From Polytrichum commune (lineage: Eukaryota; Streptophyta; Polytrichopsida; Polytrichales; Polytrichaceae): 64,000 bases of DNA. Positions within the stretch are counted from its first letter, which is position 1. Every line of letters starts with the position of its first letter. The DNA lies in the NCBI GenBank assembly GCA_950295325.1, contig OX485805.1, positions 560,501 through 624,500 of the forward strand. The letters run 5' to 3'. The notes beneath the pieces are model-generated. The model did not search any database, was not told where the DNA came from, and saw only the letters and a program-made list of their open reading frames with translations. Position numbers and translations under genes: made by a program. Shown piece after piece: positions 1-64,000 of the stretch.

Positions 1-1269
1 TGCGTTTTTTATTGCAACAAAGGTTTTTGCACAGGCGAGTGTTTGACTTGTAACCATACATCTGATATACTGAAGTAGTTGGATGGCTTGAGTGGTCGGT
101 TGGCACAAGATGTCGGTTGTGTTACAAATCGTGGTCATTAGCTCAATCATAATAGAATGTGTCTATTATGGCAGGATGAAAGTGAGTGTCCTTCAAATTA
201 TCCACAACGGATTGAGGCTTTCTAAGACTGTGATTTGGTGCGTGTGGGCTGAGGTCAAGCAAGGGAGCTGAGATTCAGTTTCTTTTGTGATGGGGTGTGG
301 TAGATCTTGATGACAGGGTGGGTGCAGTGGATTTCAATTCTTTGCTATTTGAATTCAACACGAAACCTTATTCATGAATAGGAGTCACTTCCCTAAAAAG
401 ACTGTAGCACAGATTCAAGAACAATTTATCTAAGGACAAGTTGGAGAGTTTAAGTGTTAGGGCTTCTTAATATGTGCTTGCAAAGACCCTCTGAAGAGAT
501 TTCAATGATGGAAATTCCCCTCAATTCCTTTCATAATATACTCCAATTGGTGCAGACTGTTGTTTTGGAGTCAATTATTGTATAGACGCACAATCGCATG
601 GGAATTGTGCAAGGTTGGGGTCAACACTCTGACGCATTCCTAGTTCCTCATTTCATTTAGGTAGCTCACGTGGCAATTGAATTTGTAAGAATGGTTGCAA
701 GGGGTTCGCTGCAAGCAATTCATTATTGCAGATGTCTTGTTTTCTCCACTTTGGATGCAAGAATATAGAAGTTGCTTGTTCTGGTCCCTGATTTCTGGTT
801 TGTTGTTTGAGTGCAGACACTGTCCCTCCACACAATCAAGACCAATGAGTGGAAAGAGAGAGTGATAAGAAGATGAGTCCATGGCTTTGTGAAACAGCAG
901 GACTAATGGTCATGAACCCAACCTCCAGGCAGCACTATCACAAGGCCTATACGTCAGTAAATTTGTTGAGGGCATAATGGAACCTGATCCCACCACTGTC
1001 ATTCTGTTTGGGGGCAGTAGTGTTGGTGATTGCACAATGTTCAAGGAATAATGGAGGGGTGGGTTGCAGTTGGAGGTGGGGGCATATGGTATCTTCCCTG
1101 TGGGGAGGGAGACAACCAGATTTAAGCATCTGAACAGAGGAGAGCAGTGGGATTCGAGCAGCTCAATGGATGAGGACTTTGTTTAACTGGTTGTTCTGTA
1201 GAGATGCTTGATTGGCGAGAATTGGACTGAGGGCAAGGGGAGGGACATACAGTGGTAAAGGGAACTACA
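1..1269. other. 5' flank of F-box gene, no gene seen
   Basis: No coding region with recognisable protein similarity is visible on either strand. Short open frames on the minus strand between about 640 and 1532 overlap the F-box exon or have no domain-like composition. The stretch presumably holds the promoter and 5' UTR of the plus-strand F-box gene, but I could not fix a TATA box or transcription start. Confidence 0.5.
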
Positions 1270-3510
1270 ATGGGTGGCTCAGGGGGCGGAAGTCTGCTCC
1301 AGGACATTCCTGATGATGTGCTAGCTGTAATCTCAGCGTCCATGCACTTTCGAGATCTGCTCAATCTTAGCTTCACGTGCCAAAAATTCCGGTTGATTTG
1401 TGAGTCGGACAAGCTATGGATGCCCCACTGTTTAGGAATTGTGGCTGTGGACCTACCTGAATGGCGCAAGGTTATGCCCTCTTGGAAGGCCCTCTTCAGG
1501 TTCTTAATCTCTGTAAAGTCCCTAGTTGGCATTTGGGTGCATCAGAACCCAGAGCTTGGAAACATGGTGTATGTCACATGGGGTTTTGTCTCTGTGGTGG
1601 CGTGTCGTATCATCCCTCAGGAGATGGGACCCAATGGTCTTGACACGGGGCTTTTGTGGGCTCCTGTGTTTGAGATTGTGGGGAATGAAGACGGTTCATT
1701 AGCTTTTTTCCTTCATGGCAGAGAGGGGGAGAGAGACTATTTCTACCCTGGGCGATTTAAATGTGGGAAAGAAGAGCCAAATGTCCTCTTGTTAGAAGCA
1801 GAGCCGCTGCTCTCACACAATGAGCTTCCTGCCACCATCAGGTCAGCAACCATGATGGACCAGTATGAGGACTATTCTGCTGGTGAAGATGTGAAGGTTG
1901 TGGCTAAGTCTCGGGGGTTTAAAGGGAAGAAGAAAGTGGCAACCACAGATCCACTCCAATTCCACCAACTTGCCTTTGGTGACAGAAGGCGATTGTTGGA
2001 GGTGTTAGCACCACAGGTGCGAGTCAAGGTGCCCCAATCGGCACGAGGACCTCTCTTCCCATCTATGTACCAAAAACTATCTCTCTCTAGTTGTGAAAGG
2101 CCTCAACCTGGAACATTCAGTAATGAGAGCAACAACAAGGAGTTTTCTCTCCTGGCTGAGAGGCGGTTTATGATGCTGAGCATGTATGCTAGTTCAGCTA
2201 AAGCAGGGTTCTGCTCCAAAGGTGTGGAATCTGCAAACCTTGTGACGAGTATGTGCAGTTCTGTGGAGTGTAAGGAATCAGGCAAAACAACTCTGGATGT
2301 GAACTCAAAGCCCCTGTAAGAACCTACCTACACATGTCACTCTAATCATCAGCTTAGTTCTGTTGTCCTTTTGTATCCTAATTAAGCCACAAAGAAAATG
2401 AAATGCAGTTAGAGAGTACTAATGTGAAGTGTTCATTTTTTTGTTTGATGTAATGGGCAAGGGTTTAGGGTTTATTGTTACTCATATCAAAGAAGGTCGC
2501 AGTGCCACCCAGTGAAAATAACTAACAAGAATGTCTGAAGAGTTACTAAAAAGAACTGAAGTGGGATACGGGTTTTGTCTTCCAGTGCCTCGGCCACCTT
2601 AGCTCAAAATGCTCCTCCCACAAATGGTTTGTCTGCCTCAGCTTCTCAAGCATCTGATGGGAAGTCACAAATTGATTCTGCAAAGAGGTCAGGGTTTGCA
2701 CAGTTTGTGAGAACAAAGATGAAACAGATAATTGGGAAGAGCAGTTCACAGGAGTCCAGTCGGACCATCTTGCCCAGCAGTTCAGAAGTTAAACGATTGC
2801 AGCTTCAGGAATTCTTAAAGCAAGGGCAGGCAGTGGGGTTGCGTTTGCAAGCCACAAGCTGGAGGCTGAATTTTTACCGGGCATGGCCAATCATGCATGA
2901 TAACCGTTTTGCACTGTATAAAGTGCCAGAGCAAAAGCCTGTACAAGGGAGAGAGCATGCTGGGCTCTGGGGTGGTACCTTTGGATGGCCTCCAGGGGTG
3001 CTTGCTCCAGACAAAGCTGGCACACCTCTATATTTCTTACTGTTGTCTTATGATGAAACTGAGGAAGGATGTCTCTTGATAGCGACCAAGATATTGGAGG
3101 GCACCCATTATGTATTGCATCCCAATGGATCAGCAATGTTCACAGCAAAGATGAATGAGCCTTCGAATGAACAATTCCCATATGATGGAGGTGCGCTTGA
3201 CATTGTGCAAAGCTATCAGGGGGAAGGGATTGCAAATGGATATGGTTTCCGTTATCCAGGTTCCAAACCAGGCGATCTGTTTGTGTATGGCAATGGGGTA
3301 TTAGCATTTGTGTGGCGAGAATCCCGATCTGTCTTGGCACTCCAGAGAATGGACCTACAGTCACTGCTCGAGAGAGGGGATAGAGTGGCTGCCCTTCCTC
3401 CAATTTTCAACTTTGCATATCTCACCAAATCCTACTCCAATGTGTTTGCTGGCTATTGTGGTCCCGTGCCTACTACTACCCGGACTAAATCTCATGAACC
3501 ACGCAAGTGA
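1270..3510 (+). CDS. F-box protein, At5g39450-like, two exons
   Basis: Predicted substrate-recognition subunit of an SCF ubiquitin ligase. Coding exons are 1270-2315 and 2586-3510. The donor CCCCT|GTAAGA and acceptor GTCTTCCAG|TGCC join in frame (codon CT|T), giving about 656 residues. The frame is open slightly upstream, but the first ATG is at 1270 (MGGSGGG...). The F-box lies near residues 9-55: LLQDIPDDVLAVIS, then DLLNLSFTCQKFRLICESDKLW, the usual Leu-Pro/Trp pattern that contacts SKP1. The rest (segments such as GIWVHQNPELGNMVYVTWGF and FNFAYLTKSYSNVFAGYCG) resembles the long plant F-box family typified by Arabidopsis At5g39450, with no kelch or LRR repeats. That family name is from memory. 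The frame is intact and splice sites are canonical, so it is probably a functional host gene. Confidence 0.85.
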
Positions 3511-4220
3511 TTTTATGCTGTGGAGAAGTGATATGCAGAAATGAGTTGGCCACTTCAATAATGCAATGTGCTTAGTTTCCATGGATGCTCCTGAGAGAAT
3601 TCCAACCTTGAAGCTCCCTGACTTTGCAAAAGAGGCCCACAAGGATTGTGAGTGCAAACATCTGATGATAGAATCCCTCCCTCCTATTAACCCATTGATG
3701 CTCTTTGATCTTAGATGAAGAGCTGTAAAATTGATGTCCAGGAATATTTTCCTGGTTTGTGAATTAATTGATTATTATTTGGACTTAGTCTTGGTAAGGT
3801 GGTGTAGTTGCGGAATTGCATGCTCTACTGATACCAAGGGAGACTATGGAAGAGGTCATGTTTTTGTCATGCCACCTGGACTTGTACACATACAAACAGA
3901 CGAGGGGGGATCCTGGACTGGGTGAAGAATGCATCCTTGCGGTCTTGTGTTGCCAATCAGTTAAGAATCATGGAAAATAGGGCCAATCAGTTAAGAATCA
4001 TGGGACATTTTTGAAGCTTGCTGATAATATCATTAATAACTTGAATTGTATCCGGATTGCAATGAACTGGAAATGCTGTTTTCTTGCAACCAAAATTTTG
4101 TGTTCTTTGGACACCAGTGTGGATCTTCCTGTAGAGTAATTTTTGAAATATGAGGAAGATTGTGTTGCTTTACAATGTGCATTAAAGTGTTGGTGCTGTT
4201 CTCTCAATTAATGCCATGCC
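3511..4220 (+). other. Probable 3' UTR and downstream flank of F-box gene
   Basis: Non-coding sequence directly after the F-box stop, with A/T-rich segments (for example ATTAAAG near 4180) that could serve polyadenylation. A direct repeat 'ggccaatcagttaagaatcatgg' type unit occurs twice near 3952-4000. No other gene is visible. Confidence 0.35.
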
Positions 4221-4240
4221 TTTAATGGACAATGCGGTGG

Positions 4241-5721
4241 TGACGGTGCCACCATCACCCCACCGTTCCCCACCGTTCCCCACCTAATTCCCGGTGTTCC
4301 AGAAAGGTGGGAAAACCAAGGGTGCAAGGATGCATGGGCTAAGGGATTAGGGCTAATCAAGCTTTTTTGGTTAATGAAGGGTTTCGCCCTGTATTTGCCT
4401 GTATTTGCCTGTAGACTTTGCTAAAACATGTTCATTAGTCCTTTGGCTGGGGTTTAGGGTTTAGTTTTCTAAACATGTACATTAGGCCTTCGGCTGGGGT
4501 TTGGTGGCACTCAGGTTATTTTCATAGCTAGAGAGGTCTTCATTCGCTTCAAAAAATATAAAGAGAACATACTTTTGCCCCCTCTAATGTTTTGGCACCA
4601 GGCATCTCCAGAAGAAAGAAAAAAAAATGACGTTTGTGGTTTTTATGTGCATGTGAATGGGAGCCCGTTCTTCCTACCTTGGTCATGTTTTACCAATCTC
4701 AAGATAGGATTATTTCTTTCCTTCTGAAAGGTGGGTTCTTTTGAGTAACAAGTTAATGCAAGTAGTGTATATGGTGGGTCCACTGGTAGTTGTATGTTTT
4801 CAAGTTTCCTTTTGCTAGGAATTAAGTATGTGAGATATTTTATGGCTATTTGGTGGATGTGTATCAAAAGTGTTTTGATTTTTTGTGGTGGTATTTTAAG
4901 ATCTTTTAGTGCATGTATGGAGTGTTTGTGAATGGCTCCTCTTACTCCACTTGTGATGGTGATAAGAGGGTTGAGTGTCTAGTATTTGTCTTTAAAGTTC
5001 CACCTTGATATTTGTTAACACTTAGGAGCAAGGAATATTGTAACCCTTATGTGGTGTATTGTAACACCCTAAACCCTAATTTGTAACACTTACATGCACA
5101 ACACTCATGTCACTTTGGAATTAAAACAATAACACTTGTACAAATAAGAGATGAAAATAGACAAGAGAATGGATCTAAAGTAGTTTGATCTAAAGCACAC
5201 CAAGATCTTATTTCTTTTGAAAGGTTTAATTACTCTGGATGAGAGGTGTAACATCAATAGGTATTTGTTTCGAATTTTGTTTCAAGGTCACTAATGCACT
5301 TTCATCATCAATTCCTACTTTATTTATCACCATATCACCAATTTGCACATTGTCAACATCTTCAATGAACCCATTATCAACTACATCATCTCTTTCATCA
5401 AGCATACCTATAATTTTCTCCTTAAAAGGTATGTAGGTATTGTTAGGTCCATTTCCAGTTTATGATTGGTGGACTCATGTGCATTCATAGTGGGTCCAGT
5501 TTCACTCTTTGTAGAAGTCAAATAGATTATGGACCAACTTCAATTTAATCCAAGATATAGAAAATTTAGCCTCATTTTCATCCAAGTAACACTCAAGAGG
5601 GGAGCATACTTTTTCTAAATTCTCTTCACAATTAACAATTAACAATTTTTTGGGGGGAGCGCAATGTTCCTTAACACATAGGCGATTTTAACACTTATTG
5701 GGGTAACCAATATCAAGGGTG
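4241..5721. other. Intergenic DNA with short tandem repeats
   Basis: Holds small repeats: CACCGTTCCC units near 4258-4285, CTGTATTTGC units near 4388-4412, and two similar ~60-bp blocks (4425-4500) ending in telomere-like GGTTTAGGGTTTAG. No coding region supported. Confidence 0.4.
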
Positions 5722-5826
5722 AATCGTAATTGTATGAATAAGAGAGTTGTCTAAATTGGAGTAGTCACCGCCATTATTTACAAAAAATCTAGTAAAGACA
5801 ACTCTCTTATTCAGACAATTACGATT
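5722..5826. repeat. Near-perfect hairpin, 31-bp arms
   Basis: Left arm 5722-5752 and right arm 5796-5826 are reverse complements with one mismatch by eye, separated by a 43-nt spacer. The arms begin AATCGTAATTGTATGAATAA and include GAGAGTTGTCT. A transcript would fold into a long, almost perfect stem, the size of a small-RNA precursor or the core of a foldback MITE. No terminal duplication is obvious. Confidence 0.7.
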
Positions 5827-7481
5827 TGAACATGTGTTTGGATAATCACTTATTAAGGAAGGGAGATGACTTTCTAAGTTGTAAGGGTGGACATTATGAG
5901 ATGTATTGAACAATGAAAAGAAAAGAGAGATTACATCTCACTGTAATCGATGTCCTCAAAAGTGTCTTTTTTTTAGAGCGATAGTCCACAAGGCTACTTG
6001 CAAATTAGGTTGCAAAACATACATTCCACCAAGTTTAATAAAGGCTAATGTGTTGCTATTCACTATAGGTTCTTGTTTGGACTACAATAATATCTAGTTG
6101 CTTTCCTGGTGAACACTTGTTGATGCACTCATACAAGCCATAATTTGCTCCAAATACCTTAGCGTTGGACCCTCTTAATTAAGATGATAACCTCACATAA
6201 CATTATCAAATGCCGTCAGCTAGTTGAATACAACCATGGGGTGTTCAGGCCTTAAAGCAACACCTTGCTTTTGTTGACACCCATTTTTCTTCCTTAAGCC
6301 GTCAACAAGTGAGTGCAACGGTGCCATCAAATAAGTCATTGTTAAAAGCAATTAATCATATGCGGCATGAAATAACAAAGTAGCAAAGCTTTGGCCATTC
6401 ATGGTAGCAATGTAAGAAAGATGCAAACACGTTTTTAGAAAAGCACCAACTTTGGCCCATCACGATGGCTAATTGAGGATCTATCGGCCCAACGAGGCGG
6501 TGTAGGGGAACAATAGAGGAACCTCACCCGCACTAAGGTAGACTCCATGTCGATTTGCTAACTTGTGATTATTTTTTGAAAATTTTCCAAGCTATTTAAT
6601 TTTCATCAAATAGTAAAAGTTACTCAAAGTGTCACTTTCAAGCCTCAGTACCTTAAAGGTTGTACAGACCCAAAAGAGGTTCCTCGTTTTCGTATATTAG
6701 GAGTATGAGGTTTCAGGGTTTTATATTTGAAAAACAAGAGCATGCTTGCATTCCAAATTTTGGAAAACTTTTTGAACAAGATATTAGTTACTAATCCACA
6801 ATTCTGCGCTCTAGAGTTATGTATTTCAAGAACGCAAACTCACATGAAGGCACACTACCTTTTGTATAAAACCCATCACGGAATACTTTTGGAGTATATA
6901 CTTTGAGATGTACACAAACTAACTTACCTGGTCACATACAAACTAGGTTTTATAACCTTTTTCCTTCCTCACGTAGGTTTCTTTCCATTGGATATGTGAT
7001 TCAAATAGATGTCATTACTACCATAAGTGATAAGCAAGACGTTCGTCACTATGGTGTTCAATTGCTAATTTTTTGAGATCACACATAAGAATATACACGC
7101 GTGTCTTATCAAAAGAAAAGTCACATGACATGCTCAAAACTTGAACTCATTGTGGTGATAATGCTTTGTCATTCTACAGTATTCATGGGCTTGACCAAGA
7201 CCAATTCGATTAGATCAACCAGAGCATGCCAAGAATACATATAAACTTTCAGGCAACCAACTGGACCCTGTAAATGGCACCCAACAGAAACATTTGACAA
7301 CACATGCCTCCGTCAAAGCCACCAATCCTTGTCTGGACTGCCATAACACCATCCACTCCATGCACTTCATGCCTGAAAGAGAATCATTCAGCAGTTTATG
7401 GTGACAACATTGCCACAGACACAACATTTATGCAACAAAACACCACGAGATGTGTAGCTCATAAACAAGGACAAAATCCAC
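5827..7481. other. Intergenic DNA, nothing recognised
   Basis: A/T-rich sequence without a recognisable gene, RNA or transposon terminus on either strand. Short open frames here have no domain-like composition. Confidence 0.4.
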
Positions 7482-7680
7482 TTAACCCCCATCGCTCTTC
7501 TCATCGTCAAGAGTTTCTGGGGTCTCATCTTCGTCTCCAAAAACTTCAGATTCAAGAAACTCGGTCAAAGATGCATCATCTTCGTATTCGCCGCCGCTAT
7601 CAGCAGATGACAGCAGGATTATCATCGGACGGCTCTGACTGACTTCCTGTGAGAGCCGCATTTCTTGATCGAGCTGTCAG
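7482..7680 (-). CDS. Possible small acidic protein or C-terminal exon
   Basis: A minus-strand frame stays open for about 65 residues and ends at TAA (7482-7484). It starts around LDQEMRLSQEVSQSRPMI and continues with an acidic tail (GGEYEDDASLTEFLESEVFG, then DEDETPETLDDEKSDGG). Such an ordered Asp/Glu-rich tail is unlike random intergenic sequence and resembles the C-terminus of a nuclear or chaperone-type protein. No family is recognised. It lies just outside the RPL21 inverted duplication, so it may be the last exon of a gene broken by the duplication. A possible internal ATG precedes RLSQE. Low certainty. Confidence 0.3.
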
Positions 7681-7767
7681 CCCTTCACTTGAAAGAAACC
7701 TCTCCTAAAAGTACTTGAAACCAGGCCTAGGGCTTTAGCATTCAGAAGCTTCCGGAGACATAGTTGG

Positions 7768-9607
7768 CGTTAGCCCTCATCTCTACACCACTCCGACTCA
7801 CCCTCGTTAAAATGTCTAATACCTTTCCAACAGCCGATGCCAGGTGGAGCTCCCATCAGAATCTGATCAATATGCATATTGGTGGTTGTTTAGCTCACAC
7901 ATACCAAACAACCCTGATGCTGGCAGATACACCACAAACATCACATCATCGCTGATTCCACTACTATGTTCAACCATAGATCTCTTCAAAGACACGGTTT
8001 TAAAATTCACGGTGGTGGAAATCATCACGATCGTTACTATTGAACGGGGCATATCAGATTCAATCAAGACAAAAGCGTACCCACTAGACTCCATGCTTAT
8101 TCACAACCAACCGTCATTGCACTAAATTCGAGTAAGAAGGTTCAATGCCGTGACATTTTAGGGTTTCTTCAATGTTATAACATAACAACTCGGGATGAGA
8201 GCACCAAACCCACGCGCTAAGAAATATACATCACACCATACATGAAGCTGAGTCCATCAATCGACTCTGTATTCATCAATGGAAAATTACATGTTTCAGT
8301 GTAGCCCATGTATGCCGCGCCTGAGACAAAACTTAGTATCCTCCCTTTAGATCGTTCACCACATCGTAAGGAATGGGGGTCACAGTCTCCAATGTAGAAG
8401 AGTCCAACACAAATCCACCCTTCGGACCTGCAGGCTGTCTCTTCAGGTCCACGGTCTCGCCCCTCGCCTTTGCTTCAGCCTTCCTGATGTCGTTGCTCTT
8501 GCGACGCTCCAAAAACTCTTCCCTGCATCTTGACGGCTGCACGTGCTCGATGCGCACATGAAGTCGTTTCTGGATGATCCTGTTCCCGACCTATACACAA
8601 TTATGCATTCAATGCTTCGGTGAGATGCTTTTCTACGCAATCACGGATACAATTGCCTGCCCGTCACCACCAAAACATCCAAACTTTGCTCCACAAAGAC
8701 TAATTAGACTCTAGCTTCATACGTACAAACCATGCTTCCGCATACTCGGATTTTAGATTGTAAACCATACGCAGCGGGAACCAGAGGATAGAGGTGTTTT
8801 GAGATTCCAGCTTAAAAACACCGTGATAATTGAGTGCCATGTGCTTATTGTTGTTTGTGCGTCTAGACTGTTCCAGTCCCGGGAACTCTTCACCGAGAGT
8901 AATTCGCCAAGTCATATCAATACAAACACAAAAAACCTACACATCCCGTCATACCCTAACACCTAATCCACCTTCATACTCATTCCAGGACCTCATTTCA
9001 TGCCCTCGTGGCCCACAATTGCCATAAAACCCCCCGCCCATATCTCACACCGCCACCACTGCAAATACGAACCCGCATTGCAATTCAAACCAAAACCATT
9101 ACTTCCACCCTCGCCAAAACCCACTCACCTGCTTGTTCATCACCACACCCACCGCGCGCTTCGTCACGTTCCATACGATGCCGGTTCGACCATGGTAGAA
9201 CTTGTGGGGCATACCCTTGTGCACGGCTCCGTTCACCTTGATGTCCACATAGTCGCCGATCTTGAAGTTGCGAAGGTAAGTGGTCAGGGCAATGTAACCT
9301 TTCTGCCTGAACGGCCTGGAGAACAGGTCCCTGGTGCGAGATCGCAACCCATGACCGGCCGGCATGGTGTCTGAGGCGTGGCGAAATTGGCCTAGCCTGC
9401 ACAGAGAGAAAGAGAGAGAAAGGAGAGACGACGCAGGGTTTGAGCACCAAACCCTAAACAGGTCTGGAGCCTCGTGTCTAGGTCTGGACTCGCCCGAACC
9501 TACAAACTCGGTCCGGTAAGGTGGACCATTGTGCTCGCTGTTTGTGTCTCCCTGTGCATCATAATCAATAAGGGTGGTTTATGCCTGGGGTCCAAGACCA
9601 AAGAAAT
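7768..9607. repeat. Inverted duplication arm A (RPL21 locus)
   Basis: Reverse complement of 62126-64000 with few differences over exons, intron, 5' flank and 3' flank. The inner boundary is near 9607, where CCAAGACCAAAGAAAT matches the complement of 62126-62141. The outer boundary passes the window end in arm B, so its full length is not visible. Confidence 0.85.
8333..9365 (-). CDS. 60S ribosomal protein eL21, copy A
   Basis: Component of the cytosolic 60S ribosomal subunit. Coding exons on the minus strand are 9365-9129 and 8590-8333, giving 164 residues, the usual plant length. The intron (8591-9128) has a GTGAGT donor and TATAG acceptor. Exon 1 encodes [20 protein letters not shown] and the conserved [20 protein letters not shown] and [10 protein letters not shown] segments. 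Exon 2 starts [20 protein letters not shown] and ends [16 protein letters not shown]. The frame is intact with canonical splice sites. The encoded protein appears identical to copy B at 62406-63433. Both copies keep matching 5' flanks with a T/C-rich leader, so both could be expressed. Confidence 0.95.
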
Positions 9608-9874
9608 TCCGAAATTGAATCGAATGAACTATTGATCGCTAATGCAGCATCACTTTCCCGAAAAATCTCGGCAATCCCCTTTTAAGAAAAATATTCTTCT
9701 TGTTTAAGAAATCAATTTTTGAGCTTGGCTCCAATTTTCATTCCTAAGGAAAATGTCCATTTAAGGCTACCTGACCTGGACCCGGACCCTACTGTAATTT
9801 AATCTAAGTATTACAAAAGCATGAGTTTGGGTTCCTACCAACAATGCCATTGAAATGCTTGCACGCATCATTTG

Positions 9875-9918
<44 letters not shown>

Positions 9919-10141
9919 GCCCGAAGATATAATTTAGTAAGGAAAAAAATTAAAGAGAGTAGAGGACGCCGTAGTGCCCTGGGGCTTCCGGCACCGAAAC
10001 TCTGCAACATAATTACTCTCCTTGCTCAGACGGCTCACGATGTTTGCTGTTGAGCTCAAGCTCTACGGTCTTTGTGTAGACAAAATACATTCACCTACAA
10101 TAACAGTAAGATGAGCAAATCAAGCTCAACCGCCGACAATT
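9608..10141. other. Intergenic DNA with (CT)n microsatellite
   Basis: Contains an uninterrupted CT run at about 9881-9915, which creates spurious Leu/Ser and Arg/Glu open frames. No gene supported. Confidence 0.6.
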
Positions 10142-12770
10142 TCAAGGTGTAGAACTAAGTTTAGTATGGGGATAGACTACACTTGGAATATGGCTATTAA
10201 CTTGAGTTAGAACATGTGTAAGTAGATCATGAATTTTGGTGCCTCTAAGCATATAACTTTGCATAAGGCCGCATTTGACACGTATGAGGTAATCACTCAA
10301 CGCATTGTACATTTGGGTAAAAATAACTTTGTCCAACCTATCATAATGGGATCCATTGTTGTGAAAGCAATTTGGGAAGGAAAAATCAACCAATTTTATA
10401 TCAAATATGTGCTCTACGTACCCAAATGACATGCCAATTTGCTCTTGTTAAGCAAACTTGTGTCGAACGGTTTGAAGATCTAATTCAACCTTAACAAATG
10501 CATTGTCAAATCTTGCAATGATTAACCCTTTGCGATTGTACCAGGCGAACACAACTTGTACGAAATGAATTTTGTGAAGGTGCACAAAGTGGTAACGACC
10601 AACTTGGTGCAATCTCCAATGAAATTTGGCGTGCTTAAACTTTGGTACCACCACCTTGGCCATTTGAATATGAAGGGTATTCATACCCTCAAAAATATGG
10701 TAAATGTTATGAACATTAGCAAATATTCTTGCCCCACATCCTCCTTGCTTTGTGAAGCGTGCATCAAAGGCAAACAAGATAAGGTTGTGTTTCCGAATGA
10801 GGGAGGAAAACGAGTGACCAAGCATTTGGAAATTGTGCGATCCAACGTATGTGGCCCCATGAGGACTACATCTATGGACGATATAATATATTTTATAACT
10901 TTCATTGATGATTTTTCAAGGAAGGTGTGGTTGTATGTATTGAAATCCAAAGGGGGTTGTTTTGATAGGTTCAAAGAGTTCAAGGCACTCGTAGAGAGAC
11001 AATCAGAGCATTAAATCAAAATGTTTCGGTCAGACAATGGCGGAGAATTTGTTTCGAAGGCATTCAACCATTTTTTGAATGATGATGGTATCGAAAAACA
11101 AAATTCTATCCCATATACATCTTAATAAAATGGAGTGGCGGAGCGTGCAAATCGTACCTCTAAACTTGGAAAACCTCAAAAACCCACGTTTCATGCTCAA
11201 AACCTCGAAAAATCGTTTTGGACAGAAGCAGTGGTTAATGTGGTGTACACATGAAACCGTTGTCCAAGAAAGGCGTTGGATTCCATTACGCCCGAGGAAG
11301 CGTGGAGTGTAATGAGGCCTTAAATTGTACACATGCGTGTGTTTGAGTGCGTCGCCTACACAATAGTGTCGGATGAAAAATGGAGGTAAACTCGATGCAA
11401 AGGACATAAAATGTTTGTTCTTGGGTAATTATGAGGGTATTAAGGCCTATAGGCTAATGTGTTTACAAACTAAAAAAATCATAAAAAATACAAACATGAT
11501 ATTCATGGAAGATGGCACGAGCATTGAAAACGCTTTGGAGATTTGTCAAAGTGAGAGACTTGAAGGCCCTACGGCGGTTGTTGTGGATAAATCTTCCCAA
11601 TCATCTTCTTCTGATGATGATGAGGAGCGCGAGGAATAAGTGGGAGATCACTTGGTTGCAAATGAGGAGGCAATCAAAATTCCCGTAGAGAATGACGGCC
11701 GCATTGAGAGATTTGGCAATAATGGATGATATCCTAAGAGGGAGCGACGTCCGCCCAAAGAGTGTTGGAAGAATCATATTCTACACCAACACGGCGAAGA
11801 ACGGGCCAATGTGGCATTGTTGGACGATTCTCTGAATTTATGCAAAGCGTTGAGATCCAAAATTGCGAGCAAGTGGGAGGCCGCAATGCAAGAAGAATAC
11901 GACTTGCTCGTGGCCAACGATACGTGAGAATTGACCAAGCTTCCAAATTATCACAAGAATGTAGGATGAAAATGGGTGTTCCACACCAATAATGATGCAT
12001 TGGTTGAAATTGTTAGATATAAGACACAATTAGTAGTTTAGGGTGTTTATCAAATACTTGAAGTGGATTTTAATGAGACCTTTGTTCCCGTGGCCAAGTT
12101 TATCACTATTAGATGTATACATGTATTAGGAGCGGTTATAAATTGGAAGATCCACCAAATAGATGTTAAAATGGCATTTTTGAATGAAATATTAGAGGTG
12201 GAAATTTAAATGGATCAATCGGAGAGTTTCGTACAAGAGGGAAAAAAAGATCTTGCGTGCAAACTCAAGAAAGCTTTTGACGGGCTCAAGCAATCGCCGA
12301 GGGCATGGTACCACCGTATTGACTCATTCTTCATTAACGAGGGTTTTTGTAGGAGCCAGACGGATCAGTTGTTGTACGTCAAACAAACCGGTGAGTATTT
12401 GTTAGTGGCAATCCTCTACATGCATCATTTGATCATATTGGCTACTAGCCATTATACTAAAATAGCGGTTTGGCTTCGGCAACTTTTGGCAGATGTGGAA
12501 TATGTGCAAGAAGGACCAACATCCATCATGTGTGACAATCAAGAATGCATAGCACTTGCAAAGAATTTCACACATCATTCTCACCAAGCATATCGATGTG
12601 TAACATCACTTCATTAGAGAGAAACTAGAAAATCAAAAGATGTGATTGAAATATTATCCTACGGAGGATATGATTGCGGACGTGCTAACCAAACTACTTG
12701 CAAAGGATAGGCATCAAACATTAACAAAAGCAATGGACTTAGAATCCTTTAACTAGTCGCAGGGTAGGAA
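10142..12770 (+). pseudogene. Decayed Ty1/Copia polyprotein relic
   Basis: Plus-strand relic with frames interrupted by stops and shifts. In order: a protease-like 'MNFGASKHIT' near 10229; the integrase zinc motif (WYHHLGHLN ... CEACIKGKQ) and catalytic core (VRSNVCGPM ... FIDDFSRKVW, then MFRSDNGGEF) at about 10640-11070; a reverse transcriptase piece (KKAFDGLKQSPRAWYHRIDS) at 12260-12440; and an RNase H piece (WLRQLLADVEYVQEG, MCDNQECIALAKN) at 12465-12570. The RT passes almost directly into RNase H, so the section between is deleted. Related to but diverged from the minus-strand Copia at 14471-42569. LTRs are not clearly identified; 12770-12820 holds short repeats (ATTAGATTGCTTGTAG) that may be LTR remains. 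Confidence 0.85.
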
Positions 12771-14470
12771 TGTAGAAGGTATTAGATTGCTTGTAGAAAG
12801 CATTAGATTGCTTGTAGTTGATAGTAATATAAAGGAAGAAGCATAGAAAATAACAAGGTTAGAATAAGGCTACCATGGTATTCTGAAAGAGGGATACAAA
12901 TTATCCTATATTGTTTGTGTGAACCAATGGAGAGAAAAAAAAACAAAGCAAGGAGAGCATGAGATCATCTCACTCCCAACATTGTTCATATGCCTTTGTA
13001 TAGGTGTCTATGCTTGTGCAATCTTATCTCTTATTGATTCCAATAGTTTTGGACAAGGAATAAAGTGGGATGTTCATTTGGGTTTGGACTTTGGGCTTGG
13101 CCTTTGGAAACTTCACACTATGCCCGGTTGAAGGCTCCAATTCCTATATTTTATTGGCTATTTTCATCCCATTTCTTTGGACTCTCAACAAAGTTTGGCC
13201 ACTCAATCCCACGGCCTCTTGACTTTGATGGCCATAGTGTGAAGTGGCCCTTAGATTTGTTCACACATTTCCTCTGTTGGTGCCAAATGTACGGAGATGC
13301 CAACCACTTTCAAAAAAAGACTGAAAGTGGATTCTAAAAGCGACACAAAATTTTATTTTATTTGTGAAAATATGTGACAGACCCCACTGAAAGCACCAGT
13401 GATCAAACGTTATTGCATGGAGTCCTTAAACTAAGTAATACTTTCATTGTATTTTAATTGATCATGACCAGATCACTGGTCCGTACACGGACGGTAATCA
13501 TCAAATTTGTTCACAACTTGAATATTAATGTTAGTATTTTTTTAATGGCAGTGTGTATGTTTGACAAATTTCATTTGACATTTAACTTCAGATCCAAAAT
13601 GTCACGTGATGGTTTTTAGAGAAATAAAAATAAAAATGCTAATTGACATCTACATGTTCTTTAAAAATGTCACCTCAATATTACATGTCTAGTTGTACGT
13701 GACATTTCAATTTTGAACATGTCTATTGACATGTGTTTTTTTCCTTCATAAGTCACACTACATGTCAAATCCTAAACTATGTGTGTCAATGGATGTGCAT
13801 TTTTTTAAGCAAGTTTTTTGTGTGTCAAATATCAAAAACTTGCAAAAAGTTTGTAAAAAAAAACACATTGTTTGGGAGCCAAACACAATACTAATACACA
13901 ATTTATGGTATGTAGTGTTACTTACTATTTGTAGTTACGCTCTACTATAACATTTTAAACATTTTTCCTAAGTAAATGTTCTAAGGTTCTACATTGTCCA
14001 AACAACCAGTTTGATCTTTGTTGGTAAAAAAAATAGATATATAAGAAAAACGTATAGCACAACGTAAGTCTGAATAGTAAGTGATACTAAATACCATAAA
14101 CGGTGTAGTGGAATGGTCAAGAAGCTCTATAAGTTTGCTAAGTTGGCAACTCTCTGCATGTCAACCTGCCATATGCTAAAAGGTTGAACATGTTAGAAAT
14201 AACTTCAACGTTTTATCAAGCTTTGCCGGGAGAGGAACATATCAAACCAATCTCCTACGTTGGTATTGCTATCAAGAACTCATAGCCATACTTTTTGAAA
14301 CATGAAGAACCTACCTTGGTAAAGGACACCATGTTTGGTTGGGTAGCTCTCACGCAACATGTCCACAACCTTGTGTCTATCTGATCCAAAAACCCAACAC
14401 AAAATTCGAACCTCAAGGTTGTGTCAAAATTTTGAAAAATCCTATCTCTAATAGAAGGGAAGGGCGAATC
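12771..14470. other. Intergenic or TE-derived DNA, nothing recognised
   Basis: A/T-rich sequence with no supported gene between the Copia relic and the 3' LTR of the larger Copia element. Short direct repeats occur at 12770-12820. Confidence 0.4.
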
Positions 14471-14662
14471 TATTGGGAAATGAAATAAGAAAGCAAAGAG
14501 ATCAGCATAGGAAGCAATAACACAATACACTAGGATTGCATACAAAGGAAAGAATGATTAGCTCCTCTCCTTATGCCTTTATTTATATGTATGAATTAGG
14601 ACCAGCGTAGACAACCCATATGGGACAATGTCGCCGATGCAACCTAACACTATCCTCCAATA
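14471..14662 (-). repeat. Copia 3' LTR
   Basis: Matches 42393-42569 over nearly its whole length (for example the shared CTCCTCTCCTTAYGCCTTTA region), with about 15 bp more sequence near its middle. In element orientation it starts TATTGGAGG and ends CCAATA. A purine-rich tract (AAAGTGGGAG, complement of 14663-14672) directly precedes it as the likely polypurine tract. Confidence 0.85.
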
Positions 14663-15141
14663 CTCCCACTTTGCGAGGTGGCATTGTACTCCAACCCCAT
14701 TATTTCACTTAACAACTCATGCATATCTCTCGCTAATGCTTTTGTTAGAATATCTGCTACCATATATTGCGTTGGACAATATTCTAGCTCTACAATTTTG
14801 TTTTCAACTTTTTCTCTAATAAAATGATGTTGCACGTCAATATGCTTCGACCTATCATGGTTGGTGGGGTTCTTGGCGAGTACCATAGAACCTTGGTTGT
14901 CGCACATGATGGTCGTGGCCTCCTCTTGTACACAACCTATGTCCTCCATTAGTTGCCTAAGCCAAATGGCCTCCCTCGTGCATCGGTTCATGGCCATGTA
15001 CTCCGCCTCCATTGTAGATTGCGCCACCGTTTATTGCCATTTGCTATTCCATGAAACGGCTCCCTCTCCAACAAAGAAAACATATCCGGAGGTAGACCTA
15101 CTGTTCTCCACATCGCCGGCCCAATCCACATCCGAATAACC
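14663..15141 (-). pseudogene. Copia RNase H segment
   Basis: Minus-strand 3' end of the Copia pol gene: ASLGYSDVDWAGD, SRSTSGYVFFVGEG, then STMEAEYMAMNRCTREAIWL, MCDNQGSMVLAKN and the terminal VADILTKALARD. One in-frame stop precedes VAQSTMEAEY. The upstream part continues at 36573 on the far side of the DNA transposon. It includes the left target duplication CGAATAACC (15133-15141). Confidence 0.9.
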
Positions 15142-15209
15142 CAGCGACGCTATCTTGTGAGCGGTGAGCAGTGAGCAGTGAGCGGCGAGCGGTGAGCAGA
15201 AAATTTGAA
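15142..15209. repeat. Left terminal inverted repeat of Mutator-like element
   Basis: Matches the reverse complement of 36511-36572, imperfectly, over about 60 bp. It contains repeated GTGAGCAGTGAGC / GAGCGGCGAGCGG units that could be subterminal transposase binding sites. Confidence 0.85.
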
Positions 15210-16340
15210 ATTTTTGAAAAAAATATTTGATTTAAAAAAAATAAAAAAATATTTGACTTAATTCTTACACCGAGTAGGACTCTTCGTATAGTTTCTTTAC
15301 AAATATGACTAAAAGTGGATGGTGCCTATAACCGTGGAGTAGAAGAAATTATAAACTTTTGAAAAAACCATCCATAAAAAGAAACGGAAGAAAACGAAAA
15401 AAAAATTTAGAAAAAAAACTTCCAAAATAATAGGGAACATAAAATAAGGGAATAAGAATGTAAATTAAAAATTTAAGTATTATCCGCGAAAACTCAAAAA
15501 AAAAAAAAAAAAAAAAAAAATGAATTTTTTTGTCCATGTCCTTTCTGTCGTGTAAACTAAGATCGTTAAACACAACAGATCGAGTGTCGTTGTCAACATC
15601 AATTAGCAAAATAAAATAGCAAACTAAAATACTAAACAACCACCTCTTCAAGATGAGGGTTTCTCTCTCCAAGCTTAAGAAACTAAAATGTCTCCTTACA
15701 AAGCTTAAGAAACTCTAAAATTCACACACAAGAGTCAAGCTATCTCTCACTCCACGAAGGGAGAATCCAAGAGTGCAAGTGGTGGAGAAAGAATGCAAAG
15801 GCTTTACTCATAATCTACTACACCATAGCCATGAGAAAAACAACAACAAGCTCTCTCTCTCTCTCAAAACACACTCACAAGACTTGACTTGACAACAATG
15901 GCAAGTCAAGAGGCCTTCCTCTCCATACAACCCCAATCCTATGTGGAGTTCATCCATGGAGTGGATGAACAACTAACTAGGACTCCCAATGGAGTCCGTC
16001 ACTCATCCCAACACACATGGACTCCTAATGGAGTCCATTTACTCTTAAATTGACGTAACTTAGCCCCCGATGTCACCTCACGTGACATTTCGGATCCGAG
16101 ACAAGAATATTCTATAGTCACAATTGAGAATAAAAAATAGAGAAAAATAGTCATTTTCATGGCAATCCTTTTGTATCCAAGATTGGAAAATTCATGGTTT
16201 CATAAATATGATCTTTTAATAATGTGCAGATTCAAATACAAATCAAAGGCAATTCAAATCAATTCCGCTATTTGAAGATGGGATTCCCCAACTAAAAATA
16301 TCACTACCAAGCACCTTGAAGCATGAAGGAAGTCAAGGAA
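15210..16340. other. Non-coding left part of Mutator-like element
   Basis: Holds a poly-A run at about 15497-15521, a CT-rich stretch near 15851, and GGACTCC/GGAGTCC inverted motifs near 15981-16040. A partial copy of the palindromic motif (CGGATCCGAGACAA, 16091-16104) occurs 3.8 kb from any other copy. No coding region is supported. Confidence 0.5.
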
Positions 16341-19300
16341 CTACACAAGTGGTTCAACAACTTTAGCAAGTTCTAAAATATGCATAACCTCATTGTAGCT
16401 AAAGCTGGGTGCGTGCATGAAAGTGTCCACTTTGTAATCCATCTTGCAGAAATAGCGAAAGATGTAGTACACATGCTTGCAATACCTCCATTGACCCTTC
16501 TTTCTTAAGGTCTCTGATGTCATCTTCATGAAATCGGGGCAGGTACATCCCGGTAAATCGGTGATGGTAATACAATACACCTTTCCATTACCACTATCCA
16601 TGGATATAACATACCCATATGCAGGGTATGGTATGGACGTAACGCTTGTCACATGACAATTGTTCATAAGTCCTGCACTGCTCCACTTATTGCGATGCTC
16701 AGGAGTGGGTGCATGTGAGCTTCTTCTGATGGCAAAACCGTCTCGAGTTGTAGGATGTGAGTTTGGATTCACAGGAGTTGGGAAATGTGATCTTGGAAGT
16801 GGCATGTTTGCTGCATTCTGGAATTGACGGCGCGGAGATAAGGCACCACGTTGTTGGAGTTGGAAACCTGCCTCTTCTAGAGCCAAGATTTCCTTCATAG
16901 TTAAGTTTGTACCCTTCTTCACAGGCCAGGTCATAGGAACAGATGGCCAACCTACCACAAAGGATTTCTTGGTCCCCTTCACACATCGATTAATGTCATC
17001 TGCACAAAACCAAAATTCTGTAGAAATAGTTCGATGAGTTTTGTACCCCTTCTTATCGTCAACATACGTAGGGGCAGGGGTGCCATGTGGACCTCGTCCT
17101 ACTCTGGTATCGCATTTCTCATTAGTATGAGCACACATGGCCTGGCATTTCCGTGCGGATTTGCTTGAAAGACGGGCAATGTGCCGCTTCAAAGGATCGC
17201 AGTTGGTCTCCAAAACGGAGGTAGTGTGTTGGACGCCCGAGTCAGGTTTAGATAGAGCCTCCTCAATGCGTGCTTTAGTGGACCTGGTACCATCACGTGG
17301 AATAGAGTAATTCACTGTATCCGACCGATGCGAATCATGACTTGATCCTGGTGGCAAATCTAACTTTCGTTTTGTGGACCCAAAAATCTCTGCGCCCTCA
17401 AGGCCTCCTTTCTTGGTCAATAGATCTGCAGCCCCAGGGTAAGAGTTAACCGCCTCAGCTATTAGCTTAGGGTCTCCAGAGCGTTGTGCATGGCGTAAAC
17501 AAAGTTCAGATTTGTCTGGTCCCTTTCCTCCCTTCCCCCCTTTCAACCAAAATCGGTAGCTTGTAATCTGCATGAAAGCACGAACGAGATCGTCCACCGT
17601 AGCCTCGTACAAACATGTCATTGTGTTTCCGGACTGTTGCAGCCATCTGTTGTGGACAGTTTCCGCTAGATTGCAAGAAGGCATGTCCGCCCTCTCGTCA
17701 AGAGTGAGGTCCTGGAGAAACCACATGCAAAGATGAGTAATGGTCTAACGATATGAATTACAGTGAAGGTTTAGTGTATTAAAACATTGGTCTTGAAAGC
17801 CCGGTAGAATGTTTCTAGAGGTGGCTCTTTTAAGGCACTTTGTCCAGTGAAACAAACATGTCCGCTCCTGGTTCTCCATGCATTTGTTGGGATCTCCGTT
17901 GCCATATACTTTGCGAACGGCGTGCCAATTGGCTCCAGCACTATCAGCCATGAAGCCCTTGAAGTTTGTAGTCTCTAATCCATTCTTCCGCACAACTTCG
18001 TTCAGATGAAGCCAAAACAACTCTTGGGCTTCTGCATCCTCAGATTGCATATCACAAAGGGCAATGGTCATTACCTTACAGTACTTGCTGTCGTAGACAT
18101 GGCATGCCATAGTAGTCCAACTAGAAACACGCTTCACATGGTCGAACATGACCCAACAATCTTGAAGGTCACCGCGGGTTGCATGCGCTTCACCAAGTCC
18201 ACACCACTCCCTGGACGGTCCACGGACATCTTGAAAACAAATACCTTTCCCTTGTTTTGACCTGGAAATTGATTTTGGTGGATGAAAACAAAGTTGGAGT
18301 AGTCTTTGAGTTCGAGAATGCTATCCGTAACTCCTCTCCCTTGACGGAAGAATCTCTTTGTTCCATATACGAAGTTGCGTAAGTTTGGTGAAGTAAGCGT
18401 CTCAAACTGGTCCATAACAACATCCATAGATGCTCCTTGAAGGTTGCTTCCGCCTGGAGTTGGACGAATCAAGGCATCCGCAAGATAGTTCTTACTTGCC
18501 GCCATGATGATAGCAGAGTTCTTTGCATTAGGAGTCTTCTGGACTTCCTTGGCAACACAATCATACATAATGTCCATGGAATCTTGACATGTTCCTTGAG
18601 ATACTGGATGATTGTGACATCCTAAGTGGATTGCAGCACGAGTGACATCATTGTCATTGGACGACACATGGTAGATTCTAGCATCACATAATGCTAAGCA
18701 AATGGGAGGTGTTTGACAAACCTTACACGCTAATGTGGATTTCTCACTTGGACCCCCTCCAATTGAAAATGGTATCAAAGCCACTCCAGACCACTCTGTG
18801 CAGTTTACCTTGCCATTGTTCCTGCAGATGTAATCACAACTCTGGTTTGGGCACTCAAGGTGTCCAGTACAAGAGGACCTACGATAGGTAAGGCCAAATT
18901 CATTCTTGATATTAGTTGTGATGGTTTTGCACCACGTATGGCCATCGTATTGTTTGCTCATTCCATCCATACTACCTCCAAATTGAGTTGGAATTCCTTC
19001 AGGAAGAGGAGGCAACTCAAATATCTTCTCTCCATCATAAGTTGGAGGTAAATACTTGACTTGTTCGTGATCAATACTGTCAAAATCTATTCGTGAAAGC
19101 TCTGAACGAGAACCCTTTCTAGAGGCAGTCTTTCTAATAGCAAATAAGATACTACGACTCTTCCTACAATTAGGATGAATAGGTGGATGTCCTGAAGAGA
19201 GTGACGGTGACACACTTGAGCGACTATGGTGCTGAAATGGACGTGCGGATCCAAGCAAGCCACGTGACTGAAATGGATTACTTGAAATGTCACTTAACTT

Positions 19301-19705
19301 GATCTCATTAACATTGTCATCGTCTGAATCACTCAATATATGTACATTTGATTCAGTCGGTTCGACTTTGACAGTAGCTAGACCAGGTACATGAACGGTT
19401 GATGTGGAAGTAGGAGGTGTCATGATTATAGTAGACCCGGACATTTGAACATCTGATAAACCGTACACTTTGTAAGTACCACTTGTTAAATTCCAGACAT
19501 AGCCCTCATCAGTACTATCCTTGACCTGAAATATAGACTCACATAACTCTCCATTAGCATCAAACACTTCCTCTTCCACATAAATTGTACCAGATCTGAA
19601 ACTAAACCTAAGACTAAGAAGTTGTTCATGGACAACTACCTTGTCGTCTGGGCCCAAAGACATCACAAATGGAACACCTCCAGCGTGGGATCTAAGAGAA
19701 GCCAT
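16341..19705 (-). pseudogene. Mutator-like transposase with SWIM zinc finger, broken
   Basis: Three minus-strand blocks form one former transposase. Block 1 (19705 to about 18160): a disordered acidic N-terminus, then a WRKY/GCM1-type zinc cluster (SSCTGHLECPNQSCDYICRN ... LGCHNHPV). Block 2 (about 18150-17750): DDE-type core elements (VMFDHVKRVSSWTTMACHVY; FMADSAGANWHAV; CLFHWTKCLKRA). Block 3 (17726-16341): CNLAETVHNRWLQQSGN, a basic linker, then a SWIM finger (CTCPDFMKM ... WRYCKHVYYIFR, the CxC...CxH pattern). Blocks 1 and 2 are out of frame by one base near 18165. Between blocks 2 and 3 there is a stop, and part of the core appears deleted. The gene lies inside the TIRs near the left end, as expected for the source transposase, but this copy is not functional. 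Confidence 0.85.
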
Positions 19706-20474
19706 TCTAAGTGTGCTATAGAAGATGGAAGACGTACAATCATGCTTTGAATAAGAAAATGCTTAGAAGAAGATGTAAGGTTTCAATTGATATGCTCATT
19801 ATATATCTCACCAAGGATGGGATTGTAGACCTTGTGGTCACACTATAGGTAGTGGGTGGAAGCTCAATAGAATATTTGTTGTATATGACAATGATCTGTA
19901 AAGTAGGTGTTGAAAGAGGCAAAACATATTTTATAAAGCATTGAAATTAAGAATTCCATTGACGGCTGAGACCACCAAGCATAAAGGTGTTAGGTGATAC
20001 AATAATAACATCCAGCCGTATTTATGCCAAAATTATAGATGTCCTTTAATAGCACTGAAATGGAGTTCATGACTCTATTCTAAGGCATGCAAGCTAAGAC
20101 CACTATTCATAGTCACTTAAATCTGTTAGATCCTAGATACTTAAAATTGCGTGACGATCGTACTTTGTCCTATGAGCTAATTAGATGCTTTATAATTATC
20201 CATTGCTATACTTGTTTGTTTTGGAAGACCTGTATTGAGAACATTGTGTAGAAGTACTCTAATAATAACAATGAGAATGTTTATCTAAATATAATCACGA
20301 GCCATGATCTGAAAATATTAATCATGAACCATTAGTGAAGTATCTGATGGGAAGACCCTAAAGCAATTTGAAGAGAATAATGAGTCATTCTATTGAAATG
20401 ACAATGTACATTATCCTTGGCTTCTATTTCGTTTCTAGTAGTGACTAGTTGTGGTGTGATTGTGAATCAGACAC
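19706..20474. other. Intergenic space between transposase and cargo gene
   Basis: About 770 bp between the divergently oriented transposase (minus) and cargo gene (plus). A shared bidirectional promoter region is plausible, but no motif is recognised. Confidence 0.4.
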
Positions 20475-21090
20475 ATGAAGGAGGGCGAGGTTCCAAGCGC
20501 AGTAGTTCCAAAAGCTCTTAGATCATGTAGAGGTAGAGGAAGAAGACGAAGTAGCCATTTTACACTGCCAAAGCAACTGAAGGCTCAACGGAGACGACGG
20601 GAAAAAATGGCTCTTAATCAAATTGTTGAGGTTGATAGCAGCTCAAATGATACAAACCATTTGAACTTTAAGGAAATAGGGGATATTTGCAAGGTAAATA
20701 TTCTCAATGGTTTATGGGTAGTCTATTGAGGGTTCGCGTATTGACCAAGCTGTGTATTCATAGACTTAAACTATGGCTGAGAAAACTCGGAGCTTTTTGC
20801 GTAACCTGCATTTTTGTGACTCTGACTGTGATCACTAGGGTTTTTATCATTAGGGTTTTGAGCATTCGTTGAATGATTCGCAGGGTATTGCCTGTGAAGT
20901 TGGCGACCTAGGGGACGCATGCCCCGGAGATCAGCCAACGATTGAGGCTCAATCTCCCCTTGCCGAAGAGGTAGGTTTTAGTAATTAGTTTTGAATGCCT
21001 TATGTAATTATTTCTGGAGGAGAGGAGGCTTCGCCGGGTTTACACATCCCTCATAGTGTGCGGTCCGGCTCTAGAACAACCTACATGAAG

Positions 21091-21114
21091 CCTTGTCTCG
21101 GATCCGAGACAAGG
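21091..21114. repeat. Palindrome, GGATCC-centred copy 1
   Basis: Perfect 24-bp palindrome made of TTGTCTCGGATCCGAGACAA extended by CC/GG on each side. It lies left of the 28S rRNA fragment, inside the second intron of the cargo gene. Confidence 0.9.
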
Positions 21115-21654
21115 GTGAAAGGGCAATTTTTTCCTGATTCTTTTGAAAATCTCAGGCAAGGAATCTGATATTGAACCATCCAACCTGGCGAGAGTTTCAG
21201 TGTGCAGCTTCGAGGTCGGGTGGGATCCTAGAGAAGCATCTTCACAATCTCGACTGCTATAGAGAAGCATCTTCACAATTACATTACACGGATTGTTCAT
21301 TATTTTTTTTGTAGACTCATTCCATTGCATACTTGCTCACAAATCACAAGTCTGCTTCTTCACCCGAAACCCTAAACTGCGTCATTTGTGGGAAATGTGT
21401 GGTGAGTTGAGGGGGAGAGTGTCGATTTCGAGGTTGTGTGAGTGAGACCAGTGTGGTGAGTTTTAGCCTCTCCCCCACCTAGTCCCGGTCATCCATCCAT
21501 CCATCCAGAAACCTTTTACCCCCCCACCCTCTTCTCTTCTCCTTCCCGTGTCCGGAGAGGGAGTTTGCTTCTCCGCCATTGAACTGGCATATGCTTTGGC
21601 CTTTCCCTCATTAGCCAGCTGCTCTGCCCTTTCCTGTAACACGATCTGTGTCTA

Positions 21655-22365
21655 TCTCCGGGTGATCCGATTCCAGGGTGGGCGGGCTGTTAAAAAGAAA
21701 AGAGAACTCTTCCCGGGGCCCTCGCCGGCGTCTCTGGATTCGGCCACGTCACCGTCCGCTGCCGAGGCCCAGTTCGGGAATATTGACCCGATCCCCTTTC
21801 GATACACGGGGCGCATTGCGCCATTGACACAGGATTGCCCCATCTCTTAGGATCGACTAACCCATGTCCAATTGTTGTTCACATGGAACCTTTCTCCACT
21901 TCAGTCTTCAAAGTTCTCATTTGAATATTTGCTACTACCACCAAGATCTGCACCGGAGGCCGTTTCACTCGGGCTCACGCCCAAAGCTGCTCCACGACCC
22001 CCGCGCCCTCCTTTCCATCGCGGTACTTGTTCGCTATCGGTCTCTTGCCTGTATTTAGCCTTGGAAGGAATTTACCTCCCACTTAGAGGGCTGCATTCCC
22101 AAACAACCCGACTCGCAGACAACGCCTCGTGGAGCAACAGGGTCCGAACTCGACGGGGTTCTCACCCTCTCCGACGTCCCGTTCCAGGGAACGTCCGTTG
22201 CAGAGGACGCTTCTCCAGACTACAATTCGAGGGGCGAAGCCCCTCGATTTTCAAGCTGGGCACTTTCCGGTTCGCTCGCCGTTACTAGGGAAATCCAGGT
22301 TAGTTTCTTCTCCTCCGCTTAGTGATATGCTTAAACTCAGCGGGTAGTCTTTCCTGATCTGAGGT
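21655..22365 (-). pseudogene. 28S rRNA fragment, internally deleted
   Basis: Minus strand. The 5' end of 28S rRNA is at about 22365 (the complement reads CTACCCGCTGAGTTTAAGC, then the universal ATATCACTAAGCGGAGGA region). It runs through the D1 region to AACAAGTACCGCGA (about 22012-22030), then jumps to GGGGTCGTGGAGCAGCTTTG, which belongs much further downstream in 28S. It continues through GAAGTGGAGAAAGGTTCCAT and TGGGTTAGTCGATCCTAAGA to CACCCTGGAATCGGATCACC (about 21655), where similarity ends. Roughly 1 kb of rRNA is missing at the junction. It is antisense to the cargo gene and lies in its 3.5-kb intron. Open frames translated across it are spurious. Confidence 0.9.
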
Positions 22366-22390
22366 CAGTCTCACGGCTCAGTCTCACGGC

Positions 22391-22418
22391 TTAGTTGTCT
22401 CGGATCCGAGACAACTAA
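22391..22418. repeat. Palindrome, GGATCC-centred copy 2
   Basis: Perfect 28-bp palindrome: the 20-bp core with TTAG/CTAA extensions. It lies 26 bp from the 28S rRNA 5' end. A half copy (GTCTCGGATC) follows at 22471-22480. Confidence 0.9.
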
Positions 22419-23042
22419 ATTTCAATCATCCATGGCCATATTTCATCCCAAGTTTTAGGGTTTCCATTTTGTCTCGGATCTTGTTGTCTCTTAAAGGTTT
22501 TGATGTTCCTGTAAGGTTAGGATTGCAATACATGTATTTCAAAATCGAAGCCACTTAAGACCCATCTACCTTATAGCAGACTTACCCAAACACAGGAATA
22601 TTACTGATGTTTTAAGCATCTGTAATACAGCAGAAAAAAAGAGATGTAGGGGAATTGCAGAAGAAATTGTTGACAGGTAGTGAGATCGATTACAACCCTC
22701 ATCGTTGTTATATCGAGCTTGAACTGGTCGTACCTTTACTTAATCTGATGCAGGTGAATTGGGGTTGTTTTTTTTTGTTTTTTTTTTTCACCTTCTTCCT
22801 CATGAATATAATGGATCCTCTGCTATGATTACAGCTTGTTGACTTTCTGAAAATCCCAAGCTGTGTGATTTATATTGCAAATGTGGCATTGGCTTATACC
22901 AAAAGAGATGAGTGTTGAGTTATGTATCCCCCCACACAAAGCGCACGAGAGGTTGGATATATATGCCTCAGCTCTCAAAACTCTTCCTAGTCTCCCTTTG
23001 TTACCAGGGGATCCCACCTGTCAGGTTCCTTGTGCCTCAATG

Positions 23043-23072
23043 AAGCCTTGTCTCGGATCCGAGACAAGGCTT
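23043..23072. repeat. Palindrome, GGATCC-centred copy 3
   Basis: Perfect 30-bp palindrome: the core extended by AAGCC/GGCTT. The extensions differ between copies while the 20-bp core is constant, so the core itself appears to be the conserved unit. Confidence 0.9.
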
Positions 23073-23670
23073 TCGGGTCCCAACAGGTATGCTCACACTG
23101 TATATGGATCTGTTACACAACAGGTATGGATCTGTTCATTTTTGTTTGAAGCTTTTGATTCCTGGTTGTGATTGATTCATTTCACCCTCAATTTGATTCC
23201 CCAATTGTGATTGATCATAATTGGGGAGACCTATATCACGACCACTTAATGAGCACAAGAATCTTCACTTTCGACAACGAATAGGATGGTTCATACGTGC
23301 TCCAAAGTGTACGAGGAAAGTGGCTACGGCCTTGATTTGGATTTGCTAGCCGTCTTGTGCTAGTGGCGGGTTTCATATCCTAGGAGACGTGGCGTAGACG
23401 GACAAAGTAACCATTCAAGGCGCACCTACCTTAGAGTTTGGATGAGCACAAGTGTAGTTACAAATCGGCATTGGGCAAGCAAAGCAGTGACCGCCACCCG
23501 GCTAATTCATAAATGCTGAGCTCATCACTGCTCGGGTGCAAATTCCATGGGGATGGATCGAGGAGGTGTGCTTCCTCATAGCCCGCCACGGATGAGTGCT
23601 CCCTCATAACTTGCTCGGAGTGTTGCTGGTTGTTGCAGCAGAGGTAGAGGCGGAGATGGTGTAGGAATGG

Positions 23671-24319
23671 TTGTCTCGGATCCGAGACAAGGGTAGAGGG
23701 GTGCTGTTTGTTTTGCTATTTTTGAAAATGCTCTTGGTGTCATTTCCGTGGGTTTTAAGGTAGTTAGAGCTTGTGTATATCTATAAGAGAAATATGTTAG
23801 TTTGCCTTTCTGACTGTGCGTTAAATGGGTTGTCTCGGATCCGAGACAAGGGTGGACGGATACTATTTCATGCATTTGTTTTTGAAAATGCTCTTGTCCT
23901 CATTGCTTGGTTGTAGTTTTGTTTTTCGAAAATGCTTTATTTCTCAATTCGTTAAGGGACTCACTCCAATTTTGTGCGTTAAATTTGTTGTCTCGGATCC
24001 GAAACAAGGGTGGACGGGTACTATTTGTTTTGTTTATTTTGAAAATGCGTTTGTTCTCATAGCCTTGTGTTCTAAGCGGCAGGGCTTCATGTACATCAGA
24101 GAAACCCGTCAGTTTTCCTCTAGGATTGTGCATTAAATGGGTTGTCTCGGATCCGAGACAAGGGTGGAGGGCTACTATTTCATTTTCTTTTTTTGAAAAT
24201 GCTCTTGTCCTCATTGCTTGGTTGTAGTTTTTTTCTTTCGAAAATGCTTTATTTCTCAATTCGTTAAGGGACTCACTCCAATTTTGTGCGTTAAATTTGG
24301 TGTCTCGGATCCGAAACAA
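23671..24319. repeat. Tandem array of the palindrome, ~158-bp period
   Basis: Five copies of TTGTCTCGGATCCGAGACAA or a near copy lie at 23671-23690, 23830-23849, 23988-24007, 24142-24161 and 24300-24319 (spacings 159, 158, 154, 158). Copies three and five carry the same change (GAAACAA in place of GAGACAA). Each is followed by AGGGTGGA, then a unit with TTTGAAAATGCTCTTGT and CTCAATTCGTTAAGGGACTC. The array ends about 120 bp before the exon of the cargo gene that encodes the ParB-like segment. It could be an intronic regulatory array or a binding array for the cargo protein. Confidence 0.85.
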
Positions 24320-25696
24320 GGGTGGACGGGTACTATTTCATTTTCTTTTTTTCAAAATGATCTTGTTCTCATTGTTTGGTTTTAGTCTTTTTTTTGAAAA
24401 TGCTCTTATTTCTCAATTCTCTTATCCATATGCGCAGATGACTCATGAATTTGCAGAGGGTGAAAGCGAGAGCCCAAAGGTCAACATGGAGGTTGAAGAT
24501 GGTAGTTTAGCAGAGATTGAGGAGAAATTACGGAGAGCCGTGAGAGGCAATTCACATGATGCAATTCAAAGTGCACTTGAATCTCCAAACTGTGAACTTG
24601 ACGTGTCCTTGTGCATGATGATTCCTATGAAGGATGTTAGAGAGCCCTTGAAGACCGACATTCAGAAGTTGAAGGCAGAGTTCTCTCGTGGGTATAGGCG
24701 GGCATCAGCCTGCTTCTATCTATCCTTAAGGAGTTTTAGAATGGAAGAAGCAACCGTCACAGAGACTCATCGGACTTCATGGTCGGATTTGTGGCGCAAG
24801 GAGGATTTGGAATTTGAAGCTCGATTGGCAAAAAATCCAGCATTAGGAAAGTATTCTAATCGGTTTTTCTACGTATGGGACGGGAATCACCATCATATTG
24901 CATGGATGGATGTCATTAGTGCCCTCCATAAAGATGATGCATTTTTTCATGTTCCCGTACGTTCTGTTTTCATCAACGTATCTTCAGAAAACTGTAACAT
25001 GCTATTGCATGCGATGACAAATTGGAACAAGTAAGTTCTTCAAAATATGTTATTTGAATTTCGAATTTATTGTTATTTATTATTTAAATACTCATGTTAG
25101 TAAATGCATCGTGTATCATTTGTATTCTTAGTTGAGGTGTATGCAATCCAGGAAAAACCACGTTGATCACGTCGCCCAACACTTCACGCACAATGTCAAG
25201 CGTGTCCAGCAATTGGAATTGCTAGACTTGTCAGTGATGAAGACCTTCAAGCTAGTATTCTTGAGTGGAATCGTCACGGTGGGAAGAGACGGAAGTGGTA
25301 TCATCTTACTCACGATGCATTCATCAATTGTTTATACGAGGTAAATTACTTGTCTACTTTTAATTTGTCACCTACAAGTTTAAATGAGAACTTGTATGAA
25401 TTTGTTATCTTTGTTTGTAGCGAGAAATCTCCGCAGCACAAGAAGAGGCAATCATGTGGTACAAAGACAGTCTTGTCACCGGTACAGGCGAAGATAGAAT
25501 TGGAAGTCCGTTTGAACTACAAGCCGCCGCAACTAAGGTTGTTGAGGCAAAGAAGACCTCCCTCTCCACAGACCTATCTCGGTACCTCGCAATTGCCAAT
25601 CCAGCAAATGGAGAGGGTTTCATAAGAGAGGTATGTGCTCCACCATCTATCATAGATTTTTTTGTTTTTTGTAATTTTATTCAACTTGGTTTGCAT

Positions 25697-25716
25697 GGTC
25701 TCGGATCCGAGAGAAG
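25697..25716. repeat. Degenerate palindrome copy in intron
   Basis: GGTCTCGGATCCGAGAGAA, a variant of the core palindrome, sits in a small intron of the cargo gene about 65 bp after the exon ending GFIRE. It is the right-most copy in the window. Confidence 0.75.
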
Positions 25717-26879
25717 TTAGATGGGACGTTTATAATAAATATTTATAAAATAATAATCCTCTTACTGTCTTTTACATGGTTATTGTGTGCTTTATTTTAG
25801 AAGAAGTTCTATGTGGCTGAGGTAAGTGATTAGTTAAATTAGGAGGCCTTCACTGGTTTTTGTGATGTTATTTTGTATGGTTGGCTTGATTACGGGTTTG
25901 AGAAGATTAAACCTAAACAATTAATGTCGTAAATTTTGCATATATGTCATTAAATGTTTTCTATATTACGTCTTTTTTTATAGTGCAAATTTTTACTAAT
26001 CTAATTGTACTTTTGAAAGTAGATTATTCGTCACTTTGATATATTTCAAGTGAAGCCTGAGATGACTTCAGAGAAACTACAACTTATTGCAACAACAAAG
26101 GTTTCTTCGAAGTACAAAGAGAGATGGTTAAGGTGGTGGAATATGAGTAAGGAGAGTCGTAAAGAATACAACTTTCTTCCCTCACCCGCTTCTGATTCAG
26201 TTCTTCGGATTTGGATAGATCAAACTGCCTTCTGGGCTGGGGTATATTATTTTGAACCGTATATTTGTATTTTTTATGAAGTTTAAGTTATATCTAAAAT
26301 TTGAAAATTAGATGGATTGAATTGAATTTGTTTTGCTGAATAATTGTACATTGTTGCAGTTAGAGGAAGAGGCAGTAAATCGATTTGAGAAAATTATAAA
26401 GGAAGATGCTATCATATTAAAGACCGAGGACTTGCCCAACCCAGTGGACGATATTGGAACTTGGATTGAGTCTCATTCTATTACTTTGTGGGGGAAAGCT
26501 TTCAAAGAAATTTTTCAAATGATGGCACTTATACGAAGAAGGAGTTATTTCTTGTCCAAGCTGGTACTGAGAATGCTATGAAGAGAGCTATCTTGAGATA
26601 TTTTTGGACGGAGTTGGTGATTAAGGGGGCCATTGATAGGAAGAACATTCTTCAACGTTTTAACAAGTGGGTGGATGTTTCTAGTAGTGAATGTATTTTT
26701 TTAGACTATCAAAAAAAATATTTTGGAAGACCTCATCTTCTTCAATGTCCTTGGTATCTTGAATTAAAGAAAAATGAAAGATGTCGTGGAGAGGAGAGAG
26801 CCTTGAAGGCTAGTTGTGACAATATGATGCAACAATTAGAGGCTGAGAATTTGGTACATATTGAAGAAGATGCATCGGA

Positions 26880-27852
26880 TGTCGCAACCCTTGCTAGGTC
26901 CCTTAACAATCTTGCCAATTTTCAATTCTAGCAAAGGTTACGAGTGGCTAACCCTTCGCATACCGCCATGCTAATGGTTAGCTCCTCTAACCCCGGACCA
27001 ATAGTTCATAGGAGGGAACCAACCCTCCTACTTTGCTTTCGGGACTCACCCCTTAATCGGTAACCCATTTCCCCAATGTGGACTTCCATCCATTGAAGTC
27101 CAATCCTATGTTGATCATCGCGTTGCCGGAGCAACACTACAACAACCCGAACCATACTAGGCAACTATGGCCTCACAATGGGCCAATGCCCATGGAGGCC
27201 GTGCCGTTCGGCCTCGGGTGGGTGAGGCCACACCACCTCACCCATATAAGCCTCTAGGACTCTACGCGGGGCCCCTACCCCACCGTCAACCAACCTCTTG
27301 TCTCTCCACCAAGAGTTGGGGCCAAGTGGACACTTTCCCTTAGCCGCTGGGCCTAGAAGCCCCCATCAGCTTCAGACCATCATAACTTCCTTGTATGATG
27401 TCTGATTCCAACAACCAACCACTCCATCCTCATCTACGCTTCACGTAGATGCCGATGGACTCCTCATTTGCCCCATTCGGGCAAGTCTTGAGGAAGTTAT
27501 GCCTGTTTGAACCTTGGCAGTCCCGGGAATCACTCCCAGGCACTGCTGTACCAGGGCGCTGTCCCGGGACAGCACCCCACTCAAATGGCCATAACTCCTA
27601 GCTCACACCTCCGATTGAGGTGATCTTGAGCATTCTAGAATCACCACGCCATGAACTACGCATAGCTCATGGCCTCACCCTCATGCCTCCTAGTCTTTGT
27701 GGGTGGGAGGCGTTCCCAACGCCCGGGGCCCTCACCCACACTAGGATCACTTGGGCCCTCTCACCAACGGCGCCACAAGTCCCGGGTGTCACTCCGGGGT
27801 CCCCCTTGTGCCCATGGTGTTTCGGCCACTCCTCATGGAGAGGTGCGCGACA
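26880..27852 (-). repeat. Gypsy 3' LTR
   Basis: Same length and, by eye, the same sequence as 33059-34031. Contains the inverted motif TCCCGGGA within GCGCTGTCCCGGGACAGC (near 27557) and CTACGCTTCACGTAG (near 27435). Protein-like frames beginning MILSILESP recur in all three LTR copies of the window and are not a gene. Confidence 0.9.
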
Positions 27853-29096
27853 CTCACCCCTACCAAACGGAGTCGATGTCCTCATTGACTATACTCGTAG
27901 TCGGCACACCAATTCTCAAGTTGCCATCCTCTATGGTGCGGCATTGTGTTTACCTTAGGGCGCGACCCCCACAATGCATCTTCAAATTTGGCATAGTCCC
28001 AAAGGTGTCGTTCCTAGGTGGTCCGTTAGCGACCTTGGATCTCTCATCCAAGGACCTAACCTACACTAGACCCACCTACTTTGGGACTCACTTGGGTTGC
28101 CCCTCCTTTGGGGCCTCCCCCGTTAGGCTCCACTAGCCTAACGTGACACATCTAGGCGAGACCTCAACGCTTCCACTAAGTTGTCTCGGTTGCAACTCCG
28201 AGATGGCTTTCCATTGTTAAGCCACGCCTCGATCGCACGGGGGTGATGCCAAGTCCCGCCCGACTCGGTTCCCACTTTGCTCTTTCGAGACATGGGTTCA
28301 TGACTCCCATGCGCCAACTTTCGTTAGCTCGCGGGTAGCACTTTTATGAGCACGCGCCATCACCTTGTCCCCGCCCGGACAAGCCCACGGCTAAGAAGTT
28401 TTTTGGTTTTATCCAAGGCCCCTCCTAGCCATGGCCCCAATTACTCGGCTTACCCAACCTAGTTTGGCATATCTATTCCCCCTCTTCCACTAACCAAGCA
28501 CAAGTACAAGACTAGGACCTCATCTCGTACTTTTCTCTTTGCACCACTAAAGTTTGGACTTTATTCCCTCAAGCCAAAGAACAAGTTAATGTTGTGGAGC
28601 AATTAGCCTCGAAGCTAAGTGTGCTACTAGCGTCTCTCCCCCACTAAAGGAGATTGATGTCCTCATCAATGCCTACGCTTCATTTTATTGGAATGTCTAG
28701 CCTTAGTTTCTTCAAAGTGCTTTACCAATTCCTTGGCGTTCATCATGTCTCTTGCCGCTACCCAAACGGCTTCTTTCTCATGGTATCCTCACCATTTCAC
28801 CAAGTACTCCTTTGTACATTTTCTTTCATTTTCACTTGGTCTTCCTACACTTGAGGATGCCCTCTTACCTCATGTTCCAAATGACCTCCACAAGGTCGGG
28901 ACATGGCCTAATCACTTGCTTGTGATCGGGCCACAAGGTGTCGTCCTAAAATGACTTTCGTAATGAGACATGAAATGTCGGATGCACTTTGATGTCCGGC
29001 GGTAATTCCAACTTATACATGTCCTTGAACACTTGTTCCACAATGGAAAACGAAGCTCCAATTTTGGACATGAACTTTTGGAGCGAGGCCTTCCGG
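27853..29096 (-). other. Gypsy 3' internal region, low coding content
   Basis: Region between the 3' LTR and the integrase relic. The complement of 27853-27862 is purine-rich (GTAGGGGTGAG type) and may be the polypurine tract. No domain recognised. Confidence 0.5.
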
Positions 29097-31500
29097 CTAA
29101 GTGAAGTTGTTCACATTCAACAACACCTTTTGGCCCACCTCATTCTCCACTTCGCGTCTTCCGGCATGTACTAGCACTCCGTAGCACCTTTGGGCTTTCT
29201 CCACCAACAACTTGGTCATCTCCAAGACTTGGTTACCATCCTTGGCCAAGTCCTCACCATCTTGGTTAAACTCTAGTGTTGAATGTGCCCCCTCGAGAGC
29301 TAGGTTAATAGGTTGGAGCGCATCCCCTCCATAAGCCACCACCAAAGACCACCCCTTGGTAGCCAAGTGCGTGGCTACATTGCAATTACACTCCGCTCGA
29401 CCCACATAGTCCGCCCAATCTCCTTGGTCCGCCCCCACCAAGTTCCTCAAGTATTGCTTCAAGTCTCCATTCACACGCTTTGTTTTCCCATCCATTTGGG
29501 AATACACGGCCGTGCTAAACCTTAGTTTCAATACAACCTCCTTAGAGAAATGCATTGAAAATGCACTTGTGAACTTTGGATCTTGATCCCACACAATCAC
29601 TCTTGGCAACCCGTGGTGCCTCAACCATCATTTGAGAAAAGGCTATGCGGTCTCCAACGCGGTGGCGGTTCCCACAATCGGCACCATGTGTGCCAACTTG
29701 GCAAACCGCTCTACCATCAACAAGATGGCATCATATCCATGTGACTCCGGCAAACTTGTGATCAAGTCCATGCACATACTATGCCATGGCGCCGACGGGA
29801 TAGGCAACGGTTGCAAGAAACCGCCTTGCTTTTGGTAAGAGGCTCGGTTCACTTGGCACTTTATTCACGCCTTCACAAAGTGGGCTATATCCTCCTTTAT
29901 GCACCGCCAACGGTACCTCTTTGACACCATTCTATGGCGGTTGTTTCTTTCTCCTTTATGGCCGGGAATAGGATTATCATATTCCTCCTTCAAAACTGAT
30001 AACCTCAACTTGCCTTGTGGCACATACACCCAACTTTCCTTGCACTTGAACAATCCGTCCACCAACTTAACCTCTTAGAGCACCTTGCTCTTGCGAAGCT
30101 CACCTAAAAGCTTTTGTACTTTGGGGTAGTTAATTTATTCCTCCCGTATCTTGCATCACAAATTTTCTTCGCCGGCACACATTAGCCACAAGGTTTGGAT
30201 GGTTCTCATTGCTTGGAACTCTTCCGGTCTACTTCGCGCATCCGGCACCACCTTTCCACGGTCCGGTTTGTGGATCAAATCCACCTTCATAAGCGCCAAA
30301 CTATCATGCCACCGCAATGACTTGGCGCTCACTTGCGCTTGAATGTCAAAATTATTTTAGGACACATTGTCCATATAGACCTATGCTTTGTGCGACCCCA
30401 AATAGTGTCGCCACATCTTCAAGCAATGCACTACGGCAAAAAGTTCTTTGTCATGAGTTGGTTGTCTTCTTTGACAACCATCGAGCTTCATGCTCCCATA
30501 TGCAATGGCCATCCAATTACACATAATCCACCATTGGCAAAGTTACTCACCCCCGTATGCACGTCAAAAGATTTGTCAAGCTCCGCGAACTTGAGCACGG
30601 GCGTCTAAGAGAACTTGCTCTCAAGCTCCCCAAAGACTTGGTGGCAAGGCTCATCCCACTCTTGGGATAGCCATTTCTTTCACAAGTCGGATAAGGTCGG
30701 ATAACCATCAAGCTTAACGCTCTCATATGCAATGGCCATCCATCTTACGTTAACCATCCGCCAATGGCAAAGTCACTCGCCCCCCCCTTATGCACCTCAA
30801 AAGGTTTGTCAAGCTCCGCGAACTTGAACACGGGTGGCAAAGACAACTTTGTATTAAGCTCCCCAAAGACTTTGGGGCAAGGCTCATCCCACTCTTGAGA
30901 CAGCTATTTCTTTCACAAGTTGCACAAGGTTTGACAACCTATAAGCTTAATGCTCCCATATGCAATGGGCATCCATCTTGGATCAACATCCGCCAATGGT
31001 AAAGTTACTCGTCCCCGTATGCACCTCAAAAGGTTTGTCAAATTTCGCAAACTTGAGCACGGGCGGCGAAGAAAACTTGGTCTTAAGCTCCTTAAAAACT
31101 TGGTGGCAAGGCTCATCCCACTTTTGGGATAGCCATGTCTTGCATAAGTTGGACAAGGTCGGACAACCATCGAGCTTCATGCTCTTATATGCAATGGCCA
31201 TCCATTTTGCCTCAACATCCGCCAATGCTAAAGTCACTCGCCCCCGTATGCACCTCAAAAGGTTTGTCAAAGTCCGCGAACTTAAGCACGGGCGGCAAAG
31301 AGAACTTGTTTTTTTTTAGCCCCCCAAAGGCTTGGTGACAAGGCCCATTCCACTCTTGGGATAGCCATTTTCCTCAATAAGTTGAATAAGGTCCTAGCAA
31401 CCTTAGAAAACTCTCGAATGAAGTTGTGGTACTAATTGGCTAGGCCAACAAATGACCTAAGCCCTTTTTGAATCAAGGGCCAATTCTCCTTTTGGATTGC
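29097..31500 (-). pseudogene. Gypsy pol relic (RT, RNase H, integrase)
   Basis: Minus-strand fragments in Gypsy order. RT end near 31380-31480 (LRSFVGLAN, then FSKVARTLFNLL). RNase H entry (VLKFAKFDKPFEVHTGTSNF) in the amplified repeats at 30540-31340. Integrase zinc-binding-like segment (LKEEYDNPIPGHKGERNNRH) at 29865-30065. Integrase core (WHSMCMDLITSLPESHGYDA; PRVIVWDQDPKFTSAF; FSTAVYSQMDGKTKRVN) at 29400-29850. The tail (29097-29390) is rich in charged residues. Multiple frameshifts and stops show it cannot be translated as one protein. Confidence 0.85.
30540..31340. repeat. Four-copy ~231-bp tandem repeat within Gypsy pol
   Basis: The segment TGCACSTCAAAAGRTTTGTCAA recurs at about 30558, 30790, 31020 and 31250. 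Each unit repeats the RT to RNase H junction (FDKPFEVHTG ... CHQVFKELKTKFSSPPVLKF). This is internal amplification of pol sequence, unusual for an active Gypsy element. Confidence 0.85.
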
Positions 31501-33058
31501 CTTGACATTCTTCATGTTCGTCCACCAACTTCCTTTGTCACCACATACCTCAAGAACTCAATCTCTCGTTGAGCAAAGTTATTTTTCACTCCTTGGCGGT
31601 AATTTTTTTTTGGGCAACACATTGGTGAATACATCCTTGTATCTCACCAACATCACACCAATGTTGTTTGGGGGAGGGCCATCTTTCCTAGCCTCCCCAT
31701 ATGTTCCTTGGAGTTGCTCCAATTGAACCACGACCATTATTTTTTTATTTTTTTATTTTTTTATTTTTTTCATTCGGTCCATTAAGACCAAATTCAACTT
31801 AGGTCCTCCTACCATAGGAGTCCTTGTTAATTTGAACTTGAATTCTTTGCCATTATGACACATCATAATGCACCGCAAGCACACCGGCTTGCACCTCACA
31901 TCTATCATGTGAGTTTCAAAGAAGGTGGCCTTCACAATGACATGCATTTCATCTATTTCACTTGGTGTGAAATTTTGACAAAAATCCAATGTCCCACATT
32001 GAAAGGTTACATGCATCGCGGCCTCCTTTGTCTCATGCGGTTGTTCTTTCCAAACCGCACCTTGGGGGGCTTGCCCGCTCTATCAATCGGCAAGTCCCAA
32101 CTCCCTTGTGAGTTTTGGGCTCAAGAAGGCATGGCTTGCCTTTTTGTTAACCCATTAGACGTTTGTCCCATTCATTTGAGCCTCAAGGTATAAAATAGTT
32201 GGCCTTGGCTTAAGGCTACTAGCCTTGGCCACAAAGCCATCGTCTAACATTTGGTCCTTGGCAACACCATGAGTTTGGCTTGGTCCGCAAGGCCAACTTT
32301 TAACACTCCGTCCGTGGCACAAATATGATCTAGCTTGGTACCACCAAGCCACCTTCTCACATTCCGTCCGCGGCACGAGCTAGCATGATTTGCCTTGGTA
32401 TAATGGGCCAAACTACTTGCACTCATTTCCTTGGGACCTCTTTCGGCTAAACCCACTTTGTGGTGATGTGCCGCCCAACTTCTTCTTAGGACCATCGGCT
32501 TCAATGCTCTTCAAATCTTTATGATTCGCACTACGTCCTCAAGAAGCTTTGGGGTCCTGAACATGGTTTTCACTACCCGCTTTTGAAACCCACCTAAAAC
32601 GATGCATTTTTTAGAAAGCTCGTCCATCCTAGATGTACCATTCATTTGGGTGTGAAATTCGCACATATACACCTTAAGAGACCCCGCGTGCCTCATGTGC
32701 CCCAAGTTCATTTCAACATCACCACCTTCTAAGCATTTCGAATTGGAATTTCAATCCAACATTAATGCCCTCCAAGGTTTTGGGTGCATTCGGTATTCTA
32801 GGCCCCAAATGTTTTTTTGAGGTGTGCGGGAGCCCTTTCAAAGGACTCCACCATTTTCCTTACTGAATCCACCATCATGCCCACCATTGTCATGAGAACT
32901 AATGGTATGGTCAAATTCCATTTACACATGATCTTTGTTCCAATTTGAACCTCACAACCTTTTGGAAACCCCGGCTCACCATAATAACCCTCAGGTTTGA
33001 TAGCCATGTCTCCCTCAAAGTGCTAGCTCAAATATTGGAACCCTGCTCTGATACCAAG
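31501..33058 (-). pseudogene. Gypsy gag/5' internal relic and primer site
   Basis: Minus-strand remains between the RT region and 5' LTR, with fragments such as PEGYYGEPGFPKGCEVQIGT and many stops. A TTTTTTATTTTTTTATTTTTT low-complexity run lies at about 31739-31770. The primer binding site abuts the LTR (33041-33058). Confidence 0.65.
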
Positions 33059-34031
33059 TGTCGCAACCCTTGCTAGGTCCCTTAACAATCTTGCCAATTT
33101 TCAATTCTAGCAAAGGTTACGAGTGGCTAACCCTTCGCATACCGCCATGCTAATGGTTAGCTCCTCTAACCCCGGACCAATAGTTCATAGGAGGGAACCA
33201 ACCCTCCTACTTTGCTTTCGGGACTCACCCCTTAATCGGTAACCCATTTCCCCAATGTGGACTTCCATCCATTGAAGTCCAATCCTATGTTGATCATCGC
33301 GTTGCCGGAGCAACACTACAACAACCCGAACCATACTAGGCAACTATGGCCTCACAATGGGCCAATGCCCATGGAGGCCGTGCCGTTCGGCCTCGGGTGG
33401 GTGAGGCCACACCACCTCACCCATATAAGCCTCTAGGACTCTACGCGGGGCCCCTACCCCACCGTCAACCAACCTCTTGTCTCTCCACCAAGAGTTGGGG
33501 CCAAGTGGACACTTTCCCTTAGCCGCTGGGCCTAGAAGCCCCCATCAGCTTCAGACCATCATAACTTCCTTGTATGATGTCTGATTCCAACAACCAACCA
33601 CTCCATCCTCATCTACGCTTCACGTAGATGCCGATGGACTCCTCATTTGCCCCATTCGGGCAAGTCTTGAGGAAGTTATGCCTGTTTGAACCTTGGCAGT
33701 CCCGGGAATCACTCCCAGGCACTGCTGTACCAGGGCGCTGTCCCGGGACAGCACCCCACTCAAATGGCCATAACTCCTAGCTCACACCTCCGATTGAGGT
33801 GATCTTGAGCATTCTAGAATCACCACGCCATGAACTACGCATAGCTCATGGCCTCACCCTCATGCCTCCTAGTCTTTGTGGGTGGGAGGCGTTCCCAACG
33901 CCCGGGGCCCTCACCCACACTAGGATCACTTGGGCCCTCTCACCAACGGCGCCACAAGTCCCGGGTGTCACTCCGGGGTCCCCCTTGTGCCCATGGTGTT
34001 TCGGCCACTCCTCATGGAGAGGTGCGCGACA
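33059..34031 (-). repeat. Gypsy 5' LTR
   Basis: 973 bp, TGTCGC...GCGACA on the plus strand, followed by the duplicated target TCGGA. Any open frame running from this LTR into the cargo exon at 34037 is an artefact of the insertion. Confidence 0.9.
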
Positions 34032-35841
34032 TCGGAGGTGGGTGATGACAACTCTATATCTGACAAACAAAGGAAGAAATTGGCTGACAAGAAAGCAAAG
34101 GTTGAAACTCGTTTGAAGGAGAAAGAAGAAAAGAAGAAAGGCAAGGAGGAGGAAATAAAGTTGAAGAAGGAGGTTGCGGCACGGAACAAAGAGTTGGCGA
34201 AGCTTGTGTTAAAGGAAGGGCCAGAGAAACTTCTTTCTTATGTGGGTATTTCTCCTTCAGGCAGTAGCATGTCCGCTACTATTATTCCTTTGGTTTCTCA
34301 GGTGTCTCTTTCCGTTGCCATTTTTCCGTCACAAACGGTGTATACTATCCCATGCTCGCAGTTGGATGATGTAGACAGTGGGATAGAGATCATCAATGAT
34401 AGTCCTTCATGTATTTTGGATTTGTTTGATGATGTTACTGAGAGTGATGAGCCAAAGATTTGGAGGCGTATGAAAGCATGGATTAAAGATCATCAAGGTA
34501 AAAATATTCGAAGCTATGCGGGTTGTGAAGCTGACAATGTAGTTGATCTTGTTATCTTTGATGTTCCGGAGGATTTACCTGTTCCTGGACTTGGTATTGC
34601 TGGTGAAATTCCACCTTGGAACCGTCATCCAAAGACTAAACCAAATGATATAGATGGAAAAGTGGAATGTATATGGATCAAGAGGCATTTTGAGTTTGCC
34701 ATGCAGTTTCTTCAAGATGATGGTGCCCTCATTATATTTTATCCTGATTCAAAGTTTATATCCAATGAGCTTTTATCTTGGGCGGATTGGGCAAATTTTC
34801 AGGAGGAATCAAAGTGGTTTGCAATTAACGGCCTTCTTTTGACTGTCCCGGATCATCCATCCCGTACGCACAAGTGTTTCATGGTGAAATGCTTTGTTAG
34901 AAAGGAAAATCCGGATGAAGAGGTTCCAATGTCCAATTTTGTGTTTTGTGACCGTCCTGAACTTCTTGTACAGGGCATCAAGTTGTCATCAGATGGACAT
35001 CTCACAAACCTCATTGATGGTGATTCTCTAACTGTTCAATCGGAGAATAGAATGCCATTTAGAGGTGCACGGGAGAAGTCTTCTAATTTACTCATGGCTC
35101 TTATTGATCTCTGCACGGTTGAAGATGACATTGTTATGGACCTCACAGCCTCCACAGGTATTATTTTTTTCCTATACTTTTCTTTTGATATGTTTGGTCA
35201 TTAATTTATACCAAGTACTAAATGGTATTGTTTATTTCAGGTGCTTCTGTTCGGGCATCAAAGAGTCTTCATCGTCATATTATTGCATTTGAATATGACA
35301 GTATCTTATACAAAGAGGTATTGGTTCCTCTTCTTCTCCGAGCTGAAGAAGTTCAGTCAGTCAAAGTTACAAGGTCTTCTCCAAAGAAGAAACGCCCTTT
35401 GGAGAATGCAGATGAGCCAGAGAAGAAGACTATTGCCAAGCGAGCTTGTAAGTAAGTCTACACTATCTATCTTCAATTTTTTAAACATTTCCTCAATTTT
35501 TCTTACCAACATTTTTAAATGGTTGATTTTTACTTGTTTATAGATGGCGCAAGGAAGCGTTGAAGTCCTCTATGATGAAGTATGATGGAAGCATTCTCTC
35601 ACACTATATTAGTAAGATTAGAAGCCCTATTAGACCTCTTCAGCTTCCTTTTCATGCTGAGATTGTTGCAGAAGCGTATGCAGCTACTTCATCACCAGAC
35701 CCTTCTCCAGAAAAACCTAGTAGTTGCCGTCCTGTAGAAAAATATTTCCATATTTCTGCAGAAGTTGATGGATCATCTAGTGACAGTGATAGCGAGGAAG
35801 GATGGATTGACGCTTCTAATGATGTTGAAATGTCTTCGTGA

Positions 35842-36572
35842 TCATTGAAGTACTTCACATAAAAATACGTGTATTTCCTTCTAATATATGATCTATTTTT
35901 ATTTTTATGAACCTTGGATTTTAAGAACTTTAAAGGCTGTGAAGCTCTATATAGCATTGTCCTCGACATCGACGACCAATTGCTTTGCTCCGATGTTCAA
36001 ACGGAAGCTAGACATATGTATGATGAATTGTGATGATTGTTTGAGACATTTTAGCAAAACGTCAACAAACTAACATTTAATGTCAAGCATAAAAAATTCA
36101 TGAATTTGCGACAAACGACTCTGCATGACATATTCAAACAATAAAATACAAATCCTGATTTTTGTAAAAAAAAAATTGCGCACTTAACCATGATGCGTAT
36201 TTAAATGGATGCGTACTTTATCAACCACTTTAATGTCTAGATGATGACTATTTAAATTGGGCCATTTAAAAAAAATTCAACCATGTTGATATGCATGTTG
36301 GGAGATTCTAATGTACCAAAGATGTTTTTTTTGTTTACAAGGCCTTTCCAAAAAAAATTATTTGTGTGAACTGCAAAAATCCCCCCGCGGGAATAGGACC
36401 TTGATTAATTTTTGTTAAATAATATGCAGATTTTATAGAATGAAACCATAAATTCTCCACGGTCATAGGGTCTATATCATACATTTCATTGAAAAATTTG
36501 AAAAATAAAAATTCAAATTTTCTGCTCACGGCTCACTGCTCATCACTCACCCCTCACAAGATAGCATTCCTG
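35842..36572. other. Right non-coding end and TIR of Mutator-like element
   Basis: A/T-rich 3' flank of the cargo gene, with a possible poly-A region. It ends in the right terminal inverted repeat at 36511-36572 (CTCACAAGATAGCATTCCTG at the tip). No copy of the GGATCC-centred palindrome occurs here. Confidence 0.75.
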
Positions 36573-39500
36573 CAAATAACCTTTAAGGTTTATATGTTGG
36601 CTTCCAATTCGCAACCTCATATCAATGGTGCCTTTCAAGTATCACATGATTAGTTTGACCACCATCCAATGCACCGGACCCGGTTTGAACATAAACCGGC
36701 TTATCATGCTTACCGCAAATGCGAGGTCCGGTCTTGTAGCCACCATTGCGTACATCAACGACCCCACCGCTTCTTGATACGGAATGTCTTTCATTTCGTG
36801 TGAATGCTCATCGTATTCTTCCTCCAAAAACTTTGTCAATGAGGTCTCGGTGTCGAGCGGGGTTGCGATGGACTTGCAATCACCTATGCCGAATCGCTCC
36901 AAGATGGTTTCGATGTAGCTTCGTTGATGCATGGTGATGGTACGTGTCCTCCTATCCCGCTCAAAATGAACTCCGAGGAAGAAATGCAATTCGCCGAGGT
37001 CGCTCATCTCGAATTCGCTCTCGAGGCTAGATTTCAACTCGTTCATGATGTCTACGTTGCTTGCCAAGATGATGAGGTCGTCTACATATATAATTACAAT
37101 CACAATGTAGTCGCAAGTTTGTAGAACATACAACAAGTGGTCCGCATGGATCCGCATGGCTCCTCGTAAAATCTCTATTCACAAATAATATATGAATGCA
37201 TTCGTACCATGCTCGTCCAGATTGTTTCAATCCGTAGAGCGATTTCCTCAACTTGCATACGAGTTGCTCACCGCCCTTTTGGACAAATCCCTCCGGTTGC
37301 TCCATGTAGATAACCACGTGCAATTCGCCATTCAAGAATGCGGTTTTGACTTTAATTTGATGCATTTCCAACCCCATGGCGGCCCCGATTGCGAGGATGA
37401 CTCGTATGGTGTTGAATTTGGCCACCAGTGCAAATGTTTCACCAAAATCCACACCTTCCACTTGCAAGCACCCCTTGGCCACCAACCTTGCTTTGAAACG
37501 CACCACCATGCTGTTGGCATCCTTCTTCATGCGAAACACCCACTTGCACTTCACGGCCTTGCGGCCCTTCGGCAATGGGGCCAACTTCCATGTGGCGTTG
37601 GCTATGAGAGATTCGTACTCCTCTTGCATAGCCGACTCCCACTCGCTCGCATCACTCAACTCAAATGTTTTTCTCAAGTTTCTAGGTTCCCCAACGATTG
37701 CCATGTTTGCATGCTCTTTGTCTTAGGGTTGCGGAATGTGGTTCTTCCACCATTCCCCAAGCGATTTGCGGGGCCTATCCGGGTACCTAGAATTGCCCAT
37801 GGTTTCATTGCCATATTGCGGTGGTAGAGGTGGTTTGGTTGCGGTTTTCTTACCATGGTCAAGTTTCGATGCCTCCCCGCTACGAGTGGATTTTGCGGCC
37901 GGTATGTCAGCTTCCACATCCTCCTCCATGTCGGGCTCCTCTTCATCGGATTCCGAAACTTCGACGCTCACTTCCAACTCCTTCACTTCCGATTTGGGGG
38001 ATGTGTCCACTTTCACCGCCGGTGGTTCGTCAACTATCCCACTTGGACAATCCTCCAAATGCGTTTTATCTTCGAAAAACACCACGTCCGGACTCTTGAT
38101 GATTTTCTTCATCTCCAAACAAATGAGCCTCGGGGAAGACACTTAGGAAAATTAATAAACATGGTGCGTTAAAATATAAGGTGTATTTTATTCATGAGGA
38201 ATAAAATTTAGAAAAAATTAGATGTAATATAGGAGGCTTAAAATACAAATAAAGAATAATTATAGAATATTCCTAGAATATTCCAATTATGTGATAGCCT
38301 CATTTAAATACCCCTTTAACGTACATTTTCACACAAAGTATGATAAAGTGCCCCCCCGAGAAATGAACCGATACGCCTTGGTGCCTTCGCAATATCCGAG
38401 AAACAAACACTTGACGCCCTTCGCGTTCAACTTCGTTCGCCTTTAATCCGGCACCTTCGCATAAGTCACACAACCAAACACTCGCATGTGCGAGAAGTGA
38501 GGCATCCTCCTGCTCCACACCTCCTCGGGTGTCATTCCTTTGACGGCCTTGGTTGGACATCGGTTGCGCACGTACACCGCGTTGCACACCGCCTCCGCCC
38601 AAAATTCATGGCCGAGGCGGTGGGCATGAATCATGGACCGCGCCATCTCCACGATGGTTTGGTTGGCTTGCTCCGCCACGCCGTTTTGTTGCAGCGTGTA
38701 AGGTGACGAGGTTTATCATGCACTGCCATGTTTGCTCAAGAAATCATCAAATGCTTTTGAAATGTTTTCCCCCCGTTATCCGTCCTAAGAACCTTCATTA
38801 CGTGCTCCAATTGCCTCTCCACCAAGGTTTTCTATTATTTGAACCTTACCAACACCTCCTTCTTGGACTTGAGCACGTACACCCAAATCTTCTGCGAAAA
38901 ATCGTCAATGAAGGTGAGAAAATACCTTGCGCCTCCAATGGAAGGCATTTTCATCGGCCCGCATACGTCAGAATGCACAAGCTTGAAGATCTTGTTGGCG
39001 CAGGTACCTCCATCCGTGGGGAATGGCCGCCTCGCTTGTTTGCCTTCCACACATCCTTCGCATGTGAAGGAATGCGCATCGCCTTGCGCCACTCCCACGT
39101 CCATCCCGCTCACCATGCTTTGAAGCATTTTCATGCTATTCGCGTTGAGATGCCCCAACCTCTTGTACCAAAGCTCCAAAGAATGTGATGTCCCATCGAA
39201 ACGTGCCAAAGAATTCGTTTCGGCCTTATTCATCACAGTGGTGTCCAATTGGTACAAGTTGGACTCCAACGATGCAACGGCCAACATCTCACCGTTGTTT
39301 GCCCTCACCACGCATCCCAACGAGTTGAAATGCACCTTCAAACCCCTTGAAATGAGCTTGCTCACCAAAAGCAAGTTGGAATGCATTTTCGCACATGAAG
39401 CACGTCGAGCATTCTAATGCTCCGTATACGACCTTTCACACGTGTTTCCACTAATATAGAGTCTTTGCCTACGGCCTCTACCATGCCGTTATCACCCATA

Positions 39501-40402
39501 AACATTTTGCGACCCGACACGGGTTTGTAAGTGTCAAAAAAATGCTTATGCGGTGTCATGTGTTGCGAGGCCCCCGAATTAACGATCCATCTAGTGGCGG
39601 CGGTCTTAGATAATCCATCTCTCATGACAAATGCAAAATCATCACTTGACCTTGCCATGTTGGCATTCACCTTGAGTTTCATTCGACAATTACGAGCAAT
39701 GTGGCCCAACTTACCACAATTGTAACACCTCGGGGCGTCGCCGCGCCTTTCGTTGTTGTCGAACGCTCGAGGTTGGCAGAACAACATGGCCGCATCGTCG
39801 CCTTGAGGCTCTTTCTTCTTCCTCTTCGACACCTCGTGCATGAGGCGTGCGGTGATGGAGTCCAACGTGAGCTCAGAAAACGGCCGCGTCTCGAATGCAG
39901 TGATCAAGTGTTCGAACGAGGATGGTAGGCTATCAAGTAAGGTCATGATCACATCCTCATCTTTCATGGGCACCTCCAAGCATGTGAATTGGTCGGCAAA
40001 AGATTTTACCTTGTTGATGTGGTCGAGGATATCGGCGCCTTCGTCCATCTTGATGGTGAAGAACTTGCGCCTTATGAACAAGATGTTGGACAAGCTTTTG
40101 GTCTCGTGGATGTTGCACAAGGTCTTCCATGCTTCCACCGGTCCTTTACACCCTTTGATATGCGCCAACTCCTTGTCCACCAAGCTCGTGGCAATGATGG
40201 CAAAGGCCTTCTTGCATCACCGCTCGTACGCCTTTTTGACCTCGTCGCTCACCGTGGACGGTGGCGGCAACTCCGTATCCTCCACAATCTCCCAAAGATC
40301 TTTGTTGTACAACACCATCTCCAACTTGAACTTGTAGAGATTGAAATTGTCGCCGCCGAACTTGTCGAGCGTAATGTGGCCATCGCCCTCACTAGAAGCC
40401 AT
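36573..40402 (-). pseudogene. Copia gag-pol, 5' two-thirds
   Basis: Minus strand. Gag starts at 40402 (MASSEGDGHITLDKFGGDNF). A stop follows about 60 residues in, near AYER. The reading resumes with LSNILFIRRKFFTIKMDEG, the zinc knuckle CYNCGKLGHIARNC and the protease motif IVNSGASQHM. Integrase follows at 39386-38443 (LWYKRLGHLNAN, CVEGKQARRPF, FIDDFSQKIWVYVLKSKKEV, EQANQTIVEMARSMIHAHRL). RT follows at 37704-36642 (WKLAPLPKGRKAVKCKWVFR, AFLNGELHVVIYMEQPEGF, YVDDLIILAS). It breaks at the DNA transposon target, whose right duplication copy is CAAATAACC (36573-36581). Several frameshifts make it non-autonomous. The N-terminal half is relatively well preserved compared with the relic at 10-13 kb. 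Confidence 0.9.
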
Positions 40403-40515
40403 TTTTCAACTCGAATGTGATCTCCCACTCACTCAATGTACCACTAGAGCTTAAAAGCCCTCCAAGAATTTTGAAATTGATTTTGAAATGCAAAATTCAC
40501 TCAAGCTTCTCCCAC

Positions 40516-42130
40516 ATTCAAGTCAACACCTTTCTACTCCAAAATGATGCCAAATACCTAGATGACCATCAAAAGGCCACAACTAAACATTTTGGAACTC
40601 GAATGACCTCAACCTAAGCATAGAAATGAGGAATCTCTCAAGTCAACACCTTTCCTGTCACGCACCTCTCCATGAGGAGTGCCCGAAACACCATGGACAC
40701 AAGGGGGACCCCGGAGTGACACCCGGGACTTGTGGCGCCGTTGGTGAGAGGGCCCAAGTGATCCTAGTGTGGGTGAGGGCCCCGGGCGTTGGGAACGCCT
40801 CCCACCCACGGAGACTAGGAGGCATGAGGGTAAGGCCATGAGCTATGCGTAGCTCATGGCATGGTGATTCTAGAATGCTCAAGATCACCTCAAGCGGAGG
40901 TGTGAGCTAGGAGTTATGGCCATTTGAGTGGGGCGCTGTCCCGGGACAGCGCCCTGGTACAGCAGTGCCTGGGAGTGATTCCCGGGACTGCCAAGGTTCA
41001 AACAGCCATAACTTCATCAAGACTTGCCCAAATGGGGCAAGTGAGTAGTCCAGCGGCATCTACGTGAAGCGTAGATGAGGATGAAGTGGTTGGTTGTTAT
41101 GATCAAACATCATACAAGGAAGTTATGATGGTCTGAAGCTGCTGGGGGGGGGGGGGGGTTCTAGGCCCAGCAGCTAAAGGAAAATGTCCACTTGGCCCCA
41201 ACTCTTGGTAGAGAGACAAGAGGTTGGTTGATGGGTGGGGTAGGGGCCCCGCGTAAAGTCCTAGAGGCTTATATGGGTGAGGTGGTGTGGCCTCACCCAC
41301 CCGAGGCCGAACGGCACGGCCTCCATGGGCATTGGCCCAATGTGAGGCGATAGTTGCCTAGTATGGTTCGGGTTGTTGTAGTGTTGCTCCGGCAACGCGA
41401 TGATCAACATGGGATTGGACTTCCATGGACGGAAGTCCACATCTAGGAATGGGTTACCGATTAAGGGGTGAGTCCCGAAAGCAAAGTAGGAGGGTTGGTT
41501 CCCTCCCATGAACTATATGGTCTGGGGTAGGAGGAGCTAACTATTAGCATGGCGGAATGCGAATGGTTAACGCTCGTAACCTTTGCTAGAATTGGAAATT
41601 GGCAAGATTGTCAAGGGGGACTAGCAAGGGTTGCGACATTTCCACTCCAAATTGATGTCAAATAATTAGATAACCATCAAAAGGCCACAACTAAACCTTT
41701 TGGAACTCAAATCACCTTAAACTAAGCATAGAAGTGAGGAACTTTCAAGTCAACACCTTTCCATTCCAAAATGATGCCAAATAACTAGATAACCATCAAG
41801 AGAGTTAAACTAAGCCTATTTAAATTCAAATCAACTCAAACTAATTATAGATAGGAGGGTTCTCTCAAGTCAACACATTTTTACTCTAAAATGATGCAAA
41901 ATGACTAGATAACCTTTAAGAGAGTTAGACTAAGCCTCTTGGAACACGAATCGCTTTAAACTAAGCGTAGAAAGGAAGGATCTCTCAAGTCAGCACTCTT
42001 GCACTCCAAAATGACGCAAAATGACTACATAACCATCAAGAAAATTAAACTAAGCCTCTTGGAACACGAATCGCCTCAAACTAAGCATAGAAAAAGGGGA
42101 TCTCTCAAGTCAGTACTTTTGCAGTCAACA
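40516..42130. repeat. ~120-bp tandem repeats in Copia leader
   Basis: Units starting CAAGTCAACACCTTTC recur at about 40520, 40640, 41747, 41867, 41987 and 42107. Each contains CCAAAATGATGCCAAATAAC, ACCATCAAGAGAGTT or a variant, and CTAAGCATAGAA. The solo LTR interrupts the second unit. These lie between the 5' LTR and gag of the Copia element, i.e. in its untranslated leader. Confidence 0.8.
40656..41638 (+). repeat. Solo Gypsy LTR with TTTCC target duplication
   Basis: Reverse-complement relative of the 973-bp LTRs at 26880 and 33059 (TGTCAC...GCGACA), flanked by TTTCC at 40651-40655 and 41639-41643. It has visible substitutions and a G run (near 41144-41157), so it is older than the complete element. 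No internal sequence remains, consistent with LTR-LTR recombination. Confidence 0.9.
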
Positions 42131-42380
42131 TACGAATCGATCTACACTCAAACGTTCAATATGGAATGGACCTCTACCAAATGAATTCTCCAATGTGGTA
42201 ACACTTCTAGAAGGTGCTCTACGCTGGTCCAAACCACCAAGAATGCTCCAAGGCGCTCTGAAGGTCCTCCAAAACTTCAAAACTCCACCAAAAAGCTCCA
42301 ACCACCTCCGAATGGCCTCCTATCAGATCTGGCCCTCTCCAAGCTCTTCCTAAGTCGATTTCCTACCTCTAAAGCAAAGT

Positions 42381-42392
42381 GGGCCCATAACC
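42381..42392 (-). other. Copia primer site for half tRNA-iMet
   Basis: Directly inside the 5' LTR the plus strand reads GTGGGCCCATAACC (42379-42392). This equals the anticodon arm of plant initiator tRNA-Met up to the anticodon loop. The element's minus sense would therefore pair with a tRNA cut in the anticodon loop, the half-tRNA priming known from Drosophila copia, rather than with the tRNA 3' end. Confidence 0.7.
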
Positions 42393-42569
42393 TATTGGGA
42401 AATGAGAAAAGAAAACAAAGAAATCAGCGTAGGAAGCAAGAACACAATACACTAGGAGAGAGTGATTAGCTCCTCTCCTTACGCCTTTATTTATATGTAT
42501 GGGTTAGGACCAGCGTAAACAACCCATATGGGACAATGTCGCGATGCAACCTAACACTATCCTCCAATA
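42393..42569 (-). repeat. Copia 5' LTR
   Basis: 177 bp matching 14471-14662 with scattered differences and one short deletion. Ends TATTGG...CCAATA. Confidence 0.85.
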
Positions 42570-42589
42570 AACCAACCCATACATTGGTA

Positions 42590-43417
42590 CCTTACCAGAT
42601 GATTGCAATTGATGGTGCCGTCCAAGTCTCATGCACTTCCCAACCCAAGTGGATTTAACCATGGTTATGAAGTCGAGTAGGCGGAACACTATAGTTATTT
42701 CTTTGGGGCTAGGGCAAAACAACTTGCACATTGGTACCTTACCGGATGAATCAATATGCGAGAGTCTCATCTCGAGGAATGACGGGTCCACATCATCCAT
42801 AGTAAGTCAGTGAGTCAGTGAATAAAGGAGGAGCATGATCATCATGTCGCATTGTTTTGTAACTTCACAACCTCACCAATCATAAAACTCAATGGAGCAA
42901 GCATGCATGTTTGCATGCACAGATGACTCATTTCCTTCATGACCTAAGTTTAGGCTGTCGCAATGATTTATATTTTTATATTTTTAAAAATCTTTATTGG
43001 ATTTGGATTTTGAGTGAAGCTAGGAGGATTCATTTTGTCGTTGCTAGGGTTTGAGAAGGTTTCAGAGCCTGGAAACAGAGAGGGGGAGGAGGTCCAAAGT
43101 GGCTATAATATAGGAGATTGTTTAAACTGCTCTTTGTGCGGTGAGTCTAGTTTAGTTTGGTTTAGTTTAGTGTAATTAAGTTTTGTTTTTAGACAGTTTG
43201 GTTCACTTGGGGGTGAGAAGGGGAAAGGGGTGGATGAATGTGGTGGAGAAAGAGAAAAAGAGAAAAATGGAGGTGGTATGAAAGAGATTGTGTGCATTTT
43301 GGTTGAGAATGGAGCAGTGAAGGTAGAATCCTCAGGGTTTTCTATTTCTCTGCATGTGGAGCCATAATTGGTTGGAAAGAAGGTTGTGGACACATGTTGT
43401 TGAGATATGAAATCTCA
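42590..43417. repeat. Inner inverted repeat arm L
   Basis: Reverse-complement similarity to 57966-58612 across most of its length: ATTGGTACCTTACCRRATGAATCA, CTCATCTCGAGGAATGAC, ATGCATGTTTGCATGCACAG, GCTAGGGTTTGAGAAGG, AGGTGGTATGAAAGAGATTG. The arms are clearly diverged. They enclose 14.5 kb that includes the second large element. No open frame is convincing; the conserved GGGAGGAGGTCCA-type region could be a promoter or leader of a lost gene. Confidence 0.8.
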
Positions 43418-43428
43418 TTAAAAGTATT

Positions 43429-44238
43429 GGGGGCATTCACGGTTGGGGTACTACTTTTGGGTGTCTAACGGAAAAAAGATTTTTTTACATAACTTCACGT
43501 GCTTGGTATGCTTGGATTTGTATTGTGAAGCATATTTTGGATCATACCTACAATTCATACTCCATATTGAGTACACCGACAAAGTTAATTTAGAAGGAAT
43601 AGGGTCATCTAAGATATCATTTTGATTTCTTAAAGGACATTTAGGAGTGTTGTCTTAATTGTTCACCTTAGGATCAAGAAATGAAAATGACAACAATAAT
43701 TAATCGAAACGATCCCAATTTTTTTCCTCACAATCATCGTTCAAGTGTGTACCAACATAACCAAAAATGTATTGAATACCAATTGCCCAACTTTACATGT
43801 GGCACCAAACATGGCCAAAAATACATATAATCACGGCCACACCTAAAAGGAACGTCTAGTATTAGAATTGGACAAAAAAAATTATATGAATGGACACATG
43901 ACACTTATACCAAGGTACCAAGATGCAAAACATGAAATAATTGACCACCAATGCACACCTAAATAGCAAAAAATGCCATTGATGTGGCCCAAACAAGTCA
44001 TTTGACCCCTTTTCAAGTTTTATGACTTATCTACTTATTTCATAGGGAATTTCTCTATTATTGGTGATTATTTAATACGAAATAATATATTTCTTTATAT
44101 AGCCTATGAACTGTCTACTTATTTATTTAAAATTTATCGATCAAATAATAGTAAATCATGATAAACACCGAAACCCACTAGTCCTTAAGTCTTTAAGTCC
44201 TTTGTCCCGAAAGTAGTACCTCAACCGTGAATGCCCCC
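43429..44238. mobile_element. TIR element family X, copy 1 (810 bp)
   Basis: Terminal inverted repeats GGGGGCATTCACGGTTGGGG ... with TACTACTTT continuing about 10 bp, flanked by TATT at 43425-43428 and 44239-44242. No transposase frame, so non-autonomous. The same family occurs at 49105-49850 with a different 4-bp flank (TTGG). The TIR and 4-bp duplication do not match a superfamily I can name with confidence. Confidence 0.85.
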
Positions 44239-45648
44239 TATTGCAAACCTTGGACAACTGGCCAACTAGCATCAACTAGCTAAATTTTCCAAGGCCCCTT
44301 TTTGTCACTTAGCTTTACCTAGCTAGGTTCACCAAACCTATGATTCTTACTTAGCTTTAGTTACCTAACTTTTCCGGAACCCTCATTTTCACTCAGCTTC
44401 GGCTAGCTAAAAAGTTGTGTGACATGTATATTTATTCTAAACTAAAGAAAAATCCATTCAAACAAAACCAAACTATAGATATATATAGATATATAGATAT
44501 ATATTTGATTGTATTGCTCTCGGTTGGCTATGTGTTGTCATGTTGTTGCATAAGGAAATTGAAAGGCTTTAAATCAACACATGTAGTTGGCTTCCTCACT
44601 TTCAATTGGCATTGGAGATTTCTATGAGGGCATTTGATTGTAGTGGCGGTACAACATAGTGATTTGCATAACTGTTTGATGCAATCTAAAAGTTGGTCGG
44701 ACATCGCAAACGTGGTCTAAAACAAGTTCAATTCTTCATGAGACTTGGCACTACATCGCTCAATTGTCTGGAACACCTTGCGGATTGCACAAATTTTGCA
44801 ATATGGTATATGCCCTAATTTGTTTTTTAAAAAAACCTTAATGTATATTTTAGATTCCAACTAGCTATTACCTACCTTCAACTAGCTAACTTTCCTCGCC
44901 CAAATTATGGCACTTAGTTTTAGCAAGCTATTCTTTTGAGGCACCGAATTCATGCGTAGCTTTAGCTAGTCGCAGTTTTTAGCTAGCTAAATATCTGCCC
45001 ATTAAGTTAGCTATCCAAGGTCTAAAGTATTGCAATATCGATCAAGTCCTCTTGAAAAAACCTCACTAGTTTTATTCTACATATTTCCGTGGACCAATAG
45101 ATGAAAGAAATTTTCAAGCATTAAAAAAACTATAGATTGAAATATTCATTCACACAATAAATGATTGTTGAAAAAAAATTATATATCTATAAAATACTGA
45201 ATGATACAAATCAAATGTCCATCACTTTAAAATTACAAAGAGTGCAAAGATCATTTCATAATCAATCAAGAAAATGCAACTATAATAAACTAAAACACAC
45301 ATTGAATTTTATAAAAATGTATATATCACTTTTGGTTGTTTCATCTTCATCTTCTTTGTCTTGATCATAATTGTTTTATTTTTCTAGTCTTCATCATCAT
45401 GTTTCTTTTCTTTTCTTTTCTTTTCTTTTCTTTTTCCCCATCATCCTCCTCGCCTCTTTTATCTTTATCATCCTCATTACTTCACATTTGTTTTCTTTGT
45501 TTATTTTTTCTTCCATAATTATTTTAATAATTTCTTCCTCTTCAATCTCATTGAGCCAATTGAATTTATAATCCTCACAACATATGTCAATCATCTTTAT
45601 TACAATGACATTTTTATTTCATAAATCTTCTTGTCAAGATTTATGTAT
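44239..45648. other. A/T-rich spacer with simple repeats
   Basis: Contains many CTAGCTAA / CTTAGCTTTAGC motifs (44270-45000), an ATATAGAT microsatellite at 44467-44500, and a TCTTTTCTTT run at about 45400-45433. No gene supported. Confidence 0.5.
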
Positions 45649-47139
45649 AACACCGGTTTCGTTAAAAGTGCAATTCAATATGTAAAAGTGCACATGAACA
45701 AATTATTGGAAACGCATAGATTTCAATGAAAATATGACCATATTATAATTATATTGGCTATAAATAAACAAATTATAAATATGAGTACGTTTAGTTCAAT
45801 GTACTTGGTCATTAATCAAATTGTAATTTGATGATTTTTGTAAAAAGACTTGATCCTACAATAAGATGAGGAATTCATTTTATGGGAGTTATGTATAATT
45901 ATAAAATATAATTGATTTGAATATGGTTGTGAATCCAAGAATATTAACTACATATTCTATGGTCATGATAAGAAATTGAGGTATTTTCTCCATGCTATAT
46001 TGTGGGCAAACATCATTGCATATGAACAAGTTTGAATTTCTAATTACACAAAGAACACCAATAAATAATAGGTCATCAATAAGATAGAATGAATCCCATT
46101 CACACCAATCATTTGACAAGTTTCAACTTCAACATTATATTTTATTAAATATATCACATTTAAAAATGTGGAAAATACAAAGATGAACAAATATGAATAT
46201 TGATGTAAATATGTTTTTATAATATAATATAATATATAATAAATTGTATTTTGAAGTTGTATTTATAATATTTATGTAGATTAAATTGAATATTTATAGA
46301 AATTCTATTTTATTTCCAAAAAACTAATATCATAATATGAGTAGAATATTGTCACCGGCCCACATAAAAAAATTCAAGTGTAAATGCTTGAATCTGTGCA
46401 TGATAGACCAATACAAAGTTTGTCCACAGATATAAGATTTAAAAATAAACGTTTGAACTAACCTAAAACGCCGCTTAGGGTTAGGTCAAGTTTTTCAACC
46501 GCCACTCTTACTCTTATTCTTACTCTAACACCTCTTACTCCAGCACCTTTTTGTTTCTCTCCAATGGCACCTCTTCACTCCTTCTAATTGTTATTCCTCA
46601 AAAGTTATGAAGTTTTTCTAGTACTACATCATCTAACCTATTGCTGCAGATTTTTTATCCTTCAACTCTCTATCATCTTATTGCGTTTAATCCACTCTCC
46701 ACTAATTCTAATGTCTTCCTTTGCAGGTCAATTGATCTTCGACTCTACTTTCAACTTATATAGGCGCTTCAATACCAACTCTTATTCAATATTCAAATAC
46801 CATCGTATTTTACGCTTATTTTCAATTTTATTCAGAGTGTACTTCAATTCAACACTCCATTCAGATAATTGTTTAACTCTTCAATTTTTTGGGATTCAGA
46901 TCTAAATCTGATTTCGTTTTCAAAACAACACAATTTGTTAATTATTATAAAAAAATTACAGTATACTTAGTACATGTATTATACATGTAATATAAATGCC
47001 TCATTCTCATTTTTCAAACTCTGGAATATGTGATTCTTACCCTTATATAAACCTTCAAAATCGGTCTTACTCATCCGTATTGCTGAATTTTGTTTTCCTC
47101 AATCTTGATTACAAAATATTGTATTACTTCTCTTCCTTT

Positions 47140-47930
47140 CAAGCAGAGGTACATGCCTCACCCTATGAAACAAAATTTTATGTTTTGAATTTGTTTGATT
47201 TGTTCAGAATTCTCAATTTCTCCTTAAGCTTGTGCTTAGAGGTAAGGCACATGCCTCGCACTTATCAAATAAAATTCTATGTTTTGAATTTTTTTAGGGG
47301 TGAGGCACAAACCTCACCTTCCTTGAGAAATCTCAATTTATCCTCAAGCTTGTGTTTAGAGGTGACGCAAATGTCTCACCTTTATGAAACAAAATTCTAT
47401 GTTTTGAATTAGTTTTTTTGGGGTGAAGCACATGCCTCACCCTTATCAAATAAAATTCTATATTTTGAATTTGTGATTTTGGGGTGAGGCCCGTGCCTCA
47501 CCCTCCTTGAGAAATCTCAATTTCTCCTCAAACTTGTGTTTAGAGGTAAGGCACATGCCTCACCCTTATCAAACAAAATTCTATGCTTTAAATTTGTATT
47601 TTTGAAGTGAGGCACATGCCTCACCCTCCTTGAGAAATCTTAATTTCTCCTCAAGCTTGTGCTTAGAGATGAGGCACATGCCTCACCCTTATCAAACAAA
47701 ATTCTATGTTTTAAATTTGTAATTTTGGGGTGACGCACATGCCTCACCCTCTTTGAGAAATCTCAAATTCTCCTCAAGCTTGTGCTTAGAGGTGACGCAC
47801 ATGCCTCACCCTTATCAAACAAAATTCGAGGTTTTGAATTTGTTTTTTTGGAATGAGGCACATGCCCCACCCTCCTTAAGAAATATATTTTTTTCCTTAT
47901 GCTTGTACCTAGAGGTGACGCAATCGAATT
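47140..47930. repeat. Tandem palindrome array, ~61-bp spacing
   Basis: About thirteen near-palindromes of the form GTGAGGCA-CA-TGCCTCAC occur at close to 61-62-bp spacing (around 47147, 47243, 47300, 47364, 47427, 47487, 47548, 47610, 47672, 47733, 47795, 47859, 47915). Flanking sequence alternates between CTTATCAAACAAAATTCTAT and CTCCTTGAGAAATCTCAATT, so the full unit is about 123 bp. The array ends 150 bp before the decayed ParB-like gene. The palindromes are more constant than the spacers. Confidence 0.85.
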
Positions 47931-49104
47931 TTGTTATGATTGTGTAAAATGTAATTTGTTTAGAGAATATTTTCATGTCTTTAAAAGGTTTATGTGTGCT
48001 TGTAAGAAGTGAGGTTGGATGTGATATCATGCGGGACAAGGGGGTGGACCTTCCAGGGCCCCCCCAAATAAACATTTGAAGCCTTCGAATGCTTTTAAGG
48101 ATTATGGATGGTTTCTGACACACGATGACAAACATGTGTTCCTAAAGATTTCTACTTATCCGTGGATGGAAAACAAAGTATGGTGTTCTAAAGCATGGTC
48201 CAAAGGAGAAATTGTTCAAAAAATTGTTACTCCTGCCTATACACATGATATGGATTCTTGCGAGATATTCATTGTTTCAAAAGCCTCAAATGCAATTTCT
48301 TCTTATGTTTTAAAAATGTGCCAACATCATTGGAGATGTTGTTGATCTTGATGCTATGAAAGTGATTGGAATTCCCAAGGCTCGAAAGTGGTGGAAGAAA
48401 TTGAGTTATTCATAAAAACTTATTTGTCCTTCTATGTTATAAGTGTATCGTGGTCTAAGTCCACTTGAGGATGAGAAGTTGATCGAGTATATGGATTCTT
48501 ATCAACGATTTTAAAGAAGAGTTCTTGACAATCTTTCAAATGAAACATACATGCATGAAATAGAAGAATCATCAAAAGATATGAGATGGCGTGGAGCATT
48601 ATCATTTTCATATGAACGTGTTGTGAATGTTGATTCACAACTTGAGCTTATAGTATGTTCTCAGGCACCTTCTCATCTTCGAGAGGGTGATACTAGATTT
48701 GAATTGACTGAAGAAAATTTGATAACTCCAACTCAAGAACCAAGTGCTCAATGTTCAAAAGGTAAAGGAAGAAAATTGGTGAGCTCATAAAATCAGTGTT
48801 CTTTAGAGGAGTTTTTCAATCCTCCAAATCAAGATGAAATTGATGAAGGATAGGTCTATGGAAGAGATTTTTTTTATACTGGACATGAATCATGTAAGGC
48901 CTCCTACTGATGGTTTTACTAACTAACGTGTTCTTAACATAGAGAACGCTAAAAAAATCTACAAAGCGTTGCGAGATAAGCATATTGTAGATTCTTCTTG
49001 GATTACATTACGTCCAATGTTTTATAAAGACCCAAATAGAGGTATGAGTGAAGCGAAATGCTTCAAGGGTGTGGGGTCAAAGGACCGTTTTTTCCAATGC
49101 TTGG

Positions 49105-49850
49105 GGGGCCATTCACGGTTGGGGTACTACTTTTGGGTGTCTAACGGTTTAAGGACTTTTTTTGATAACTTCACATACTTGGTATAATTGGATTTGTATT
49201 GTGGAGCATATTTTGGATCATACCTACATTTCATCCTCCATATCAAGTACATTGACAAAGCTAATTTAGAAGTAATAGGGTTATCTATGATATCCATTTG
49301 ATTCCTTACAGGACATTCAGGAGTGTTATCTTACTTCCTGACCTTAGGATCAAGGAACGAAAAGGACAACAAGAATTAATCGAAATGATCCCAATTTTTT
49401 TCCTCACAATTATCGTTCAAGTGTGTACCAATAGAACCAAATATGTATTGAATACCAATTGCCCAACTTTACATGTGGCACCAAACATGTCCAAATATAC
49501 ATATACTCACGGCCACACGTAAAAGGAACGTCTAGTATTAGAATTGGACAAAAACATTTATATGAATGGACACATGACACTTTTACCAAGGTACCAAGAT
49601 ACATAACAGAAAATAATTGACCACCAATGCACACCTAAATAGCAAAAAAATGCCACTGATGTGGCCTAGGGTTTAGGGTGATTATTAAATAATAATAAAA
49701 ATATTTCTTGATAAAGCTTATGAACTATCTACTTATTTATGTAAAATTTATTGATTAAATAATAGTAAATCATGATAAAAACCAAGATCAAAGCGACAAA
49801 GTCCTTAAGTCCTTTGTCCCAAAAGTAGTACCCCAACCGTGAATGGCCCC
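49105..49850. mobile_element. TIR element family X, copy 2 (746 bp)
   Basis: Ends GGGGCCATTCACGGTTGGGG and its complement, flanked by TTGG (49101-49104, 49851-49854). Interior closely follows copy 1 (for example ACATGTGGCACCAAACATG and CACGGCCACAC). It is inserted in an exon of the element 2 gene. Confidence 0.9.
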
Positions 49851-50298
49851 TTGGAAAGTATGCCTAGAGATTCTATGAAAGAGAAAAAACAATGTTTTTT
49901 CAACGGTATTATTTGGGAACCTGTTGATGGACAACATGTGGAACATGCGTGCAATAGTTTGGCCAAAAATGATTTTTATGTGGATCGCTTTCTCAAGCAA
50001 TATTTTTGTGTCGATCCGCAACAATTGTGTTGTATAACAATGAAATTACATTTTTTTTTCATCAACAAGATTGAATGACATTACAACATAAAGGAAGTAC
50101 CATAGTACAACGGAAGAAATATTAGAAAAAACTATAATATTATGAGAAAGTCTTGGTCAACCTAATGTTGAAGATGAGAACCGTAAAAAATTCTTACGTT
50201 CTATGCCAAGCATTACAGGCACAAGGTTGGGAGATGGCAAAATTTCAATTTTGCAAATGAAAGAAAAAATTGGTGATTACATCTATGGCTACACATCC

Positions 50299-52055
50299 TG
50301 TAAGCCCCAATCACCCCCACCCTTCAATTGCGTCCTAGTCCGGGTGGGGGATCATGTGCTACATTCAACCATACCATTCACATGTACAAGTAGACTCGAG
50401 GAGATGGGAGAAGTGGTGTGTATAACACCGTTTTGTTTTTTTTTTATTATTGAGACATACAAGCACTCACAAATGCTTGAGTCACCTTACAATGTCACAA
50501 ACACAAATCTAGCCACTTTATACCCCCTGCCAAATCCACTTACCCTATTTTCTTGCAGCACAAGGCGATGTCCCCTTCTCCGCTGTTGAGCTGTCCACTC
50601 GATCACACTAGCAACGACCTATGCTTGCATTCCTAATTCCCACTACCTGTGGCACTGCTGGATGAATCCGGGCACCAACTGCATGACTTCGGTGGTGTGT
50701 CCGATGAAGTCTAGCTCGCTTGCAGACTCCCCCCTTCGGCATTGCATCCCACCTCCACAACATTCAACATCCACGCTTCCCCGTTCACTGCGGCTGCCGA
50801 AAAGAGGTTCCAGGGAGATACCTCCCTACAACACACACCCAATGCCTATCCCGCTCCCTCATTGCGATTCTTTCCTCGTGCTGACTTTGCATTCCGGGAC
50901 TCCTTTTCAAGTGCCGCACCTCCGGTTGGAGCAGGTGAGCTTGACGTCGAGGGCTCTCATTAACAGGGCCAATGCTCCTTCTCCTTCTTCTTCCAAAGAC
51001 GAACATCCGGGTGTCGATGTCACTCCTCTTTGCCTTGAGTTGTGTGCAGTGATGACTAACCCTACCCTCGTTAAAATCTCAACGCAACCTCCCTCCTTAG
51101 CGAATTCTTATTGCCACATCCGATTGTCACTTCCCTTTCCCCTCCTGCCGTTCCTTTGCTGCCAATCCAACACACCACGGCACTGACCGCGCTCCAGGGT
51201 AGAGCCTGCAGCCTTCTGAAGAGGCTCTAACCCTTCCCCGACTGTGAGCACATGATGTCTGCTAATTTCCCCAAACTGGGTTCCTGAATTCGAGATTGCT
51301 CTTTCTCCCGGTGGAGCTTGCGGGACCTCAGTTGACAATTCAACCCAAGATATTTCCCAATGGAGGAAGACCCGAGATCTCTCCGGTTGCCAAGACCGAC
51401 GAAGCGACTCACGGCATCCAGGCCCCAGGCCTGAATGGGGCGCTGTCCAGGCCTGGGAAAAGGTAATGCGGATTGGCCGGCAACACCACAGCAATGCCCT
51501 CAAATTGACGACCCCACTTACCTTTACCTCATTCCTTATTCAACCCATCCTCTTATCTGCATAAGGAAAGTTTCCATCTCAAATTCATCACTTACACCAA
51601 AAATCCAGCCGCCACGCGAGTCCAGATCCCACTTCCTTGCTGCTGCTTGCGAATTAATCCTCGTAGGCGATTATTTTTGACCGTTCCGGAGTCACGCCCT
51701 CCTGCTCACTGTGGCGTCGGCGAGGGAAACAAAGTACTTAGTGACTGCCGTCACTGAGGGTAGGGACTCTCTTCATTGGTCGATCGTGTAAGCGTGCTTA
51801 GGCATCATCTTCCCAGGTTGGGTGCCACATCGGTTGAGCAACCGCAACGAGTCATGACCTCCTTGCTGCCGGGGTTGCTTACGCCACTCCCCTTCGGCCA
51901 CAGATCGCCGGTCGTGTCAAGGCTGCCATCCTCCTTCCTGTCTCTCCCTCTCTATCCTAGTCTTCCCGACTCGCCATTCCTCTCCTATGCTCTGGATAGT
52001 TAGTTCATGTTGCCTAACACCCACCACCACTTCCTCTACTTGACTCACCTCTTGC
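50299..52055. other. G+C-richer stretch, putative intron content
   Basis: Starts GTAAGCCCC after a coding-like segment. Long frames such as 50662-51186 have proline/serine-rich composition but no recognised domain. An inverted motif CACCCCCACCC/GGGTGGGGG lies at 50311-50352. Base composition differs sharply from the A/T-rich element around it, suggesting a separate insertion whose ends I could not find. Confidence 0.35.
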
Positions 52056-54229
52056 CAGGGTTGTCTATCGCGACGTCCTGCCACCGTCATGACGTCATGA
52101 CGTGTCGTGTCGGGGCGGACCCCTCCGTCACGACATAATAGGGTCCACATAGGGTCATACTAGGGGGAAGCTAGTAGGGTGGGTAAAATACTTACCTTCT
52201 TGCCAAGGTGGCATCCAATGTGGCAGAAAAATCCGACGTGGATGTGCATATTTCCCTTGCCAGGTAAATCATTTTGCCTTTGTGTTTATCATTCTGTTAA
52301 AATCAAAGTAGTAAAATATGACAAATGAGGGTGTGGGGGGGGAGGGGAACGGAGCGGACGGGGACGGGAACGGGGGCGGGAACGGATGCGGACGGGGGGA
52401 ACGCCGGATGGAGGGCCGGATCGGATAGGAGGGGAGGGGGTTCGGATGGGGGGGGGGGCGGGTCGGATAGGGGGGGGAGGGGGTTCGGATGGGGAACCGT
52501 TCTTAGGAACGGGGAGCGGATGGGGGGCCGGATGGGGTATACATGGCAAGTGGAGGATCCAGCGACATGACAAGTGGAGGATCTAGAGACATGGCAAGTG
52601 GAGGATCACCTAAACCCAAAAAACCAACACGCAAGCATTGTGGGTTGGAGTGGGATGTTTACGACGACCACACCCAAAAAGCCCGGATAGGTTGGGAGAG
52701 GGTACGACAGCCGTGGTCTGCGGAGATTGCATTGCAGTTCGTGGGCTTCCCTCACGTTGATCGGTTGTGGCCAAGACATTGTCACGAGCGACATTGTAGG
52801 GCCCTCAGTGCGAATTATTACCAGCTTGAAGATGTGGACGTAAAATGGAGATTTTTAATAATACTTAGGAATATCTCCAATTTGACAAGATGGCTAAAGA
52901 GCGCAATTCCGAAGTCAGTGGCATGTATGATGTATGCGGAGCACGTGTTGCGAGTTACAGTGGATTGGTCAAGTCTGGCTGCTTTAAGCGAGAGGTCATT
53001 TGGGGGTTTAGGAATTGCATACACTAAATGTACAGTTCCAGATATTCCATATACTACCGTTCCGGAGTAGTTCAGGAGGAATCCCAAACTAGTGGATGAG
53101 CCTGGGACACCAATTCCAGAGGGTCGGACACCAAAAATGACACGTCATGTTGATTGAACGGACAATGACATGGATACGGTAATGGGGGAGGCGGACGCAA
53201 ACATGGATGACGGCATGGATGACATGAATGACCAAGAGAACATAGCAAAAGTTGAGGTCAACAATTTGATCAACCAGGTGGTTACCGAGGTAAACCTTGG
53301 TGAACTTGGAGCGGACACGATGGAGAACAAAATGGAGGAATTGCGTAAGCAACATGCCGAGGAAATTCGTCAGTACAAAGCAAAGATTCTCGATTTGGGT
53401 TTAGGGTTTAGGGGTTTAGAATTTAGGATGCATTGTTTTGTACCCAAGCACGGTGCACCCTTGAATCCTCGTCTTGGTAAGGAGCAATGTCCTCCCCCTC
53501 CATCCCCAAAAAAACCACGTGAGTGAGTGAGTGAGTATAGAAACGAGTGCGTGAATCTGTAAAAAAAAATTGCGAAGGTTACCCCACAATTTGCCCTGCC
53601 CTCCCAAAATCCTTGAGACCCGCGCGGTGCCGCTGTCCCTTGGGACACAACAAGGTCTCGGGTCCCTAAGTGGTGGGAGGAGAGGAAAAGTATTTGAAAC
53701 TAAGCCCCCCGGGCTTTATATAGGGCAAGGGGAGCCCATGGGCCAATCATGAGGAGGTACGGTCGGTCGGATGTGACGGGGTGCCGGATGGGGTCGGATG
53801 GGGGCCGGGTTCGGATGGGTGGGGGGTGGGGGCCGGTTCGGAGGGGGGGGGGGGGCCGGTTCGGAGGGGGGGGGGGGCCGGGTGCCGGATTGGGGGGGGG
53901 GCGGGTTCGGATTAGGGGGGCCGGATGGAGGCCGGATGAGGGCCGGATGGGGGAGGGGAACGTAGGGAGCGGGGGAACGGGGGGGGGGGGGACGGGCGCT
54001 AGTAATTTTTTCCCCACTTTACCTCTACTTTGCTGACATGGCATCATACGTGGACATCGTAAATCCTACGTGTCCTGATTGGGGTAATATAATTACACAA
54101 AAAATACGGTAAAATTCAAGTTCGTCAAGATAAAGACGGCATCCGACATAATGTCGTGACAGATACGTGTCGTGACGCCACGACATTATGTCGGGATTAG
54201 CCTCCGTCACGACACAATAGACAACCCTG
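52056..54229. mobile_element. hAT-like element, 2.17 kb, 8-bp TSD
   Basis: Ends CAGGGTTGTCTATCGCGACG and (complement) CAGGGTTGTCTATTGTGTCG, flanked by the 8-bp duplication CCTCTTGC (52048-52055 and 54230-54237). CAGGG ends with 8-bp duplications are typical of hAT. Subterminal CGTCATGACGTCATGACGTG / TGTCGTGACG repeats occur at both ends (52080-52135, 54150-54215). Inside are two long G-rich tracts (about 52325-52530 and 53750-54000) of CGGATGGGGG-type repeats and one open frame (52543-53070). Confidence 0.85.
52543..53070 (+). CDS. Unrecognised protein inside hAT-like element
   Basis: About 175 residues starting with repeats of MASGGS/DMTSGGS. It continues WERVRQPWSAEIALQFVGF, DVKWRFLIILRNISNLTRWL, and ends SLAALSERSFGGLGIAYTK plus a short tail. 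The last segment is reminiscent of the ERxFSxxGxxxxxKRNRL region of hAT transposases, so it could be the stub of a transposase, but the rest does not match one. A later open stretch (53170-53400, acidic MDDGMDDMNDQENIAK then a coiled coil) may be another exon of the same gene. The first M is used by convention; the repeated SGGS start abuts a G-rich tract. Confidence 0.4.
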   Translation: MASGGSSDMTSGGSRDMASGGSPKPKKPTRKHCGLEWDVYDDHTQKARIGWERVRQPWSAEIALQFVGFPHVDRLWPRHCHERHCRALSANYYQLEDVDVKWRFLIILRNISNLTRWLKSAIPKSVACMMYAEHVLRVTVDWSSLAALSERSFGGLGIAYTKCTVPDIPYTTVPE

Positions 54230-54237
54230 CCTCTTGC

Positions 54238-54796
54238 TATCACAGAAGCCCTCCTACGCTCCCATTCTTGGTTGAGGCAGGGTTTCCGCCTCTTTTCTCT
54301 ATTCTCCCTTCTCTCTTCCCCTGCATTGTATTTTTTTGGCAAGGCTTCGCCCTCGTGCTCCTCTCTCTCCTCCTCTACTCACCTCCATGCATAATGAGCT
54401 CTCTACCTCCTACCTCCCGAGACCCCTCCAACCTTTCTTTTTTTCCGGGTTGCCTGGCATCTTTCGGGCCGCCCAAGACAAAAAACAGGTTGAGACCTTT
54501 TCCCTTGGCCTCTCCCCTTTTAGGCTCCATTTTTCCACTTCTTCACTTGACTTTTTCTCCCCCTAGACTCACACTTAACCACTTATATCTTACTCCCCAT
54601 TAATCCTCTAATGTTTATTGCCCTCCCAAGTTTTATTCACCCCTTAACTTTAATGCAATCAAGATTTTAACGCCTCACCTTTCTTATAATTTTGATTACT
54701 CCCGAAAATACAATATTAAGGTTTTAACAAAGTTTTACGGTTAAGTCTTAATGTGGGTACAATCTTGGGCTCACACATCCATATACTTGTTGGCAG
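54238..54796. other. Remainder of putative intron, no gene seen
   Basis: C/T-rich then A/T-rich sequence ending in TTGTTGGCAG (54787-54796), a plausible splice acceptor before the exon that begins at 54797. Nothing else recognised. Confidence 0.4.
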
Positions 54797-56650
54797 ATGT
54801 TGAAAGATATGTGCGATACATATGATAATGAATTAAGATTCAAATCAAAAAAATATAGAAGTGTAGAGCTTGGACCATCAACATCAAACAAAGGGAAGAA
54901 GATCAAAGATTCAATGTCAGTGCGTCCACGTATGTTCATTGGTTGGCTTCGCCCTTTACAAGGTCTTACAAAAAATGAACACATTTTGTTTTGTAAGCAA
55001 CTAACTTCAGACTCTGTGGATAAAAAACAAGTATTGTGGTTTGATGGAAAAAAAAGTGAACCTGAATTGGCCCATTGGTGTGATGTTGCGAAACGTCGAG
55101 CAGGCAGTCATAATACAATCAAGTGGTCAGAATCTAGACGTCTTGATCCATGTGGTGAGAGAAAATTTTGGTTACAGAGATATGTGGAAAGATTTGGTGG
55201 AAATGATGCACTAGACTATTTCGCGAAAGACATTCCAAAAGATAATGAATTTTTGAAACGATGGAGCCACATCAATTCTCAAAGAGATTATGTTAAACAA
55301 CATAAACATATTGATTTTATACCTCGTAATGTAATTGATCATCATCAACTTATTATAGAATGTGGTTTGGGTTTTTTTTACCATAAAAAAATTATTCCTC
55401 GAAATGATGATCGAAATTGAAAAATGACTTTCAATTATGAAGGAACAAATTCATTGGGATTTTCAACAGAAGTTAAGATTGATAATTATGTTTTAAAAAA
55501 TGATAGTGGTATTTTTGAAAGAAGTACACTATGGGTTTTTTTATTGTCAAAATGGACCTACAAATGGTTATTGGACACAGACAAAATTCACCTCAATTAT
55601 GAAAACAATTGAATCGTGCATGAGAAATGTACAACGTTGGAATGTTATGTTTATACTTCCCGTTGGAGAAAATGTGGAACATATTCAAAATTTGATTGGT
55701 TTGAACAATATTCCTGAGTATTTTGTACACGTTGGGACATACATTTTTTGTCCACAATCAATGACTACATGCTTTGTACTAAAAGATAGATCAAAATGTA
55801 TTGCTAAATTTTCTCCTATTTGGCAATTCGTTGTGGTTTTATGATACCCACCTAATAATTCTTTGAAGAATAATTTTGCCAATGAAAATGGAACACCACA
55901 AAGTATTCAATCATACTATATTGAGCCATCTAGTGATTGGGGTATGTGTTCAAAAAATTGAATGACTAATTGTTCAACAGTTGTTGAAGAGTTGATAAGT
56001 CATATTTTTTTCTCAGATTGGATGTTGGTGATGGACAGTTTTCTCATTTGATTGAAAACGTTTGTGATAGAGTTAAACAACTCATTTTGATGGAATCAAA
56101 TTTGGACATGAAAGTTTGGCTTGAGAAATGGAAATAACGTTATGTGGACAAAGTTAGATAAGTTCAACTTGATAAAAATTCGTTGTGGTTGGATAGAATT
56201 TTTTTTCAAAATACTTATAATAATGATGTTGATGGTGACAATGGATGTGAGTGGGAAGATGTGAATCTTTAGTAAAGAAGCCTAAAGAACATGCTTCTAC
56301 TCTTGAAGGTGACACTTCAAGAAAGAAACAAAAATCTAAAATTGCAGCAGCTCAAGCAAACGAAAATGGATATTTTTAGAATGAATGTGCACAATTGTGG
56401 ACTGATGAAAATATGAAGTTTTTTAGATGTGAGGCGATTCATTCTGTAAATGTAGAAGATCATGTTAAATACAAATATGTTGAACGAAGTCTTGGACTCG
56501 ATCATGATGATGAACTTGAAGTAAATACTAGTATACTTGGAGCAACAGAGTTTGGAGATGTACTTATATGCATTAGTATATCTAGATGTACGCAAAAATA
56601 TGTTTCCTATAGGTTTAGGTTTAGACTCTTTGGATGGTTAAAACTATTTT

Positions 56651-57965
56651 AGTTCATATTCATATTTTATTATATATATATAGTTTGGAAAGAAAAATGT
56701 TTGTTATATTATATATTGATATTTGAATATAAGATGACACAAGTATGTCGTTATTTTCTTTAGAACCATCAATTTCAATTTTATTACTTTTATGATGAAG
56801 CAAGTGTTGTGTCACTTAGTTTCAATTTATTTTCATGTGTTTGGTCCAAGGGTGAGGTGTATGTCTCACACTTTTCATTAGGTTTACAAATAATGTATTT
56901 TAAGCTATGCACAAACTGATGTGTTTTATTCCTTTGATTTATTTCATAACCTAAATTTTTTTACTAAAAAAGTGAAACACAATATAAATATGATGGTCAT
57001 ATAGTGTACAAGCCTTATCTTGGAATTATTTTAAACTAATAATATTTAAAAGTATTTGTGTCAAAGTATGAATTTATTGCATAATCATTCTAAAAGTTGA
57101 GAATAAAATATTAAGAAATAATCCCAACAAAAATGCACATGCTTATGTGCACTTTTAACAAAACCGGTGTTGTATTTGAAAATCTACCTCTCATTTTTAG
57201 CATGTCTTTATTAAAAAAAATGGAGATAAATTAGAACTAGCTAATTTAAATGTATATATTGGAGATAAATAAAGATAAATAATATCAAATAAAATATATT
57301 TGCATAATTATAGAGGACTTTGCACAATGTTATTTCAAAATTGGAGCCACCAATTGTTTCTTTGTATTTTTATTTGCTTTCAAATTTTTAGGTAGGAAAA
57401 AATTCTTCATAATTTTGGTGATTCTTTTATTAGAAGTAGGAATATTAAGAACCAAAATAGTCAAATTTTGAAATTTATGCAATTTCTCAAATTTACCCAC
57501 ATCAAGTATATCCTTGCCCAAAGCTCTTTAAGCTAATGAGAATTTTCAATAAGAATCAAGAATATAAGATTTAAACCTAGATCATTATTTCAAGGAATTA
57601 CCCAAAAAAAGCCAACAACAACCAACACCATGGCCTAATGCAAATCTAGTTCATGTATGACCTTAAAGCTTTCGATTTTGGACCATACATGTGAGATTCA
57701 TTAACTCGCATCCAATCTTATAAAGTGGAGAAGGAGAAGTGCGTAAGAAGAATACTTCAGCTTCAAGTAAATATATACAACTTTAGACCTTTTTGAATAA
57801 TTTATTTGGTATATTCTACATTTTTGTGATTATCAAATATTATATTGACTCCCTTAAGTAGAGAATTTTAGAGTTTAAGCCCCTATCCTCATTATTTACT
57901 CGATTCAAACATATTCATGAAGGATTCAAATGTGTCTCCGAGAGACCCCACAAATACATTCCTAA
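56651..57965. other. A/T-rich end of element 2 and right spacer
   Basis: Contains one isolated array-like motif (GGGTGAGGTGTATGTCTCACAC near 56850) and the right TIR (57147-57171). No gene supported. Confidence 0.5.
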
Positions 57966-58612
57966 AATCATATCTCAACAATATATATATATATATAACC
58001 TTCTCTCCCAACCAATTATGGCTCTATATGCATAGAAATAAATTAAAAAAAAACCTGAGGGTTTTGGTCTTCTATACTCCATTCTCAACCAAAATGAATA
58101 CAATCTCTTTCATACCACCTCCATCCGCCCCTTTTTTCCCCTCAAAACTTAACTACATCAAACTAAACTAAACTAAACTAAATTCACCGTGCATAGAACA
58201 ACAAAAAACAATTCCCAAGATCGTAGCCATTATGGACCTCCTCCCACTCAAACTCCGCCTCTTTGATTCCATCCTCAACAACCTTCTCAAACCCTAGCGA
58301 TGACAAACTGAATCCTCCCGGCTTCGTTCAGAATCCAAATCCAACAAAGAATTCTCTTAAGAAAACTCCTTGCAATAGCCCAAACTTAAGACACGAAGCC
58401 AGGGAATCATCTGTGCATGCAAACATGCATGTTTGCTCCAGTGAGCTTGCTGGTTGACGAGGTTGCGAAGTTACAAAACAATGCAACGTGATGATCCTAC
58501 TCCTTCTTTATTGACTAACTCACTGACTTACTATGGATGATATGGACTTGTCATTCCTCGAGATGAGACTCTTGCATATTGATTCATTTGGTAAGGTACC
58601 AATGTAGGGGTT
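57966..58612. repeat. Inner inverted repeat arm R
   Basis: Complement of 42590-43417 with substitutions and indels. An (AT)n run sits at about 57979-57996, where the other arm has none. Confidence 0.8.
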
Positions 58613-59379
58613 GTTTCTCCCCAACCATCATAGAATGATTGTGAAACTTGGAAACATCAATATGTTGCATTTGTACATTTGCTATTGTTTCCATACATGA
58701 CTACAAAAACTTGCAATACATGTCTCCTTCTCCAAAACCATCTGGTGATGTGCAATCTAATTAGACAACATATATATATCACCTGAGAGGCCAAGAAGGT
58801 CAATTTGAGTTTGTATATCATTGAATGCATGCATCAATACATGACTCACTTCCATTGAATACACGAGCCTCACTGTAACAGACATTGTTTTTCTGTTGGT
58901 TGTTGTTGTCAACACAAAGCTCACAAGCACTTGGTTTGGTAGGTACGTAGTTGTCTCCAGCAAACTGCATCCTCTGCTCAGAACAATCTCCAATATTAAC
59001 AGGGTGGTGGAAATACTTGGATGGCTTCCAGTAGCAGATAGAGTCTCAAAGTGCAAACCCATGCAACACGTCCTTTGATTCACTCTATCCTAAGATTCAA
59101 GGTAGACAGTTGTCACATGCAACCTGAAACCCTAAAGTAACAAACTCCACGTATTTCACACGAGAACGAGAGCTACAACCGACTTACAAATATCTTCATA
59201 ATCTCAAGGTGGATTTCGCATAAATTTGCAATATAATGATGCCAAATATTAAAACCAACACCTCATGCCAACACCGGGTTGAGCCGTAATCCTTACTCAC
59301 CGGAAGAGCTTGTGTTGGGTCTCGACTTGAGGAAGTCCGAGTACTCAGTGAGTAAGGGTACATTTTTCCAACACCTTGA
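58613..59379. other. Spacer, no gene seen
   Basis: No protein, RNA or transposon terminus recognised. Contains CTTACTCACCGG-like splice-type motifs without supported exons. Confidence 0.35.
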
Positions 59380-59620
59380 TTCTGGACTCACCATGCCAAG
59401 TCAATATAAACACCAAAACCTTGCACGTCCTGTGATCCACTGAAACTTAACCCACCTTCATACTCATTCCAGACCTAAACCCTCATTTTCCTCGTGCATC
59501 ACAATTACTATAAACCGTCTAACATATATCTCACATCACCATCACCGCTAATAAAAACATTGCAATTAGAACAAAAAGCAATACTTTCACAGTCATGAAT
59601 TGAAGAAATATCCTCGAAGT
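59380..59620 (-). pseudogene. Relic of a third RPL21 copy (intron part)
   Basis: Aligns in the same orientation with 8905-9115, part of the RPL21 copy A intron. Shared blocks include AAGTCAATATAAACACMAAA, CCACCTTCATACTCATTCCA, ATATCTCACAYCRCCAYCAC and a following ACATTGCAATT-type block. It is far more diverged than arm B and neither exon is found next to it. It implies an older duplication of the locus. Confidence 0.7.
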
Positions 59621-60071
59621 GAAGTTAACATCAGTCCAAAACCTCCATTCATGAAGAATAAGTATTTAAGTTAAATGTAGTCCATGATCCCTATCCATGA
59701 AGGACCTGACGTACGAGGCTTTAAGACTACAAAAAAATAGAAGTAAAAGTTTGAGAAGTAAAAGTTCAAGACTTAAAGATAAGCACTAATAAAGTTGAAA
59801 ATGTTCATTCTCTCCTGATAGAGTTGGGAAAATTCTCCTCCTCCTTCATTATTTCATGCTTGTTATTTTGCTATCGGTGTTTGCCTCCGTTTAGATTGCC
59901 TAAATCCAATCGACAATCCATAAGTTGGGTGTAGAGACTAAGTGCATCTTCAAAATTTTCAATATGCCTCGAATGAAGTTTACAAGTCACAAGACATAAA
60001 GAAAATACATGGTGAGATTTATATGAGAATACTTAATATCCTTGCCACAAAAATATATGATGGAGAAAGAA

Positions 60072-61117
60072 ACTAGCCGCAAAAAGAACCTACACTAGGT
60101 GAAGAGTTAACTGCAAAAGAATATGTACTAGTACTAGAGCCAGTTGTAGGAGAATCTGCATCAATACCAGAGCCAACTGCTAAAGAAACTCAACCACCTC
60201 CAAATTTTTGCCAACAATGCGACACATTGCAATATGTGTATCATACCCAAATCCCTCAATCTGATAGACCTTGTGATCATTTGCAATCATTTCGGCCACT
60301 TGTAGGTTAATTCCTAGATGGTAAAAAATTAAGAGAAATAAATAATCCTCAACAACTGGATATTGATGTAGCATGTTTCATGATGCTAAGTCAAGATTTT
60401 CAATTGTTATTAGGAATCCTAATAAGACCAGATAATCGCAAAGGGAGTGTTACAAGTTTTGAGAATTCTAATGCTTGGTTGTATGTCATTTCCCACCCGA
60501 TTATTGTCAAAGTCTTTGCTGATGAAACTCCTGTCGATTGAGAGACATTCACTTTATTTTTTGACAATATCACACTATTCATATTTCTAGTCAATACGAT
60601 GCCAAAACTAATTTTAAAGGCTTCTAGGATTTTTTTTCTTGGTTATCTCCCAAGCGACAGGAGCCTCATTAGCAAAGACTTTGACAATAACCGGGTGGAA
60701 AATAACGTAGAACCACCTATTAGAATCCTCAAAATATTTAACCCTCACTTTACTATTATCTCATCTTATTAGGGCTCCTAATAACATTTGAAAATATTGA
60801 CTTAGCATCATGAAACATGCTGCATCAATATCCACTTATCGAGGATTATTTATTTCTCTTAATTCTCTACCATTTACGAATTGACCTACAGTTGGCCGAA
60901 ATGATTGCAAATGATCACAACGTCTATTAGATTGAGGGGTTAGGGTACAATACACATATCGCAATGTGTCACATTGTTGGCAAAAATTTGGAGGTAGTTG
61001 AGTTTCTTCTGCAATTGGCTTTGAATTGATGCATATTCTTTTGCAACTGGCTCTGGTACTAGTACATATTTTTCCACAGCTAGCTCTTCACCTAGTGCAT
61101 GTCCTTTTGTGGCTAGA
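60072..61117. repeat. Foldback repeat, ~465-bp arms
   Basis: Left arm 60072-60536 and right arm 60655-61117 are diverged reverse complements with a 118-nt spacer. Outer ends read ACTAGCCGCAAAA / TTTTGTGGCTAG; inner ends CTCCTGTCG / CGACAGGAG. No transposase. Transcription through it would give long double-stranded RNA. Confidence 0.85.
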
Positions 61118-61205
61118 ATTTCAGGTTGGGATTTACGACCTCAGGTTGGATCAACCTAAAACAATAACCTAGAATGCAAAAGGCAAGTGGCAATTGACAA
61201 GGTTG

Positions 61206-61828
61206 CAGACCTTATACCACTAAACCCGTAGTCATCACTAAAGTGGCACTAATTACACTAAATGGGGTATAGTGGTGCGAGAAACATCGCCTCAAAAAAG
61301 TTAGTTAACTACAGTGGTGTGAGAAGTGGCGCCTCAAAATAGTTAGTTAACTATAGTTCGTTCCATAGGTGAACCCTGAGATTTGAAGAAATCGAATTAT
61401 CGGGGACTGTAATAAAGGCAAGTGACGCTTATATGAACTAGAATTGATAAAAAAATGATATTCTATATTCATATTATCGGTCGAACACGGTAACGTCCGG
61501 AAATGGACTTTCACTATGCAATGGTTTAGTTGGGTTGTTTGTTGTGGATTCGACTGGGTTCGAGTCCCTCGATGGCATTGGTATTTTTTTTCTTGTAGCC
61601 TACTAATGAGAGTCGGCATCGTAGTTAACTATAGTGGTGCGGTAACAAGTCGCCCTCGTGGACCTATTTAACTATAGTGGTTGTAGAAGTGGGCCAGGTT
61701 GTGCAATAATTAACTATAGTGATGAGCAATTGGATCGGCCTCGTGGTCTAGTTAACTATAGTGATGCCCTAAACCAAGTACAAGAAAAGTAGTTAAAATA
61801 GTTAACTAGCGTAGTGGTATAAGGTCTG
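61206..61828. mobile_element. hAT-type MITE, 623 bp
   Basis: Ends CAGACCTTATACCACTA and its exact complement, flanked by the 8-bp duplication CAAGGTTG (61198-61205, 61829-61836). Subterminal TTAACTATAGTGGTG repeats occur at least five times. Non-autonomous. Confidence 0.9.
61522..61591 (+). other. tRNA-like Pol III promoter signature
   Basis: TGGTTTAGTTGG (A-box-like, 61522-61533), GGTTCGAGTCC (B-box, 61557-61567) and a run of T (61584-61591) are spaced as in a tRNA-derived transcription unit. I could not fold a full cloverleaf: the T arm pairs only partly and the acceptor stem does not close. More likely a tRNA or SINE relic carried by the MITE than a tRNA gene. Confidence 0.35.
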
Positions 61829-62189
61829 CAAGGTTGGGCTTACTCATGTGCGTGTCAAGTGTCAACATGACAGAGGGAATATTAGAAATTATTAGTGCTT
61901 GGTAAAAGAATCCCATGTTAAAAACCATGTTCATTGAGTAATGTAATACATGTTGGGAATAGAATTCCACCACTTTTATTTATTTATTATGTTGTTATGA
62001 GGTGGGGGCGACAAGTTGGAACACATGTGTTGTGAAATTATGTTACCCCCTTATATAAAAAATACATTCACTTTATTTCAAATGACAACTCACTATTTAT
62101 ATTTGACCACCAAGATGCCCACACTATTTCTTTGGTCTTGGACCCTAAGCAACAAACCCACCCTTATTGATTATGCACGGGGAGATTAT

Positions 62190-62232
62190 CGCTGCTACAC
62201 ACTACTTATTTATTATGGAGTGTGTAGCAGCG
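62190..62232. repeat. Perfect hairpin in RPL21-B upstream region
   Basis: Arms CGCTGCTACACACT (62190-62203) and AGTGTGTAGCAGCG (62219-62232) are exact complements with a 15-nt spacer. Arm A has only one CGCTG-like end at the equivalent place (near 9536), so the hairpin arose after duplication, probably by templated copying of the adjacent GTGTGTAGCAGCGAGC sequence. Confidence 0.75.
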
Positions 62233-62405
62233 AGCACAATGGTCCACCTTACCGGACCGAGTTTGTAGGTTCGGGCGAGTCCAGACCTAGACACGAGGCT
62301 CTAGACCTGTTTAGGGTTTGGTGCTCAAACCCTGCGTCGTCTCTCCTTTCTCTCTCTCTTTCTCCTCTGTGCAGGCTAGGCCAGTTTCGCCACGCCTCAG
62401 ACACC

Positions 62406-63433
62406 ATGCCGGCCGGTCATGGGTTGCGATCTCGCACCAGGGACCTGTTCTCCAGGCCGTTCAGGCAGAAAGGTTACATCGCCTTGACCACTTACCTTCG
62501 CAACTTCAAGATCGGCGACTATGTGGACATCAAGGTGAACGGAGCCGTGCACAAGGGTATGCCCCACAAGTTCTACCATGGTCGTACCGGCATCGTATGG
62601 AACGTGACGAAGCGCGCGGTGGGTGTGGTGATGAACAAGCAGGTGAGTGGGTTTTCGTGAGGGTGGAAGTAATTGTTTTGGTTTGAATTGCAATGCGGGT
62701 TCGTATTTGCAGTGGTGGCGGTGTGAAATATGGGCGGGGGTGTTTTGTAGAAATCGTGGGCCACGAGGGCATGAAATGAGGTCCTGGAATGAGTATGGAG
62801 GTGGATTGGGTATGACGGGATGTGCAGGTTTTTTGTGTTTGTATTGATATGACTTGGCGAATTAATCTCGGTGAAGAGTTCCCGGGACTGGAACAGTCTA
62901 CACGCACAAACAACAATAAGCACATGGCACTCAATTATCACGGTGTTTTTAAGCTGGAATCTCAAAACACCTCTATCCTCTGGTTCCCCCGCTGCGTTTG
63001 GTTTACAATCTAAAATCCGAGTATGCGGAAGCATGGTTTGTACGTATGCAGCTAGTGTCTAATTAGTCTTTGTGGAGCAAAGTTTGGATGTTTTGGTGGC
63101 GACGGGCAGGCAATTGCGTCCGTGATTGCGTAGAAAAGCATCTCACCGAAGCATTGAATGCATAATTGTGTATAGGTCGGGAACAGGATCATCCAGAAAC
63201 GACTTCATGTGCGCATCGAGCACGTGCAGCCGTCAAGATGCAGGGAAGAGTTTTTGGAGCGTCGCAAGAGCAACGACATCAGGAAGGCTGAAGCAAAGGC
63301 GAGGGGCGAGACCGTGGACCTGAAGAGACAGCCTGCAGGTCCGAAGGGTGGATTTGTGTTGGACTCTTCTACATTGGAGACTGTGACCCCCATTCCTTAC
63401 GATGTGGTGAACGATCTAAAGGGAGGATACTAA
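62406..63433 (+). CDS. 60S ribosomal protein eL21, copy B
   Basis: Same role as copy A. Exons are 62406-62642 and 63176-63433, with the intron 62643-63175 (GTGAGT...TATAG) a few bases shorter than in copy A. It encodes 164 residues with [20 protein letters not shown] and the C-terminal VVNDLKGGY. Intact frame and splice sites. The protein appears identical to copy A, while intron and flanks carry small differences. This fits either a recent duplication or gene conversion between the inverted arms. Confidence 0.95.
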
Positions 63434-64000
63434 GTTTTGTCTCAGGCGCGGCATACATGGGCTACACTGGAATATGTAATTTGTCATTGATGAATACAGA
63501 GTTGATTGATGGACTAGGCTTCATAGGGTGTGATGTATATTTCTTAGCGCGTGGGTTTGGTGCTCTTATCCCGAGTTGTTGTGTTATAACATTGAAGAAA
63601 CCCTAAACTGTCACGGCATTGAAACTTCTTACTCGAAGTTAGTGCAATGACGGTTGGTTTGTGGATAAGCATGGAGTTTGGAGGGTACGTTTTTGTCTTG
63701 ACTGAATCTGACATGCATCGTTCAATAGTAACGATCGTGATGATTTCCACCACCGTGAATTTTAAAACCGTGAGTTTGAAGAGATCTATGGTTGAACATA
63801 GTAGTGGAATCAGCGATGATGTGATGTTTGTGTTGTTGCTGCCAGCATTAGGATTGTTTGATATGTGAGTTAAACATGCGCAATATGCATAATGAAGTCA
63901 CTTCAGATTCTGATAGAAGCTCCACCTGGCATCGGCTGTTGGAAAGGTATTAGACATCCTAACGAGGGTGAGTCGCAGTGGTGTAGAGATGAGGGTTAGC
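63434..64000 (+). other. 3' flank of RPL21 copy B
   Basis: Probable 3' UTR and downstream DNA, mirrored by 7768-8332. Small open frames here occur in both arms but show no domain. No additional gene is supported before the window end. Confidence 0.5.

Follow-up and report, generated by a model that had tools for sequence, protein, structure and literature searches.

A Mutator-like transposon of the moss Polytrichum commune with a ParB-like/methylase-family gene and repeated palindromes

Why would a plant transposon carry a gene that resembles a bacterial DNA-modification protein? The question is raised by a Mutator-like element at 15142-36572 of the window, the 64,000-nt stretch of Polytrichum commune contig OX485805.1 (positions 560,501 to 624,500) analyzed here. 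A sequence-only reading had described its second gene as a ParB-like/DNA methyltransferase fusion and had compared it with the VANC proteins of Arabidopsis VANDAL elements. We asked whether the element is genuine, what the gene encodes and what its product might recognize.

The element, its insertion site and its copies

The inverted repeats expected from the sequence-only reading are indeed present, ~50 bp long and 82% complementary (15142-15190 and 36524-36572). The claimed 9-bp target duplication is also there, but it is inexact, as CGAATAACC and CAAATAACC are identical at 8/9 positions. The element thereby shows two features of MULEs, a target-site duplication of 8-10 bp and terminal inverted repeats. 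As had been proposed, removal of the element restores the host Copia frame: the joined flanks read ...NLKGY followed by SDVDWAGD... in a single frame, within the RNase H region on the minus strand. Close to the insertion site, the host Copia itself contains in-frame stops. Because 26880-34031 is a nested LTR retrotransposon, the transposon proper, that is, its length minus the nested element, amounts to 14,279 bp (Table 1).

The window copy of the transposase gene has a frameshift near 18.17 kb and a stop at 17745, around which it is ~210 nt shorter than in four other copies. Inspection by eye and by pattern gave CLFHW and, at 16547, a SWIM-like CxCx(n)CxH. In Pfam, no MULE or SWIM model matched the transposase up to E 10, and only unrelated families appeared, below their cut-offs.

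In the same genome, 17 further places contain the methylase-like exon with 77-96% identity, and another 83 match rows have 29-45% identity. Ten copy places were fetched, and four of them (c3, c7, c8 and c11) were extended as far as their two ends. The left end, the transposase, the gene and the right end are all present in 4/4 extended copies, so that homologues of the gene do lie between matching Mutator-type ends, a point on which the sequence-only reading had staked its refutation. The left end of the window element is shared by c12 and all four extended copies (c3 has TAG for CAG), and its right end recurs in 8/10 fetched copies. Exact 10-bp target duplications flank three of the four extended copies (c7, c8, c11); c12 has a 10-bp duplication with 2 mismatches, and no clean duplication was found for c3. 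Mutator-like ends and duplications are thus seen in several copies, and since these copies share ends, gene and transposase, the element is more than a chance arrangement.

Table 1. Features of the element in the window
Feature	Position	Strand	Evidence or remark
Left target-site duplication CGAATAACC	15133..15141	.	sequence
Left terminal inverted repeat, CAGCGACGCTATCTTGTGAG then GTGAGCR repeats	15142..15199	+	shared with other copies
Palindrome, 1 mismatch, past 3' end of transposase gene	16088..16101	.	
Transposase gene, broken in window copy	16341..19762	-	95-100% per piece in 4/4 extended copies
Likely exon 1, arginine-rich	20475..20693	+	found in 5/10 copies, 96-99%
Likely exon 2	20884..20970	+	found in 5/10 fetched copies
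Large predicted intron, with 8/10 palindromes and rDNA pieces	20971..24437	+	
Eight palindromes (21096, 22398, 23051, 23674, 23833, 23991, 24145, 24303)	21096..24316	.	
Exon 3, ParB-like motif DGNHH	24438..25030	+	DGNHR in 8/10 sequences
Exon 4, ~20-nt deletion relative to copies	25152..25340	+	copy comparison
Exon 5	25421..25630	+	copy comparison
Intronic palindrome	25699..25712	.	
Exon 6, 7 codons	25801..25821	+	
Exon 7	26023..26241	+	copy comparison
Exon 8, first part, frameshift near 26516	26360..26879	+	copy comparison
Nested LTR retrotransposon inside exon 8, outside the proposed system	26880..34031	.	LTRs 973 bp, 0 differences, duplication TCGGA
Exon 8, second part: coiled region, methylase motifs IV (DVPE) and I (DLTASTG)	34032..35157	+	
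Exon 9, remainder of methylase domain, AFEYD	35241..35451	+	
Last exon, includes stop	35544..35841	+	copy comparison
Right terminal inverted repeat, terminating in GATAGCATTCCTG	36507..36572	-	shared with other copies
Right target-site duplication CAAATAACC	36573..36581	.	sequence

The second gene and its two halves

Comparison with the copies reveals the state of the gene. The two parts of exon 8 form one exon in other copies; exon 4 is longer in all nine copies that cover it; and near 26516 extra bases occur in 10/10 copies (a single nt in all but c12, which has 2 nt). Among seven copies read through, none has the gene fully open. Both peptides quoted earlier for the methylase-like end, DIVMDLTASTG and ASVRASKSLHRHIIAFEYD, are present and become joined by splicing 35157/35241, and the quoted FYVWDGNHHHIAWMDVI lies in exon 3. 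For exon 34032-35157, dN/dS is 0.56, only modestly under the values in the other two frames (0.65 and 0.78), which gives weak evidence of selection on the protein. This result leaves out the exon at 26360, for which the calculation ran over a frameshift.

By sequence comparison, the C-terminal half is a member of the N6/N4 DNA-methylase family, as had been proposed. With two exons spliced, PF01555 matches at 27.4 bits (cut-off 26.7); the first methylase exon alone gave no PF01555 match. Family D, one of three more distant families of the gene (B, C and D), matches the same model at 27.7 bits. The methylase half scored 25.7 bits against at most 6.6 across 1000 shuffles, and a four-family profile searched against PDB found DpnA (3e-7) and CcrM (1.5e-6).

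The catalytic motif IV of N6/N4 methylases is [DNS]PP[YFW]. It is absent, together with the aromatic residue of DPPY, from every sequence in which the motif could be read. In the window family the motif is DVPE (9/11) or NVPE (2/11); five distant loci from three further families have IPEN (L059, L060, L063), QPEG (L062) and YPNG (L061). Since the alteration occurs family-wide, it is a family trait and not decay of the window copy. In motif I, D..A..G.S and A.E.D, with its acidic residue after the next strand, are invariant in sequences of four families, and FxGxG is not kept in their alignment. At L072, a pattern search found neither motif.

The ParB-like half is less clear-cut. The sequence-only reading gave the gene a ParB-like N-terminus, which a conserved motif and a short family-profile match favor; neither Pfam, PDB nor the window exon itself bears it out. 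The ParB/sulfiredoxin superfamily is marked by G.HR..A, placed between a strand and a helix; the corresponding [DE]GNH[RW]..AW occurs in 7 aligned sequences, with R in 6/7. Within the window family, DGNHR is present in 8/10 sequences covering the motif, and the window copy, with DGNHH, has lost the usual arginine; this change looks like decay of that copy. The earlier suggestion of "binding rather than catalysis, or decay" accordingly divides, with decay applying to the ParB motif of this copy and not to motif IV. A family profile matched ParB with a score of 32.8 (probability 61%), or 29.6 (38%) with more sequences, over 13 residues only; the maxima in 100 column shuffles each were 21.6 and 17.9. 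The Pfam ParB models gave no match, a PDB search with this half returned nothing relevant, and hhalign of the single window exon against ParB found no match. Pfam matches below the cut-off were to other families (Phage_T7_Gp13, E 0.05; Utp13, E 0.016; for family C, Phage_tube_C, E 0.0026, and DUF1015, E 0.16). Identification of the window exon as ParB by its sequence alone was rejected: it scored -1.1 bits on a phage ParB profile, against 6.2 for the best shuffle, and ranked ~394th of 1002 (itself, its reverse and 1000 shuffles). Structures modelled from single sequences were uninformative for both exons (pLDDT 35).

Palindromes and distant relatives

The element contains 10 copies (at most 1 mismatch) of the palindrome TCTCGGATCCGAGA, and the remaining window contains 0; none of 100 shuffles reaches 10. 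Palindrome words also top the element's list of dispersed repeated words. The last five of the eight in the large intron (23674-24303) sit in a tandem array of ~158-bp units, whose mean identity is 95% within the palindrome and 70% elsewhere. The best-conserved 20 columns of the array (97%) begin 1-4 columns rightward of the palindrome start, so the conserved block extends past the palindrome. Genome-wide, exact TCTCGGATCCGAGA occurs 764 times and the control 0 times; 50 of the 764 sites were listed and 33 of those 50 examined. All 10 fetched copies have the palindrome, 1 to 12 times each, and in the four extended copies every one lies within the element ends. The palindrome was not found in viral contigs, and searches of viral contigs and GTDB genomes returned nothing.

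Four palindrome clusters were picked away from known gene matches. A relative of the gene (24-41% identity) adjoins the cluster in 4/4 cases, and CCCTCTCGGATCCGAGAGGG lies upstream of this relative. In family D the core TCGGATCCGA occurs nine times, mostly in the form CTGTCGGATCCGACAG; family B contains a different 16-bp palindrome 5 times in the 8.7 kb read, and the 8.3 kb read for family C has no repeated palindrome. The second palindrome family has the sequence GTGCCGTTAACGGCAC. In families B, C and D and at loci L071-L073 the gene would likewise belong to a transposon. The sequence flanking the palindrome varies from family to family, which co-evolution of protein and site would predict. 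The persistence of gene and palindrome beside one another in several distant relatives suggests that the element recognizes its own DNA.

A possible self-recognition system

We interpret the window element as a broken copy belonging to a Mutator-like DNA transposon that is present many times and carries two divergent genes. The product of the second would combine a ParB-like N-terminal domain with a C-terminal domain of the N6/N4-methylase family whose catalytic motif is altered, and may be a DNA-binding factor for the palindromes that its own family carries in introns and other non-coding DNA. Such recognition could keep expression or transposition possible for the family's elements, much as VANC does for VANDAL. 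We put even chances on this reading of a VANC-like self-recognition factor, probably an anti-silencing one. The VANC analogy had been drawn before; the palindromes, which that proposal did not mention, strengthen it.

A competing view, which we consider rather unlikely, takes the palindromes as sites used by the transposase or by some host factor, or as structural hairpins, and the second gene as a transposition or replication accessory that does not read them. Transposases bind repeated sites, an intronic palindrome gives a strong RNA fold (z -5.0), locus L074 also has a diverged transposase, and family B has its palindrome with no N-terminal domain match in the 8.7 kb read. Against this, all 10 window palindromes lie outside predicted exons and terminal repeats, and L071, L072 and L073 have palindromes and the gene with no transposase match in 6-9 kb, stretches that may be too short to include one. 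Methylase targets are often palindromic, as the sites here are; with the AdoMet-site residues partly kept, the protein could be an active amino-methyltransferase that marks its own element by placing N4-methylcytosine or N6-methyladenine at the palindromes (core GGATCC or GATC). A bacterial-type methylase is described as writing 4mC in bdelloid rotifers (PMC8885841). The missing aromatic residue of motif IV and a motif I without the usual FxGxG nevertheless make such activity improbable.

That the gene is a functionless host fragment, picked up in Pack-MULE style, seems very improbable. MULEs are described as capturing genes (PMC6446971, PMC13317346), rDNA pieces are carried in the element's large predicted intron, and the seven copies read through are all broken. 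Yet gene and exon order recur between ends of identical type in many copies, and relatives at 24-45% identity recur too, several of them with palindromes.

Returning to self-recognition, VANC proteins are described as binding short motifs that are tandemly repeated in VANDAL introns and non-coding parts (PMC5735166, PMC10398659). The moss element resembles VANDALs, as portrayed there, in belonging to the MULE group, in having an extra gene beside the transposase and in its tandem, family-variable motifs in introns and non-coding DNA. It differs in that the VANC motifs quoted there have 8-9 bases and are non-palindromic, whereas the moss palindrome has 14-20 bp, and the VANC descriptions consulted mention neither a methylase domain nor a ParB-like motif. 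The ParB-like then N6/N4-methylase order is found in Bce_0392, a bacterial ParB-methylase fusion (PMC5512222), and in phiH YcdA (PF01555, 121.7 bits; ParB_N, 22.4 bits, E 1e-4, under the cut-off of 26.3). YcdA, however, has DPPY, and the moss gene is set apart from bacterial and phage fusions by introns and a long middle region between the halves. Fungal DNA transposons are reported to encode TET/JBP dioxygenases as likely anti-silencing cargo (PMC12730594), likewise a base-modification enzyme family on a eukaryotic DNA transposon; as described, enzyme, hosts and transposon groups differ. Bacterial-type amino-methyltransferases in eukaryotes include bdelloid N4CMT (PMC8885841) and the 4mC methyltransferases of Marchantia (as cited in PMC12344493), which these accounts present as acquired by the host from bacteria, unlike the transposon-borne moss gene. 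In the open-licence PMC literature, no plant MULE with such cargo was found described, which leaves room for reports elsewhere.

More broadly, and only tentatively, an old and diverse group of eukaryotic transposons may have adapted a protein like the bacterial ParB-methylases, altered at its catalytic motif, to read palindromes specific to each family. The result would be a self-recognition code resembling parS or methylase sites, in which several families have the core TCGGATCCGA in common while the flanks change, and it would serve to evade silencing. Sequence-specific anti-silencing by transposons is already known from VANC proteins; in the present case a differently built protein and a palindromic site occur together in several families whose proteins share only 24-45% identity. 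Because protein and palindrome co-occur across families, and all four cluster loci have the gene, a rule linking protein to DNA word becomes testable by comparison. The finding points to the re-use of a bacterial-type methylase domain, with its active site altered, in eukaryotic mobile DNA.

Anatomy of the element and its copies in the genome

The element, a 21,431-bp DNA transposon, has the left end CAGCGACGCTATCTTGTGAG and the right end, reversed, CAGGAATGCTATCTTGTGAG; its target duplication reads CGAATAACC on the left and CAAATAACC on the right. Its excision in silico brought both parts of a Copia RNase H into a single frame. Its features, together with others of the window, are collected in the table. 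A land-plant host would be compatible with the Copia element, the F-box and L21e ORFs and the large-subunit rRNA pieces listed there or described here.

Features of the transposon and of the surrounding window
Feature	Position	Strand	Details
F-box protein ORF	1234–2316		PF00646, 32 bits
Inverted repeat, left and right copies	7771–9540 / 62228–63998		outer parts of the window; 1.8 kb, 95% identical
DNA transposon	15142–36572		
Likely exon 1 of the gene	begins at 20475	plus	encodes an arginine-rich start
Eukaryotic large-subunit rRNA, two separate pieces	21550–21890, 22016–22344	minus	in the gene's large intron; Rfam RF02543, 106 and 267 bits
ParB-motif exon	24438–25030	plus	
Exon parts forming a single exon in the copies	26360–26879, 34032–35157	plus	the second part is the methylase-like exon
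Younger LTR retrotransposon nested in the transposon	26880–34031		7,152 bp; LTRs 973 bp, identical
229-bp tandem repeat	30473–31370		within the nested retrotransposon
LTR-like sequence	40656–41641	reversed	matches the nested retrotransposon's LTR at 93% similarity
L21e ribosomal protein ORF	62001–62657		overlaps the right copy of the inverted repeat

We searched the genome (407.8 Mb, 64 contigs) with the protein of the methylase-like exon and obtained at least 108 matches, a lower bound, as the best candidates alone were scored. Of these, 25 have 77–100% identity and come from the window and 17 further places; the other 83 are 29–45% identical. Ten of the 17 places were studied. Parts of the gene are present in all ten copies, several of them gapped, and the right end of the window element was found again in eight, followed by differing flanks. 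One copy, c12, has the left end and a 10-bp duplication with two mismatches, and a search for exons 1 and 2 found neither there. Four further copies were extended leftward, giving lengths of 13.9–16.0 kb; every one contains the left end, the transposase (95–100% identity per piece), the gene, the palindromes described below and the right end. Exact 10-bp duplications flank three of the four (CCCTTGAAGC, CTGTGAGAAT and CTAAACCTAC). The fourth, c3, yielded no clean target duplication when one was sought and is also without most of the last two exons. Ends, transposase and gene recur together in these copies, so this transposon family carries the gene as standing cargo.

The encoded protein

The window gene was modeled with ten exons, counting two likely 5′ exons; every intron is GT-AG, and the 7,152-bp gap corresponds to the insert. 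Both 5′ exons lay within the stretch read in five of the ten copies. The deletion and frameshift of the window copy are absent from the other copies covering those sites, but none of the seven copies read through has a fully open gene. For the methylase-like exon, mean dN/dS was 0.56 over 55 non-independent pairs (dN < dS in 53), and the two other frames gave 0.65 and 0.78. The ParB-motif exon likewise gave 0.56 over 45 non-independent pairs (dN < dS in 36). We take these ratios as weak evidence that the protein was under selection in the past.

The spliced methylase half passes the Pfam N6_N4_Mtase cut-off narrowly (27.4 bits against 26.7). On a phage-derived profile it scored 25.7 bits, with no shuffle near this value (best of 1000, 6.6 bits). 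Searched against PDB, a four-family profile matched DpnA (3e-7) and CcrM (1.5e-6), the latter over positions 4–221 of 234. DPPY, the catalytic motif of N6/N4 methylases, is replaced by DVPE or NVPE in all 11 window-family sequences and by IPEN, QPEG or YPNG at five loci of three other families. After the altered motif comes LPVP (LPVH in copy c7, LPVR at the distant locus L063). The acidic residue that belongs to the AdoMet site is retained across the four aligned families. Because the motif is altered in the window family and in three others, the altered catalytic site is a family trait.

ParB support for the N-terminal half was sought in Pfam and PDB, and none was found; in the same Pfam scan, the true phage fusion of ParB-like and methylase parts, phiH YcdA, matched ParB_N at E 1e-4, itself below the ParB_N cut-off. 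Of 10 window-family sequences, 8 keep the motif DGNHR..AW, which also recurs across families; the exceptions are DGNHH in the window and DGNHC in copy c11. In two versions of the comparison, the family profile matched the phage ParB profile better than 100 of 100 column shuffles, over 13 residues only. Upon adding four sequences, the profile–profile probability for ParB went from 61% to 38%. We term this half ParB-like, not ParB.

Palindromes and their link to the gene

Words of the palindrome TCTCGGATCCGAGA top the list of dispersed repeated words in the element. At one mismatch or fewer it occurs ten times in the window, always inside the transposon, and no site has two or three mismatches; up to three mismatches, shuffled sequences gave a mean of 1.35 sites, and none of 100 reached ten. 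All ten sites lie outside predicted exons, though half of the sequence belongs to exons and transposase. In a tandem array the palindrome is 95% identical, compared with 70% for the remainder of the units, and the conserved block extends past it. Genome-wide, TCTCGGATCCGAGA has 764 exact sites and its reversed control none. All ten studied copies carry it, 1 to 12 times each.

Among 50 of the 764 exact sites, 15 fall inside studied copies. Four clusters among the 50 (18 sites) were picked away from all the matches obtained with the methylase-like exon, and their palindrome is CCCTCTCGGATCCGAGAGGG. At every cluster a distant N-terminal domain (24–41% identity) was found with palindromes upstream; one cluster also shows the methylase half, and a diverged transposase lies on the opposite strand at one. 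The 42 kb of window flanks contain neither a window-family protein match nor the palindrome.

Diverged families vary in this respect. Family D, 27–36% identical in aligned pieces, has nine TCGGATCCGA cores with differing flanks. In family B (locus L064 joined with L061; C3, 34.42 Mb), 8.7 kb of sequence hold five copies of a palindrome unlike the others, GTGCCGTTAACGGCAC, and no match to the N-terminal domain was found there. For family C, 8.3 kb of sequence contain no palindrome that recurs.

Possible role in self-recognition

Two studies describe the VANC proteins encoded by VANDAL MULEs as binding short motifs, spread by tandem repetition through introns and non-coding DNA, and as lifting the silencing of their own VANDAL family (PMC5735166, PMC10398659). 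The anatomy of the present element fits the VANDAL pattern, but the encoded protein differs. We infer that the protein would bind the palindromes, and the same applies to its target bases and the effect of binding. Self-recognition by the gene's protein is the role we consider most likely; with anti-silencing as its use, this reading has about an even chance of being correct.
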